Part shown: piece by piece, positions 1 through 64,000 of the stretch
Layout of the letters: each line of letters starts with the position of its first letter
How positions within the stretch are numbered: position 1 is the first letter of the stretch
Translations under genes and position numbers: made by a program
Source: Candidatus Synechococcus calcipolaris G9
GTDB taxonomy: Bacteria > Cyanobacteriota > Cyanobacteriia > Thermosynechococcales > Thermosynechococcaceae
NCBI RefSeq assembly: GCF_029582805.1
Contig: NZ_JAKKUT010000006.1
Coordinates: forward strand, 1-64,000
Length of the DNA stretch: 64,000 nucleotides
Reading direction: 5' to 3'
The notes under the pieces: model-generated
Databases searched by the model: none
Told to the model about the DNA's origin: nothing
Seen by the model: the letters and a program-made list of their open reading frames with translations, nothing else

Positions 1-450
1 GATTATGTTCGCCTTGTGGGTGTAGATCCAAAACTGAAAAAGCGGTTGATGGAAACCATTATTCAGCGGCCCAATGGCAAGGGCAGTAATAATGGCTCCA
101 GTACGCGGGGTAAGGGATTTGCTCCCACCCCATCGGCCAAATCTAGCTCTAGTTCCTCTAGCCGTTCCCACTCCAGTTCGAGTCGTTTGAGTGGGGATGT
201 GGTGAATCAGGTGCGTCAGCTTCTACAGAGCGGGTTTCGCTTAGGCATTGAACATGTGGATGCCCGTCGTTATCGGACGGGGTCTTGGCAGAGTGGGCCG
301 CAGCTTCAGGTCACCCGTGAACCGGAGGCGATCGCCGCTGTTGAGGCCTGTTTACAGGAATACCCTGGGGAATACGTGCGCTTGATTGGGATTGATCCGA
401 CGGCGAAACGGCGGGTTGCCGAAATCATGCTTCAGCAAGCCCATAAATAA
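1..450 (+). CDS. ccmM: Carboxysome assembly protein CcmM, C-terminal part (5' end outside window)
   Basis: The frame is open from base 1, so only the last 149 residues are present. CcmM scaffolds beta-carboxysomes: its Rubisco-small-subunit-like (SSUL) repeats bind and cluster Rubisco. The window opens at the end of one SSUL repeat ([18 protein letters not shown]), followed by a Gly/Ser-rich low-complexity linker (about residues 24-60). A complete final SSUL repeat then runs from [13 protein letters not shown] through GSWQSGPQL to [20 protein letters not shown]. The two DP..K(K/R)R segments are the same repeat landmark seen twice. The N-terminal gamma-carbonic-anhydrase-like domain would lie upstream. 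ccmN starts 33 bases downstream, the usual ccmM-ccmN order. Identification is firm; the number of SSUL repeats cannot be read here. Confidence 0.93.
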
Positions 451-483
451 CTCCCTTTTTCTGGCATTGCCGCAAGGCTCCTA

Positions 484-1272
484 ATGTATTTGCCTCCCCT
501 TTCTCTCCCGGCTTATCCAGAAACGCGCATGATTGGTGATGTTATTGTTCATCCTCAAGCGGTTCTGGGGGCTGGGGTTCTCCTTTGGGCAGAGGAAGGG
601 AGTCGCATTCGCATTGGCCCTGGGGTGTGTATTGGTATGGGTTGTATTCTCCATGGACGCGATGGGTGTTTAGAGATTGGAGAAGGGGCCAATCTGGGGG
701 CTGGGGTGCTAATTATGGGGTCTACCACGGTGGGGTATCAGGCCTGTATTGGTGCAGGGACAACGATTTTAGCCGGGGCGATCGCCCCTGGGGCCGTCAT
801 ATCGCCGGGGTCTTTAATCGGGGATACCAGCCGCCCAGCACCAGCCCAACCAAAACCGACTGAGGCAGCACCGACTCAAAAAATAAGTGCCACTAGTGAA
901 ACATACGTTTATAGCCATAAAACTGAAACGATTCCCAACCAAACCACTGATCCATGGCTTTCCCAAGAACAGTCTGTGCCAGAAAGTAGTACGGAGTCTT
1001 TCTCTCCACCGATCAACCAACCGCACCAGACCAATTCATCTCATACCCCTCCCGATCAGGTTAAAGAAGTTAATCCAACCGAGATACCGACACCTGCTCA
1101 AGTGGGTCTTGCTGAGATCGGTTCTGGGGATAGCCATCCGCCGCCGTCAGAGATCACTACTACCTCCAAGGATGATCATCTAACCCGACCCAATGAGCCG
1201 AAAACAATCTATGGCCAGGCCTATGTCAATCGGATGATGACAAAAATGTTTCATTACCGTGGGCAAAGTTAA
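484..1272 (+). CDS. ccmN: Carboxysome assembly protein CcmN
   Basis: 262 residues. CcmN bridges the CcmM/Rubisco core to the CcmK shell during beta-carboxysome assembly. Residues about 15-120 are hexapeptide repeats forming a left-handed beta-helix (IRIGPGVCIGMGCILHG, IGEGANLGAGVLIMG, TVGYQACIGAGTTILAGA). A long Pro/Thr/Ser-rich linker follows (about 122-238). The last 20 or so residues (IYGQAYVNRMMTKMFHYRG) form an amphipathic helix matching the known CcmN encapsulation peptide that docks on shell proteins. The order helix, linker, terminal peptide is diagnostic. It lies directly behind ccmM and is probably cotranscribed. The linker is rich in acidic and Pro residues and differs in style from the compact N-terminal domain. 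Confidence 0.93.
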   Translation: MYLPPLSLPAYPETRMIGDVIVHPQAVLGAGVLLWAEEGSRIRIGPGVCIGMGCILHGRDGCLEIGEGANLGAGVLIMGSTTVGYQACIGAGTTILAGAIAPGAVISPGSLIGDTSRPAPAQPKPTEAAPTQKISATSETYVYSHKTETIPNQTTDPWLSQEQSVPESSTESFSPPINQPHQTNSSHTPPDQVKEVNPTEIPTPAQVGLAEIGSGDSHPPPSEITTTSKDDHLTRPNEPKTIYGQAYVNRMMTKMFHYRGQS

Positions 1273-1367
1273 GATTCCGGGAAGCCCTCTTTTTGCTGCG
1301 TAGTAGCATAGGAGAATATTCGCCTGTGGGTATGATCTGCCCCAAGCCAAGCTGCGATTGATTGAAT

Positions 1368-1373
1368 AGGAGG
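1368..1373 (+). promoter_or_regulatory. Ribosome binding site deciding the Uma2 start
   Basis: AGGAGG, 9 bases before ATG 1383. It lies downstream of the alternative TTG start at 1362, which is therefore unlikely to be used. Confidence 0.7.
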
Positions 1374-1382
1374 CGATCGCCC

Positions 1383-1958
1383 ATGACAGGTGTTATCAAA
1401 CCAGCCATCCTCACCCTTGAAGCCTTTCTGAAACAACCAGAAACAACACCAGCCAGCGAATTTATTGACGGTCGAGTGGAGCAAAAACCGATGCCCCAGG
1501 GAAAGCACTCCCGTCTGCAACTTCGATTTTGTGATCAGGTTAATGAGTCTGCCGAGTCCGCTCAGATCGCGATGGCATTCCCGGAACTGCGGTGTACATT
1601 TGCAGGGCGGTCGATCGTGCCTGATGCCGCTGTGTTTTGCTGGGAACGCATTCCATTTGATGCCGATGGTGAAGTCGCTAATGCCTTTGAGACACATCCA
1701 GACTGGACGGTGGAAATCCTTTCGCCAGATCAAACAACAACTAAGGTAATTCGTAATATTTTGCACTGCATGAAGCATGGTTCCCTATTGGGTTGGTTGA
1801 TTGATCCAGAAGAGCGGGTAATTTTGGTGTTTCACCCAGAGCAAGCACCGACTGAATTGGTGGGTGATGAGGTGCTGCCTGTGTTACCGGGTTTAGCATT
1901 GGTGCTCACTGTGAATGATGTGTTTGCCTGGTTAAAGGGCAGACCTCGATCATGGTAA
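1383..1958 (+). CDS. Uma2-family (DUF820) putative endonuclease
   Basis: 191 residues from ATG 1383. The TTG at 1362 would add seven residues, but an AGGAGG at 1368-1373 sits 9 bases before the ATG and decides the start. Uma2/DUF820 proteins have a PD-(D/E)XK fold and are very abundant in cyanobacteria; their biological role is largely unknown. Visible family marks are the N-terminal LTLEAFLKQPE...EFIDGRVEQKPMPQGKHS, the central PDAAVFCWERIP (PD of the fold) and PDWTVEILSPDQTTTKVIRNI, followed by GWLIDPEERVILVF. The fold assignment is confident. Nuclease activity is inferred from the family, not shown. Confidence 0.85.
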   Translation: MTGVIKPAILTLEAFLKQPETTPASEFIDGRVEQKPMPQGKHSRLQLRFCDQVNESAESAQIAMAFPELRCTFAGRSIVPDAAVFCWERIPFDADGEVANAFETHPDWTVEILSPDQTTTKVIRNILHCMKHGSLLGWLIDPEERVILVFHPEQAPTELVGDEVLPVLPGLALVLTVNDVFAWLKGRPRSW

Positions 1959-1982
1959 ATCTGTAATTTCTAAGGAGAGATC

Positions 1983-2222
1983 ATGCAACTTCAACGCACC
2001 ATTAAATCGTTCATTCATCTAGGAGATCAAAGCGGTTATATCGCTGAATGTTTAGAAATATCAGTTGTAACCCAAGGCGAAACCCTAGATGAGGTCGTCA
2101 AAAACCTGCAAGAAGCCATTGCGCTCCATCTGGAGGGTGAAGATCTAGCAGAGTTTGGCTTAGTCGATGATCCTTCAGTTTTGGTAACTTTTGAATTGCA
2201 GCCCAGCTATGCCGAGGCTTAA
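1983..2222 (+). CDS. hicB: HicB-family antitoxin
   Basis: 79 residues. HicB antitoxins have a degenerate RNase-H-like fold and neutralise HicA by direct binding. The family pattern is clear: an N-terminal strand pair (FIHLGDQSGYIAECLEISVVTQGET) followed by the helix LDEVVKNLQEAIALHLEG. No C-terminal HTH or ribbon-helix-helix DNA-binding domain is visible, which fits the short HicB subtype. A GGAGAG-type ribosome site precedes ATG 1983 (about 1973-1978). The 3' end overlaps the start of the HicA gene by 14 bases, implying translational coupling. The antitoxin-first order is common in cyanobacteria. Confidence 0.82.
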   Translation: MQLQRTIKSFIHLGDQSGYIAECLEISVVTQGETLDEVVKNLQEAIALHLEGEDLAEFGLVDDPSVLVTFELQPSYAEA

Positions 2223-2448
2223 ACGTCTTTCAGGTGCTGAAGTTGTTGACATTCTGGAGCAATTTGGCTTTCAGGTCTACAGTCAACGAGGAAGCCACGT
2301 CAAACTACGCCGAGTCAGTACAGCGCACAAAGAAACGCTCACCGTTCCTATTCATCGTCAGCTAGACACGGGAACTTGTCGCTCAATCTATAGACAGGCT
2401 TGCCGCTACATTCCAGAAACCGAACTTTTTTCTTATTTCTATCAGTAA
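2209..2448 (+). CDS. hicA: HicA-family toxin (mRNA interferase)
   Basis: 79 residues from ATG 2209; an upstream TTG at 2191 is possible but lies deeper inside hicB. HicA toxins are small dsRBD-like proteins that cleave mRNA with a single catalytic histidine. Here the core motif is GFQVYSQRGSHVKLRR, with the His in GSH, followed by the strand TVPIHRQLDTGTCRSIYRQA. The N-terminus (MPRLKRLSGAEVVDILEQFGF) matches the family. It overlaps hicB by 14 bases. The toxin looks intact. The strong order and overlap support a functional pair, but activity is inferred. Confidence 0.82.
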   Translation: MPRLKRLSGAEVVDILEQFGFQVYSQRGSHVKLRRVSTAHKETLTVPIHRQLDTGTCRSIYRQACRYIPETELFSYFYQ

Positions 2449-2455
2449 TGAAAAA

Positions 2456-4426
2456 TTAATTCCCTTGACGTAATTTATCCAGCACCGAGCGATCTTCCAG
2501 AGTTGAGGTATCTCCCGAAACTTCTTCACCGGAGGCGAGCGATCGCAACAGGCGACGCATAATCTTACCAGATCGAGTTTTGGGCAGGGCATCACTAAAA
2601 CGAATCTCTCCCGGTCGGGCTAGGGCCCCAATTTCAGAAACGACGTGTTGCTTCAGTTCTTTTGCTAGGGTTTCGCTGGCCTTAGCTTCACTATCTAGGG
2701 TAATAAAGGCAACAATTTCTTCGCCCTTGAGAGCATCCGGCTTGCCAACTACGGCAGCTTCAGCAACGGCTGGATGGGACACCAATGCCGATTCAATTTC
2801 CATGGTTCCCAAGCGATGCCCAGACACACTGATCACGTCATCCACCCGGCCCATCACCCAGAAATAGCCGTCCTCATCCTTGCGGGCCCCATCTCCGGCA
2901 AAATATAGATATTGCCCATCCTTGGGGGGAATATGTTCCCAGTAGGTGCGGCGGAAGCGTTCCGCATCTCCATACACCGTTCGCATCATGCCGGGCCAGG
3001 GGTGACGTACGACTAAATAGCCCCCCTGATTGGCCGGGACAGGATTACCCTCTAAATCCACAATATCCGCCAAAATTCCAGGGAAGGGCCGTGTGGCAGA
3101 ACCGGGTTTCATGGGAATGGCCCCTGGCAGGGATGTGATCATGTGACCGCCCGTTTCCGTTTGCCACCAGGTATCCACAATCGGACAGCGATCGCCACCG
3201 ATGACGCGGTAGTACCACATCCAAGCTTCCGGATTAATGGGTTCCCCCACCGTTCCTAAAAGACGCAGGGACGAAAGATTCCGGGCTTTGGGCAGGTGTT
3301 CCCCCATTTTGATAAAGGCGCGAATGGCCGTGGGAGCCGTGTAAAAAATTGTGACTCCGTACTTTTCAATCACATCCCAAAAGCAGCCCGGATTGGAGGC
3401 ACGGGGGGCCCCCTCATACATGAGGGTGGTGGCTCCATTGGAGAGGGGGCCATAAACGATATAGCTATGGCCGGTAATCCAACCCACATCGGCGGTACAC
3501 CAGTACACATCCGTATCCTGGAGGTCAAACACCCATTTTGTCGTGACATGGGTATAGAGGTTATAGCCGCCGGTGGTATGAACCACACCCTTGGGTTTGC
3601 CGGTAGAACCAGAGGTATAAAGGACAAAGAGCATATCTTCGCTGTCCATGGGTTCTGCAGGACAGTCCGCCGATGCGGTTTTTTGCAACTCATGCCACCA
3701 GTGATCTCGACCCGGCTCCATGGCAATATCCTGCTGGGTGCGCTTGACAACGAGGACATTTTCCACGGAAGGCACTGCCTGATTGGCTAAGGCTTTGTCC
3801 ACCTGTTCTTTGAGGGGGACGATGGCATCTTTGCGCCAGCCCCCATCCGCCGTAATTACCAGCTTGGCCTGGGCATCAATGAGGCGATCGCGCAGGGCTT
3901 CGGCACTAAATCCACCAAAAACAACGGAATGGGCGGCTCCAATGCGGGCACAGGCCAACATGGCGATCGCCGCTTCCGGGATCATCGGCATATAGACCCC
4001 GACCAAATCTCCTTTTTTCACCCCCAATTGCTTGAGAACATTGGCAAATTGGCAAACCTCTCGATAGAGTTGGGCGTAGGTAAGGGTACGACTATCCCCC
4101 GGCTCCCCTTCCCAGATCAGGGCCGCTTTGTTTTTGCGCCAGGTGGTGAGATGCCGATCTAAGCAGTTGTAGGAAATATTGATTTTGCCATTGACAAACC
4201 ATTTCGCAAAGGGCGGCTGCCAATCTAAAACCTGATCCCAATGCTGAAACCAATCCAACTCCTGGGTGGCTAATTCGGCCCAAAAGGTCTGTGGGTCTGC
4301 CTGGGCTTTGCTGTAGAGTTCCTCGTAGGCTGCCAAGGAATTGATTTGTGCCGTCTCCACAAATGCGGCATCGGGCTTAAATGAGCGGTTTTCCTGAAGA
4401 ATGGATTCAATCGTTACATCAGCCAT
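2456..4426 (-). CDS. acs: Acetyl-CoA synthetase
   Basis: 656 residues, the normal length for bacterial Acs. It converts acetate, ATP and CoA to acetyl-CoA through an acetyl-adenylate in the cytosol. Visible motifs: the P-loop-like adenylation signature [19 protein letters not shown], the [19 protein letters not shown] block, [12 protein letters not shown] (A5 motif), [20 protein letters not shown] (hinge), and near the C-terminus [15 protein letters not shown], whose Lys is the site acetylated in characterised Acs enzymes. It is convergent with hicAB; the 3' ends are 8 bases apart. An AGGAG-type site lies just upstream of the ATG (about 4427-4431 on the plus strand). Identification is firm. 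Confidence 0.96.
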
Positions 4427-4585
4427 AGGAGAACATTCCTGTGCGGGTCTTCTTGCATTATCATCCGAAGGGGAACCACCCCAAAAATACTTATAGAATA
4501 CTTAACTTACTTAAAAAGCTACTTTCACGGATAACACTAGATGACGGCCGCGATCGCTTGGTCGAGTTACCGATAAGCTAGGAAA

Positions 4586-5437
4586 ATGCGTGACAATCTC
4601 TGTAAATACCTAGCCGAAAAATATCCCACCGCCTTTACCCAGTGGCTCATCAAGGATTCCTCAGAAGATGTATCCATCCTGAAAACCGAACTGAATCTCG
4701 AACCCATTCGAGCGGATTCCGTAACCTTGGTACAAACCCAAAACTGTATTCTCCATTTAGAGTTTCAGGTTGAGCCAGAACCAACCCTGCCTTTGCGGAT
4801 GCTCGACTATTGGCTAAGAATCTATCGCACCTATCACTGTGAAATTGTCCAAGTTTTGATCTTGCTAAGACGGACAAAAGTGCATGTGCCCAATGTGTTC
4901 GAGTTGCCAAGCACCATTCATCGCTACCGAGTGGTTAAACTCTGGGAAGAAGAACCCAACCAATTTTTTCAGATTCCTGCCTTATTACCCTTTGCGGTTC
5001 TTGGAAAAACCGAAAACGAAGAAGTTCTATTGCAGACCGTAGCTAATCAAATTAGCCAGATTGAATCTGAGCAGACTCGGCAAGAACTGAGTACCGTCGT
5101 CCAACTACTGGCTGGGTTACAGTACAGTAAGGAGCTTATTCAAAGCATTTTTCGGGAGGGAATGATGCGGGAATCAGTGATTTATCAAGAGATTCTTCAG
5201 GAAGGGGAACGCAAAGGACGACAAGAAGGACGACAAGAGGGACGGCAAGAAGGTCAACGGGAGGAAGCCTGTACCCTCATCCTGCGTCAACTCACTCGTC
5301 GAGTGGGGCCCATCCCTGAATCTTTCGCGACCCAAATTAATCATCTATCCCTCGATCAATTGGAATCCTTGGGGGAAGCCCTGCTAGATTTCAGTGCCAT
5401 GAATGACCTAGAACAGTGGTTTCAGGGAGTAAGTTAA
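4586..5437 (+). CDS. Rpn-family putative nuclease/transposase with C-terminal DUF4351
   Basis: 283 residues. Rpn (recombination-promoting nuclease) proteins carry a PD-(D/E)XK nuclease core. Here residues about 42-66 show the core pattern: Asp in IRADSVTLVQ, then ILHLEFQ, where Glu-x-Gln replaces the common Glu-x-Lys. A highly charged stretch follows (ERKGRQEGRQEGRQEGQREE, about 212-231), then a DUF4351-type C-terminal helical domain (LILRQLTRRVGPIP...QLESLGEALLDFS). Such genes are multicopy in cyanobacteria. A decayed sequence resembling the first 15 or so codons lies at 13596, on the far side of the large exoprotein gene. Function beyond the nuclease fold is unknown. Confidence 0.75.
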   Translation: MRDNLCKYLAEKYPTAFTQWLIKDSSEDVSILKTELNLEPIRADSVTLVQTQNCILHLEFQVEPEPTLPLRMLDYWLRIYRTYHCEIVQVLILLRRTKVHVPNVFELPSTIHRYRVVKLWEEEPNQFFQIPALLPFAVLGKTENEEVLLQTVANQISQIESEQTRQELSTVVQLLAGLQYSKELIQSIFREGMMRESVIYQEILQEGERKGRQEGRQEGRQEGQREEACTLILRQLTRRVGPIPESFATQINHLSLDQLESLGEALLDFSAMNDLEQWFQGVS

Positions 5438-5476
5438 TAAACCATCAATATTAACCAAAAGAAATGTAAAAAATCC

Positions 5477-5505
5477 TTGACAGCCAGGGATTCCATCGCT
5501 ATGTT
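5477..5505 (+). promoter_or_regulatory. Sigma70-type promoter of the first TPS exoprotein gene
   Basis: TTGACA at 5477-5482, a 17-base spacer, and TATGTT at 5500-5505. This predicts transcription starting near 5512, which rules out the TTG at 5505 as start codon and supports ATG 5535. The same geometry (TTGATA, 17 bases, TATACT) occurs before the paralogous gene at 54679. Confidence 0.6.
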
Positions 5506-5534
5506 TGAGGGTATTCCCATTTCTTGCTAAGGAA

Positions 5535-8500
5535 ATGCTAAAAACAATCCGTCAGTGGTTCACTCCTGTTGCCGTATTAGGTTGTCTTCTTCCCTCCCCT
5601 GCCCTAGCCCAGATTACACCAGCCGTTGGGGGCACAGGTACAGTCGTTACAGTAAATGGACAGCAATTTGACATTGGTGGCGGTGCCTTTTCCAGGGATG
5701 GGCAGAATCTATTTCACCTATTCCAGAAATTTGGCTTGAACGAGGGTCAGATTGCTAATTTTTTATCCAATTCCAAGGTTCAAAATATCCTGGCGGGCGT
5801 GAATGGTGGCGATGTCAGCTATATCAATGGACTCATCCAGGTAATGGGAGGCAACAGCAACCTCTATCTCCTTAATCCGGCGGGAATTGTTTTTGGCCCC
5901 AATGCCCAGCTAAACGTACCAGCAGCGTTCCATGCCTCCACCGCCCAACGGGTGCATTTTGACGGCGGTATTTTTGACATTAATGGGTTTAATGACTACG
6001 CCAACCTAGTGGGAAACCCCACCGGGTTTGAGTTTTTAAGTACGGGAATTATTGTCAATGAAGGGAATTTAGCCGTTAGCCCAGGGCAGAATTTAACGTT
6101 GATGGGTCATCAGGTGTTCAATACAGGAACCCTTTCGGCACCGGGGGGAACGATCACGATTCAGGCAGTACCAGAAACGGGCATGGTACGAATTTCCCAG
6201 GAGGGAATGATCCTTAGTTTAGAGATTCCAGCGGATCGGATTCCTGAAGATGGGGTGATTGAAGCGGTGGATTTACCCCGATTGATTACGGGAGGAGAAG
6301 ATCGTCCACGGGTGAATAGTGTGGTACACAATGCCGATGGCTCGATTAGTTTGGTGCATGACCCCAATAGGGTGAATGTGCCAGTGGAGGGAGCAACGGC
6401 GGTTGCCAGTGGCACCTTTGATGTCTCGAATCCCGAGGGATTAGGGGGACAGATCAATGTCCTGGGTCAAAATGTGGCAATGCTTAATGCCCAATTGAGA
6501 GCCGATGGCGAAACGGGTGGTGGCACAATCTTGGGAGGTGGGGATTACCTGGGGGGTAGTGCAGGCACAGGTCGCCTAGATAGTAGTTTCAATGCCCAGA
6601 ATTTGTTTGTAGACAGCAACACCGTCATGAATGCGGATGCGGTGACTCAGGGTAACGGTGGGACAGTCATTAATTGGGCGGATAACAGTACGGTGTTTCA
6701 GGGAATGATCTCAGCCCGTGGGGGAGCCTTAGGCGGTGATGGTGGGTTTGTGGAAACCTCTGGACGAGAAGTTCTCCACGCAACAGGTCGTGTCGATGCT
6801 AGTGCACCATTAGGAAATCCGGGGGTATGGTTACTTGATCCTTTCAATGTCACAATCAGCGACAGTACAGCTGGGGGCAGTTTCAATAGTGGCAGTCCTA
6901 ATATTTTTACTCCTAATGCCGACAATGCCACGGTTCTGAATACCACCATCAATGCATCGCTCAATGGCGGAACGAGTGTCACCATTACCACCGGACTCAC
7001 CGGATCCCCTGGTGCACAAGCAGGGAATATTAGGGTCAATGCTCCCATTAGCAAAACAATGGGTGGAAATGCCACATTGCTTCTGGAAGCTGCCAACAAT
7101 ATTGAAATTAATTCTCCAATTTCCCTGGGTGCCAACGGCAATCTAACGTTACAGTCCGGGGGAAGTGTCACTCAAAATGGAGCAGGAGTGATTACCGCCA
7201 ATGGTTTAGAACTTTTAGGAGCTGGTACCTTTACCCTGACGAATACCAGTAACGACATCAATACCCTGGCTGGAAATACTACTGGTGCCATTAGTTTCAC
7301 CGATGCCAATAGCTTCACCGTGGGAACCGTTAACAGCACCACAGGCATCCAGTCTGCAGGAAATATTACTCTCTCTGCCTTGGGTACCGGCAATATCACA
7401 GTGCAAGCGGGGATCAATAGCATTCAGAGTACAGGGGGAATAACCACTTTGGATGCCGCTAATGACATTTTCTTGGGTACAGCATCTAACTTTGGGGATA
7501 CCCGTGGTCAAAAGCTAGTTCTTAACGCAGGGCAAGATCTTGTCATTGCTAACCAAACCTTTGCTCAAGCTGATGGTAGTGGCGGTATTGAAGTGACCAC
7601 GGGCAGAAATTTTAGTATTGTCGATAGTGGTTCCCTCCTCAACAGTAATGGTGGCAACGCTCCGATCAACATTGAAGTGGGCGGTGTTTTCACATTAAAT
7701 AGTGTAACCTCTGGGGTCGGAGCAAATAACGGCAATATCACGATCACGACCGATCAAATAGCCCTGACATCCGGCACGATCGGCAGTACAGGTCAACTCC
7801 TCATTCAACCCCTTACCCCAACAGAAAGTATTGGTATTGGCACTGGGGCAGCGGGAACCCTTCGCCTGGATACTGACGAAATTGGCCGCTTAGGGAATGG
7901 ATTTAGTCAAATCACGATTGGTAGCGCAACCGGCAGCGGCAATGTTGATATTCGGACGGCGGCATTTCAGGACAATGTATTAATTCGCACACCCACAGGT
8001 ACAGGCACAATCAATCTCAACGGCAACCTATCCACTGGAACAGGTACGGAAGCAGGCACCATTACCTTACAGGCCGGGGAAAGTATTATTGGCAACTCTG
8101 GCAGCAGTATTACGACCCAAAACCAGGCCATTACCCTCAATAGCGATCGAGATGCCACCAATGGCGGAGCAATTCAGTTAATCGGCACAAACATTACCAG
8201 CAATGGCGGCAACATTACCCTGGGGGGTGGAGCAGATCCATCAACCACAGCAGCCATAGGAACAGCCGCGAATAACATTGGCATTGAACTCAATGGCGCA
8301 AACCTGAATGCTGGAGCAGGAAGCATCAGCCTGCAAGGACAAGGCTTTAACTCAGGCAGTAATAACTACGGCATTTATCAACACGCTGGCGCTCAAGTCA
8401 GCACCACCAGTGGCAACATTACCTATTCCGGCGAGGGGGGCACCGGTGGTCAAGAGAATTTTGGCATATTCCTCTCCGGAACCGGATCAAGTACCACCAG

Positions 8501-11500
8501 CACCACTGGCACCATTAACCTGATGGGAACATCCGTTGCGACCACGGGCGGATCAAATTCTGGCATTCGCTTGGTCAACGGGCAAGTGAGTGGGGGAGGT
8601 AATATCTCACTCACTGGTACGGGTGGCAATGGCGATTCTTTTAATGATGGGATTGTACTGCTAGACAATACTCTGGTTCAGGGCGACGGCAATGCCTCAA
8701 TTACTTTAACGGGTACCGGGGGACTGGGCACAGGGAATCTGAACAGGGGAATTGTGCAACAGAATGGGGCAAGGGTCATTACAGCCAATGGCAACATTAT
8801 CTATTCCGGCGAGGGGGGTAGTGGTGTAAATACTAACCTTGGAATTGATTTAACTGGGGCAAGTACGACCATTACAAGCGGGGCTGGAGATATCAGTCTC
8901 ACGGGTACTGGCGGGGGCAGTGGAGGTTTTAACTATGGCATTTTCCAACAGTTAGGCGCACAGGTCTTTACCGGGACTGGCAATATTTCCTATGAAGGGA
9001 CAGGTTCGGGTACTGCTGATAGTATTCGGACTCAGGATGGCAGTAATCTCATCGGCAACGGGACGACTTCCGGGAATATTACGCTGACGGCACTCACTAA
9101 TGGCATTACCTTGAATGATGTCACTCTTGAAACAACGGGTGATATTCAAATCAATTCCCCTGGCAATGTTACCCAGTCCAATAGTTCATTACTTGCCTCT
9201 GGTTTAGAACTCTTAGGAGCCGGTAACTTTACCCTCAATAGTGAGACCAATAACATCACTACCCTAGCGGGGAATACCACTGGTGCTATTAGCTTTACCG
9301 ATGCCAACAGTTTTACAGTCGGAACGGTCAACACAGTCGGCCTCAGCAGTGGCAACACCATCGATCTCCAGGCCATTTCCGGCAACATCACCCTAGCCAG
9401 CAACACCCCGATGAGTTCAACCGCAGGCCCCATTACGTTACAGGCCGGGGAAAGTATTTTTGGCAACTCTGGTAGCAGCATTACGACTCAAAACCAAGCC
9501 ATTACTCTCAATAGCGATCGAGATGAAACCAATGGCGGGGCAATTAACCTCACTGGAACCACAATTACCAGCAACGGTGGCAACATTACCTTGGGTGGTG
9601 GGGCAGACCCATCAACCACAGCAGCCGTAGGAACATCCACAAATAATGTTGGCATTGAACTGAATGGGGCAAACCTGACCGCTGGAGCAGGTGACATTAG
9701 TTTACGGGGACAAGGATTTGACAGTGGTAGTAATAACTACGGCATTTCTCAGCAAAATGCAGCCCAAGTCAGCACCACCAGTGGCAACATTAGTTATGAC
9801 GGCGAGGGCGGCACCGGTGGTCTGGAGAATTTTGGCATATTTCTCTCTGGAACCGGATCAAGCATCACCAGCACCACTGGCATCATTAACCTGACAGGAA
9901 CATCAGTTGCGACAACTGGGGGATCAAATTCTGGCATTCGCTTGGTCAACGGGCAAGTGAGTGGGGGAGGTAATATCTCACTCACCGGTACGGGTGGCAA
10001 TGGCGATTCTTTCAATGATGGTGTTGTCCTTCTAGATAATGCTCTAATTCAGGGCGACGGCAATGCCTCAGTTACTTTATCCGGTACAGGGGGACTGGGC
10101 ACAGGGAATCTGAACAGGGGAATTGTGCAACAGAATGGGGCAAGGGTCATTACAGCTAATGGCAACATTATCTATTCAGGCACAGGCGGCAATGGCACAA
10201 ATGACAACTATGGAATTTATCTAGACGGAACCAATACACAAATTCGCAGTGATAATGGCGCAATCTCGCTAACCGGAACCGGACAAGGCAGCGGCACCAA
10301 TAACCACGGCATTTTTCAAGAAGAAGATGCCCAAGTGAGTACAACAGGTACCGGCAACATCACTTATGACGGAACAGGCGGCAATGGGACAAATGATAAC
10401 TATGGTATTTATCTAAGTGGAGCGAATACAACCGTCCGCAGTACCTTGGGGGGCAACATTTCCCTTACTGGCATAGGCCAAGGGACGACAACATTTAACT
10501 TTGGTATCTTTCAATCTGAAGCCCAAGTCACCACCACCAATAATGGCACGATCACTTATATGGGAACGGGTGCAAACGGCACCAGCGGGAATATTGGAAC
10601 CTATGTAATCGGTTCAGCAGCGCGAATTACTACTGTGGATGGGGCAATTTCTCTAACTGGATTTGGTCAAGGGAGCCAGCAACAAAACTTTGGTATTTAT
10701 CAAGTCAATGGCGCTCAAGTCATTAGTGGGGCTGGCAATATTACCTATGCCGGAACTGGGGGTGATGGCACTGGCGGTAACTCGGTAGTTGGCAATCATG
10801 GGATTCACCTGGCCCAGGCAAACACTCTGGTACAGAGCGGTAGTGGTGCCATTAGCTTTACTGGAACTGCCCAAGGCAGTACCTCTGATAACTACGGCAT
10901 TTATCAACACACTGGTGCTCAAGTTAATACTACCAGTGGCAACATTACCTACACCGGAGCGGGTGGCAATGGGACAAATGACAACTATGGAATTTATCTA
11001 GACGGAACCAATACACAAATTAGCAGTGATAACGGCACAATCTCGCTGACCGGAAACAGCGGCGGAACTGGAACCAAGAACTACGGCATTTCTCAGCGAA
11101 ATGCAGCCCAAGTCAGCACCACCAGTGGCAACATTAGTTATGACGGCGAGGGGGGCACTGGTGGTCTGGAGAATTTTGGCATCTTCCTCTCCGAAACCGG
11201 ATCAAATATCACCAGCACCACTGGCACCATTAACCTGACGGGAACATCAGTTGCGACAACTGGCGGATCAAATTCTGGCATTCGCTTGGTCAACGGGCAA
11301 GTGAGTGGGGGAGGTAATATCTCACTCACTGGTGAGGCGGGCAATGGCGATTCTTTCAATGATGGTGTTGTTTTGCTAGATAATGCTCTGATTCAGGGCG
11401 ACGGCAATGCCTCAATTACTTTAACGGGTACCGGGGGAGTTGGCACAGGGAATCTGAACAGGGGAATTGTGCAACAGAATGGGGCAAGGGTCATTACAGC

Positions 11501-12890
11501 CAATGGCAACATTATCTATTCCGGCGAGGGGGGTAGTGGTGTAAATACTAACCTTGGAATTGATTTAACTGGGGCAAGTACGACCATTACGAGCGGGGCT
11601 GGAGATATCAGTCTCACGGGTACTGGCGGGGGCAGTGGAGGTTTTAACTATGGCATTTTCCAACAGTTAGGCGCACAGGTCTTTACCGGGACTGGCAATA
11701 TTTCCTATGAAGGGACAGGTTCGGGTACTGCTGATAGTATTCGGACTCAGGATGGCAGTAATCTCATCGGCAACGGGACGACTTCCGGGAATATTACGCT
11801 GACGGCACTCACTAATGGTATTACCTTGAATAATGTCACTTTTGAAACGACAGGTAATATTCAAATCAGTTCCCCTGGCAATGTCACTCAAAATGCTGTT
11901 TCATCATTGCAAGCAACGGGTTTAGAACTTCTTGGAGCAGGCAATTTTACTCTCAATCAAGCCAATGAAATTGGTGCATTAGCCGCAAATACGACCGGAA
12001 CCATTAACTTCACCACCACCCAAGACCTTGACCTCAGTACCGTTAACACCACCAATGGCATTACAGCCGATACCCTGATTCTGAATATCACGGGCGGACT
12101 GAGCCAAAGCCAACCCATCACCCTCCAAAACCTAGGTATTACAGCCACAGGGGATGTACTGCTAGAAAATCCCACCAATGAAATTCAAACCCTAGGAGCT
12201 GATCTGAATTTCACAGGCGAGTTGAGCGTGGTGACAACCACTGATTTAACCATTGATACCGTCAATCCCGATGGCATCGAAAATGCAGTAGCGGTACTCC
12301 TGCAAGCCGGAGGCGATATTATTCTCGATCAAGAGATTAATGTCATTGATGATATTACGCTCGTAGCGGCTAACAACTTTATTAATAATGCCGGAGCCAA
12401 TGCCCTCCAACCTAGTTCGGGTCGTTGGTTGGTCTACTCTACCCGTCCAGAGGCAAATCAACCCGGTGGCTTAACGGGGTCTGAGCAATTTGGTTTGACC
12501 TATCCAGGGGTACCCAGTTTTGCAGGGAATGGCTTTATCTTCTCCGAGGCAGCCCCAATTGCCCCGCTTGCACCGCCCAGTCTAACCCAACCCCTCATTG
12601 TCACGACAATCTCAACAACAACCATCACAACCCCAGGAGTGACTCCGCAGCCCTCACAGGCACCCCCTCCTCAAACACCCACTACCGAAAATCCACTATC
12701 CGTGCTAACTCCGGTAGATTTACCCTTACCCTCAGGATTATCCACCATTTTACAAGGTCAAGAAGAAGACGAGATGCCCTTAGAGCAAAGCCTCTGTCAA
12801 TTGCTCGAAGAAGGAGAGGAGATAGTCTTAGAGATTGATGGTGTGCCCGTCGAGTCTGCCCTAGTAGAGGAATGCCGTGAGGTATCCTAG
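5535..12890 (+). CDS. Two-partner-secretion exoprotein (filamentous-haemagglutinin-like), 2451 aa
   Basis: Start ATG 5535 is chosen because the paralogue at 54737 begins at the equivalent residue and a promoter covers the earlier TTG. Residues 1-25 form a signal peptide (TPVAVLGCLLPSPALA, cleaved before QITPAV). Residues about 26-290 are the TPS/haemagglutination domain (NLYLLNPAGIVFGPNAQLNVPAAFHAST). The segment GVWLLDPFNVTISD closes the conserved part. Then comes a very long, Gly/Thr/Asn/Ser-rich, Cys-poor repeat region (about 450-2300). Units of about 40-60 residues carry NYGIYQ, AQVSTTSGNITY and GTGGNGT, predicting a right-handed beta-helix. The C-terminal tail (LSTILQGQEEDEMPLEQSL...) is shared with the paralogue. 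The protein should cross the outer membrane through a TpsB porin, none of which is in the window. Ligand and function are unknown. Long internal direct repeats at DNA level are listed separately. Confidence 0.88.
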   Translation: MLKTIRQWFTPVAVLGCLLPSPALAQITPAVGGTGTVVTVNGQQFDIGGGAFSRDGQNLFHLFQKFGLNEGQIANFLSNSKVQNILAGVNGGDVSYINGLIQVMGGNSNLYLLNPAGIVFGPNAQLNVPAAFHASTAQRVHFDGGIFDINGFNDYANLVGNPTGFEFLSTGIIVNEGNLAVSPGQNLTLMGHQVFNTGTLSAPGGTITIQAVPETGMVRISQEGMILSLEIPADRIPEDGVIEAVDLPRLITGGEDRPRVNSVVHNADGSISLVHDPNRVNVPVEGATAVASGTFDVSNPEGLGGQINVLGQNVAMLNAQLRADGETGGGTILGGGDYLGGSAGTGRLDSSFNAQNLFVDSNTVMNADAVTQGNGGTVINWADNSTVFQGMISARGGALGGDGGFVETSGREVLHATGRVDASAPLGNPGVWLLDPFNVTISDSTAGGSFNSGSPNIFTPNADNATVLNTTINASLNGGTSVTITTGLTGSPGAQAGNIRVNAPISKTMGGNATLLLEAANNIEINSPISLGANGNLTLQSGGSVTQNGAGVITANGLELLGAGTFTLTNTSNDINTLAGNTTGAISFTDANSFTVGTVNSTTGIQSAGNITLSALGTGNITVQAGINSIQSTGGITTLDAANDIFLGTASNFGDTRGQKLVLNAGQDLVIANQTFAQADGSGGIEVTTGRNFSIVDSGSLLNSNGGNAPINIEVGGVFTLNSVTSGVGANNGNITITTDQIALTSGTIGSTGQLLIQPLTPTESIGIGTGAAGTLRLDTDEIGRLGNGFSQITIGSATGSGNVDIRTAAFQDNVLIRTPTGTGTINLNGNLSTGTGTEAGTITLQAGESIIGNSGSSITTQNQAITLNSDRDATNGGAIQLIGTNITSNGGNITLGGGADPSTTAAIGTAANNIGIELNGANLNAGAGSISLQGQGFNSGSNNYGIYQHAGAQVSTTSGNITYSGEGGTGGQENFGIFLSGTGSSTTSTTGTINLMGTSVATTGGSNSGIRLVNGQVSGGGNISLTGTGGNGDSFNDGIVLLDNTLVQGDGNASITLTGTGGLGTGNLNRGIVQQNGARVITANGNIIYSGEGGSGVNTNLGIDLTGASTTITSGAGDISLTGTGGGSGGFNYGIFQQLGAQVFTGTGNISYEGTGSGTADSIRTQDGSNLIGNGTTSGNITLTALTNGITLNDVTLETTGDIQINSPGNVTQSNSSLLASGLELLGAGNFTLNSETNNITTLAGNTTGAISFTDANSFTVGTVNTVGLSSGNTIDLQAISGNITLASNTPMSSTAGPITLQAGESIFGNSGSSITTQNQAITLNSDRDETNGGAINLTGTTITSNGGNITLGGGADPSTTAAVGTSTNNVGIELNGANLTAGAGDISLRGQGFDSGSNNYGISQQNAAQVSTTSGNISYDGEGGTGGLENFGIFLSGTGSSITSTTGIINLTGTSVATTGGSNSGIRLVNGQVSGGGNISLTGTGGNGDSFNDGVVLLDNALIQGDGNASVTLSGTGGLGTGNLNRGIVQQNGARVITANGNIIYSGTGGNGTNDNYGIYLDGTNTQIRSDNGAISLTGTGQGSGTNNHGIFQEEDAQVSTTGTGNITYDGTGGNGTNDNYGIYLSGANTTVRSTLGGNISLTGIGQGTTTFNFGIFQSEAQVTTTNNGTITYMGTGANGTSGNIGTYVIGSAARITTVDGAISLTGFGQGSQQQNFGIYQVNGAQVISGAGNITYAGTGGDGTGGNSVVGNHGIHLAQANTLVQSGSGAISFTGTAQGSTSDNYGIYQHTGAQVNTTSGNITYTGAGGNGTNDNYGIYLDGTNTQISSDNGTISLTGNSGGTGTKNYGISQRNAAQVSTTSGNISYDGEGGTGGLENFGIFLSETGSNITSTTGTINLTGTSVATTGGSNSGIRLVNGQVSGGGNISLTGEAGNGDSFNDGVVLLDNALIQGDGNASITLTGTGGVGTGNLNRGIVQQNGARVITANGNIIYSGEGGSGVNTNLGIDLTGASTTITSGAGDISLTGTGGGSGGFNYGIFQQLGAQVFTGTGNISYEGTGSGTADSIRTQDGSNLIGNGTTSGNITLTALTNGITLNNVTFETTGNIQISSPGNVTQNAVSSLQATGLELLGAGNFTLNQANEIGALAANTTGTINFTTTQDLDLSTVNTTNGITADTLILNITGGLSQSQPITLQNLGITATGDVLLENPTNEIQTLGADLNFTGELSVVTTTDLTIDTVNPDGIENAVAVLLQAGGDIILDQEINVIDDITLVAANNFINNAGANALQPSSGRWLVYSTRPEANQPGGLTGSEQFGLTYPGVPSFAGNGFIFSEAAPIAPLAPPSLTQPLIVTTISTTTITTPGVTPQPSQAPPPQTPTTENPLSVLTPVDLPLPSGLSTILQGQEEDEMPLEQSLCQLLEEGEEIVLEIDGVPVESALVEECREVS
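8400..9140 (+). repeat. Long internal direct repeat, copy 1 (partner at 11115-11855)
   Basis: Roughly 740 bases of the first TPS gene recur almost identically 2715 bases downstream. The offset is the same when measured at two landmarks (GAATTTTGGC at 8456 and 11171; GGACGACTTCC at 9061 and 11776). Part of the block also recurs near 9770-10160. Edges are approximate. Confidence 0.8.
11115..11855 (+). repeat. Long internal direct repeat, copy 2 (partner at 8400-9140)
   Basis: Second copy of the block described at 8400, in the same reading frame. The offset of 2715 is divisible by three, so recombination between the copies would delete or add 905 codons in frame. Confidence 0.8.
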
Positions 12891-12926
12891 AAGATAGATA
12901 AGAGATCAAGCCCTAGGGTTGAAACC

Positions 12927-13553
12927 ATGGCAACCACCGCCGATGATGTGTGGCGTTTACTGGGTGAACTTGCCGAAGCCCAAAAAGAAACCGAACGCCG
13001 ATTTCAAGAAACAGAGCAGCTTCTCAAGGAGCAATCCCAGGAAGCAGAACGCCGCTTTCAGGAAACAGAGCAAATTCTTAAAGACCAAGCTCGCAAAACC
13101 GATCGCCAAATCCAGCAAGTCAATCAACAAATTGGTAACTTAGGTAACCGCCTCGGCGAATTTGTCGAATGGCAAGTCCGTCCCGCTGCCGTCCGTCTCT
13201 TTCGAGAACGGGGAATTGATGTCCATGAACTCCATGCCGATATTTCTGTTAGCCGACCGGAAGGAGCCATTGAAATTGACCTACTTGTGGTGAACGAGAC
13301 CGATGTGATTTTGATTGAAGTGAAAAGCAAACTCAGTCAAACCGATGTGGATGAACATTTAGAGCGGTTAGCCAAATTCAAAGACCTGATGCCTCGTTAT
13401 CGTCAAATGAATGCAATGGCCGCCGTTGCCGCCATGGTAATTCCCGCCGATGTTGCCCTCTATGCCTACCGCCAGGGATTATTTGTCCTAGCTCAGTCCG
13501 GCGATAGTATTATTATTCTCAATGATGATAAATTCCAGCCTAAAACCTGGTAG
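12927..13553 (+). CDS. Coiled-coil PD-(D/E)XK protein (DUF3782-like)
   Basis: 208 residues. Residues about 8-80 are a charged coiled coil containing two near-identical heptad blocks (ERRFQETEQLLKEQ and ERRFQETEQILKDQ). The C-terminal half has a nuclease-like core: GAIEIDLLVVNETDVILIEVKSKLS, where Asp and the Glu-x-Lys pair fit the PD-(D/E)XK pattern. Such proteins are abundant and unstudied in cyanobacteria. It starts 36 bases after the TPS gene. An overlapping frame from 12919 is a shadow. A role in DNA processing is only a fold-level inference. Confidence 0.72.
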   Translation: MATTADDVWRLLGELAEAQKETERRFQETEQLLKEQSQEAERRFQETEQILKDQARKTDRQIQQVNQQIGNLGNRLGEFVEWQVRPAAVRLFRERGIDVHELHADISVSRPEGAIEIDLLVVNETDVILIEVKSKLSQTDVDEHLERLAKFKDLMPRYRQMNAMAAVAAMVIPADVALYAYRQGLFVLAQSGDSIIILNDDKFQPKTW

Positions 13554-13595
13554 CCGCCTCCATTTCCGAGCAACTGCTTACCCTAAAACAGAGAA

Positions 13596-13655
13596 ATGCG
13601 AGACAATCTTTATATATACATAGCCAAAAACTATACTACTCCATCAATTTCTAGG
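13596..13655 (+). pseudogene. Relic of an Rpn-family nuclease 5' end
   Basis: ATG 13596 begins MRDNLYIYIAKNYTTP, matching MRDNLCKYLAEKYPTA at the start of the Rpn-family gene at 4586. Similarity fades within about 60 bases and no open frame follows. The bases just before the ATG (AGAGAA versus AGGAAA) also resemble each other. It appears to be a remnant of a second copy, so the large TPS gene and its neighbour are bracketed by Rpn sequences in the same orientation. Confidence 0.5.
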
Positions 13656-13799
13656 AATTTTTCTTTTTTGTCATGCAAAATACTGGATCGGCCAGGGGGG
13701 AAAGCGACAGAGTATTTTTCAGGTAGGTATTTGCCGAGATTAACTAAGACCAACTATGATTAATCGATATACTTACTTTAAGTTTTATGATTCAGCCCT
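13656..13799. other. Intergenic region before grxC
   Basis: A TATACT at 13768-13773, 27 bases before the grxC ATG, could be a -10 box; no convincing -35 is visible. No other structure was recognised. Confidence 0.3.
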
Positions 13800-14063
13800 A
13801 TGGCTAATGTAGAAATCTATACATGGACGTTCTGTCCCTTTTGCATCCGAGCAAAGCAACTCTTGAGCCAAAAAGGGGTGGAGTTTACGGAATATAATAT
13901 TGATGGCGACGAAGCGGCCCGGCAAGTAATGGCAGATCGGGCCCAAGGGCGCAGATCCCTACCACAAATTTTTATTAACGATGAACCGATTGGTGGCTGC
14001 GATGATCTCCATCGCCTGGATGCTCAGGGTAAGCTAGAACTGCTACTACAAACCTCTGCCTGA
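13800..14063 (+). CDS. grxC: Glutaredoxin 3
   Basis: 87 residues, a dithiol glutaredoxin. It reduces disulfides and glutathionylated proteins with glutathione as electron donor. The active site is TWTFCPFCIRAKQLL: CPFC instead of the common CPYC, a variant seen in cyanobacteria. The glutathione-binding SLPQIFINDEPIGGCDDLH (cis-Pro and GG-x-D) is intact. It stands 9 bases before gshB, which supplies its cofactor. This grx-gshB pairing is usual in cyanobacteria and suggests one operon. Confidence 0.92.
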   Translation: MANVEIYTWTFCPFCIRAKQLLSQKGVEFTEYNIDGDEAARQVMADRAQGRRSLPQIFINDEPIGGCDDLHRLDAQGKLELLLQTSA

Positions 14064-14072
14064 GGGCGGAAC

Positions 14073-15047
14073 TTGAAAATCGCGTTTATTACTGATCCGA
14101 TTCAACACCTCGATCCTGGCCATGATACGAGTGTGGCAATCATGGAGGCTGCCCAACACCAAGGTCATGAGATTTGGGTGGGGGGTATTCAGGACTTGAG
14201 TGTGGTCAATAGCCAAGCTTGGGGCAATTTGCAGCCAGTGCAGTTGCATCCTGTGGAATTAATTGACGATCATTGGCAGGCCCAACCCCATTGGTTTCAA
14301 GTGGGGCCCCCGGAATTCGTTTGTTTGCAGGATTTTGCAGCGGTCTGGATGCGTAAAGACCCGCCAGTGACGACGGCCTATCTCTATGCCACCTATTGTC
14401 TAGACTATATTGAGCCCCGATCCACGTTGGTAATTAATTCTCCCCAAGGACTACGCCAAGCTAATGAAAAAATGTATGCGTTGCAGTTCCCAGGGGTCAT
14501 TCCCAAAACCATTGTTTCCCAGAACAAAGCCCAAATTCGTCAGTTTGTCCAAGGGGAAGGTCAGGCCGTTCTAAAACCCCTGGGTGGAAAGGCCGGAGAA
14601 GGAATTTTGTTTCTACAGGCCGGCGATCGCAACCTTAATTCCATGATTGAAATTAGTACGGATCGGGGCACATTACCGGTGATGATCCAGGAATATTTAC
14701 CGGCGGCCAAGGATGGGGATAAACGGATCATTCTCTTGGATGGGGAACCCATTGGAGCCGTGAATCGAATTCCGACGGGGGATGAATTCCGAGGTAATAT
14801 GGCCACCGGCGGCCGCGTTGCTATGACAGACATTAATGACCGCGATCGCCAGATTTGTGCCCAGTTAGCACCCACCCTGCGGCGAGATGGCCTATTTTTT
14901 GTGGGTATTGATGTGATTGGCGGCTATTTAACGGAAGTGAATGTGACAAGTCCCACCGGAATCCGGGAAATTGATCGTCTTAGCCACCAGCGTTTGGGCG
15001 ATCGCATCATTCACTGGCTCACAACGACTCGACAGGAGATCCCCTAA
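14073..15047 (+). CDS. gshB: Glutathione synthetase
   Basis: 324 residues, ATP-grasp fold. It joins gamma-glutamylcysteine and glycine to make glutathione. The start is a TTG (14073) preceded by AGGGCGGA. No ATG lies near the expected N-terminus and the reading MKIAFITDPI matches family starts. Motifs: VWMRKDPPVTTAYLYATY (substrate region), QAVLKPLGGKAGEGILF (ATP-binding lysine and Gly-rich loop), MIQEYLPAAKDGDKRIILLDG, and the Mg-binding GIDVIGGYLTEVNVTSPTG. It is cotranscribed with grxC and lies 10 bases before galE. The rare start codon may lower expression. Confidence 0.94.
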   Translation: MKIAFITDPIQHLDPGHDTSVAIMEAAQHQGHEIWVGGIQDLSVVNSQAWGNLQPVQLHPVELIDDHWQAQPHWFQVGPPEFVCLQDFAAVWMRKDPPVTTAYLYATYCLDYIEPRSTLVINSPQGLRQANEKMYALQFPGVIPKTIVSQNKAQIRQFVQGEGQAVLKPLGGKAGEGILFLQAGDRNLNSMIEISTDRGTLPVMIQEYLPAAKDGDKRIILLDGEPIGAVNRIPTGDEFRGNMATGGRVAMTDINDRDRQICAQLAPTLRRDGLFFVGIDVIGGYLTEVNVTSPTGIREIDRLSHQRLGDRIIHWLTTTRQEIP

Positions 15048-15057
15048 TCAATCCCCT

Positions 15058-16050
15058 ATGAATACCCCATTGATTTTAGTTGCCGGTGGTGCGGGCTATA
15101 TTGGTTCCCACGTTGTCTTAGCCTTGCAGGAGGCGGGCTTTGGTGTGGTGATTCTCGACAATTTGGAGCATGGCCATCGGGAATTAGTCGAAGGCGTTCT
15201 CGGCGCAAAGCTCGTGGTGGGTGATACCCGCGATCGCGCCCTCCTCAAGGATTTATTTAGCCAGTTCCCGATTCAGGCGGTGATGCACTTTGCGGCCTAT
15301 ATCAACGTGGGAGAATCTGTCAGCCAACCCGATCGCTACTATAGCAATAATGTCAGTGGCTCCTTAAACCTCCTCCAGGCAATGGTTGAGGCCCAGGTTG
15401 ATTGTTTTGTGTTTTCGTCTACGGCCGCAGTCTATGGCATTCCTTGCCAAGTACCCATCCCCGAAACCCACCCCCGTGAACCCATTAATCCCTACGGGAT
15501 GTCCAAGCTCATGGTGGAACATATCCTGGAAGATATGGAACGGGCCTACGGGTTACGCTCGGTGAGCTTTCGCTACTTTAATGCTGCGGGTGCAGATCCC
15601 CAGGGACGATTGGGGGAGGATCATCACCCTGAAACCCATCTCATTCCCTTAGTGCTCCAGACTGCCCTAGGCCAACGCCCCCACATTACGGTTTTTGGTA
15701 CGGATTATGATACCCCCGATGGCACCTGTATTCGGGATTATATTCATGTTTGCGATCTGGCTCAGGCCCATGTGTTGGGTTTAAGGTACCTGCTGGATGG
15801 TGGCCCCTCAGAGGTGTTTAATTTGGGGAATGGCAATGGCTTTTCGGTTCGGGAAGTCCTTGATACAGCCCTAAAGGTAACCCAAAAAGAAATTAATATT
15901 ATTGATGGCGATCGCCGTCCTGGGGATCCAGATATTTTAGTGGGCAGTTCTGCAAAAGCCCAAAAAGAACTGGACTGGCAACCCCAATACAGCCAGTTAG
16001 ATCAGATTATTCAGGATGCTTGGGTCTGGCATCAACATCGCCATGGCTAG
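15058..16050 (+). CDS. galE: UDP-glucose 4-epimerase
   Basis: 330 residues from ATG 15058; an in-frame extension to 14971 would overlap gshB and is rejected. It is an extended SDR enzyme interconverting UDP-glucose and UDP-galactose, giving precursors for exopolysaccharide and galactolipids. The NAD-binding GGAGYIGSHVV is at the N-terminus. The catalytic pair is the Tyr-x-x-x-Lys in NPYGMSKLMVEH, with Ser in FSSTAAVYG. FRYFNAAGADPQGRLGEDH and DYDTPDGTCIRDYIHVCDL are GalE hallmarks. It sits 10 bases behind gshB and may be part of the same transcript. Confidence 0.93.
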   Translation: MNTPLILVAGGAGYIGSHVVLALQEAGFGVVILDNLEHGHRELVEGVLGAKLVVGDTRDRALLKDLFSQFPIQAVMHFAAYINVGESVSQPDRYYSNNVSGSLNLLQAMVEAQVDCFVFSSTAAVYGIPCQVPIPETHPREPINPYGMSKLMVEHILEDMERAYGLRSVSFRYFNAAGADPQGRLGEDHHPETHLIPLVLQTALGQRPHITVFGTDYDTPDGTCIRDYIHVCDLAQAHVLGLRYLLDGGPSEVFNLGNGNGFSVREVLDTALKVTQKEINIIDGDRRPGDPDILVGSSAKAQKELDWQPQYSQLDQIIQDAWVWHQHRHG

Positions 16051-16179
16051 GTTGTTTCTGGTTGACTGGCAAACCTAAAACTGGGACGTGGGAATATTTA
16101 GGGGCAGTTCCAGCCTGATCCTCACGATTTTGTAACAACCATGGTGGATTGTGGCCCATAGATCAGCCAGAATAGAGTT
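16051..16179. other. Intergenic region after galE
   Basis: No terminator hairpin with a T-run and no promoter was recognised between galE and the 104-bp repeat at 16180. Confidence 0.3.
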
Positions 16180-16283
16180 ATATTGCAAATTAAGACGTAA
16201 CTAGGACACTTCCGAATGGGAGTCCTTTGGCTCACAGGCTTCTTAGAGCCAAAATGTCCCAACACTCTACTCCCTTGCAATAT
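16180..16283. repeat. 104-bp structured repeat with 9-bp terminal inverted repeats, copy 1
   Basis: Begins ATATTGCAA (16180-16188) and ends TTGCAATAT (16275-16283), a perfect 9-bp terminal inverted repeat. A second copy of exactly 104 bases lies at 63822-63925; a hand alignment gives 13 mismatches. Inside are ACTTCC-GAAT-GGGAGT (a 6-bp hairpin), TTTGGCTC and GAGCCAAA flanking a 12-base loop, and GGAC with GTCC enclosing both. It is too short to encode a protein. It could be a MITE-like element or a structured RNA. It lies 95 bases before the ImmA/IrrE gene. Confidence 0.75.
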
Positions 16284-16378
16284 TCTTGATTTTACAAAGG
16301 GAAGTAACTATTCAATTTTTTCAGAATCTCAGTCCACACACAGATCCTTGCTCAAATTTTTTTAGGGAGGGCAAGCCA

Positions 16379-17377
16379 ATGACACAAGCACTAACCATGT
16401 CTGCAATTCTGAGTAAAGTCGCTCAGTTAGGGTTTCCTAAAAAATATATTAAAGAGATGGGGCTTCCTAGTTGGTGGGCCGATGAACTGAATAAGAATCC
16501 TGCAAGCGTTCTTGAAGGAGCTGGCCACATTGCTCAACGCCTAAACTTAGATCTAAAAAGCCTCCTCGCTGAGAACGAAAGTCCCCAGTTTAAGCCGTTG
16601 CCCCATACCAAGTTTAAGTATCATCTCCAGGGGAAAAAAAATATTCCTGAAATGGCCCATCAACTTGCTTCCTGGCTGGCCGAAGTTGTTGCCAAAGTAA
16701 CAGCGACTGAGTATCGCCCTATTCCCGATAATGCTCCTCAAATCCGTGCTGAAATTCTTGCTCAGTATCCCCAAGTAACCCTAGAGAGCTTATTAGCCTA
16801 CTGCTGGGAACACGGGATCGCCGTAGCCTACTTTAACCACTACCCAGATAAAAGTCGCAAAATCACTGGTATGATTCAGTGGCAAGACTCTAAGCCTGTA
16901 ATCATTCTTAGTGGTAAATCAACCATTCCAGCCCGCCTAGCCTTTAACTTAAGCCACGAGCTAGGGCATTTAGCCTTGGGACACATTCAACTAGGCCAGG
17001 GCATTCTTGTAGATGACACGATTGACCCTGCCTCTGAAGACCAAGAAGAAATAGCCAGTACCGAAATAGCGGTGAAGTTATTAGTGAATCAGTTGGATAA
17101 CTACTTTGGGACACGCAAATTCAAAAATGCAAGGAATTTTCAGAGTAATATTCAGAAAATACTGGAACATGATTCAACTATTGATCCCTGTGCCATAGCA
17201 TTTAACTATTGTTGGCATAATACAGATCACTGGGGACTCTCTATAGAGTTAGCTAAATATCTTGGTTGTGCTAAAGGGGGTGATCAAATGATCAATAGCA
17301 TCCTATGCAAGCAGATAGAGTGGTCAAATTTAACTGATGATCAAGCAGATTACTTAGAGCAAATACTTGGAGTATAA
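16379..17377 (+). CDS. ImmA/IrrE-family (COG2856) metallo-endopeptidase
   Basis: 332 residues from ATG 16379, which has AGGGAGGG about 9 bases upstream; the longer frame from 16286 overlaps no ribosome site. The zinc-protease signature is FNLSHELGHLALGH (HExxH plus downstream His and a later Glu-rich segment SEDQEEIASTEIAVKLL). The N-terminal 70 residues (MSAILSKVAQLGFPKKYIKEMGLPSWWADEL...) look like a divergent regulator-type helical domain. ImmA-type proteases cleave repressors to switch phage, mobile-element or stress programmes. The next gene starts 3 bases after the stop and encodes a PIN-like protein, a layout typical of toxin-antitoxin-like modules. The substrate is unknown. Confidence 0.85.
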   Translation: MTQALTMSAILSKVAQLGFPKKYIKEMGLPSWWADELNKNPASVLEGAGHIAQRLNLDLKSLLAENESPQFKPLPHTKFKYHLQGKKNIPEMAHQLASWLAEVVAKVTATEYRPIPDNAPQIRAEILAQYPQVTLESLLAYCWEHGIAVAYFNHYPDKSRKITGMIQWQDSKPVIILSGKSTIPARLAFNLSHELGHLALGHIQLGQGILVDDTIDPASEDQEEIASTEIAVKLLVNQLDNYFGTRKFKNARNFQSNIQKILEHDSTIDPCAIAFNYCWHNTDHWGLSIELAKYLGCAKGGDQMINSILCKQIEWSNLTDDQADYLEQILGV

Positions 17378-17379
17378 GG

Positions 17380-18042
17380 TTGCCTATACGCATCTACTGC
17401 ATTGATAATGACATCCTTAAGAAACTGGCTACCTTTCAACTGTTTGAACAGACGATTAAGGCCTTTAATATCAATCACCAAGATATTAGAATCCTAGACA
17501 CAGCAAAGCATAAGTTTAGGGGCGAATGGGAAAAGTTTCAGAAGGGCAGGAGTCGTCAGCCTGATGTAGATCGGATCATTGACTATGATCAAATCCTGGC
17601 ACTGGCAGAACGTTTATCTTCAATTAAAGACGCACCGGATCCAGTCCTATTTTCAGAACTAGCCAAAACGGAGGGTATTGACAAGGGGGACGCAATTTTA
17701 ACCGCCTACGCAATCCAGACTATTGAGAACGGTGCTGACATCCTACTGTTCACAGGCGATAAGCGATTAGTTAAAGCTCTAGCTCAGGTAAACTTACCCC
17801 AAGTAGGATTACTTAGACATCGAATCTGGTGTCTGGAGCAGTTAGTTCTAAAAAATATCGAGATTTATGGGTTTGAAGTGGTTAAAGATGCTATTGTGTC
17901 TAGACGAGATTGTGACAAAGCTATTAAGGCAGCTTTTGGATCCGGGACAGAATCTGAGCGACATAATGTCAAACCTGTACTCATTGACTACATTGAACGA
18001 TTAAGAAAAGAAGCCAATAATCTTTTAGCTCCTTATGTATAG
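17380..18042 (+). CDS. PIN-like domain protein paired with the ImmA/IrrE protease
   Basis: 220 residues from TTG 17380, two bases after the upstream stop, so expression is probably coupled. PIN nucleases use three or four acidic residues. Here CIDNDILKKL supplies an early Asp pair, a central SELAKTEGIDKGDAILTAYAI supplies Glu and Asp, and LLFTGDKRLVKAL matches the third PIN motif (TxDxx, here TGDKR). A Lys/Arg-rich C-terminal half (RRDCDKAIKAAFGSGTESERH) is extra. I assign the PIN fold from the spacing of these motifs, not from a search. It is probably an RNase toxin or effector controlled by the protease-regulator upstream. Confidence 0.6.
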   Translation: MPIRIYCIDNDILKKLATFQLFEQTIKAFNINHQDIRILDTAKHKFRGEWEKFQKGRSRQPDVDRIIDYDQILALAERLSSIKDAPDPVLFSELAKTEGIDKGDAILTAYAIQTIENGADILLFTGDKRLVKALAQVNLPQVGLLRHRIWCLEQLVLKNIEIYGFEVVKDAIVSRRDCDKAIKAAFGSGTESERHNVKPVLIDYIERLRKEANNLLAPYV

Positions 18043-18141
18043 GAGAATTAACCTCTTCTTGAATTTTAATAATTTTAGCTTCCGAGTATTTGCAGCAAGG
18101 TAATTAATCGAGATGCCCCTGGTCAGTCAACCAGTGGTAGT

Positions 18142-18651
18142 TTAATCAAACATGCGAAAGTAGGGCGGGCGAATTGGCGTTCCCGGTTCCTTGGCTAAGT
18201 CAAAGTTAATGACATCCCAGCGGGGATCCTCTGCCGGCGTTGGACTAAATTCAATGGGTAAACCAAAAAGCCGTAACATATGGGGTTCTGAGGGGCCACG
18301 CCAAGGAGTATTTCGTTCAAGGTAGTGGGTAAATAGTTCCTGATAGCGTTGGGCAATCACCACCTTTGTTGCTCGGTAGCCTTGGGTATAAAGGCGATCG
18401 AGGGCATCGTGGATTTCAAAGCGAATCCCATCGGGGTGGGTATGTTGGCGATACCATTCCCCTTGCCATTGTCGCCACAGCCGTCCTGATTGCAGATGTA
18501 CCAGTTCCTCGGTCTTGGGATCCGCCTCAAAGGGGCCATGGCGAGAACAGAGGTAGGTGTCTGTCAAGGTTAGAGCTTGGATCACCTGCCGACAGTGGGG
18601 ACAACGGATTTCAGGGCCAAAAATAGGGTAGTGAAAGCCAGGTTGGATCAT
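18142..18651 (-). CDS. Conserved cyanobacterial protein, TIGR02652 type
   Basis: 169 residues from the ATG giving MIQPGFHYPIFGPEI; a GTG nine codons upstream (18678) is an alternative start. A short zinc-ribbon-like half is visible (IRCPHCRQVIQAL, then YLCSRHGPFEAD). It is followed by QSGRLWRQWQGEWYRQHTHPDGIRFEIHDALDRLYTQGYRATKVVIAQRYQELF, split here only by memory of the family. The sequence is nearly confined to cyanobacteria as far as I recall. No function is known. The gene is convergent with the PIN-like gene and divergent from the flavodiiron gene. Confidence 0.72.
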   Translation of the reverse strand: MIQPGFHYPIFGPEIRCPHCRQVIQALTLTDTYLCSRHGPFEADPKTEELVHLQSGRLWRQWQGEWYRQHTHPDGIRFEIHDALDRLYTQGYRATKVVIAQRYQELFTHYLERNTPWRGPSEPHMLRLFGLPIEFSPTPAEDPRWDVINFDLAKEPGTPIRPPYFRMFD

Positions 18652-18717
18652 GGGCAAACCGTAGGGGACGGCAAACACGCGCCGTATCGGTTTTATTATA
18701 GCGATCTCAACCTGTGT

Positions 18718-18747
18718 GCCTAATTTTATTGCGCCTAATTTTATGGC
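18718..18747. repeat. Tandem 15-bp direct repeat upstream of the flavodiiron gene
   Basis: GCCTAATTTTATTGC (18718-18732) is followed directly by GCCTAATTTTATGGC (18733-18747), one mismatch. It lies about 105 bases before the flavodiiron start and could be a regulator site. Confidence 0.5.
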
Positions 18748-18854
18748 AGGGGAGATAGAACGATCTGGCCCAGCGGCTTGAATATGTCACTATGTTGGAT
18801 GTGCCACCATAATATTAATATTGGGCGCATGAGATTGTACTAGGAGGTATGCCG

Positions 18855-20570
18855 ATGGTTGTTGCACCCCAAACTCGTTCGGCTCGGTTAACCCTACAGG
18901 TGATGGAGGTTGCCCCAGATACCACGGCTCTCCGTTGCCTAGATTGGGATCGGGAGCGATTTGATATTGAGTTTGCCCTAGAAAATGGCACGACCTATAA
19001 CTCCTTTTTAATTCGGGGTGAAAAAACAGCCCTCGTCGATACGTCCCATCAAAAATTTGGCGATCGCTACCTGGAAAAACTATGGGACTTAATTGACCCC
19101 GCTGACCTAGATTACTTAGTCATTAGTCATACCGAGCCGGATCACAGTGGCTTAGTAAAGGATGTTCTGGCAAAAGCACCCCAAGTGATCGTGGTGGGTT
19201 CCAAGGTTGCTCTGCAATTTCTCAGCGCCCTAGTCCATGAACCGTTTCAAACCAAACAAATCAAAAATGGCGATCGCCTAGACCTAGGCCAGAACCACAC
19301 CCTCGAATTTATCATGGCTCCAAATTTACATTGGCCCGATACGATTTTGACCTTTGACCACGGCACCGAGACCCTCTTTACCTGCGATGTTTTTGGTATG
19401 CACTACTGTGCCGATGATCCCTTTGATAGTGATCCCGATGTCATTGCCGCAGATTTTCGCTTTTATTACGATTGTTTGATGGGCCCCAATGCCCGCTCTG
19501 TCCTATCTGCCCTGAAACGGATGGCCAACCTACCGGAACCCAAGCTCATTGCCACCGGTCACGGCCCCCTGCTCCAGGAGCATATTCCCGATTGGATTGA
19601 ATCCTATCGGCTGTGGAGTCAAGAACAGGCCAAAGCTGCTACTACCGTCGCCCTTTTTTATCAAGGGGAGTACGGCTACAGTGAGCCATTAGTGGCGGCC
19701 ATTAGTCGAGGAGCCAGTAAAACCGGCGTGGTTGTGGAAACCATGGATATCACAAATGTGGACTTGCAAGATATTCGTGAACTAGTGGATGCGGCGGCGG
19801 GAATTATTATTGGTATGCCCGCCAGTGATAGTACTTGTCAGGCGGCCTTGAGTACGATGTTGGCGGCGGCTCACAGTAAGCAGGCCATTGGGCTTTTTGA
19901 AGTGGGGGCAATGGATTCAGAGCCGGCCTATCCCCTGATCAACCAATTCCGTGATTTAGGTCTAACCCCCGTTTTTCCGGTGATTCGGGTGGGGGAAACC
20001 CTCAGTGATGCCCTTTTGCAGGAGGCAGAGGAAGCCGGTACGGATATGGGGCAGTGGTTACTGCGCGATCGCACCGTTAAACAAATGAAATCCCTAGATA
20101 CGGATTTGGATAAGGCCCTGGGACGGTTGAGTGGCGGACTGTATATTATTACTGCCCAGAAGGGAAACATTAACAGTGCCATGCTGGCCTCCTGGGTAGC
20201 CCAGGCCAGTCTGGAACCCCTAGGCATTACTATTGCGGTGGCCAAGGATCGGGCGATCGAATCCTTTCTCCATGTTGGTGATACCTTTGTTCTGAATGTT
20301 TTAGAGGATGGCAACTATCAACTCTTAATGCGCCATTTCCTGAAACGATTCCCCCCCGGGGGCGATCGCTTTGCCGATGTCAAAACCTATCCTGCCAGTA
20401 ATGGGAGTCCCATCTTGGCCGATGCCCTAGCTTACCTAGAATGCACGGTGATCAGTCGGATGGATGCCCACGATCACTGGTTAGTGTATAGCACGATCAC
20501 GGTGGGGCGAATTTCTAAGCCGGATGCCCTAACGGCCGTTCATCATCGCAAGGTGGGGAATCATTACTAA
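18855..20570 (+). CDS. flv3: C-type flavodiiron protein, Flv3-like
   Basis: 571 residues from ATG 18855. AGGAGG at 18842-18847 is 7 bases from this ATG but only 1 base from the ATG at 18849. Flv proteins reduce O2 to water with electrons from photosystem I and protect under fluctuating light. Domains: a metallo-beta-lactamase-like diiron domain (about 15-255) with canonical ligands in SHTEPDHSG, TCDVFG and ATGHGP; a flavodoxin domain (about 265-400, VALFYQGEYGYSEPLV); and a C-terminal flavin-reductase domain (about 425-571, LSGGLYIITAQKGNINSAMLASW). Intact His-x-Glu-x-Asp-His ligands favour Flv3 (or Flv2/4) over Flv1, whose ligands are altered. The Flv1 partner is not in the window. Confidence 0.85.
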   Translation: MVVAPQTRSARLTLQVMEVAPDTTALRCLDWDRERFDIEFALENGTTYNSFLIRGEKTALVDTSHQKFGDRYLEKLWDLIDPADLDYLVISHTEPDHSGLVKDVLAKAPQVIVVGSKVALQFLSALVHEPFQTKQIKNGDRLDLGQNHTLEFIMAPNLHWPDTILTFDHGTETLFTCDVFGMHYCADDPFDSDPDVIAADFRFYYDCLMGPNARSVLSALKRMANLPEPKLIATGHGPLLQEHIPDWIESYRLWSQEQAKAATTVALFYQGEYGYSEPLVAAISRGASKTGVVVETMDITNVDLQDIRELVDAAAGIIIGMPASDSTCQAALSTMLAAAHSKQAIGLFEVGAMDSEPAYPLINQFRDLGLTPVFPVIRVGETLSDALLQEAEEAGTDMGQWLLRDRTVKQMKSLDTDLDKALGRLSGGLYIITAQKGNINSAMLASWVAQASLEPLGITIAVAKDRAIESFLHVGDTFVLNVLEDGNYQLLMRHFLKRFPPGGDRFADVKTYPASNGSPILADALAYLECTVISRMDAHDHWLVYSTITVGRISKPDALTAVHHRKVGNHY

Positions 20571-20592
20571 ATTTAATTTATCTGTACTTTTT

Positions 20593-20907
20593 TCACCTAC
20601 GGTAGGCATACCCGAAATAAATCAAGGTCGTTTCAATCGCATTAACGCGATCGACTAAAATCTTCCAACTAGGGGCTGTAATGCCATAAATTCCAGAAAA
20701 ATGACGGCGAGCCATATCAAACTTCTTAAATTTGTGATGCATTTTCTCCACAGTCCAAGCCTTACTAAGTAAGAAGATCAAAGCCTTAGTTGCTGCCTCT
20801 AAACTTTCCTCGCGGGCAATAACCAACTCGGCAGTTGTTGCCAATAACTCACTATAGTTCCGGCGTGATGCCAGGATTGTTTGACGCATTTTATCTGCTA
20901 ATCCCAT
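20593..20907 (-). CDS. Small protein of unknown function, downstream gene of a pair
   Basis: 104 residues, largely helical and basic, with no signal peptide or membrane segment. The N-terminus is MGLADKMRQTILASRRNYSELL and the C-terminus ends in GYAYRR. It begins 4 bases after the stop of the coiled-coil gene at 20912, so the two are very likely translated from one mRNA. The 3' end is convergent with the flavodiiron gene (22 bases). I do not recognise the family. Confidence 0.6.
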   Translation of the reverse strand: MGLADKMRQTILASRRNYSELLATTAELVIAREESLEAATKALIFLLSKAWTVEKMHHKFKKFDMARRHFSGIYGITAPSWKILVDRVNAIETTLIYFGYAYRR

Positions 20908-20911
20908 TGGC

Positions 20912-21697
20912 TTATCCTTCAGAACCTGAAATACCTAAATTGCCTGACTCTAAAATGTTTAAGTGGTTGAGTAATTCTTGACCTAAGCCGAAAGGAAGTT
21001 TAGATGCAAAGTTGCGAAGCCACTGAATACTCGCTTCATACTGAGTGACAAAAAAACGCATTTTTTGATCTAATATGCGTCGCTCTTTCATCAATTGACC
21101 AACTTTATGTTTCAAACGCTCTAGTTCAACTCGCTCCTTCATTAGGTCTGTTAGAGAACGATTCAGATTTTCATTTTCCTTGACTAGAGCCAAATTTCGG
21201 TGTTCAACCTCGGCGGCAAACTCCAAACTCACTTCAGTATCTTCTTCAGCTTTTATAAGTTCATCAACGAGTTGAGTCACTTCATTCTTTTTGAAGATAA
21301 TTTCTTTTTCTAGAGCATCAACATATATCTGTAGTTTAGCTAGTTCTTGTTCTTTTAGTTGCTGTTTAACATCGAGAAACTCCTGCTCTAGTTCACCTAA
21401 TACAGGTTCAGCTAAATCCTTCAGTACGCCTAATGCAGTCCCTTTTTTAGCTAGATTTTTCTTTCCATGACCGAGAATTGGAACCGTTGCCCAGCCAGAT
21501 CGTACAGCTTTATAGGTATCCTTACCGCCTGACACAACTTGCCATCCCCATTCTTTAGCTTGCTGGCAAAGTCCTCGCTGATTTATTTTAGTGTGAACGA
21601 TTTGAATAAAATTTTGAATTTCCTTTATTTGGGCTTCAATGTCCCGTAACCTTTCGTCTAAGAACGAAGGCTGAGGGTAACTCATATTCATTGGCAA
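20912..21697 (-). CDS. Coiled-coil protein of unknown function, upstream gene of a pair
   Basis: 261 residues. Residues about 10-35 and 95-225 are predicted coiled coil by heptad pattern (ELEQEFLDVKQQLKEQELAK, LVKENENLNRSLTDLMKERV, LERLKHKVGQLMKERR). Between them lies a Gly/Lys segment, GWATVPILGHGKKNLAKKG. No transmembrane helix is evident and no enzymatic motif was found. The first gene of the pair with 20593-20907, it has its own 5' region in 21698-21975. Structural, scaffold or adaptor roles would all fit, none is shown. Confidence 0.62.
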   Translation of the reverse strand: MPMNMSYPQPSFLDERLRDIEAQIKEIQNFIQIVHTKINQRGLCQQAKEWGWQVVSGGKDTYKAVRSGWATVPILGHGKKNLAKKGTALGVLKDLAEPVLGELEQEFLDVKQQLKEQELAKLQIYVDALEKEIIFKKNEVTQLVDELIKAEEDTEVSLEFAAEVEHRNLALVKENENLNRSLTDLMKERVELERLKHKVGQLMKERRILDQKMRFFVTQYEASIQWLRNFASKLPFGLGQELLNHLNILESGNLGISGSEG

Positions 21698-21975
21698 AAT
21701 CCTTAATTACTTGAAAATTTATTTGCTTTACATTCTAAATACCTCAATCTTGATTGTTAAGTAACGGTTAATTAGGATGAGAAAAGGAAATATTTATTGC
21801 CAGTTGCTACAAACGACAGTGATTTACCTTCCGACTTAAATTACGATCCAGCGTAGCTAGGCCCATGTGCGTGGGCATCTAGTTTTAGGCAAACCATGTA
21901 AGGGGAGTGACATGACCCCCAATTTCGTAAACCTGTTAACCTTCAGCCTCAATCCCTGGTCGGCAGCGATGACTT
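21698..21975. other. Intergenic region between the unknown pair and por
   Basis: About 280 AT-leaning bases that must hold the promoter of the minus-strand unknown pair. I found no gene, RNA or strong promoter match here. The por control sites start at 21976. Confidence 0.4.
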
Positions 21976-22009
21976 GGATAAAACGTGATTAAGGATAAAA
22001 CTTGATTAA
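21976..22009. repeat. Tandem 17-bp direct repeat in the por promoter region
   Basis: GGATAAAACGTGATTAA (21976-21992) is followed without gap by GGATAAAACTTGATTAA (21993-22009), one mismatch. It ends 3 bases before a TTGACT -35-like box. Adjacent direct half-sites spaced by about 1.6 helical turns are typical of response-regulator binding. Confidence 0.65.
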
Positions 22010-22012
22010 GTA

Positions 22013-24338
<2,326 letters not shown>

Positions 24339-24345
24339 TTACCTT

Positions 24346-24480
24346 ACCCGTGGGAGGTTCTCCTTATCCCCCCCATTGTAGGTTCTGTAATTCTTCACCT
24401 CCGTGGGCTATGTACCCTTGACCCCGACCAATGCCTGAGGTTACTCCAGTGACCAATACCGGTTGCTTTTCAAATGGCAT
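24346..24480 (-). pseudogene. Relic of a short-chain dehydrogenase N-terminus
   Basis: An ATG at 24480 reads MPFEKQPVLVTGVTSGIGRG, a clear Rossmann start with the SDR Gly motif TGxxxGIG. The frame then becomes HGGEELQNLQWGG and stops at about 24346, without any later SDR motif. It looks like the 5' end of a lost gene, just upstream of the NDH-2 gene. Confidence 0.45.
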
Positions 24481-24626
24481 CATACACTCAATGAATTTAT
24501 GAAATTACGGTAATCGTTGCGATGTTATCACCAACGAGTTCACCCTTACCTGACTGTTTTTTCCAGGATGACAACCAGAATTTAGTAAAGGAGAAAAGAG
24601 AAGACCAAAGATTTTAAAGTTTCAGA

Positions 24627-25544
24627 CTAAGCTTTTGGATGACATGGAGCTAAAGTTGCAGCCACCGAATCAGCCAGGGCCCCTAGGTGATATCCCCCTT
24701 CTAAACCAAAGACAATCTGGCGCGTTAATGCCAAACATTGCTCTGTCAACCACTGATAATCACTAGCTTGTAAATTAATATCCCCTAGGGGATCGGCGGC
24801 ATGGCTATCATAACCAGCACTAATCATTAATAGGTCTGGGTTAAATGCCTCTAAAAAGGGAATGACCTGATCACTAAACTGCTGCCGATAGTCCTGGGAG
24901 CCAGTTCCAGCCAACAGGGGAATATTCAAAATATTTCCGTAAACACCTTTTTCCTCGGCACTGCCTGTATAGGGGTAGTGATCTCCCTCATGGAGTGAAC
25001 AGTAGGCAATATTGGCATGATTCTCAACGATCGCCTGGGTTCCATTGCCATGGTGAACATCCCAATCTAAGATGGCAACTCGCTGAATCCCTGGCTGTTG
25101 CAGGGCATAATAGGCCGCGATCGCCCCATTGGCCAATAAACAAAACCCCATTCCCCGTGCGGGTAGGGCATGATGCCCCGGCGGACGGGCTAAAACAAAG
25201 ACGGGCTGATGACCCTCTAACACCCGATCCACCCCATCCAACCAAGCATTCACCGCCAACAGAGCCACTTCGTAACTGGGTTCAGCCACAAAGGTATCCG
25301 CATCCAGCCAACCACCGCCCTTGTCCGCCAACTGTTTGAGGCCGTCTAGGTATTCGGGAGTATGTATGGCCTGGAGCAGGGGCAGGGGAGAGCGTTGCTC
25401 TAAGGATGTGGGTTCCTGCCACTGGATATCCTCGCTAACGGTATGGAGTTTCTGAACGATCGTCCGTAGCCGTTCTGGGGTCTCAAAATGGAAGGATGGG
25501 GCCCGATGCTCTAAGAATTTATCGGAGTAAATGACCGTTACCAT
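24627..25544 (-). CDS. Histone-deacetylase-family amidohydrolase
   Basis: 305 residues, arginase/deacetylase fold. Bacterial members remove acetyl groups from small molecules such as polyamines, or from proteins, with one Zn. Motifs are intact: ARPPGHHALPARGMGFCLLAN (two catalytic His), VAILDWDVHHGNGTQ (Zn-binding Asp and His), HEGDHYPYTGSAEEKG, and MISAGYDSHAADPLG (second Zn Asp). The first residues MVTVIYSDKFLEHRAPSFHFETPERL match class II and AcuC-like starts. Substrate cannot be assigned. One HDAC-like gene of this type is common in cyanobacteria. acs also lies in this window, but 20 kb away, and no link is implied. Confidence 0.85.
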   Translation of the reverse strand: MVTVIYSDKFLEHRAPSFHFETPERLRTIVQKLHTVSEDIQWQEPTSLEQRSPLPLLQAIHTPEYLDGLKQLADKGGGWLDADTFVAEPSYEVALLAVNAWLDGVDRVLEGHQPVFVLARPPGHHALPARGMGFCLLANGAIAAYYALQQPGIQRVAILDWDVHHGNGTQAIVENHANIAYCSLHEGDHYPYTGSAEEKGVYGNILNIPLLAGTGSQDYRQQFSDQVIPFLEAFNPDLLMISAGYDSHAADPLGDINLQASDYQWLTEQCLALTRQIVFGLEGGYHLGALADSVAATLAPCHPKA

Positions 25545-25617
25545 GGACAGAATATCTAGAAAATATGGGAGATCAAGAAGGATATTACCTATACCGCCAT
25601 AGTATTATGGCACGGTA

Positions 25618-26890
<1,273 letters not shown>

Positions 26891-27150
26891 TCAAAGCTCC
26901 AAACTTTCCCAATTAACCATAGCAGGTCATGTCACCCCATAGTTGCTTTCTAGGGAAATCAGGCATCAGAAATGAGTTGGCAGGAAAATTCTAGGGGGGC
27001 CTGGTATAGTTGGCCATGCCATGTTACATAGGTTATGAAAGCCCTCCAGGAATTAACCTTTATGTACTCCCATATCGGCTGGAATCACCTGAGGCATAAT
27101 CACGTTATACATTTAACCTTTAATTGTCGTGTTGGGCGAGGTATCTGTGC

Positions 27151-27648
27151 ATGAGTCATGAATTCGAGAATGGCCCCGTTGAGGCTGAAGCCGACGTTAC
27201 CCCCGAAGTCACCACCAGTGAGCCTGCGGCCTTTGAGGTTGACTCTAGCCCATCGGGTCAACTCGCCTCAATGTCAGAATCAATGCCCGGCGGTATGACG
27301 GAAGAGCAATTGCAACAGGCCCGGGAAAAGCTTTACTGGATCTTAACGGTCTTCCCGGAGCAGGTGGGGGCATTTTTTGGGGAGTACAAGCAACCCCTCA
27401 CGACCCTCTTTATTATTTTGGCAACGGTTCCCTTTGTCGCCCTAGCGGTGGCCATTTTAGAAGTGATCAATGTCATTCCCTTCCTCGCTCCGACCTTTCA
27501 ACTGGTGGGTTTTGGCTACAGTAGTTGGTTTATTTATCGCTATCTGTTGTTTGCCGATCGCCGTCAAGAATTTTCCCAAACCATTGATGACTACAAGACC
27601 CGAATTTTAGGGGATATTCTCAACACCAGTGAGGGAGATCAGGAATAA
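27151..27648 (+). CDS. CAAD-domain membrane protein
   Basis: 165 residues from ATG 27151; the upstream extension to 27124 adds nine residues without a ribosome site. The N-terminal 55 or so residues are acidic and disordered. The CAAD domain follows: an amphipathic helix (LQQAREKLYWILTVFPEQVGAFFGEYKQPL) and two close membrane helices (TLFIILATVPFVALAVAIL; FLAPTFQLVGFGYSSWFIYRYLLF), ending in a short cytosolic helix. CAAD/CURT1-type proteins sit in thylakoid membranes, and CURT1 bends them. A stand-alone CAAD protein of this size is CURT1-like. Tethering of aminoacyl-tRNA synthetases is the other known use of the domain. Confidence 0.82.
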   Translation: MSHEFENGPVEAEADVTPEVTTSEPAAFEVDSSPSGQLASMSESMPGGMTEEQLQQAREKLYWILTVFPEQVGAFFGEYKQPLTTLFIILATVPFVALAVAILEVINVIPFLAPTFQLVGFGYSSWFIYRYLLFADRRQEFSQTIDDYKTRILGDILNTSEGDQE

Positions 27649-27752
27649 AAGGACTATTAGGTTCTCCCATTCTTTGAAGCTTTTGAGCCTAAGGCACATC
27701 CAACCCCAGGTTCCGTTGCGTACCTATAGTAGCTGTCTACCTATAGGCCATC

Positions 27753-28370
27753 ATGAAGCTCATTTATTGTGCCTTTTTAACCTCCCTTGCCCTAATTACC
27801 ACTGGATATATTTACCACGGCAATGCCTCTAGCCCCAGTCCTGAAGGGGGAGTGGTTGCCCAAAATCGAGTGGATCCCTGCGCTGCGGCTAATCCCTGCG
27901 CTGCAAAAGACCCCTGCGCGGCTAAAAATCCCTGTGCCTCAAAGGATCCCTGTGCAGCGAAAGACCCCTGTGCTGCCGCTCGTCAATCATCCTTGATTTA
28001 TCGCGATCGCGGTAATATTGCCCTCAAAGGTCAGGATGTGGTCAGCTATTTTACCCAAGGGAAAGCAATGCCTGGGAGCAACCAATATACCTATGAATGG
28101 CAAGGTGCCATCTGGCAATTTAGTAGTGCGGCCAACCGCGATCGCTTTGCTAAAAACCCCAGTCAGTACGCGCCCCAGTACGGTGGTTATTGCGCCAAGG
28201 CTATGGCAGAAGGAAATATTGCCCCTACGGATCCGGACGCATGGCATATCCATCAGGGCAAGCTATATCTGAACTATGATAAGTCCGTGCAAGCCCAATG
28301 GCTGCGAGATGTACCGGGTAATATTGCCCTAGCCAACAAAAACTACCCTGGAGTGCTCGCTTCGCGATAG
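27753..28370 (+). CDS. YHS-domain protein with Cys-Pro hexapeptide repeats
   Basis: 205 residues. Residues 1-36 or so are a signal peptide or lipid-free membrane leader (IYCAFLTSLALITTGYIYHG). Residues 41-76 are six consecutive hexapeptides of the form (D/N)PCA(A/S)(K/A), giving a Cys every six residues. A YHS-type domain follows (about 85-165: GNIALKGQDVVSYFTQGKAMPG, YEWQGAIWQFSSAANRDRF, YAPQYGGYCAKAMAEG). YHS domains often bind metals or occur with metal transporters. The repeat tract looks like a multi-thiol metal or redox site, probably periplasmic or luminal. Substrate unknown. The start ATG is preceded by a weak ribosome site. Confidence 0.78.
   Translation: MKLIYCAFLTSLALITTGYIYHGNASSPSPEGGVVAQNRVDPCAAANPCAAKDPCAAKNPCASKDPCAAKDPCAAARQSSLIYRDRGNIALKGQDVVSYFTQGKAMPGSNQYTYEWQGAIWQFSSAANRDRFAKNPSQYAPQYGGYCAKAMAEGNIAPTDPDAWHIHQGKLYLNYDKSVQAQWLRDVPGNIALANKNYPGVLASR
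27870..27980 (+). repeat. In-frame 18-base repeats coding Cys hexapeptides
   Basis: Six units, each (GAT/AAT/GAC) CCC/CCT TGC/TGT GC(C/T/G)..., encode DPCAAA, NPCAAK, DPCAAK, NPCASK, DPCAAK and DPCAAA. Third positions vary, so the tract is maintained at protein level rather than being a fresh DNA expansion. Confidence 0.75.
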
Positions 28371-28383
28371 GTTTATCCCTAGA

Positions 28384-28986
28384 ATGATCTATTTTGCGAC
28401 CACCGACGGCTCTATGGAAACGGTTGAATTACCAGAGGTGGAGCCGTCCCAGGATTCCCCCTATCGCCTCTATCGCTTTCTGACGGATTTAGAGGATATT
28501 TTGGCTCGGGTTCAGGGCGATCGCCCGCGTCTAGAAGCTATCTTCCCCTTGGTGCAGCGGCTTTTGCGGGACTCTCCCTGGTTGTACTACCCAGATTTGG
28601 TGCCCCATCCGCAAACGGGTTGGGCAGTGCAGACCCTCTATGATGAACCCTTCTATCCCTTAACGGTGCAGCGGGTGGCTTGGGCGGCGGGGGCCACATC
28701 TCCCATCCATAACCATGGTACCTGGGGAATTGTTGCTATTTTGCAAGGAGAAGAAAAAAATACCTTTTACCAGCGATCGCCCCAACCGGCCTATCCCCAC
28801 CGCCTAGAACTTGGGGACGAATGCACCCTAGGGCAAGACCAGATGATTGGTTTTTTTGCCGATGCCATCCACCACGTCCAAGCCCTAGACCAGGGCCCCA
28901 CCCTTAGCTTTAACCTGTACGGTGAGACCAACTACGATCAACGCTGGCAATTTGATCTAGCTACCCATTCTGCTCGTTTATTCTAG
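28384..28986 (+). CDS. Cupin protein of the cysteine-dioxygenase type
   Basis: 200 residues. The cupin iron site is visible in TSPIHNHGTWGIVAILQGEEKNTFY, where HxH and the downstream Glu fit motif 1. Motif 2 is the His in IGFFADAIHHVQAL. Cysteine dioxygenases oxidise cysteine thiol to sulfinate; homologues also act on other thiols such as mercaptopropionate. Cyanobacterial members of this length are usually annotated as cysteine dioxygenase or plain cupin. It stands 13 bases after the YHS gene and 20 before the ECF sigma gene, so all may share a transcript. The substrate is not determined by sequence. Confidence 0.72.
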   Translation: MIYFATTDGSMETVELPEVEPSQDSPYRLYRFLTDLEDILARVQGDRPRLEAIFPLVQRLLRDSPWLYYPDLVPHPQTGWAVQTLYDEPFYPLTVQRVAWAAGATSPIHNHGTWGIVAILQGEEKNTFYQRSPQPAYPHRLELGDECTLGQDQMIGFFADAIHHVQALDQGPTLSFNLYGETNYDQRWQFDLATHSARLF

Positions 28987-29006
28987 TACTTAGGGTACAA
29001 GCAACA

Positions 29007-29558
29007 ATGATCCTCTCAAATCTGAGTGATGCGGAGTTACTGCAAACCCTACGGAAGGGTCGCCAGGGGGCCCTGGGGGTACTGTACGATCGCTATGGAG
29101 CCTTGGTGTATCGGTTAGGGGCCCGGGTACTGGGAAATCTGGAGGAAGCTGAAGACCTTACCCAGGAAATTTTCAGTTCCTTGGTGCATAAAGCCTACAA
29201 TCCTGAGCGCGGCTCCTTGAGGGCTTACCTTACCGTTTTAACCCGCTCCCGGGCCATTGATCGCCTCCGCAAGGTGAGATCCCAGCAGGATATGTTAAGG
29301 CGTTTACAGCACATTTCCGCCAACCACACCCCGGCCAAGGATATGGATGATAGTTACCTCAGTCATCGAGTAATCACTGCCCTGCAACAGTTACCCGATA
29401 CCCATCGTCAAGTCCTAGAAATGGCCTACTACAGTGGCATGAGTCAATCAGAAATTTCCGAACATTTAGAGCTGCCCTTGGGAACCGTGAAGTCTCGGGC
29501 CCGCAGTGGCTTGATTCAACTCAAACGCCTACTCGAAGACTTGAGGGAGCAGCCATGA
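29007..29558 (+). CDS. ECF-type sigma factor (group 4 sigma-70 family)
   Basis: 183 residues with only sigma regions 2 and 4. Region 2: LYDRYGALVYRLGARVLGNLEEAEDLTQEIFSSL, then RGSLRAYLTVLTRSRAIDRLRKVRS. Region 4: LQQLPDTHRQVLEMAYYSGMSQSEISEHLELPLGTVKSRARSGLIQLKRLL, a helix-turn-helix read here in two parts. The stop codon overlaps the ATG of the anti-sigma gene by 4 bases (ATGA), so the two are made together. Such sigma/anti-sigma pairs respond to oxidative or envelope stress. The next gene downstream is chlH. Confidence 0.88.
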   Translation: MILSNLSDAELLQTLRKGRQGALGVLYDRYGALVYRLGARVLGNLEEAEDLTQEIFSSLVHKAYNPERGSLRAYLTVLTRSRAIDRLRKVRSQQDMLRRLQHISANHTPAKDMDDSYLSHRVITALQQLPDTHRQVLEMAYYSGMSQSEISEHLELPLGTVKSRARSGLIQLKRLLEDLREQP

Positions 29559-30310
29559 GCGACGCTAATATTCCCCAGGAATGGGAAGAACTACTGGCCG
29601 GCTATGTTTTGGGGGATCTCTCCTCCGAGGAAGCCCGCACCGTCCAAGAATTACTCACGGATTATCCAGAATTATTAGCAGAAATTCAGCATTTTCAGGA
29701 CATTCTTGCCCTGTTACCCCTGGCCTTGCCGGAGGTTCCGGTTCCCCAAACCCTGCGATCGCAGATCCTCGCCTCAGAAATGGGTGCTTCGGAGATGGCT
29801 GCCCAAAAAACACGCCGGTTGCCGTCTCCATCTCCCCTGCGATGGTGGGGGTTGGGGGGAATGGCCCTCCTGATCGGCCTCGGCTGGCTCTGGGATAGTT
29901 ATTCCCTACGGCAGCAAATCGCCAGTATGGAGCAAAGTTTAGAGAAGTTAGAGCATATTGCCCAAGAAACACCTGCCCCTAGGGGCGATCGCACCCTAAT
30001 GCTAGAGGGAATGGGGCCAACCTCTAATGCCACGGGGATGGTGGCCTTTGCCCCCCAATACCGCATGGCGGTGGTGAGTATTGATAATTTACCCCCCTTG
30101 CCCTCGGGCCAGGTTTATCGGCTATGGGCAGCCATTGGAGATGAAAAAGTTGAATGCTCGGAAATTGTACCCGATGCATCGGGCCGGGTTTACCTCAAAC
30201 TTCCCTTGGATAGTAACTTGATGAATTCAACGGCTTTGGTGATTACGATTGAGCCAGAAACTCCCTTTCCCCAACCCCAGGGAGAAATGGTGATGCAGGG
30301 CTTTATCTAA
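29555..30310 (+). CDS. RskA-type membrane anti-sigma factor
   Basis: 251 residues. The N-terminal 75 residues (EWEELLAGYVLGDLSSEEARTV) resemble the sigma-binding domain of anti-sigma-K (RskA) proteins. One membrane helix is at about 98-112 (WWGLGGMALLIGLGWLWD). A short coiled coil (LRQQIASMEQSLEKLEHIAQ) and an extracytoplasmic RskA-like beta domain follow (MVAFAPQYRMAVVSIDNLPPLPSGQVYRLWA...), ending QGEMVMQGFI. It holds the sigma factor at the membrane until a signal triggers release. It overlaps the sigma gene by 4 bases. No HxxxCxxC zinc-anti-sigma motif is seen. Confidence 0.83.
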   Translation: MSDANIPQEWEELLAGYVLGDLSSEEARTVQELLTDYPELLAEIQHFQDILALLPLALPEVPVPQTLRSQILASEMGASEMAAQKTRRLPSPSPLRWWGLGGMALLIGLGWLWDSYSLRQQIASMEQSLEKLEHIAQETPAPRGDRTLMLEGMGPTSNATGMVAFAPQYRMAVVSIDNLPPLPSGQVYRLWAAIGDEKVECSEIVPDASGRVYLKLPLDSNLMNSTALVITIEPETPFPQPQGEMVMQGFI

Positions 30311-30358
30311 GCTGAGCCGGATTTTTGAGAATTCCTAGGCTTGCATAGGGTCTTACTC

Positions 30359-30386
30359 TTGTCAAGAGATATGACATAAATATAAT
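30359..30386 (+). promoter_or_regulatory. chlH: Putative chlH promoter with overlapping inverted repeat
   Basis: TTGTCA at 30359-30364, 16-base spacer, TATAAT at 30381-30386; leader of about 140 bases to ATG 30535. TGTCA (30360-30364) and TGACA (30372-30376) form a small inverted repeat that overlaps the -35 box and could be an operator. Confidence 0.5.
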
Positions 30387-30534
30387 ACTTTGTGATGCCC
30401 TGCCCCTGAAACTTTGCAAATTGTTACTTCGTTAACCAAAAGCTCCCCCTTCGCTCTGGATTTTTGGTACAACCACAATGGGGTGTATCCCGTTGTGAAG
30501 TTTGTAAAGTTTCGTAAACAAGGAGTTTGAACGC

Positions 30535-33500
30535 ATGTTCACCCACGTCAAGTCCACCATTCGGCATATCGCGCCAGAGTCTCAACCGGGGCGATCGCTG
30601 ATGCGAGTGGTCTATGTCGTGCTGGAAGCTCAGTACCAGAGTGCTCTTTCTGCCGCCGTTCGCTCGATCAATGCCCACAACCCCAGTCTAGGCATTGAGA
30701 TCAGTGGTTATCTGTTGGAGGAGCTACGCAACCCGGAAAACTACGCCGCCTTTTGTGAAGATGTCTCCCGCGCCAATGTCTTTATTGCCTCCTTGATTTT
30801 CATTGAAGACCTGGCAGACAAGGTGGTAGAAGCGGTGCAACCCTACCGCGATCGCCTGGATGTGGCGGTGGTTTTTCCCTCCATGCCCCAGGTGATGCGC
30901 CTAAACAAGATGGGCAGTTTTTCCATGGCCCAGTTAGGTCAGTCCAAGAGTGTGATTGGCCAGTTCATGAAAAAGCGCAAGGGGAAGGCTGGCTCTGGCT
31001 TCCAGGATGGGATGCTCAAGCTCCTGCAAACCCTGCCCAAGGTTTTGAAGTATCTGCCCATTGATAAGGCCCAGGATGCCCGTAACTTCATGCTCAGTTT
31101 CCAGTATTGGCTGGGTGGCTCTCCTGAAAACCTAGAAAACTTTTTGCTAATGCTGGGCGATCGCTACGTGTTTAAGGGAGAAAACCTGCAAAGCGCGGCC
31201 CTCAAGTACCAAGATCCCGTCACCTATCCCGATACTGGCATTTGGCATCCCTTGGCTCCCCAGATGTTCGAGGATTTGAAGGAGTATTGTAACTGGTTCA
31301 ATAGCCGCCGGGATATTGGCGACGACCTCAAGGATCCCCTCGTGCCCACGGTGGGGTTAATTCTCCAGCGTACCCATTTGGTGACGGGGGATGATGCCCA
31401 TTATGTGGCCGTTGTCCAGGAACTGGAATCCCAAGGGGCGCGGGTGATTCCGGTCTTTTCAGGGGGACTAGACTTTTCCAAACCCCTAGAGATGTTTTTC
31501 TATGATCCCGTCCAGCCCCAACGCACGATGGTGGATTGTGTGGTGTCCTTAACGGGGTTTGCCCTTGTGGGTGGCCCCGCCAAGCAGGATCATCCCAAGG
31601 CGGTGGCGGCCCTAAAAAAACTGAACCGACCCTACATGGTGTCCTTGCCTTTGGTGTTTCAAACCACAGAAGAATGGGAAGACAGCGATCTGGGGTTACA
31701 TCCGATTCAGGTGGCCCTACAAATTGCTCTGCCGGAACTGGATGGGGCCATTGAACCCATTATTCTTTCAGGACGGGATGGAACCACCGGCCGGGCGATC
31801 GCCCTCCAAGATCGGGTGGAAATGATTGCCCAGCGGGCCCTGAAGTGGGCCAATCTCCGCCGTAAACCCAAGGTGAATAAAAAAGTTGCCATTACCATTT
31901 TTAGTTTTCCACCGGACAAGGGAAATATTGGTACGGCAGCCTACCTGGATGTCTTTGGCTCGATCTACAAAGTGATGGAGAGCCTGAAAAACAACGGCTA
32001 TGATGTGACGGATTTGCCCGCGAATGCCGAAACTCTGATGCAAGAGATTCTCCATGATGCCCGCGCCCAAGTGGGGAGTCCCGAACTGAATATTGCCTAC
32101 CGGATGCCCGTGCCGGAATATGAAACCCTGACCCCCTATGCCAAGCGTCTCGAAGAGAACTGGGGCAAACCCCCCGGCCAACTCAACAGTGACGGCCAAA
32201 ACCTACTCATCTATGGCAAAACCTACGGGAATGTCTTTATTGGCGTTCAGCCTACCTTTGGCTACGAAGGGGATCCGATGCGGCTGCTCTTTTCGCGGTC
32301 TGCCAGCCCCCACCATGGCTTTGCCGCCTACTACACGTTTCTGAATCAAATTTGGCAAGCAGATGCGGTGCTTCACTTTGGTACTCACGGCTCCCTCGAA
32401 TTTATGCCCGGTAAACAGATGGGAATGTCAGGGGATTGCTACCCCGATAACCTGATTGGCAATATTCCCAATCTTTACTACTACGCCGCCAATAATCCTT
32501 CGGAAGCAACGATCGCCAAGCGACGCAGCTATGCCAATACCATTAGTTACCTGACTCCACCGGCGGAAAATGCTGGCCTCTACAAAGGTCTGCGGGAACT
32601 GAGCGATCTGATCGGCTCCTACCAAACCTTGAAGGAAAGCGGTCGGGGTATCCAGATTGTGAATACGATTATGGACAAATGCCGCCTCGTGAATCTGGAT
32701 CAGGATGTGCAATTACCCGATGCAGATGCCGCAGATATGAGCAGCGAAGAGCGGGATACTCTGGTGGGCAAGGTCTATATCAAGCTGATGGAAATTGAAT
32801 CTCGGTTGTTACCCTGTGGCTTGCACGTCATTGGTAAACCCCCTAGCACCGAAGAGGCGATCGCCACCCTGGTGAATATTGCCAGTTTGGATCGCCCAGA
32901 AGATGACATCTTGAGTTTGCCGCGGATCATTGCCGCCAGTGTGGATCGGGATATTGACTCGATCTTCCAGGGGAGCGATCGCGGCGTTTTAGACGATGTG
33001 CAACTCCTGCAAGAGATCAACCAGGCCACCCGTGGAGCCGTGAGTGCCCTTGTCCATGCCCAGGCCGATGCCGATGGCCGCGTCTCCAAGGTGTCTAAGC
33101 TAAATTTCTTTAATATGGGTCGCAAAGAACCCTGGATTGAGGCCCTCCACGGTGCGGGCTATACCCAAGTGGATAGTGAAACCATCAAGCCCCTGATGGA
33201 ATACCTGGAATTTTGTTTGCAGCAAATTGTCGCTGACAATGAACTGGGGGCATTGCTCCAGGCCCTAGAAGGGGAATACATTCTTCCAGGGCCGGGGGGA
33301 GATCCCATTCGCAATCCCGATGTCTTGCCCACGGGTAAAAATATCCATGCCCTGGATCCCCAAGCCATTCCCACCGCCGCTGCGGTCAAGTCTGCCAAAG
33401 TTGTGGTGGATCGCCTCCTGGCCCGTCAACGGGACGAAAACAACGGTGCCTGGCCCGAAAGCATTGCCCTAGTTCTCTGGGGAACGGATAACATCAAAAC

Positions 33501-34521
33501 CTATGGTGAATCCCTAGCCCAAGTCCTGTGGATGGTGGGGGTGCGGCCGCTGCCGGATTCCCTGGGGCGGATGAACAAACTGGAATTAATTCCCCTAGAC
33601 GAACTGGGCCGGCCCCGCATTGATGTGGTCGTGAATTGTTCTGGGGTGTTCCGGGATTTGTTTATTAATCAAATGGAGCTTTTAGATCGGGCGGTAAAAT
33701 TGGCCGCCGAAGCCGACGAACCCCTAGAGATGAACTTTATCCGCAAACATGCCCTCAAGCAGGCCGCTGACATGGGAATTAATCTCCGCCAAGCGGCAAC
33801 CCGTGTCTTCACCAATGCCTCTGGTTCCTATGCTGCCAATGTGAACCTAGCGGTGGAAAATAGCACCTGGGAACAGGAATCGGAGCTCCAGGATATGTAC
33901 CTGGCCCGTAAGTCCTTTGCCTTTTCGGCAGATTCTCCGGGTACGATGACGCAATCACGGCAAATTTTGGAATCGGCCCTAAAAACCGTGGATGTGACGT
34001 TCCAAAACCTGGATTCAGCAGAAATTAGCTTGACGGATGTGAGTCATTATTTTGATTCAGATCCCACCAAGGTTGTCAGTAATCTGCGGGGAGATGGCAA
34101 GCAACCCAAATCCTATATTGCGGATACTACCACCGCTAATGCCCAGGTGCGATCGCTCTCGGAAACCGTCCGCTTAGACAGTCGCACGAAATTGCTCAAT
34201 CCTAAATGGTACGAAGGGATGCTTTCCCACGGCTATGAAGGAGTGCGGGAAATTTCCAAACGGCTTGTGAATACCATGGGCTGGTCTGCCACCGCTGGAG
34301 CGGTTGATAATTGGGTCTATGAGGATGTGAATGCCACATTCATTGAAGATGAGCAGATGCGGCAGCGACTCTTGAACCTAAACCCCCATTCCTTCCGTAA
34401 GATTGTCGGCACATTGCTGGAATTAAACGGTCGCGGCTATTGGGATACCAGTGAGAGTAATCTTGATCTGCTGCGGCAACTTTACCAGGACGTGGAGGAT
34501 AAAATCGAAGGGGTTGAGTAG
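30535..34521 (+). CDS. chlH: Magnesium chelatase subunit ChlH
   Basis: 1328 residues, the usual length of cyanobacterial ChlH. It binds protoporphyrin IX and, with ChlI and ChlD, inserts Mg using ATP, the first committed step of chlorophyll synthesis. The cobN/Mg-chelatase domain extends over most of the protein. Clear blocks are [78 protein letters not shown] (porphyrin-site His and Glu), [18 protein letters not shown] and [14 protein letters not shown] near the C-terminus. chlI, chlD and gun4 are not in the window. por is at 22126. The preceding ECF pair and the long leader suggest regulated transcription. Confidence 0.96.
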
Positions 34522-34666
34522 ATACTGAGATACTGATGTATTAAGGTATTGATTGACTGGTGGTCGATGGTAAGGGCTGCCCCCTCCCCTACATCTGACC
34601 TGGGGTTAGGTTGAGTCAGGGAATCCCAGATTATGCATGACGCGTGATTTAAGGCATTAGATTCCT

Positions 34667-35116
34667 ATGAAAAAAGAGAATGTCTTAAAGGAAATAAAGT
34701 CTGCCTTTTCTGGGGTGACTCTTGGTAATGGTATTGGCTTGTGGGAGGCTCAAGCGATCGATGACTATGAGTCCGAAGAAGTGCAGAAAAGAAATCGTGA
34801 CAAAGACGAAAAAGAAGATTGGAGCCAACTTAGTTACGATGAACTACAGCATTGTCACAGCAGCCTTTCGTTTTTTGATGCAGAGGGGATGAGATTTCAT
34901 CTGCCCGCCTATATCGTAGGCAGCCTTGACAACAATGTAAATAGTCCAATTTTTCACTTGACACAGTTAGATGATTACGCAATATTAAAGCTGGCAGCAT
35001 TGAATCCCGCGCAGAGGCAAGCAATAGTAATGTACTTAAAGTGGTGCCTTGAGCAAGCGCAATATGAATTTGAATATCCGACAATCCGAAGGGCATTAAG
35101 TGAATATTGGAATTGA
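34667..35116 (+). CDS. DUF6714-like protein of unknown function
   Basis: 149 residues, cytosolic, acidic-to-neutral. A central EGMRFHLPAYIVGSLD block and a C-terminal LKLAALNPAQRQAIVMYLKWCLE helix resemble DUF6714 (my recollection, not a search). No catalytic motif was seen. The stop TGA (35114-35116) is the first three bases of an IS3-family terminus, so the original 3' end may have been changed by the insertion. No ribosome site is obvious before ATG 34667. Confidence 0.6.
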   Translation: MKKENVLKEIKSAFSGVTLGNGIGLWEAQAIDDYESEEVQKRNRDKDEKEDWSQLSYDELQHCHSSLSFFDAEGMRFHLPAYIVGSLDNNVNSPIFHLTQLDDYAILKLAALNPAQRQAIVMYLKWCLEQAQYEFEYPTIRRALSEYWN

Positions 35117-35245
35117 CCTTGTCTCGAAAAAGTGGACAGAGAAATTAAGCGGAAATGGGTGAAATTAGGGAGCGGTAATACTGATCCTCAAATTGGGCAG
35201 GGGATAGAAAACCGAGGGTAAAATGAAGGTGCTTTTGTTGCAGTA
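35114..35245 (-). mobile_element. IS3-family fragment: right terminus and end of orfB
   Basis: Begins TGACCTTGTCTCGAAAAAGT and runs inward through the same sequence as the right end of the copy at 46473, with a few substitutions. It covers the inverted terminal repeat, a short untranslated part and the last 35 or so codons of orfB on the minus strand. Similarity ends at about 35245. No transposase is complete here. Confidence 0.8.
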
Positions 35246-35359
35246 AGATTATTGAGTGAATGACTTTTGTCATCAAAATCGATGTCCATCATGAAACCAA
35301 CAGCTCAGCGTAAATCATCTGTATAGGTCAGAATATTGTTTTATATAGGAGTCGAAGCC

Positions 35360-36118
35360 ATGTCACAACAGCTCAAAACAATCACAGATCGTCAGTGCCA
35401 AAATACCCCTGCACAGTATAGTGATTTAAAGGCTCTTTTTTTAAACTGCACACTCAATAGAACGCCAGTGTTATCCCATACACAAGGGGTTATCAATATT
35501 GCTAAAGCTATTTTTGAGGCCAATGGGGTAACCACTCAAGTTATTCGACCTGTAGATTATGAGATAGCGGCTGGGCTAGGGTTAGATATGTCACAAACCA
35601 ATGAGTGGCAGGCAGATGAATGGCCCCATATCCAGAAAGAAATTGATGCAACTGACATCTTAGTGCTGTGTACTTCAGTATGGCTGGGTGAAAAAAGTTC
35701 TGTTTGTAGTCGAGTTTTAGAGCGGATGTATGGATATACTCATCTCTTGAATGAGAAAGGTCAGTATAGAGATTATGGGAAGGTTGGGGCAACCCTCATT
35801 ACCGGGAATGAAGATGGTGTTAAACATTGCGCTATGAATATTTTGTTTTCCCTATCGCATATTGGCTATACGATCCCTCCACAAGCGGATGCAGGCTGGC
35901 TAGGCGAAGTGGGCCCTGGTCCTTCCTATTTAGATCCAGGGTCTGGAGGGCCGGAGAACGAATTTACCAATCGCAATACCACCTTTTTAACTTGGAACTG
36001 TATGCATATAGCCAGACTACTCAAAGATAATGGAGGAATTCCTGCTCACGGGAACCAACCTGACGTTTGGGATGCTGGTTGTAAGACAGACTTTAAAAAT
36101 CCTGAGCATAAACGTTAG
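35360..36118 (+). CDS. Flavodoxin-like NAD(P)H:flavin/quinone oxidoreductase
   Basis: 252 residues from ATG 35360 with AGGAG about 9 bases upstream. A flavodoxin-like start is visible: LKALFLNCTLNRTPVLSHTQGVINIAKAIFEANG, in which the NCTLN(R)T loop could bind the FMN phosphate. It continues with DILVLCTSVWLGEKSSVCSRVLERM and GKVGATLITGNEDGVKH, typical of the NADPH-dependent FMN-reductase superfamily. The C-terminal 60 residues (GEVGPGPSYLDPGSGGPENEFTNR) are a family-specific extension. Likely a two-electron reductase of quinones or other electrophiles. It is the first gene after the IS3 fragment. Confidence 0.72.
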   Translation: MSQQLKTITDRQCQNTPAQYSDLKALFLNCTLNRTPVLSHTQGVINIAKAIFEANGVTTQVIRPVDYEIAAGLGLDMSQTNEWQADEWPHIQKEIDATDILVLCTSVWLGEKSSVCSRVLERMYGYTHLLNEKGQYRDYGKVGATLITGNEDGVKHCAMNILFSLSHIGYTIPPQADAGWLGEVGPGPSYLDPGSGGPENEFTNRNTTFLTWNCMHIARLLKDNGGIPAHGNQPDVWDAGCKTDFKNPEHKR

Positions 36119-36264
36119 TAAAGAGAGTTTTTGGTGGCACAGCTAAACCCACGGTCAGCCGATAGAGTAATTTGAAAATCCGGGGGTAAAACCGCCTTTA
36201 CTCCGCCTCCAGCACCAAGCGATAGTCGGCAAAGGCGATGGTTTTTTCATTCTTCTATTTGAAT
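36119..36264. other. Intergenic region between the flavodoxin-like and DUF5996 genes
   Basis: On the minus strand at about 36196-36249 a short open stretch reads KTIAFADYRLVLEAE then stops. It resembles the tail of a lost protein, but it has no start and is too short to assign. Confidence 0.25.
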
Positions 36265-37206
36265 TTAAGAGTTCATTTTGAACGTTAATTGCTTGAGTTC
36301 CTCTTGATTCCAGTTGCCTAAATTAGCAGCAGCATCATAGGTGCTTTGTAAAAAGTCAAACAACATCTGATCCGGTGATTCTGCCTCGCGGACGGCATCA
36401 TAGGGCAAAATAAACTCACCCAACTCTTTGCTGTAAAATGCAGCATCGGGACGAATTGCCGCCTGCTTCAATCCATCGGGTTCTGGGTACGCATAGGAAT
36501 AAAATGCTGGGTATGATAATCCGGCTCCGGGCCAAAATCCGGCACTACTGACTTCCTGGGAATAGGCTTCCTGCGCCACTGCATCCGGTAGATTTGGCAC
36601 CCCTCCCGGATGCTCAGGAGCCGATCGCCCCGAAAAGCGAGTCACGGCTAAATCAAAACTTCCCCAGAAAAAATGAACGGGGCTGACCTTGCCAGAAAAA
36701 TGGGAGCGAAAGTCTCGAAAGACGCGATCAGACTGTAGCAGTACTTGCCAGAATCGATTGGCATAGTCTGCATCATAAGCAGCATGGGTTTCATCTTGCT
36801 CAAATCGAATCGGATCTGGAACTTCATTCGGTTTGGTGTTAATGGTGATATGAATATCTAATGCTCTAAGAGTTTCCATCACGTTCTGGTAGAAATCAGC
36901 GACAGAGCGAGGGTAGAGGGCGATCGCTCGTCTTGCCCCTTCGCTGGTTTGAATCAGCAGCTCATGATCAATAAAATCGAAGTCGATTTGAAAGATCCGG
37001 CTACCATAGGGAATCGTGGACGTAGTCAATCCCCGAACGGTTAAATAGAGGGGAGTATGCCAGGAATGATTAATCCACGGAGTTTGGGTCAACCGGATTT
37101 TGCCGATGATTTGAGTCCACATGTGTAGGGTGGCATAGGTATCCTGCCATGCGTCCAGGGGTAAACTCGGCCAAATATCTATTGGGGCAGGCTGATTTGA
37201 CATCAT
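36265..37206 (-). CDS. DUF5996-family protein
   Basis: 313 residues. The start MMSNQPAPIDIWPSLPLDAWQDTYATLHMWTQIIGKIRL, the middle IPYGSRIFQIDFDFIDHELLI and FFWGSFDLAVTRFSGR, and the C-terminal AGFWPGAGLSYPAFYSYAYPEP are the DUF5996 pattern as I recall it. Members are of unknown function. Soluble, no signal peptide. The UBP zinc-finger gene starts 32 bases upstream on the same strand, so they may be cotranscribed. An alternative ATG one codon in (37203) is equally possible. Confidence 0.72.
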   Translation of the reverse strand: MMSNQPAPIDIWPSLPLDAWQDTYATLHMWTQIIGKIRLTQTPWINHSWHTPLYLTVRGLTTSTIPYGSRIFQIDFDFIDHELLIQTSEGARRAIALYPRSVADFYQNVMETLRALDIHITINTKPNEVPDPIRFEQDETHAAYDADYANRFWQVLLQSDRVFRDFRSHFSGKVSPVHFFWGSFDLAVTRFSGRSAPEHPGGVPNLPDAVAQEAYSQEVSSAGFWPGAGLSYPAFYSYAYPEPDGLKQAAIRPDAAFYSKELGEFILPYDAVREAESPDQMLFDFLQSTYDAAANLGNWNQEELKQLTFKMNS

Positions 37207-37238
37207 GATTTCCTCGTGAGTAGAAAAGGGGCGCGTGA

Positions 37239-37514
37239 TTAATAGTTCTTCTGTTGTTCATCGGCAAAACACCACAGCCATTGTTCACCCAATTCGGCTG
37301 AACTGATCACTGCGTGTTCGCTCTCTTCATAATGGCGGCGCGCGTGTTGATTCTTAGACGAGTCGCAGCACAGCATTTTGCCGCAGCTTTGGCAAATTCT
37401 CAAGTGAACCCAGCGATCTCCAACTCGCATGCATTCCTCACAGCGGAATACTGGGTAATTGGCTTTTGAAATCATATTCTCTAGCGTCAGTTCGTTCAGG
37501 TGTTGACAAGCCAT
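37239..37514 (-). CDS. UBP-type zinc-finger protein
   Basis: 91 residues. Zinc ligands: CEECMRVGDRWVHLRICQSCGKMLCCDSSKNQHARRHYEESEH, given here by its Cys and His: Cys at CEEC, CQSC, CC and His at QHARRHYEESEH. The UBP zinc finger binds the C-terminus of ubiquitin in eukaryotes. Bacterial stand-alone copies have no known partner. AGGAG is seen about 7 bases before the ATG. First gene of a likely pair with DUF5996. Confidence 0.78.
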   Translation of the reverse strand: MACQHLNELTLENMISKANYPVFRCEECMRVGDRWVHLRICQSCGKMLCCDSSKNQHARRHYEESEHAVISSAELGEQWLWCFADEQQKNY

Positions 37515-37879
37515 AGAATGCTCCTGTGAATGTGCAAAATAGGTGCTTGATTAAATGGGATACAGCCATGTGCAAAGGAGTTGAGTGAGGCGCGGCATAA
37601 TCACGTAGGTCACCAGAGTCATTAAATCAATTTTTTATTTTTAGACATTGAAATCTCCTACTTTAGTGATTGGTGAATGAGGAATTGCAGAATGAAATCA
37701 AAAGCCAAACATCTCTGCTTGTGCTTTAAAGTGAAACGTCTGTTTACCCTCATTGGTTGATGACGTAAGCGATCACGCCATGAACTGAGTCTGCAAGACA
37801 ACTCCAAATTTCGCCACTTAATATCCGCGAGTTAAGCACAGAGTTAAGGTTCGCGTCGCATGCCTAAAGGTCATTTGCT
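37515..37879. other. Intergenic region between the UBP gene and the WD40 gene
   Basis: About 365 AT-rich bases holding the promoter of the minus-strand UBP pair and the 3' region of the WD40 gene. I found no gene, RNA or clear promoter match. Confidence 0.35.
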
Positions 37880-40800
37880 TCACTGTGAAATTGCTCCTAA
37901 TGCTCTCAACGTCGCTGCTTGAGTGTGCGTCAATCCAGTTGCACCTTGAATATTCATGCCTTCATAAAGTCGATCGACCATCAATGTCTGAATGCAAAAT
38001 CCGGTGGTGATATCCCATACCTTAAGGGTGCGATCGTCACTGCCACTGATTAAAAACTGACCATCTGGGCTAAAGCTGACTGAGGTGACCCAACTGGTGT
38101 GTTCGTGCAAGACGTTCAAACAATATCCAGTTTGCAGATTCCAGAGCCGAATGGTCTGATCACCACTGCCACTTGCTAACAGATGATGATCAGGGCATAC
38201 AGCAACCGACCATATCCCACCCGTATGCCCCCGTAAGACTTGTGTACATTCGCCAGTCTGGAGATTCCAGACTCGGATGGTTTGATCAAAACTACCGCTG
38301 ATTAACTGCTGATCGTGGGCTGAAAATGCCAGGCTGAAAATGCCTCCTGTATGCCCCTGCAATACATGCCGACACACCCCAGTTTGGACATCCCACAGTC
38401 GAATAGTTTGCTCAGAACTGCCACTCGCCAAGTATTGATTGTTGTCATCAAATGCAATCGCGCACACATTGTGTTTGTGCCCCTCCAGCACTTGCAAGCA
38501 TCGATGCGTTTTGACATCCCATAGCCGCACCGATTCGTCTTTGCTACCGCTTGCCAGAACATTCCCGGTTGCATCAAAAGCGACCGTCCATACAGGCGCA
38601 TCATGACCCAACCACTGATGCAGCAAACCCATTGATACATTCCATAACAGCAGCGAACCGTCCTGTCCATTTGTCGCGACAGTTTGACCATCTGGGCTAA
38701 AGCTTAAGGAAGAAACCCAACTGGTTAACGGAGATGTTAAACCCGTTCGTCTCTGCAAAATTTTGTCGGGGCGTGAGGGGGAGAGTCCGGGGTCAAACCG
38801 CAACTCCCACAGATAAACGGCTTCATCCAACCCCCGACTTGCTAGAGTTGTTCCATTCGGACTGAGGCTGAGAGAACGAATGCCACTAGTACAACCACAC
38901 CATGTTTTGAGGCTTTGTCCTTGCAAATTCCACAACCGCACGGTTTGGTCTTGGCTCGCACTGACAAGGAGTTGACCTCGAAGGGCGATCGCCAGCACAT
39001 CATCCGTATGGCCATCTAAAACATTAATGCATTGCGCCTCTTGCACATGCCAAAGGCGCAGTGTTCCATCATCACTCCCTGTCGCCAGAATACAACCATC
39101 TGAGCTAAACGCCATTCCCCAAACACCACCGGTATGGCCAGACAACACCGTTGAACTCACCCTAGATGGATGATTACTCGTAACCGTCTGCCCATGCCAA
39201 AGTCGAATTGACCCGTCAAAACCACCACTGGCGAGTAGTTGACCGTTTGGGCTGTAACGCACACAATGAACCCCATCACCATAGCCTTGCAATACACTCA
39301 GACAGGTTCCACTGCTTGTGTTCCAAATCCTCACCGATTCGTCTTTGCTACCGCTGACTAGGGTTTGGTTATCCGGCGAGAAGTGGACAGAATAAACGTT
39401 TTTAGTATGCCCTTGCAGAACCTGAAGGCAGTCTCCCTTGAGGTTCCATACCCTTACCGTCTGGTCATCACTGCCGCTGGCTAAGCGATGCCCATCCGGG
39501 CTAAAGGTCACCGACCAAACGCAGCCTGTATGCTCGGTAGCTACCCATAAACACTGACCGCTCTCCAAATCCCATAACCGCACCGACGTGTCACTACCGC
39601 TACTGGCTAGCTGGCGACCATCTGGACTAAAGGCCACACACCAGACCCAACTTGTATGGCCTACAAACGTTGCCAGTAATTGAGTGGTGGCGATCTGCCA
39701 GAGGTAGATCAGCCCAGTGGAATCCCCCACTGCCACCATCTGTCCGTCTGGGCTAAGGTCGATCGACATGGCACTATTTAAGCTCTCGGAAAAAATGGAT
39801 TGGGTCAAATCGGTATCTTTAAAGTTGACCCCGGCTAAGTTGACCTGCCGCAAGTCAGCTTGCTGCACGACCAGCCCCGAAAAGTCAGAGCCACGCAAAT
39901 CGACCTTAAGCTGAACCAGCAGATTGATCAGATTACCTGCGGCATAGCCTGCTAGGGAACTGGATGAATATTGTTGCTGGGTTAGCAATAACTGGGCTCT
40001 ATCTTCAACCACTGACACATTCTGGTATGAGGACAAAAGCCATTCGATCATAGGCTGCATGATCAGTCGCAATTGAATCTCTCGAACATAATCTTTGGCC
40101 TGGATGCGAATTAAGGAATGGCTTTGCCATACATCTAGCTGCTGCGTTGTAAATTCGGTGCAAAGCCGTTGAATCAGTCGCTCTGTCACATATTCCATAA
40201 CAACGGGTTGAAGAAAGAATGTTTTATCTTTTTTTTCAAGCAGCGATCGCCGGAGTAGGGAATTAATATGTTGGGGAATACTTTGCTGATGCATCGATCC
40301 GATCACACTATTTTGAATGTCTGTAAGCGTCAGAGGTTCACGGTGAATGGCAAACCAAAATAATGTTTTTTTCTCAGCGTCTGATAAGCGGCTGAACTGG
40401 CGATCGAGCAAATCACGGATATCTTCAAAGATCAGGATTCTCTGACTGAGGTACGCTAAAAACTCACGAATGCTATTGTTGAATACATCCTGGGTGGCAG
40501 ATGCGACCATTTTTAGTGCTAGGGGATTGCCGCCATAGTGATTTACCAGGGTCTGCCATTCTGTTTCTGAACCTGTAAATATGCCCTTTTGTCGGAAAAT
40601 GGCGCGTCCATCGTCAGGCGTTAGTCCGCTGAGCGGCAACGTTTTAACCAGGCTTTGTTCTCCTTCCATCAAAGCCATTACGCGGGGTTTCTCGCGGCTG
40701 GTAAGTAATAGACAGCTTTGGTGAGGCGTTTCACCCAGCACTCTCAAAAATTGCCCGTAGGCTTCATAACCCGATCTCCACTGACCCACCTGTTTACTCT

Positions 40801-41515
40801 GCAAAATAGTTTCAACGTTGTCTAAAAGGAGCAGACATCGCTGCGATCGCAAATATTGCATCAGCTTAGAAAGCTTTTCATGCAAGGCTGCCGGGATGAT
40901 TGGATCATCCCCTTGAAGCGGCATCAGAAATTTCAGCAGGCTGATTAGCAGGTTCTCAAATGAAGGTGCGTTGGCCAGCGATCGCCACACCACCACCTCA
41001 AACTCAGACTGCATTTGCAGGGCTGCTTTGACGGCGATCGTACTTTTTCCAATACCGCCAATGCCGAACAGTCCTACCACGCGGCAGCGGTCGGCCACCA
41101 TCCACTGCCACAGTTGGGCCAGATCGGCCCCGCGTCCGTAAAACACCGAGGCATCGGCTGCATTATCCCAATCCTGCCAGTCATTGCTTCGCGGTGGCGC
41201 TGAGGGTGCGGCGAGGACAGCAGGAGTCGTATAGTCGGCGCTCGTCAGCTCCAATCCAAAGGCTTGAAAGAGTAGTTCCAGGGATTGGCGATCGACCCCC
41301 AGTTCACGTTTGATAATACGAGCCAGGGTATTGAGGGATAGACCGGTGCGATTACTCAGCTCTTCCTGGGTAAACCGTTTTCCCCAACCCTCGGTAGATT
41401 CGGCTTGCTGTTTAACCGTTTGCCACCGCTGCCAACCTTTGGGCGAAAGGGCGACGCCTCGAACCCGCTTAGGAGGTTTGAGATCGCGCCTTGATCCTTT
41501 CGGGTTGGCATCCAT
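37880..41515 (-). CDS. STAND ATPase with HTH, NB-ARC-like core and 14 WD40 repeats
   Basis: 1211 residues. An N-terminal helix-turn-helix-like domain is at about 25-90 ([21 protein letters not shown]). An NB-ARC/STAND ATPase core follows, with P-loop [14 protein letters not shown] (about 150-163), Walker [12 protein letters not shown] and a GxP sensor ([14 protein letters not shown]). A short pentapeptide-like strip ([20 protein letters not shown]) leads into 14 WD40 repeats (about 575-1180), enough for two seven-bladed propellers. The propellers sense or scaffold and the ATPase switches on binding. STAND proteins act in signalling, transcription control and phage defence; this one could do any of these. 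It lies between the UBP pair and the divergent hydrolase. Confidence 0.85.
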
Positions 41516-41818
41516 AGATCAGTATCGGTTCGAAAGAGTAAAGCGAGCCTATCTACCAGTCTTTTCTACCTAAGGGGAACGACAAGGTTGCCAGGGTACT
41601 TCTGGCGACCATAGCTTGCGTTGATTAAAAACTTATTAGTAAAACTTATCAGCCAGAACCTTTCTGTCTGAAGAATATCACGCCCATTTCGATAAGTCAC
41701 GTGCTAACTCAACGATCTTGAGTGGGCCGAAAAGGTGTGTGGCTGAAGAATGGGGACAGATCAGCAACCTAATGACCATTTTCATTTCCACTCTTAATTT
41801 ATCCCCAAGGAAAATTTT
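41516..41818. other. Intergenic region between divergent WD40 and hydrolase genes
   Basis: About 300 bases. It holds one notable inverted repeat (41707-41723) and an AAGGA ribosome site before ATG 41819. A minus-strand open frame across the region has no coding character. Confidence 0.4.
41707..41723. promoter_or_regulatory. 17-bp inverted repeat, candidate operator of the hydrolase gene
   Basis: ACTCAA-CGATC-TTGAGT, perfect 6-bp arms around 5 bases, about 95 bases before the hydrolase start. Confidence 0.35.
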
Positions 41819-42643
41819 ATGACAATTCTCACTACCCCAGACGGTACTCAACTCTATTACAAAGACTGGGGCGCAGGTCAGCCCGTTGTCTTCAGCCACG
41901 GCTGGCCACTGAATTCTGACAGTTGGGAAGCGCAGATGCTGTTTCTGGCAGATCATGGATTTCGGGCGATCGCTCACGACCGACGCGGCCACGGACGATC
42001 AAGCCAGCCCTGGAACGGCAATGAGATGAATACCTATGCGGACGACCTGGCCACCCTGATCGACACCCTAGACCTAACGGATGCCACCCTAATTGGCTTT
42101 TCAACGGGCGGCGGCGAGGTGGCTCGCTACATCGGTCGTCACGGCACTCGTCGAGTTTCTAAGGCGGCGCTGATCTCGGCGATCCCTCCGTTAATGGTGA
42201 AAACGGAGGACAATCCCGATGGTCTACCCATTGAGGTGTTCGATGGGTTGCGGGCGGGCTCCATTGCCGATCGCTCACAGCTCTACCGCAACCTGGCCAG
42301 CGGCCCCTTCTTTGGCTTCAACCGTCCTGAGTCCAAGGTTTCCCAAGGCATGATCGACTGGTTTTGGCTTCAGGGCATGCAGGCGGGCCACAAGAACGCC
42401 TTCGACTGTATCAAAGCTTTCTCTGAAACTGACTTCACGGAAGACCTGAAAAAGTTTGACGTGCCCACGCTCATCCTGCACGGCGATGATGACCAGATTG
42501 TGCCGATTGGAGCTGCTGCGATCGCCGCCGCCAAACTAGTGCCTCAAGCCAACCTCAAAATCTACTCCGGTGCCCCCCATGGGTTGACCGATACTCACAA
42601 AGATCAACTCAACGCTGACCTGTTGTCATTCCTGAAAAATTAA
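41819..42643 (+). CDS. Alpha/beta hydrolase, cofactor-free haloperoxidase/arylesterase type
   Basis: 274 residues. The N-terminus [39 protein letters not shown] is the hallmark of non-haem chloroperoxidase-like esterases. The nucleophile elbow is [19 protein letters not shown] (Ser). The acid is Asp in [12 protein letters not shown] and the base is His in [10 protein letters not shown], so the triad is intact. Such enzymes hydrolyse esters and lactones and can make peracids in vitro. It contains a GCGATCGC site, so it is well settled in this genome. First gene of a cluster of detoxification-type enzymes. Confidence 0.88.
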
Positions 42644-42815
42644 CGCTGGATATTTAGAAAACGTTTACGATCTCTGCTCCTAATGCATATCTAACTTGCC
42701 TGCAAGTTCTAGTAAGCCATCAAAATTAGATCGTTAGATTTTGCCTGTTTGTTGAACAACGCCCCCACTTTTAAACCTTCTGCAACCATCGATCTCTAAA
42801 AGGAAATCTATAGCT

Positions 42816-43481
42816 ATGTCTGAAAATCCAAAAACCGGCCTAGAAGGACTGCTTCGTCCAGAAGATAGCATTTTGGTACTTATTGACCACCAGCCTTATC
42901 AGTTTACCAACCTGAATAGCCATGAACCCACAATGATCATTAACAATGTTATTGGTCTTGCCAAATCGGCAAAAGTGTTCAACGTCCCCACAATCCTGAC
43001 CACAGTCATTGAAGAGAGAGGGGGTTATATTATCAAGGGACTACAGGATGTTTTTCCCGATCAAAAACCGATCAACCGCACTTTTATCAATACTTGGGAA
43101 GATCCAAACGTTACAGATGTAGTGAAGAAAAGTGGCCGTAAACAACTTATTCTTGCGGCGCTTTGGACCGAGATCTGTCTGGCAATGCCAGCAATCCAGG
43201 CGCTGGGTGAAGGCTATGAAGTATTCATCGTTACCGACGCTTCGGGGGGTGTTACTGCGGAAGCTCATGATATGGCTGTTCGCCGAATGGTTCAGGCTGG
43301 TGCAGTTCCGATCAACTGGATGGCTGTACTTGCTGAATGGCAACGTGACTGGGCACGTACAAAAACATCTGCGGGTGTATCAGATGTTCTTCTTGAGCAT
43401 GGCGGTGCTAGTGCGGTAGCCTTGGCCTGGGAACTTCAACTCCTTGCAACAACCCCTCCAGTGAGCGCAGGTGCACATTAA
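42816..43481 (+). CDS. Isochorismatase-family hydrolase, YcaC-like
   Basis: 221 residues. Family marks: SILVLIDHQPYQFTNL (catalytic Asp in LIDHQ), and LILAALWTEICLAMPAIQALGEGYEVFIVTDASGG, where the Cys of TEIC is the nucleophile position. The Lys is expected between them, in the region of RTFINTWEDPNVTDVVKKSGRK. The C-terminus AGAVPINWMAVLAEWQRDWART is typical of the YcaC branch. Substrates are unknown for most of the branch. AAAGGAAA precedes ATG 42816. A possible terminator hairpin follows. Confidence 0.85.
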   Translation: MSENPKTGLEGLLRPEDSILVLIDHQPYQFTNLNSHEPTMIINNVIGLAKSAKVFNVPTILTTVIEERGGYIIKGLQDVFPDQKPINRTFINTWEDPNVTDVVKKSGRKQLILAALWTEICLAMPAIQALGEGYEVFIVTDASGGVTAEAHDMAVRRMVQAGAVPINWMAVLAEWQRDWARTKTSAGVSDVLLEHGGASAVALAWELQLLATTPPVSAGAH

Positions 43482-43519
43482 TACTTGAGGTTTCCTCTAG
43501 GAAAGCAACAAGTAAAACG

Positions 43520-43556
43520 GGAGGCAGCATTTTGAAAAAGATAACGTGCTGTCTCC
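43520..43556 (+). terminator. Possible hairpin after the isochorismatase-like gene
   Basis: GGAGGCAGCA (43520-43529) and TGCTGTCTCC (43547-43556) pair in nine of ten positions around a 17-base loop. There is no T-run, so an intrinsic terminator is uncertain. Confidence 0.35.
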
Positions 43557-43714
43557 TGTATGTGAACACAATCACACGAGCAGCTCCTTGTCTAGGGCGT
43601 GTCTGTGAATTCAAAGCCAAAATTGCCAAAGTTGAATAGTTAGAAGATCGCTTGCATAAGCCCATTTTTCGACAAGGGGATAGCCTCTGTTTGTCAGCTG
43701 AAAAGCTAAGCTAG

Positions 43715-43912
43715 TGGCGTTGTCCGGTAGGCGAATTACCCCAAATAGGCATCAGTGAGTACCATGCGAGATTCTACGATATCACCTCTCTTGTGCTGAT
43801 TCCCGTTTTCCTAGTGATTGTTTTCCGGGTGTTCAAACGTGGCAAGGCATCCGAACCCGTTTTGCAAGGCGAGATAGAGTCAAACGTACTATACAAGGAA
43901 CGTTATGAGTAA
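43715..43912 (+). pseudogene. Remnant of a small membrane protein, no start codon
   Basis: An open frame of 65 codons without an ATG or good alternative start. It contains a membrane segment followed by basic residues (LVLIPVFLVIVFRVFKRGK) and ends ...LYKERYE, overlapping the RidA start by 8 bases. The overlap suggests that the complete gene was once the upstream member of an operon with RidA. I do not recognise the family. Confidence 0.4.
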
Positions 43913-44306
43913 ACCCAAGTTTTTTGTCACTCCTGGCTATGGGGAATACATGCTGAATAACTTGCGTTACTCGCAAGCGGTAAAAATTGGCGATCGCGTG
44001 GAGACATCAGGTCAAGGTGGCTGGGATGACAATCTGCAAATTCCTGAATTGCTGGCGGACGAGATTGCTCAAGCGTTTCGGAATATCGAGCGAACCCTGG
44101 CAACTGCTGGGGCGGGTTGGGAGCATGTTGTTCACATCAATTCTTACCATGTTGGCGGGTTGCCCCCAGAAGTTAACGAGGTGATGGTCAGGCTATATCG
44201 CCATTACATGCCCGACCACGCGCCAATTTGGACACAGATAGGAGTCGCGGCGCTGGGACTGCCAACGATGCGGATTGAAATCCGCGTGACTGCAATTGTT
44301 CCGTGA
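43905..44306 (+). CDS. RidA/YjgF-family protein
   Basis: 133 residues. RidA proteins hydrolyse reactive enamines and imines, or bind small metabolites. The family's trimer-cleft residues are visible: GDRVETSGQGGWDDNLQIP, AFRNIERTLATAGAGWEHVVHINSYHVG, and APIWTQIGVAALGLPTMRIEIRVTA. The catalytic Arg position near the C-terminus is occupied by Arg in MRIEIRVTA. AAGGA stands 6 bases before the ATG. The next frame begins one base before the stop. Confidence 0.85.
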   Translation: MSKPKFFVTPGYGEYMLNNLRYSQAVKIGDRVETSGQGGWDDNLQIPELLADEIAQAFRNIERTLATAGAGWEHVVHINSYHVGGLPPEVNEVMVRLYRHYMPDHAPIWTQIGVAALGLPTMRIEIRVTAIVP

Positions 44307-44413
44307 GTTTTGCACAAGCGGCAACAGGCTATTGCGAAGTTAGGGAGTTACCTCAGCTGAGTGGTACCGAAATCCCGTCACTGTTTACTTTAAATCAAGG
44401 AGAGTTGGCGCAG

Positions 44414-45382
44414 ATGGAATCTATGAAGGCAGCCGTATTAACTGCGTTTGGTGATGCTGAGAAGTTTGAGATTCAAACGGTTCCCATACCAACACTGAAG
44501 GCGAATCAGGTGTTAGTCAGAGTTTGTGCAACCTCGATTAACCCGGTCGATTACCAAACTCGTCGTGGTGATTACAAGGAACTGGTTCGATTACCCGCCA
44601 TCATTGGAGTCGATGTTTCAGGGGTGATTGAGGCAGTTGGCGAAGCTGTGACTGATTTCAAGGTGGGAGACAACGTGTACTACTCGCCGCAAATTTTTGG
44701 AGAATTCGGTAGCTACGCCCAGTATCATGTGGCTGATGCAGCGATTGTTGCATTGAAGCCTGCAAATCTATCGCATATTGAAGCTGCTTCTTTTCCGCTT
44801 GCAGGTGGGACTGCTTGGGATTGTCTGGTGACTAGGGGCAATCTACAAGTTGGTGAAACAGTTCTTATCCATGCGGGTGCGGGTGGAGTGGGTTCGATCG
44901 CAATTCAACTCGCCAAAGCGATCGGGGCATACGTTTTTACGACGTGTAGTTCTAGAAACCGAGATTTCGTGACAGCACTGGGCGCAGATCGGGTGATTGA
45001 TTACAAAAATGAAAATTATGTAGAAGTCATTCGTCAAGAAACCAATGGACTGGGTGTGGATTTAGTTCTAGATACGATCGGCGGAGAAACCATTCAGCGC
45101 AGTCTAGAAATCATTCGTCCCTTTGGTCGGCTGACAAGCATTGTAGACGTTGCCATACCGCAATCGCTGCTGGAAGCATGGGGTAAGAATCTGTCGATTC
45201 ATTTTGTTTTTTCACCCCAGTACCGAGCAAAATTAGAGGCTTTGACAAAACTCATCGAGCGTCAACAGCTTCGCCCAGTGATTGATTCAGTATGGTCTTG
45301 GGATCAGGTTGTTCTGGCACATCAACATCTAGAGCAGGGAGGAACACGGGGCAAAGTTGTGCTGAAGTTTACAGAAAATTAG
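44414..45382 (+). CDS. Zinc-independent MDR-family NADP-dependent oxidoreductase (quinone reductase type)
   Basis: 322 residues from ATG 44414, chosen because AAGGAG lies 11 bases upstream (44397-44402) and the protein then starts MESMKAAVLTAFGDAEKFE like its family. A GTG at 44303 overlapping the RidA stop would add 37 residues of no recognisable type. GroES-like domain, then Rossmann domain with VLIHAGAGGVGSIAIQLAKAIGA. No structural-zinc Cys cluster, so it belongs to the quinone-reductase side of MDR. It reduces quinones or enones with NADPH. Possibly coupled to RidA. Confidence 0.85.
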   Translation: MESMKAAVLTAFGDAEKFEIQTVPIPTLKANQVLVRVCATSINPVDYQTRRGDYKELVRLPAIIGVDVSGVIEAVGEAVTDFKVGDNVYYSPQIFGEFGSYAQYHVADAAIVALKPANLSHIEAASFPLAGGTAWDCLVTRGNLQVGETVLIHAGAGGVGSIAIQLAKAIGAYVFTTCSSRNRDFVTALGADRVIDYKNENYVEVIRQETNGLGVDLVLDTIGGETIQRSLEIIRPFGRLTSIVDVAIPQSLLEAWGKNLSIHFVFSPQYRAKLEALTKLIERQQLRPVIDSVWSWDQVVLAHQHLEQGGTRGKVVLKFTEN

Positions 45383-45455
45383 TCCAGCTTTACGACGTTG
45401 GTAATTGCTAAATGGATCGGAGTTTGATTGTGTATTGAACAGAGGAGAGATTCAA

Positions 45456-45512
45456 ATGTCAGCCAAAAATAAAGCAATCTTAGAAGAGGCAAACGCGGCG
45501 ATCTCTATCTGA
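45456..45512 (+). pseudogene. Truncated SnoaL/NTF2-like gene, 5' end only
   Basis: An AGGAGAG site precedes ATG 45456. The 18 codons MSAKNKAILEEANAAISI resemble the start of SnoaL-like (NTF2-fold) proteins, which continue AxxxGDxEGFL. Here the frame stops at TGA 45512. It looks like a deletion inside the gene, leaving promoter, ribosome site and N-terminus. Confidence 0.45.
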
Positions 45513-45617
45513 GTCTATCTATTACAGGTCGGGAATTGGAAGGTGAAGCTATCACCAGTACTGCCCGTACTGATGAAGCAGATCAAAACTTTTACACGTG
45601 CAATCAAAGGAAAAGAG

Positions 45618-46475
45618 ATGAAATTACGCTACGGGTTTCGACAGGTCGGCGACATCGAAGTGTTCTACCGCGAGGCTGGGTCAAGCGATGCGCCAGTGAT
45701 CCTGCTGTTGCATGGCTTTCCGACCGCTAGCCACATGTTCCGCGACCTGATCCCTCTGCTCGCCGATCACTTTCGGCTCATTGCGCCGGATCTGCCTGGT
45801 TTCGGACAGACTAAGGCACCGCCGCGCGGGACGTTCGATTATACGTTCGACCGCCTTGCCGATGTGATCGAGGACTTTACCGAGGCTTTGTCGCTCGATC
45901 AATACGTGCTTTACATCTTCGACTACGGTGCGCCGGTAGGGCTGCGTCTGGCGATGCGTCATCCTGAACGGGTATCTGCGATCGTCTCGCAAAACGGCAA
46001 CGCCTACCTTGAGGGGTTCAGTGACGAATGGGGGCCATGGGTAGCCTATTGGCGTGAACCGAGCGCAGCGAACCGGGAAGCCTGCCGACCCTCCCTCGCG
46101 CCGGACACAATCCGGAACTGGCAGTATGGTACCGGAGCCGATCCAACCCTTCTATCGCCCGACGGCTACGAACTCGACATTGCCTACATGGGGCGGCCAG
46201 ACGCGGAGGAGATCCAGCTCGATCTGATCCTCGACTACCGCAGTAACGTCGTGCTTTATCCAGCCTTCCAGTCCTACTTTCGCGAGCACCGTCCGCCGCT
46301 TCTCGCCGTCTGGGGTCGTCATGATCCGGCATTTCTGCCCGCTGGTGCTGCCGCCTATCAGCGAGATCTCCCAGATGCAAAGATTCACCTGCTCGACGCC
46401 GGACATTTCGCGCTGGAGACTCATGCAGAGGAGGTCGCAACGTTGATCCGCGCGTTCCTTGACGGTACGATCTGA
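45618..46475 (+). CDS. Alpha/beta hydrolase, epoxide-hydrolase/haloalkane-dehalogenase type
   Basis: 285 residues from ATG 45618 with AAAGG 7 bases upstream. The nucleophile position is Asp (YIFDYGAPVGLRLAMRHP), which indicates the epoxide-hydrolase or dehalogenase branch rather than esterases. HGFPTASHMFRDL forms the oxyanion region and HDPAFLP plus AGHFALETHAEE supply the acid and His. Codon use is visibly G+C-richer than the neighbours, with no GCGATCGC, suggesting recent transfer from a high-GC bacterium. The stop TGA (46473-46475) is the first triplet of an IS3 terminus, so the native C-terminus may be slightly altered. Confidence 0.82.
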   Translation: MKLRYGFRQVGDIEVFYREAGSSDAPVILLLHGFPTASHMFRDLIPLLADHFRLIAPDLPGFGQTKAPPRGTFDYTFDRLADVIEDFTEALSLDQYVLYIFDYGAPVGLRLAMRHPERVSAIVSQNGNAYLEGFSDEWGPWVAYWREPSAANREACRPSLAPDTIRNWQYGTGADPTLLSPDGYELDIAYMGRPDAEEIQLDLILDYRSNVVLYPAFQSYFREHRPPLLAVWGRHDPAFLPAGAAAYQRDLPDAKIHLLDAGHFALETHAEEVATLIRAFLDGTI

Positions 46476-47340
46476 CCATGTCTGGAAAAAGTGGACAGTG
46501 AAATTAAGCGGAAATGGGTGAAATTAGGGAGCGGTAATACTGATCCTCAAATTGAGCAGGGGATAGAAAACCGAGAGTGGAATGAAGGCGTTTACGGTTG
46601 TAGAAGACTTCAATCCATTCAACAATGGTCGTCCTGGCAATCGCCCGGTTTGGAAACACCGTGGGGTGAATCAGCTCGGTTTTTATCGTGCCGAAAAAGC
46701 GTTCAGCGACCGCATTATCCCAGCAGTTGCCCCGACGGCTTATACTACAGGCTATATTAGCTTGCCTTAGTGCCTGTTGATAGTCGTGACTGGCATATTG
46801 TGACCCCCGGTCTGAGTGAAATAATAAACCAGCGCTTGACGGTTTCCGGTGTCCCAAGGCGGCAGACAACGCGGTCAAAACCAGTTCGGTGCGCAAATGC
46901 TCGGCAATAGACCATCCCACCACCCTACGAGAGAATAGGTCGAGAATGACCGCTAGATAGACCCATCCTTCGGCTGTCCAGATATAGGTGATATCGGCCA
47001 CCCACACTTGGTCTGAGGCATCTGTCTTAAAGCAACGATCTAAGGTATTCTCTGCTATCGGTAGCCGATGATTTGAATCCGTTGTTCCCTTAAATTTCCG
47101 TCGCAGATGGGCATTGATCCCCAAGTTTGCCATTAATCGGATCACCCGTTGACGGCTGATCGGGAAGCCTTGAGCAGCTAAGGCTGCTTGTATCCTCGGT
47201 GAGCCATAGGTTTGACGGCTCTCTTGCTGAATCTGTTGAATCATTTGGCTCAATGTCTCATTCTCCTTACCTCGGGGTGATAATGGTCGGTTGCACCAGG
47301 CATAATAGCCACTCCTCGATTGCTTTATAGCAGTCGCCAT
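46473..47340 (-). mobile_element. IS3-family element, right part with orfB, 5' part missing
   Basis: The right terminus TGACCATGTCTGGAAAAAGT begins at 46473, matching in inverted sense the left terminus TGACCCTGACTGAAAAAAGT found at 47708, 52325 and 63737. The element is cut at about 47340 by IS630-type sequence, so orfA and the left end are not attached. It is therefore probably unable to move by itself. Confidence 0.85.
46504..47340 (-). CDS. IS3-family transposase OrfB, truncated at the N-terminus
   Basis: 278 residues of the DDE integrase-like transposase. Visible: SRSGYYAW, TYGSPRIQAALAAQGFPISRQRVIRLM (HTH_21), WVADITYIWTAEGWVYLAVILDLFSRRVVGW (first Asp), LLFHSDRGSQYASHDYQQAL (second Asp) and CWDNAVAERFFGTIKTEL (Glu). 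The catalytic triad is intact. The usual 25 or so residues before SRSGYYAW, and the overlap with orfA, are replaced by IS630 sequence. The ATG at 47340 is probably fortuitous, so the protein is doubtful in vivo. Confidence 0.85.
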   Translation of the reverse strand: MATAIKQSRSGYYAWCNRPLSPRGKENETLSQMIQQIQQESRQTYGSPRIQAALAAQGFPISRQRVIRLMANLGINAHLRRKFKGTTDSNHRLPIAENTLDRCFKTDASDQVWVADITYIWTAEGWVYLAVILDLFSRRVVGWSIAEHLRTELVLTALSAALGHRKPSSAGLLFHSDRGSQYASHDYQQALRQANIACSISRRGNCWDNAVAERFFGTIKTELIHPTVFPNRAIARTTIVEWIEVFYNRKRLHSTLGFLSPAQFEDQYYRSLISPISA

Positions 47341-47707
47341 ATAGATTAGGACGCTATGCTTAGAACGTTCTCCATCGCTTCTCGTAGGGTGTCAAACTCA
47401 CCTAAGCATTTGCGAATCCGGCTCTTAATCCATGACCAACATTTTTCAATGGGATTCAAGTCGGGAGAATAGGGGGGCAAGTACCATACCTCACAGCCTG
47501 CTGCTTTCACCAGTTCTTCAATTCGTCCGCCTTTGTGAAAACTGGCATTGTCAATCACGAGCGTCTGCCCTGGCTGCAATACGGGAATCAAGCAGGTTTC
47601 TCGCCATACCTCAAAGATGGAGCGATTACACATGCCGTCTACGGTAAATGGAGCCATCAATTGACCTGCACACAGAGCCGCAATCATATTGACACGTCCA
47701 CTCCGAC
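47341..47707 (-). mobile_element. IS630-family fragment, transposase C-terminal half
   Basis: On the minus strand the frame from about 47706 to 47346 reads NMIAALCAGQLMAPFTVDG, ending in the IS630 DDE block VIDNASFHKG (second Asp), VWYLPPYSPDLNPIEKCWSWIKSRI (catalytic Glu). The N-terminal half is missing; an IS3 left end joins at 47708. It separates an IS3 right part from an oppositely oriented IS3 left part. Confidence 0.85.
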
Positions 47708-47920
47708 TGACCCTGACTAAAAAAAAGGACAAACTCCAAGAGTCGCCAATGAAGGAGAAAGTCCAAATGAGCCAAAAACCAAGACGAACATATACTGCCG
47801 AACAAAAAGTTGAAGCTGTGGCAATTGTGAAACAGTCAGGCAAGCCGATTAGCCAAGTCGCCCAGGAAATGGGATTGACAGAAAGTGCCCTACGCCAATG
47901 GGTGAAAAAGCAACGATTGA
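47708..47920 (+). mobile_element. IS3-family fragment: left terminus and start of orfA
   Basis: The left terminal repeat starts TGACCCTGACTAAAAAAAAG (47708). ATG 47767 opens orfA: MSQKPRRTYTAEQKVEAVAI, then SQVAQEMGLTESALRQWVKKQ, an HTH_Tnp_1 domain. Homology with the other copies stops just after WVK(K)Q at about 47920. The rest of the frame is unrelated. Confidence 0.82.
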
Positions 47921-48049
47921 CCAAATCAGTGGCAACCAAAGGGCATCGCTTGGAGCATTCTAAACTCAATCCTAGCCATGACCATAAATGAAACTGGAAT
48001 CTCCCTCAAGGGCAGAGCCAGCATAGTATTACTCTCCACCGACTCCGCT
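47921..48049. other. Junction between IS3 fragment and the HD gene operon
   Basis: The sequence is non-IS. A minus-strand frame from about 48080 starts MPHITVSRIREAESVESNTM and runs towards the IS; it has no ribosome site. It may be the broken remainder of a gene truncated by the insertion. Confidence 0.3.
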
Positions 48050-48139
48050 TCACGAATACGAGAGACAGTGATGTGAGGCATGGCCGTAGTACAGGGAATC
48101 CCATCCGGCAACCTCAATCGCCATTCTTAAATCAGCCAT
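48050..48139 (-). CDS. Tiny ORF behind the HD gene (29 aa), possibly a broken gene
   Basis: ATG 48139 has AGGAGG 4 bases upstream, overlapping the stop of the HD gene. It reads MADLRMAIEVAGWDSLYYGH and stops at TGA 48050. The strong ribosome site shows that a gene starts here. The short length, next to an IS3 junction, suggests a frameshifted or truncated third gene of the HD operon. Confidence 0.4.
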   Translation of the reverse strand: MADLRMAIEVAGWDSLYYGHASHHCLSYS

Positions 48140-48147
48140 CATTCCTC

Positions 48148-48792
48148 CTACTGCGTCTTAGGATCACTGGGGACATAATCCTTCGGCAAAACAAATCCTT
48201 CCGTCAGCCGCACCAGTTCCGTAAGCTCAGCATAGGTGGTCGTCAGCCGCTCCAATAGAACTGCGGGAATAAGGTGAGCCTGATCAAAAGCGACAATGAT
48301 TTCCCGGTAATACCAGAGAGTTTTCTCCCGCTTAAACGTCATCCAGAACGCCGTCCCCATCGCCCGATAGTCCCGCACAATCGAGAGCAAATTGTGGAGC
48401 TTATCGCAGGCAGTCACCAAATGGTAATCCCGTTTGCTGGCATCACTGGTGGCAACATGGTTGATATAGCGGCTTTTCCGGGGAACCCAGGCCTCTTTGA
48501 CTTCACCTTTGCGCTTATCAATCAACGAATCAGAACATAACTCCACCAACGTCGCCACCCCATCCCCAAACTTAGCTCGGATGGCATTGAGAGTATCTAT
48601 CCCACCTTGATCTTCCGGGCCATCATGGAGCAGCCCAGAGATCGCCGCATCCTCCCCACCCCCAAACGAGATCACCAGGGCTGAAACTGCGTACAAGTGC
48701 GAGATATAGGGAACACCAGAGCCTTTCCGTTTCTGGTTTTCATGGAGCGTTGCCGCATATTCCAACGCATCTAAATACCGAGTAGAGAGCAT
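48148..48792 (-). CDS. HD-domain protein, SpoT/MESH1-like alarmone hydrolase type
   Basis: 214 residues. The order of HD motifs is that of the RelA/SpoT hydrolase domain: an early His (SGVPYISHLYAVSALV), the HD pair (ISGLLHDGPEDQGG) with following Glu-Asp, then the later Asp/Asn (LVTACDKLHNLLSIVRDY). There is no synthetase, TGS or ACT domain, so it resembles a small alarmone hydrolase. AGGAGG lies 6 bases before the ATG (48792). It sits in a compact operon: a 45-residue ORF upstream and a tiny ORF downstream, both with good ribosome sites. Substrate (ppGpp or other) is an inference. Confidence 0.75.
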   Translation of the reverse strand: MLSTRYLDALEYAATLHENQKRKGSGVPYISHLYAVSALVISFGGGEDAAISGLLHDGPEDQGGIDTLNAIRAKFGDGVATLVELCSDSLIDKRKGEVKEAWVPRKSRYINHVATSDASKRDYHLVTACDKLHNLLSIVRDYRAMGTAFWMTFKREKTLWYYREIIVAFDQAHLIPAVLLERLTTTYAELTELVRLTEGFVLPKDYVPSDPKTQ

Positions 48793-48828
48793 TATTAACC
48801 TCCTACTAATTGAGTCATAGTCATCGAA

Positions 48829-48966
48829 TCAACCCATATCCGGGTCTTCACCTTCAGCGGCATACCAAAGCACATCCAAGCAATAAGCCACCTCCCGCAC
48901 CTGCCGTCCCATCAATGAGAGGGTTTTCCCCATCGCCCGCCGGTCTTCCACAGAAAGATCCCTCAT
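48829..48966 (-). CDS. Small 45-residue protein upstream of the HD gene
   Basis: ATG 48966 follows GAGGTG at a 6-base distance. It reads MRDLSVEDRRAMGKTLSLMG, continues RQVREVAYCLDVLWYAAEGE and ends at TGA 48829. Helical, amphipathic, acidic tail. It is 36 bases from the HD gene on the same strand and probably cotranscribed. Not a known family to me; could be a partner or regulator of the HD protein. Confidence 0.5.
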   Translation of the reverse strand: MRDLSVEDRRAMGKTLSLMGRQVREVAYCLDVLWYAAEGEDPDMG

Positions 48967-49110
48967 GTCTATCACCTCGCTTTTAACCTCAACATCTACA
49001 TCATGGCAGAACCAAAATCTGGCATAACTAAAATCAAAATAAGACTAGAATGCTTGTGAACATTGAATCATAGCCTTTTAACTCAATTGGGAACCTGGGG
49101 AATTAAATCA

Positions 49111-50523
49111 ATGCCACGCACCAGTTATGGAAAAACCTTCCTAAGACAAGTCGGATTTGTCCTAGAGACCATTCTCTGGGTAGAAATAAACATTACCCCT
49201 GAGCAGCAAACCCTAGACCGTTGGCTATCAGAAATTCATCCCCACCCCGCCCTACCCCACACAACCGAGATAGAAGTCCGCACCACCTTGATCCAGTTGC
49301 TTCGGTATATGCGTGAATACGGGAAATACACCAGTCAGTTTAATCAGTTATTTGTCCCTGGTTCACAGACCAACCCCACCATTCGTAAACGGAATCTAGA
49401 ACGGCTACGTTCAGTCCTCTACCGCCTAACCGAATTGGGATACTTTAAGCGATTGATCAGCACTAAAAAAGAAGAATGTCACTTTTTCCTCATTCTGCCA
49501 GGACTAGAGGATATGACAGACTACCAGACTTGGCTCAGAACCCAACTCCCCCACGATTGGGCAGAAGCACAACGAGCCGGTCAACGTAAACCACCCCCTA
49601 CCTTCGCCAGTCCAATTACAGGTCGCCGTCAAGAAATTAAAGCCCTGAAAGACTATTTTCATCGTGGAGTGCGGCTGATTATCCTCTATGGATTACCAGG
49701 AGTAGGAAAAACAGTTCTCGCCCAGCAAGCACTAGGGGAATTAGGCTTTAGCAAAATTTATCGCCTCACAGCCCAACCGGATCCCTATCTCCCCGATTGG
49801 TTGAAATCACAAGTCGGACATTCAGGTCAATGGCAAACTTACTTGAAGCAACATCGGGCAGCAGTAGTCATAGAGGGTTTCCAGACCTGTTTAGACCAAC
49901 AGGGGTATGTACGTTCCGATTGCCAGTCCTGGTCAAAATTTCTGTACGAGCAACGCTGGGCCGAAGGTTGGCTAACAATAATGACCAGTAACCAAATCAT
50001 TGCCGAGTCAAAAATCACCAGTCGTAGCTTAATGATTGTCGGTCTAACCGTAGATGATTGGCGCACCGACTGGAATCATCGGCAGATCAGCGTCTCAGAT
50101 ACAACCCTAGAGGCAATCCACCAGACCTATGGAGGGCACCCCAAAGTCATGCGGATTCTTGGCAACCTGATCTGTGAACAGCACCAAGGCAATGGAGAAG
50201 CATTTTGGACAAAGCATCAGTACAATCTCCTAGGTCATCCGCAGATCGAGGATTTATATAACCGTCAATGGCAGCCCATTAAACAGAAGTTTCCCCAACA
50301 ATTCCAACGAATGCAGAAGACATTGCCCCAGGTAGTAGGCTGTCTAGATGCTCTGGAACCTAGCGAGAAAGAATTACTCGACCACTACTTGATCACCAGT
50401 GGGACTGATTCAGCAAATACACTTGCTCTAGCTCAAACGATGTCACTAGAGAACATCCCGCGTCTAGGTCGCCCAGAAATTGGAATCACATCTACTAGCA
50501 GTCTTCGTTCAAGCTGTCCGTAA
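49111..50523 (+). CDS. P-loop (STAND-like) ATPase, 3' end probably truncated
   Basis: 470 residues from ATG 49111; the TTG at 49063 is an alternative. The N-terminal 160 residues are helical and may include a winged helix (RNLERLRSVLYRLTELGYF). The ATPase starts at GRRQEIKALKDYFHRGVRLIILYGLPGVGKTVLAQQAL (P-loop GLPGVGKT). A Walker-B-like AAVVIEGFQTCL and a GGHPKVMRILGNLI sensor follow. The last 15 bases overlap the convergent AraC gene, and the final residues (GITSTSSLRSSCP) have no helix-forming pattern. A deletion may have joined this gene to the AraC region. Function is unknown; a signalling or defence switch is plausible. Confidence 0.65.
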   Translation: MPRTSYGKTFLRQVGFVLETILWVEINITPEQQTLDRWLSEIHPHPALPHTTEIEVRTTLIQLLRYMREYGKYTSQFNQLFVPGSQTNPTIRKRNLERLRSVLYRLTELGYFKRLISTKKEECHFFLILPGLEDMTDYQTWLRTQLPHDWAEAQRAGQRKPPPTFASPITGRRQEIKALKDYFHRGVRLIILYGLPGVGKTVLAQQALGELGFSKIYRLTAQPDPYLPDWLKSQVGHSGQWQTYLKQHRAAVVIEGFQTCLDQQGYVRSDCQSWSKFLYEQRWAEGWLTIMTSNQIIAESKITSRSLMIVGLTVDDWRTDWNHRQISVSDTTLEAIHQTYGGHPKVMRILGNLICEQHQGNGEAFWTKHQYNLLGHPQIEDLYNRQWQPIKQKFPQQFQRMQKTLPQVVGCLDALEPSEKELLDHYLITSGTDSANTLALAQTMSLENIPRLGRPEIGITSTSSLRSSCP

Positions 50524-51429
50524 CCGTTCAATGTCTCGAATGGGTGGCGCACCGAACAAGCGCGAATATTCCCGACTGAACTGTGAGGGACTTTCATATC
50601 CCACCTGGTAGGCAGTAGAGGTCGCATCGAAATCCTCAGCGAGCATCAGACGACGCGCTTCTAACAGTCTTAACTGCTTCTGATACTGAAGCGGACTCAT
50701 CGAAGTAACTTTCTTGAAATGCTGATGCAACGACGAGGTAGACATGCCAATCTGACTCGCTAAATCCTCGATCCGCATCGGTTGGGTAAAATTAGATTTA
50801 ATTTGTTGAATGGCTGAGGCAATTCGCTGCATATTACTGCCGGATGTAGCAATTTGACGCACGGCTTCCCCTTGTTCACCCATCAGCAGATGGTAATAGA
50901 GTTCACGAATCATCAACGATGCCAGCATGGAGATGTGTTGCGGAGTGTCCAAGAGCTTGATGAGGCGAAGGGTACATTCCATCAAGGCTGGATCGACGTT
51001 GCTAACCAATACACCTCGAACAGAGTTTCCTTTTTTTGCCGAACTGGTACCCATTTGGGCAACCATCTCACACAATTGCATCAAGTCTAAGTTCAGCTTC
51101 AGTCCTAAATACGGCTTGTCAGGTGTCGCCTCAGTTACAAAGCCACTCAGCGGTAAATCAACGGAAACGACGAGATACTGCATTGCACCATACTGATACA
51201 TCTCCTCACCCAGAAATGCTTTTTTCTGACCTTGAACGACGATCGCCAGAATTGGTTCGTACACGCTATGAGGTGCATTAGATACTGTATCTGAGCGTGT
51301 AAAGTCTAATTGCTCAATTGCCGTGGGTTGAATCATGTTGCCGCTAGATTGGGTATGCTGCATGATCCGTGTGGCAATTTCCTGGCGGTGATCCGCGATT
51401 ATGTCAGGATGAGAGACTGCGACTGTCAT
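50509..51429 (-). CDS. AraC-family transcriptional regulator
   Basis: 306 residues. An N-terminal AraC_N cupin-like domain (about 30-170: YEPILAIVVQGQKKAFLGEEMYQYG, YLVVSVDLPLSGFVTEATPDKPYLG) is followed by the two helix-turn-helix modules (MRIEDLASQIGMSTSSLHQHFKKVTSMSPLQYQKQLRL; ATSTAYQVGYESPSQFSREYSRLFG). It is divergent from the SDR gene, 155 bases away, the classic arrangement for a regulator and its target. AraC_N-type regulators often sense small aromatics or aldehydes. Confidence 0.9.
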   Translation of the reverse strand: MTVAVSHPDIIADHRQEIATRIMQHTQSSGNMIQPTAIEQLDFTRSDTVSNAPHSVYEPILAIVVQGQKKAFLGEEMYQYGAMQYLVVSVDLPLSGFVTEATPDKPYLGLKLNLDLMQLCEMVAQMGTSSAKKGNSVRGVLVSNVDPALMECTLRLIKLLDTPQHISMLASLMIRELYYHLLMGEQGEAVRQIATSGSNMQRIASAIQQIKSNFTQPMRIEDLASQIGMSTSSLHQHFKKVTSMSPLQYQKQLRLLEARRLMLAEDFDATSTAYQVGYESPSQFSREYSRLFGAPPIRDIERLRTA

Positions 51430-51584
51430 AGCAGAGACTCGACTAAATCAATACCTCGCACTTGACCATTATAGAATCTCTGCAAACGATCGCTCTGGAG
51501 AATCAGGCAATCATTGGATAGGTTCAGACATTTCAAGAACAGCTTTTCAAACCTATGCTGAACAGAATAGAGAGGAAAACAACG
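51430..51584. promoter_or_regulatory. Divergent control region between AraC regulator and SDR
   Basis: 155 bases. On the minus strand TATAAT (complement of ATTATA, about 51468-51473) could be the -10 of the regulator gene; its -35 is poor. AraC half-sites cannot be assigned by eye. Confidence 0.35.
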
Positions 51585-52319
51585 ATGTTAAACATTGAGA
51601 ACAAAGTCATTGTGATCACTGGAGCCAGTAGCGGGATTGGCGAAGCCACAGCTAAGTTACTCGCTCGAAACGGTGCAAAGGTGCTTTTGGGCGCACGACG
51701 CACCGAAAAGCTCGAAAAAATTGTTGAGGAGATCCACACCTCAGGCGGTACAGCAGAATTCAAAGCCGTAGATGTCACCGATCGAGAAGATGTGAAAGCG
51801 TTCATTGGGTTTGCGAAAGACAAGTTCGATCGCGTCGATGTCATCTTTAACAACGCAGGCGTGATGCCTCTATCCCCGATGAATGCTTTGAAGGTCGAGG
51901 AATGGGACAACATGATTAACGTGAATATCAACGGAGTGTTGAATGGCATTGCAGCAGCTTTGCCGATTATGGAAGCGCAAGGTGACGGACAAATCATCAA
52001 TACTGCGTCGATTGGTGCCCATGTGGTAGTACCCACTAGCGCAGTTTACAGCGCGACCAAGTACGCAGTTTGGGCAATCTCTGAAGGACTGCGGCAGGAG
52101 TCGAAAATGATTCGCGTCACCGTCATCTCTCCCGGTGTGGTTGAGACTGAACTCGGCTCTGATATCACCGACGAGCCAACAAAAGGCTTCTTGAAAGAAC
52201 TTCGCAAAGATGCACTCAACCCAGATACGATCGCCAGCGCTGTCCTGTATGCCGTATCCCAGCCGGATGATGTTGATGTCAACGAAGTGATTGTTCGCCC
52301 GATCCGTCAGATGATGTAG
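51585..52319 (+). CDS. Short-chain dehydrogenase/reductase
   Basis: 244 residues from ATG 51585 with GAGAGG 9 bases upstream; the frame to 51555 is rejected. Classical SDR: VIVITGASSGIGEATAKLLA (NAD(P) site), IFNNAGVMPLSPM (NNAG), IINTASIGAHVV (Ser), and YSATKYAVWAI (Tyr-x-x-x-Lys). LLGARRTEKLE after the second strand suggests NADPH preference. Substrate unknown. It is probably the target of the divergent AraC regulator. An IS3 left end begins 5 bases after the stop. Confidence 0.9.
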   Translation: MLNIENKVIVITGASSGIGEATAKLLARNGAKVLLGARRTEKLEKIVEEIHTSGGTAEFKAVDVTDREDVKAFIGFAKDKFDRVDVIFNNAGVMPLSPMNALKVEEWDNMINVNINGVLNGIAAALPIMEAQGDGQIINTASIGAHVVVPTSAVYSATKYAVWAISEGLRQESKMIRVTVISPGVVETELGSDITDEPTKGFLKELRKDALNPDTIASAVLYAVSQPDDVDVNEVIVRPIRQMM

Positions 52320-52324
52320 GCAAC

Positions 52325-52530
52325 TGACCCTGACTGAAAAAAGTGTACAAACTCCAAGAGTCGCCAATGAAGGAGAAAGTCGAAATGAGCCAAAAACCAA
52401 GACGAACATATACTGCCGAACAAAAAGCTGACGCTGTGGCAATAGTGCAACAGTCAGGCAAGCCGATCAGCCAAGTCGCCCAGGAAATGGGTTTGACAGA
52501 AAGTGCCCTACGCAAATGGGTCAAACAAGC
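52325..52530 (+). mobile_element. IS3-family fragment: left terminus and start of orfA
   Basis: Starts TGACCCTGACTGAAAAAAGT (52325) and follows the copy at 47708 with few changes. ATG 52385 opens the orfA start (MSQKPRRTYTAEQKADAVAI). Homology ends after WVKQ at about 52530, almost the same place as in the 47708 copy. The frame then reads into unrelated sequence and stops at 52612. Confidence 0.82.
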
Positions 52531-52588
52531 AATCATTCATGTATTGCTACGGATGGAAGAGGACTTCCCCCATCAGTATCTAGTATCC

Positions 52589-53833
52589 CTACGAGGCATT
52601 AATCGTCAATAAACTAGACCACTGCGTCGTGTACTGAGGAGAACGTTGACAGCATCGTATCGCCCAGGGCTGCTCCAACCCCATGGCAGCATAACGAAGA
52701 GTATGCCGTCCAAACCGATGATTAATTCCGTCAAGCGTCGCCATCAACGCCCCCCCCTTTTCATCATCCAGAGAATCAAAAAGAGTCTGCTGAATCGCCC
52801 GTTCAGAACCTAACCCTTGAAGCATGACCCCAGCCTTCCTGTAAGACCGCCCCGTCTGGTAAATAGCCTCAGCACAACGCAAAGCCCCACCGATCAACAT
52901 CCCCGTATGGTTCGTCGCCCTGAGTAACGAGAGACTAGCACTAGGCGACTCGTAATTGTCCTGAAACCGATTAGTTCGAGCAAAAACCGTTAAATAAGTA
53001 GCCGTTAGTCCCCGCCTCCGCAGCTTCTCCGCCGCCCGACTGACATAGGTCGCCACCGTCTGCTTCAACTCAGAAAGCGTCGTGACCGGTTGCCCAAACG
53101 AGCGAGAGACAACCAAGCATTGCTGCGGACTAGAGATCGCCTCCAGCGGAAGACACGATTCCCCCCGTAACTCCCGCACAATACGCTCCATAACAACATT
53201 AAATTGTTGGCGAATCATCGCCAGATCAGCATCTCGTAACTCAGCAGCCGTCGTGATATTCAACGACCGTAATCGACCACCCCATCGCGTCGAGATGCCC
53301 CAAATATCCTCCACAGCCAGACAGTCTAACGCTGAACCGATCATTGTTGGTGCCAACACCAAAACCCCGGCTTGCTGCTTAGCGATCCTATTAGCGACCT
53401 TAGCCAACACCTTAGTAGAGGCAACCCCAATCGAAACAGGAATACCCGTCCATTGCAGCACCGTTTGACGAATCACCTGCCCATGCTCCAAGAGTTGAGA
53501 TTGAAACCCAGAGAAATCCAGGAACGCCTCATCAATCGAATACACCTCCAAATCCGGGCAGAGATCAGCCAGAATTTGCATCACCCTCCGACTCATATCC
53601 CCATAAAGAGCATAATTACTAGAAAAAACCTGAATATGGTGAACAGCAACAAGGTCTTTGATCTTGAAAAAAGGAATACCCATCGGCACCCCCAACGCCT
53701 TCACCTCCTGAGAGCGAGCCACCACACAGCCATCATTATTAGACAAAACAACCACAGGTCGTCCCTGAAGCTTGGGATTAAAGACTCGTTCACAGGAGAC
53801 ATAGAAATTATTGCAGTCCACCAGAGCAAACAT
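52589..53833 (-). CDS. umuC: UmuC, Y-family DNA polymerase V catalytic subunit
   Basis: 414 residues. It performs error-prone translesion synthesis with UmuD'. Motifs: [19 protein letters not shown] (first Asp), [35 protein letters not shown] (catalytic Asp-Glu), [22 protein letters not shown] (thumb), [15 protein letters not shown] (HhH), and the DUF4113-like C-terminus LGLEQPW-type ([14 protein letters not shown]). It stands 8 bases after umuD in one operon. The 3' end is convergent with an IS3 fragment. Confidence 0.93.
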
Positions 53834-53841
53834 AGAAGCCC

Positions 53842-54408
53842 CTACAACGCATGGATCACACTGGTGACAACACCCCAGACAAGAAACGCACTAGCATCAG
53901 TAATCTCAATATCAGGATAAACAGGATTCTCTGCCTGTAGGAAAAGCCGACCCTGTACATATTTCAATCGCTTAATCGTAAGCTCCCCATTTAAGACCGC
54001 AACGACCACCTGCCCATCCTTCGGTACCAGGGAACGGTCAACAATAATCAGATCCCCATCATGGATACCGCCGCCAATCATCGAATCCCCCGCCACCCTC
54101 GCCATAAACGTAGCGGCTGGATTATGGATGAGATAGTGATTAAGGTCTAAACGTTGCTCAATAAAATCATCCGCTGGCGAAGGAAAGCCAGCAGAGACAG
54201 GCATTAGGTAGAGAGGCAACGCCAACGAATCTCCCCGTTGAGGACGATATAGCTCAGAGAGAATCGTCCTGGGAAATGGCTGTTGATGCAAGCACAGTGG
54301 AATCGGCTCCATGAACCTCAGAGGCAAACGAGCCGCCGTAGTAGGTTCAGCATCGATTTCCGTCCCCCTTGATTGCTCGGTTCCGGGTTTGACTCCACCT
54401 TGCATCAT
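53842..54408 (-). CDS. umuD: UmuD, LexA-like self-cleaving subunit of polymerase V
   Basis: 188 residues from ATG 54408; 156 if translation starts at ATG 54312, which has GAGG upstream and fits the shorter family length. Peptidase S24 fold. The cleavage site is Ala-Gly in [16 protein letters not shown]. The nucleophile Ser is in [12 protein letters not shown] and the Lys is in [10 protein letters not shown], with [13 protein letters not shown] before it. RecA-stimulated self-cleavage gives UmuD', which activates UmuC. First gene of umuDC. Confidence 0.9.
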
Positions 54409-54410
54409 TC

Positions 54411-54453
54411 ATGTACGAAATTCAATACATTTATCTTAGCCAAAATTAGTCAA
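54411..54453 (-). promoter_or_regulatory. Putative umuDC promoter with overlapping operator palindrome
   Basis: On the minus strand TTGACT (54453-54448), an 18-base spacer and TGTATT (54429-54424). ATGTA (54411-54415) and TACAT (54426-54430) form an inverted repeat with 10 bases between the arms that covers the -10 box. A LexA-type repressor there would block transcription. It does not match the cyanobacterial LexA consensus I recall closely. Confidence 0.45.
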
Positions 54454-54628
54454 GTATAGAGAAAGAGCAAATTGGAAGAGACGAGCCGGGCGAGATTGAA
54501 TATCTGAGGGCAACAGGGTGGGATAGGGCAAACCGCAGGATAACAGCCTTATTTACTCATTGTTGCTCCCTTCATGAACCATGAATACTGCTCGTAGCCT
54601 TGTGTGTGAAATGGGAGGGCACGTCACT
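54454..54628. other. Intergenic region between umuD and the second TPS gene
   Basis: No gene or RNA recognised. Right half becomes AT-rich towards the tandem repeats at 54629. Confidence 0.35.
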
Positions 54629-54672
54629 TATAAATTAAAAAAAATATAACTATAAATTAAAAGAAATATAAC
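54629..54672. repeat. Tandem 22-bp AT-rich repeat upstream of the TPS promoter
   Basis: Two adjacent 22-base units (54629-54650 and 54651-54672), each starting TATAAATTAAAA and ending AATATAAC, differing at one base. They end 6 bases before the -35 box. They may act as UP element or as a site for a nucleoid or regulator protein. Confidence 0.65.
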
Positions 54673-54678
54673 AAATTC

Positions 54679-54707
54679 TTGATAGTTAAAAATTCCCCTG
54701 ATATACT
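54679..54707 (+). promoter_or_regulatory. Sigma70-type promoter of the second TPS gene
   Basis: TTGATA (54679-54684), 17 bases, TATACT (54702-54707). Predicted start near 54714, leader about 23 bases to ATG 54737. Confidence 0.65.
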
Positions 54708-54736
54708 AATTCACATCTCATTTTCTGTCTGAAAAA

Positions 54737-57700
54737 ATGTTTAATATAATCCGTCGGTGGTTCACTCCCATTGCTGTTTTAGGTTGCTTTTTCTCCTCCC
54801 CTGCCCTCGCCCAGATTACACCAGCAGTGGGGGGGACAGGTACCGTCGTTACCGTAAATGGACAGCAATTTGACATTGGTGGCGGTGCATTTTCCAGGGA
54901 TGGGCAAAATCTATTTCACTTGTTTCAGCGATTTGGTCTCAATGAAGGGCAGATTGCCAACTTTTTATCCAATCCTGGGGTACGTAATATCCTGGCGGGC
55001 GTGAATGGTGGCGATGTCAGCTATATCAATGGTTTAATCCAGGTAATGGGGGGAAATAGTAACCTCTATTTGCTCAATCCAGCAGGAATTGTTTTTGGGC
55101 CCAATGCCCAGTTAAACGTACCAGCAGCCTTCCATGCCTCCACCGCCCAACGGGTGCATTTTGACGGCGGTATTTTTGACATTAATGGGTTTAATGACTA
55201 CGCCAATTTAGTGGGAAATCCCACCGGCTTTGAGTTTTTAAGTACGGGAATTATCGTCAACGAGGGAAACTTAGCCGTTGGCCCGGGACAAAACCTAAGT
55301 TTGATGGGTCACCAGGTGTTCAATACCGGAACCCTATCGGCACCGGGGGGGATGATCACAATTCAGGCAGTACCAGAGACAGGCATGGTACGGATTTCCC
55401 AGGAGGGAATGATCCTCAGCTTAGAGATTCCAGCAGATCGGATTCCCGAAGATGGGGTGATTGAAGCGGTGGATTTACCGCGATTGATCACTGGAGGAGA
55501 AGATCGTCCACGGGTCAATAGTGTGGTACACAATGCCGATGGTTCGATTAGTTTGGTTCATGACCCCAGTAAGGTGAATGTGCCAGTGGACGGAGCAACA
55601 ACGGTTGCCAGTGGCATGATGGATGTCTCGAATCTCGAGGGAGTGGGAGGGCAGATTAATGTCCTTGGTTCTAATGTTGCCTTTGTCAATGCTCAGTTGA
55701 ATGCCCAGGGAATAACAGGGGGTGGGACGATTCTGGGAGGTGGGGATTACCTAGGGGGAGCCACAGGCACGAATCGCCTGGATAGTAGTTTTAATGCCCA
55801 GAACCTCTTTGTAGATAACAACACCGTCATGAATGCGGATGCGGTGACCCAAGGGAATGGCGGCACAGTCATTAATTGGGCTGATAACAGAACCCAGTTT
55901 CATGGCACAATTACGGCCCGGGGTGGGGAGCTAGGGGGTAATGGGGGTTTTGTAGAAACCTCTGGACAGAATGTATTACAGGTCGGAGAGATGGCACGGG
56001 TCGATACGTCGGCTCCCCTAGGCAATATGGGGACATGGCTGCTGGATCCCCTCAATCTTTCCATTAGTGGCTCAGGTACAGATATAAATGTCACGGCTGC
56101 CAGCCCTTTTGAGCCAACGGGCGCAGGGTCGATTTTGCGAGATAGCACGATCAAAACAGCATTAGACACTAATCATGTGATTGTTACTACAGTGGGAACC
56201 TCCGGGAGCGATCGCGGTGATATTCGCTTCATTAATGATGCCAATATTACCTGGGGGAATAACACTACCTTTACAGTGAATGCAGTGGGACAAATCTTGA
56301 TGAGTGCGGGTACTAAGGTTGAAAATACCCATGCCGGTACATCCTTTGATGCGATTGTGTTTAATGCTAATACCGCAGGTACAACGACGGGCAGCTTTGT
56401 AGGAATCGAATTAAATGGTGCGACCCTCTCGGCGCAAGATGGCAATATTCGGCTAACGGGACACGGTGGAAATAGCGGAGCAAATAACTACGGTATTTAT
56501 CAATGGAATTCTGCCCAAGTGAAGACAACGGGTACTGGGAACATTACCTATACAGGCACAGGTGGTAATGGCACAAGTAACAACTTCGGTATTGTTTTAT
56601 CTGGAGCAAATACCACTATCACTAGTGGAAATGGGGAGATCGCCCTGACGGGAACCGGACGAGGAAACGGCACAAGAAACTACGGCATTTATCAACTGGA
56701 TGCAGCCCAAGTCAGTAGTACTGGTGGAACTATTACCTATACTGGCACGGGTGGCAATGGAACGGGAGGGAATTTTAATCTTGGTAATCATGGTATTTAC
56801 TTAACAGGAGCCAATACATCTGTTCAGAGTGGGACAGGAGCCATTACCTTTACGGGTGCCGGGCAAGGAACAACTTCTGATAACTACGGAATTTTTCAAC
56901 AGGAGAGTGCCCAAGTCAGCACTACGGGTAGTGGCAACATCAACTATTCCGGCACAGGTGGCAATGGCACAAATAATAACCGCGGTATTGTTATAACTGG
57001 AGCAAATACAACAATTACCAGTACATCCGGGGCGATCGCCCTGACCGGAATGGGACGAGGTAATGGTTCAGGTAACAGCGGTATTTCTCAACAGGATGCC
57101 CAAGTAAGTACGACCAGTGGCAACATTACCTATTCTGGCACAGGCGGAAATGGCACAAGTAGTAACCACGGCATTGTTTTATTTGGAGCCAATGCCACTA
57201 TTAGCAGTGATGATGGGGCAATCGCCTTGACGGGAACTGGACAAGGTAATGGAATAGTTAACTACGGCATTTATCAATTCGGTGAAGCCCGAGTTATTAC
57301 AACAGGGAATGGTACCATCACCTATGCTGGTACGGGCGGCGATGGCACAAATAACAACTACGGTATTCTTTTGACTGACCTCAATACACGCATTAGCAGT
57401 CAAGGGGGGGCGATCGCCCTGACTGGAGCTGGGCAAGGTAATGGAACAGGAAACTACGGCATTTATCAACTGGGTGCAGCCCAAGTCATTAGTACCAGTG
57501 GAAATATCACCTATACCGGCACGGGTGGCAATGGAACAGGCGGGAATTTTGCTCTTGGCAATCATGGTATTTACCTAACAGGAGCCAATACATCTGTTCG
57601 GAGTGGGACGGGAGCCATTACCTTTACGGGTGACGGGCAAGGAACAACTTCTGATAACTACGGAATTTTTCAACGAGATAGTGCCCAAGTCAGTAGTACT

Positions 57701-59281
57701 TCTGGCAATATTACCTATGAGGGCACGGGCGGCAGCGGCACAAATAACAACTACGGTATTTTTATAAACGATGCAAATACCAGTGTGCGCAGTACGCTGG
57801 GAGGAAATATTACTGTTACTGGGACAGGTCAAGGTAATGGCACTCAAAACTTTGGAATTTATCAAAGCAATGCTCAAGTAACTACAACGGGGAATGGTAC
57901 CGTTACCTACGAAGGCATAGGTGGCAATGGCACAAATAGTAATTTTGGTATTTACCTTCTCAATGGAAGTGCTCGGATTACGAGTGAAGACGGGGCGATC
58001 GCCCTAACCGGAATCGGAGGAGGGAATGGAACAGGAAACTACGGCATTTATCAACTGGGTGCAGCCCAAGTCAGTAGTACGTCTGGCAATATTACCTATG
58101 AAGGAACGGGCGGTAATGGCATAAGTAACAACTTCGGTATTCTTCTAAACGGAACAAATACACAAATTAGTAGTGGGAATGGGGCGATCTCCCTAACTGG
58201 AACTGGGCAAGGAAATGAAACAGGAAACCACGGCATTTATCAATTGAGTGCAGCCCAAGTCAGTAGTACGTCTGGCAATATTACCTATGAAGGAACGGGC
58301 GGTAATGGCACAGGTAGCAACCACGGTATTTTACTAGATGGAACAAATACCAGTGTGCGCAGTACGCAGGGAGGAAATATTACTGTTACTGGGACAGGTC
58401 AAGGTAATGGCACTCAAAACTTTGGAATTTATCAAAGCAATGCTCAAGTAACTACAACAGGGAATGGTACCGTTACCTATGAAGGCATGGGTGGCAATGG
58501 CACAAATAATAATATTGGTATTTACCTTCTCAATGGAAGTGCTCGGATTACGAGTGAAGATGGGGCGATCTCCCTAACTGGAACTGGGCGAGGGAACGGA
58601 ACAGGAAACTACGGCATTTATCAACTGGGTGCAGCCCAAGTCAGTAGTACCAGTGGAAATATTACCTATACCGGTACAGGTGGCAATGGAACAGGCGGGA
58701 ATTTTTTTCTTGGCAATCACGGTATTTACCTAACAGGAGCCAATACATCTGTTCGGAGTGAGAGTGGAGCCATTACCTTTACCGGTGACGGGCAAGGAAC
58801 AACCTCTGATAACTATGGAATTTTGCAACGCGATAGTGCTCAAGTCAGCAGCACTTCTGGCAATATTACCTATGAGGGCACGGGCGGCAGCGGCATAAAT
58901 AACAACTACGGTATTTTACTAGATGGAACAAATACCAGTGTTCGCAGTACGCAGGGAGGAAATATTACTGTTACTGGGACAGGTCAAGGTAATGGTACAG
59001 GTAACCACGGTATTTACCAAAACAATGCCCAAGTGACTACAACGGGGAATGGTACCGTTACCTACGAAGGCATAGGTGGCAATGGCACAAATAGTAATTT
59101 TGGTATTTTCCTTCTCAATGGAAGTGCTTGGATTACGAGCGAAGATGGGGCGATCGCCCTAACTGGAACCGGTAGCGGAAATGGAACAGGAAACTACGGC
59201 ATTTATCAACTGGGTGCAGCCCAAGTCAGTAGTACCAGCGGAAATATTACCTATACCGGAACGGGCCGGAACGGGCGGTAA
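54737..59281 (+). pseudogene. Second TPS exoprotein, N-terminal part (frame 1 of a split gene)
   Basis: 1514 residues. Signal peptide at residues 1-25 (TPIAVLGCFFSSPALA before QITPAV), TPS secretion domain (about 26-290) almost identical to the first exoprotein, WLLDPLNLSISG, then NYGIYQ/AQVSTTSGNITY/GTGGNGT repeats. The frame ends at TAA 59279 directly after a 10-base tandem duplication (59256-59275). Removing the duplication restores one frame to 63734, a protein of 2995 residues. Made alone, this part keeps signal and secretion domain but loses the conserved tail, so it could still be exported. The frameshift could be real (phase variation, decay) or a sequencing error. Confidence 0.85.
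59256..59275. repeat. 10-bp tandem duplication causing the TPS frameshift
   Basis: CCGGAACGGG occurs twice without gap (59256-59265, 59266-59275). The homologous position in the 771-bp repeat copy (near 60036-60046) has it once, followed by the same CGGTAATGGAACCGG. Confidence 0.9.
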
Positions 59282-60051
59282 TGGAACCGGAGGGGGCTTT
59301 TTTACTGGCAATCATGGCATTTTTCTAACAGGAACCAATACATCTGTTCGGAGTGAGACTGGAGTCATTACCTTTACGGGTGACGGGCAAGGAACAACTT
59401 CTGATAACTATGGGATTTTGCAAACAAGTGCAGCCCAGGTCAGGAGTACTTCTGGCAACATCACCTATGAAGGCATGGGCGGTAATGGCACAGGTAATAA
59501 CTACGGTATTTTTCTAACCGGAGCAAGTACGGCTATTACCAGTGGGAGTGGCACGATCGCCCTGACGGGAACCGGACAAGGTAACGGAGCATCTAATCGC
59601 GGTATTAGTCAAGAAAGCGGTGCCCAAGTCAGTAGTACGTCTGGCAATATTACCTATGAAGGAACGGGCGGGAATGGCACAAGTAACAACTTCGGTATTC
59701 TTCTAAACGGAACAAATACACAAATTAGTAGTGGGAATGGGGCGATCGCCTTAACTGGAATGGGACAAGGGAATGGAACAGGAAGTTACGGCATTTTTCA
59801 AGTGAATGCAGCCCAAGTCAGCACCACTTCTGGCAACATTACCTATGAGGGCACAGGTGGTAATGGCACATCCTTTAACTACGGTATTCTTCTAAACGGA
59901 GCAAATACAACTATTGCTAGTGGGAATGGGGCGATCTCCCTGACTGGAACTGGACGAGGGAATGGAACAGGAAACTACGGCATTTATCAACTGGGTGCAG
60001 CCCAAGTCAGTAGTACCAGCGGAAATATTACCTATACCGGAACGGGCGGTA
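59280..60051 (+). repeat. 771-bp internal tandem duplication, first unit (second unit 60051-60821)
   Basis: Sequence downstream of 59281 recurs at an offset of 771 bases (ATGGAACCGG at 59281 and 60052). Upstream of the 10-base duplication the offset is 781 (ATGGAACAGG at 59181 and 59962). 771 is divisible by three (257 codons). The units are nearly identical for about 500 bases and then diverge in repeat content. Edges approximate. Confidence 0.75.
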
Positions 60052-63000
60052 ATGGAACCGGAGGGGGCTTTTTTACTGGCAATCATGGCATTTTTCTAAC
60101 AGGAACCAATACATCTGTTCGGAGTGAGACTGGAGCCATTACCTTTACGGGTGACGGGCAAGGAACAACTTCTGATAACTATGGAATTTTGCAAACAAGT
60201 GCAGCCCAGGTCAGCACCACGTCTGGCAACATCACCTATGAAGGCACGGGCGGTAATGGCACAGGTAATAACCACGGTATTTTTCTAACCGGAGCAAGTA
60301 CGGCTATTACCAGTGGGAGTGGCACGATCGCCCTGACGGGAACCGGACAAGGTAACGGAGCATCTAATCGCGGTATTAGTCAAGAAAGCGGTGCCCAAGT
60401 CAGTAGTACGTCTGGCAATATTACCTATGAAGGAACGGGCGGGAATGGCACAAGTAACAACTTCGGTATTCTTCTAAACGGAACAAATACACAAATTAGT
60501 AGTGGGAATGGGGCGATCGCCCTAACTGGAATGGGACAAGGGAATGGAACAGGAAGTTACGGCATTTATCAACTGGGTGCAGCCCAAGTCAGTAGTACGT
60601 CTGGCAATATTACCTATGAAGGAACGGGCGGTAATGGCATAAGTAACAACTTCGGTATTCTTCTAAACGGAGCAAATACAACTATTGCTAGTGGGAATGG
60701 CACGATTGCCCTGACCGGAATGGGACAAGGGAACGAAACATCTAATCGCGGTATTAGTCAAGAAAGTGGTGCCCAAGTCAGTAGTACTTCTGGCAACATT
60801 ACCTATGAGGGCACAGGCGGGAATGGTACAGGTAGCAACCACGGTATTTATCTAGATGGAACCAATACCAGTGTTAGCAGTACGCAGGGAGGAAATATTA
60901 CTGTTACTGGGACAGGTCAAGGTAATGGCACTCAAAACTTTGGAATTTATCAAAGTAATGCTCAAGTGACTACAACGGGGAATGGTACCGTTATCTACGA
61001 AGGCATAGGTGGCAATGGCACAAATAATAATTTTGGTATTTACCTTCTCAATGGAAGTGCTCGAATTACGAGTGAAGATGGGGCGATCGCCCTGACGGGA
61101 GAGGGACGAGGGAACGGAGCAAATAATTACGGGATTAGTCAACAAAGCGGCGCCCAAGTCAGTAGTACTTCTGGCAATATTACCTATACCGGAACTGGAG
61201 CCAATGGAGCAGCAATTCTGACTTTAAGTAGTAGTAACCGGATTGGGAATGGTACAAGCGGCAATATTTCCCTTATTTCTACCAATAATGTCATCACCCT
61301 AAATGATCTCACCGTCAACACTACAGGCAATCTGCATATTAATTCCCCAGCGAATGTTAGCCAAAATGCTAGTTCGTCGCTGCAAGCAACTGGCTTAGAA
61401 CTTCTCGGAGCCGGCAATTTTACCCTTAGTAGTGCAACCAATGCTATTACCACCCTAGCGGGTAATACCACCGGAGCAATTAGCTATCGAGATAGTGGTG
61501 GATTTGCGATTGGCACAGTTGGCACAACGAATGGTTTAGCGTCTCAAGGGGCAATCACCCTCAATGCAGGGGGAGCCGTCACCCAAACTCAAGCCCTTAG
61601 TGCCACAAGCTTAGACTTATTAGGTGCAGGCAATTTTACGCTCACCCATACCAGTAATGCCATTAACACCCTAACGGGCAATACCACCGGAGCAATTAGC
61701 TACACCAATTCAGTTGCTTTAACCATCGGTAATTTAACTACAGGCAACAGTTCCCTCACCCTAATGACTCCCGGTAGCCTCACCTTTAACGGCATCATTT
61801 CTACTGGCACCGAGGATATAACAGCAACCGGGGGCATGATTGGGCAAACCGGCGGCACACTCACCAGTACTGGCATCGCTAGTTTTGAAAGTACTCAAGC
61901 CAATGTTGGTACGGTTTCCGCTAACAATACAACCAACACCAATCTGGGCAACTCCACAATTGGCGGCAACTTTACCCTAACCTCTACGGGAGCAATTACC
62001 CAAAGCGGCTTCTTGAAAGTAGCAGGCACCACCAATCTTAATGGCGCAACTGTCACCCTATCTAACCCTGATAATCTTCTCCTTGACCTCACCGCAACCA
62101 CTTCTGCTGGAGATCTGATCCGTTCCCAAGTGGGACCCATCACCCTAGCAGGGCAAACTATCACCGGCAATCTCAGTATGACCAGTATTGATGGCACAAC
62201 CACCACAGGCTACACCAATAGCCATAACGGGAATGCAATTACCCTAGGAGGGAATAATAATTTAGGGGGTGAGATTCGCTTTAATACGAATATGGCAGGT
62301 CTCAGTCAAGGGATTGTGGGTGGCGGCACTGCAAGTATTAGTCAAACCGGAATCCTTGAAGTTAGTGGAACCAGCAACTTTACAGCCATGGGTGGCACGA
62401 TTGATCTGAGTACTCACGCAAATCAACTCACAGGAGCCGTTAGCCTCGACACCGGAGTCACAGGCGGGAACATTAGTCTGCAAAATAACCAAGCTACTCA
62501 ACTGGCAGGAGTTACAACTGGTGACAATCTAACTATTACGACGGGTGGAAACCTCACCCAGTCGGGGGCGATCTCAGCAGGTGGTACGACAACGCTCAAT
62601 GTGGGAGCTAATGATATTACGCTGGACAATGTTAATAATGACTTTAATGTCCTGGGATTAACTGCCGCCAATGCCGCGATCCAAGATACGAACGAATTGG
62701 AGTTAGCCGCATCCACCCTGACCGGTAACTTAAGCGTGACCAGCGGAGGTGATTTAACTCAATCAACAGCGACAGCCGTGAGCGTCACTGGAGCCACAAC
62801 GTTCAATACCGGAACCCATAACATCACACTTGATGATGCCGGAAATGATTTCAATACCTTGGGAATAACTGCTGCCAATGCCACGATTGTCGATCAAAAT
62901 GCTCTGGAGTTAACTACATCAGCGATCGCCAACACTCTGAGCATTACTACACAAGGGGATTTAACTCAATCGGGCAGCCTAACAACGCAAAACTTGGCAA

Positions 63001-63734
63001 TTTTAGGGTCGGGCAATACCCTTCTGAATCATTCAGATAACCAAATTCAAACCCTGGCCGCCGATACAACGGGTAATTTAACGGTGTTAACAGCAACCAA
63101 TCTAACCATTGATACCGTGAACCCCAATGGTATTGAAAATGCAGATACCGTTCTTCTCCAAGCGGGAGGCGATATTACTCTCAATCAAGGGATTAATGCT
63201 GACAATAATGTTACGCTCATAGCGACTGAAAACTTTATTAACAATGCCGGAGCCAATGCCCTCCAGTCTACGTCAGGTCGTTGGCTAGTCTATTCCACCA
63301 GTCCCCAAGGAAATGTGAATGGCTGGTCAGTCTTGGGAGGAGGACAACAGTTTAGTACGACCTACCCCACACCACCAGGGTTTGCTGGGAATGGTTTTGT
63401 TTATCGTGTGGCAGCACCTCTTTTACCTCCGGTTACATCCAATTCTCCGGTCATTCTTTCAACCGCGATCGCACCGACGGTCAATGTACCTGCTGTACCA
63501 TCTTTACCACCACTGTCAACGCCTCCAACTAGCTCAGTCTCTCCCTCCCCGATCATTTTTACTTCGACGGATTTACCCCTACCCTCTAACCTATCCACCA
63601 TTTTGCAAGGACAAGAAGAGGACGAGATGCCCCTAGAGCAAAGCCTCTGTCAATTGCTCGAAAAACGAGAAGAGGCAGTCTTAGAGATTGATGGAGTACC
63701 CATAGAGTCTGCTCTAGCAGAGGAGTGTCGTTAG
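59282..63734 (+). pseudogene. Second TPS exoprotein, C-terminal part (frame 2 of a split gene)
   Basis: Open in the +1-shifted frame; the frame is open from 59181 but the first 30 or so codons overlap frame 1 and are not real. It continues the repeats (TGGNGTGGGFFTGNHGIFLTG), then a less regular region (about 61200-63200) with NFTL, TTGAISY and LELLGAGNFTL units. A Pro-rich spacer and the tail LSTILQGQEEDEMPLEQSLCQ follow, ending EECR. No ribosome site or start is seen near the shift, so this part is probably not translated alone. Confidence 0.85.
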
Positions 63735-63736
63735 GT

Positions 63737-63821
63737 TGACCCTGACTGAAAAAAGTGGACAAACTCCAAGAATCGCCAATGAAGGAGAATGTCCAAATGA
63801 GCCAAAAACCAAGACGAACAT
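63737..63821 (+). mobile_element. IS3-family fragment: left terminus
   Basis: Starts TGACCCTGACTGAAAAAAGT, two bases after the TPS stop codon. Includes the first codons of orfA (MSQKPRRTY) and ends at about 63821, where the 104-bp repeat begins. Confidence 0.82.
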
Positions 63822-63925
63822 ATATTGCAGATGAAGATGTGATTAGGATACTTCCAAATGGGAGTCCCTTGGTTCACAGGCTTCTCAGAGGCAAAATGTC
63901 CTAACACTCTACTCACTTGCAATAT
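63822..63925. repeat. 104-bp structured repeat, copy 2
   Basis: ATATTGCAG at the left and TTGCAATAT at the right, same length as the copy at 16180. Internal hairpin ACTTCC-AAAT-GGGAGT is unchanged in the stem. The enclosing stem keeps pairing through a C to T change (C-G becomes T-G). Left flank is IS3 orfA; right flank is not IS3. Confidence 0.75.
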
Positions 63926-64000
63926 ATAAACTTCTAATGGCTAAGTATAATCTTAGACTTTAATGGGCACCTCGAAAAATTGCTCGATCTGCTAAAAATA
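63926..64000. other. Window end
   Basis: 75 bases with no recognisable feature. Confidence 0.4.

Follow-up and report, generated by a model that had tools for sequence, protein, structure and literature searches.

The locus considered here lies in a window of 64,000 nucleotides (the whole stretch of DNA that was analysed) from Candidatus Synechococcus calcipolaris G9, and it raises the question of whether a 10-bp tandem duplication inside a giant exoprotein gene is a switch, a plain mutation, or an error of assembly. The unit CCGGAACGGG stands in direct tandem at 59256–59265 and 59266–59275, and a third copy is found at 60037–60046; these three occurrences in the window compare with 0.21 expected by chance. 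The 76 bases at 59180–59255 are repeated exactly at 59961–60036 (offset 781), and the 99 bases at 59266–59364 are repeated exactly at 60037–60135 (offset 771), i.e., an exact 175-bp repeat carries 10 extra bases at one of its two copies. Similarity to the downstream copy drops sharply at its left edge, 59180 (59121–59179 has 20 differences from that copy), while to the right of the site 59276–59814 shows 13 mismatches to the downstream module, which is about 635 bp long. The duplication sits 76 bp within the 175-bp repeat, away from its edge, and its breakpoint is ambiguous by 1 bp, as base 59276 is also C. The single unit of the nearby copy shows that, as judged by sequence comparison, the duplication would be the derived state. 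A hypermutable multi-unit tract is absent from the site, which has two units, the sister module having one.

A sequence-only reading of this DNA had reported the 10-base unit twice in a row here and once in the duplicate segment, and had taken the change of offset from 781 to 771 for an insertion of exactly 10 bases; the sequence and the exact matches on either side bear out both statements. It had also placed an intact version 771 bp downstream. This holds for the repeat module, which is indeed intact there, but not for the gene: the module belongs to the same gene, no second intact gene is present at that place, and the intact paralogues are found elsewhere in the genome.

The effect on the reading frame is seen in two ways. 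In the frame census of the span, frame 0, counted from 54737, is stop-free up to 59279 and has 126 stops from that point; in frame 1 the last upstream stop is at 59160, after which it stays open as far as 63732. The rung motif GGNACNGGNGG (n = 25) changes phase likewise: the 14 occurrences from 56555 to 58877 all belong to frame 0 and the 10 found from position 59268 onward all belong to frame 1, with one stray occurrence at 55339, ahead of the rungs. The gene is rich in 189-bp modules, and the sole rung-module spacing (n = 18) that is not a multiple of 3 is 403, the one across the site. Frame census and rung phase thus agree with the earlier claim that the duplication breaks a giant exoprotein frame; the frame of 2995 residues proposed for 54737–63734 without the insertion is also recovered, since 8998 − 10 = 8988 nucleotides, or 2996 codons including the stop. 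The first approximately 30 residues of the downstream open frame lie outside the original frame of the gene. The gene was kept unjoined and unedited, and its two frames were searched separately. Relative to 13 intact paralogues the frame is broken, and the two open reading frames are one broken gene, which should be annotated as frameshifted; this is a modest annotation point.

Table 1. Coordinates (in the window) of the duplication site and of the parts of the broken gene.
Feature	Position	Strand	Evidence
Upstream open frame, 1514 aa: signal peptide, TPS domain, about half of the β-solenoid	54737..59281	+	ORF and domain search; solenoid by AlphaFold2
TPS secretion domain PF05860, overlapped by TIGR01901 (adhes_NPXG)	54833..55411	+	E 1.1e-31 (PF05860); E 5.4e-21 (TIGR01901)
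Repeat block matching 59961–60135 apart from 10 extra bases	59180..59364	+	Repeat comparison
Downstream open frame, 1517 aa per ORF finder; no signal peptide	59181..63734	+	ORF finder, frame census
CCGGAACGGG × 2, 10-bp tandem duplication	59256..59275	+	Sequence
TAA stop met in the shifted frame shortly past the duplication	59279..59281	+	Frame census
Copy of the 175-bp block with one unit, 771 bp downstream	59961..60135	+	Sequence comparison
Best-scoring DUF5649 repeat (PF18886)	62664..62858	+	E 6.5e-41
Two-cysteine C-terminal tail, possible surface anchor	63648..63731	+	Paralogue alignment; anchor role by likeness to HMW1/HxuA (PMC5422565)

The broken gene encodes an exoprotein of two-partner secretion (TpsA, type Vb). 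Its N-terminal TPS domain follows a hydrophobic leader ending in ALAQ, judged by eye to be a signal peptide, and the upstream rungs are rich in Gly, Asn, and Thr. A β-solenoid passenger, as in TpsA proteins, is seen in the AlphaFold2 model (single sequence) of a 429-residue part of the upstream piece, which is confident and nearly all beta (pLDDT 85.7, pTM 0.90). In the PDB, the TpsA adhesin EtpA is the only match of the fold search with E < 0.001, and the only matches of the sequence search are also to EtpA (E 2.1e-23). DUF5649 (PF18886) forms five stretches, all in the downstream piece. Ten intact paralogues have tails that can be aligned with this one, and the two cysteines of the C-terminal tail, encoded at 63648 and 63726, are conserved in them; modelling of the tail structure gave a poor result (pLDDT 45), which was discarded. 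In HMW1 and HxuA, the TpsA is held in its TpsB by a C-terminal disulfide loop (PMC5422565), and by analogy the two-cysteine tail might serve as a surface anchor. With the NPXG-type TpsA proteins EtpA, HMW1, FHA, and HxuA, the product shares PF05860/TIGR01901, a short-repeat β-solenoid, and a TpsB encoded in the genome; unlike them, it has Gly/Asn/Thr-rich rungs and DUF5649 repeats, it lacks an adjoining tpsB, the genome has 14 tpsA per one tpsB, and this copy is cut by a frameshift.

The genome (3.30 Mb in 8 contigs, 99.97% completeness) contains 14 TPS genes with PF05860, 13 of them intact, each as one closed frame of 947–2461 aa; the broken gene is the sole exception. The partner is present as a single TpsB (ShlB + POTRA_2; C7:85140-86519, a 536-aa frame), which is not adjacent to the broken gene. 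The contig with this TpsB carries none of the 14 tpsA genes, and one TpsB appears to serve all fourteen. A similar out-of-frame duplication of at least 10 bp is found in none of the 13 sister tpsA genes.

Some exact blocks shared among the paralogues are much longer than would be expected from their overall divergence, for example those of 682 and 309 nt between C1:518080 and C2:228865, where mosaic exact blocks are seen on a background of about 85% identity. Between C5:208518 and C1:454390, the difference at synonymous sites is 2% over the C-terminal 270 codons and 34% at the N-termini. Exact blocks of up to 682 nt, together with near-identical C-termini beside divergent N-termini, make gene conversion among the tpsA paralogues probable, as judged from these comparisons; given the shared blocks, the suggestion that conversion from the duplicate could repair the break is plausible. 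Two orphan C-terminal tails of tpsA type that lack a TPS domain, C1:127103-127948 (minus strand) and C5:214269-214394, are either remnants of members that were lost or short derived genes, and their presence suggests earlier loss of tpsA members.

A second isolate or close relative with the broken gene was found neither by the protein scan nor by the exact-pattern scan of genome contigs, and the gene is absent from the plasmid collection and the viral contigs searched. The relatives include no genome of the same genus, the nearest having 65–70% DNA identity in the TPS region, and the C-terminal tail has no match in the 20 relatives searched.

The downstream half shows little sign of age. Measured against the three nearest intact paralogues, its dN/dS is 0.32–0.36; between two well-separated intact pairs the value is 0.30–0.31. 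The frame census finds no further stop in it, and relaxed constraint past the break, as expected of a pseudogene, is not observed by these two measures. As decay of the downstream half does not exceed that of the sister genes, the break is either recent, unfixed, or not real.

How common such duplications are bears on the last of these options. We counted exact tandem duplications in 1.02 Mb of sampled stretches of the genome, with the expectation taken from a first-order Markov model and ORFs defined at ≥100 aa. Twelve have a 10-bp and seven an 11-bp unit, 19 in total, against 0.5 and 0.0 expected, respectively; the units are all different, with microhomology of 0–3 bp. Though ORFs cover 88% of the sampled sequence, 17 of the 19 lie outside them (examples are found in the sampled stretches L058, 967-986; L074, 10028-10047; and L134, 9851-9870), which, for about 122 kb of non-ORF DNA, amounts to roughly 1 duplication per 7 kb (1.4 per 10 kb). 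Intergenic 10-bp duplications include that at C2:300967-300986. Of the two within ORFs, one is the tpsA case and the other affects a 105-aa ORF that has no Pfam match. Random assembly error would strike ORFs roughly in proportion, while mutation followed by selection leaves 17 of 19 outside; the duplication class is therefore most likely real, and the simplest reading of the tpsA case is that it is a further instance of this class that struck a dispensable gene. A unit length of 10–11 bp is about one helical turn.

That the class is special to this species is unsupported, as another cyanobacterial genome, G027, is denser (2.5 versus 1.4 per 10 kb of non-ORF DNA); in three further genomes (G009, G014, and G026) no such duplications were seen, in small samples only. 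A tps-specific mutational hotspot is rejected, similar duplications with unrelated units being spread over non-ORF DNA. The background rate of exact 10–11-bp duplications provides a yardstick for other claims of small switches in this genome.

An assembly or consensus artefact, namely a local misjoin in the 175-bp exact repeat that left a 10-bp overlap unmerged in a gene that is really intact, is rather unlikely. The site does lie inside a block repeated exactly 771 bp away, in a gene full of 189-bp modules, where assemblies can fail; the broken copy is unique among the 14 paralogues; and the sampled assembly contains at least one ambiguous base (C1:303067). However, exact 10–11-bp duplications are most likely a real class under a selection filter, the 13 other paralogues bear repeats too and are free of such an error, the assembly is nearly complete in few contigs, and the duplication is inside the repeat rather than at its edge. 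Deliberate production of both halves, by +1 frameshifting just before the stop or by restart at 59181, is extremely improbable: both halves are open and conserved, and the second frame has its ATG upstream of the stop, but the second product would lack a signal peptide and begin with residues that are out-of-frame noise, the arrangement is absent from all paralogues, and the nearby single-unit copy marks the duplication as derived.

Surface exoproteins are typical targets of phase variation, and the sequence-only reading had proposed a slipped-strand on/off switch. In its general form, this explanation invokes high-rate gain and loss of the 10-bp unit, alternating between a full-length, tethered exoprotein and a truncated one, shed or absent, with the repeat modules as repair templates; we regard it as improbable. 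Its more specific version is quite improbable: a two-unit slippage site would make a giant TpsA alternate between two forms, a full-length filament tethered to the cell and one of half length that is shed, and the modules within the gene would act as repair templates. Some precedents speak for a switch, as does the exchange of sequence among tpsA paralogues. In the pneumococcal capsule genes cap3A, cap8E, and tts, spontaneous in-ORF duplications give high-frequency reversible variation, as far as it is described where the original reports are cited (Waite 2001, 2003, cited in PMC2995930, PMC4243769); similarly, a spontaneous in-ORF duplication breaks the gene here, and its precise loss is possible in principle, but reversion and high frequency were, by those accounts, observed there, while no reversion or mixture is known for the tpsA copy. 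In Haemophilus influenzae, the TpsA adhesins hmw1 and hmw2 are phase-variable, a many-unit tract of 7-bp promoter repeats tuning their expression (PMC4849778); both systems are of the TpsA adhesin type, and a 22-bp tandem near-duplicate (54629-54672) is also present upstream here, but the tract there is in the promoter, whereas here two coding units shift the frame. On the other side, tandem duplications may be plain non-reverting mutations: in Xenorhabdus lrp they inactivate the gene, with no genetic reversion (PMC6786866). The likeness is in a gene-inactivating duplication whose reversion was unseen there and is not known here, although the units of 26–116 bp and the gene itself are different. 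Moreover, the site has only two units, derived from a single-unit parent with no earlier tract; an equivalent duplication is present in none of the paralogues (0 of 13), and an alternative, intact allele was not found elsewhere; and this genome has many duplications of that size with no switch involved. The proposed switch is thus not supported, and "off" is itself open to doubt: with signal peptide and TPS domain both retained in the upstream product, tail-less secretion is as likely. Should both alleles coexist in one culture, phase variation of a cyanobacterial surface protein would be directly testable, and the switch would consist in losing the probable anchor.

The explanation that we favour, and consider probable, is that one of the 14 tpsA paralogues recently acquired a real, spontaneous tandem duplication of 10 bp. 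Because 10–11-bp duplications are this frequent outside ORFs (about 1 per 7 kb there), it can be explained without a dedicated switching mechanism. Ten bases of a solenoid rung would have been copied by replication slippage or a comparable process involving about 1 bp of microhomology, and translation would end at residue 1514 of the would-be 2995. The truncated product would retain the Sec signal, the TPS domain, and about half of the β-solenoid, and by analogy with known TpsA proteins its export through the single TpsB may persist; it would lack the DUF5649 repeats and the two-cysteine tail. If the tail acts as in HMW1 and HxuA, the filament, tethered to the cell when complete, would become short and be shed once the tail is lost. 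Such a loss may be tolerable in a large, redundant tpsA family. The gene could revert through slippage or through recombination with its repeats, but an evolved switch is not required to account for it. The broken gene is most likely an early pseudogene or a clonal loss or truncation variant.

Several features of the surrounding window are observed as well. The 22-bp tandem near-duplicate (95%) precedes the ATG start of the broken gene by about 65 bp. Directly upstream of the gene, on the opposite strand, are umuD-like and umuC-like error-prone polymerase genes (52589-54408, minus strand). HIP1 octamers number 56 in the window against 0.6 expected, on average one per 1.1 kb, which fits a cyanobacterial host, as does an encoded protein of the magnesium-chelatase type. 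A stretch of 12 kb (43990-56208), which may have been acquired and contains umuDC as well as an AraC-type regulator, has no HIP1 octamer, and a second gap of 10 kb (4550-14623) covers the other tpsA gene of the window. Finally, a small YHS-domain protein contains an 18/36-bp coding tandem repeat (PCAAK-like residues) at 27876-27976.
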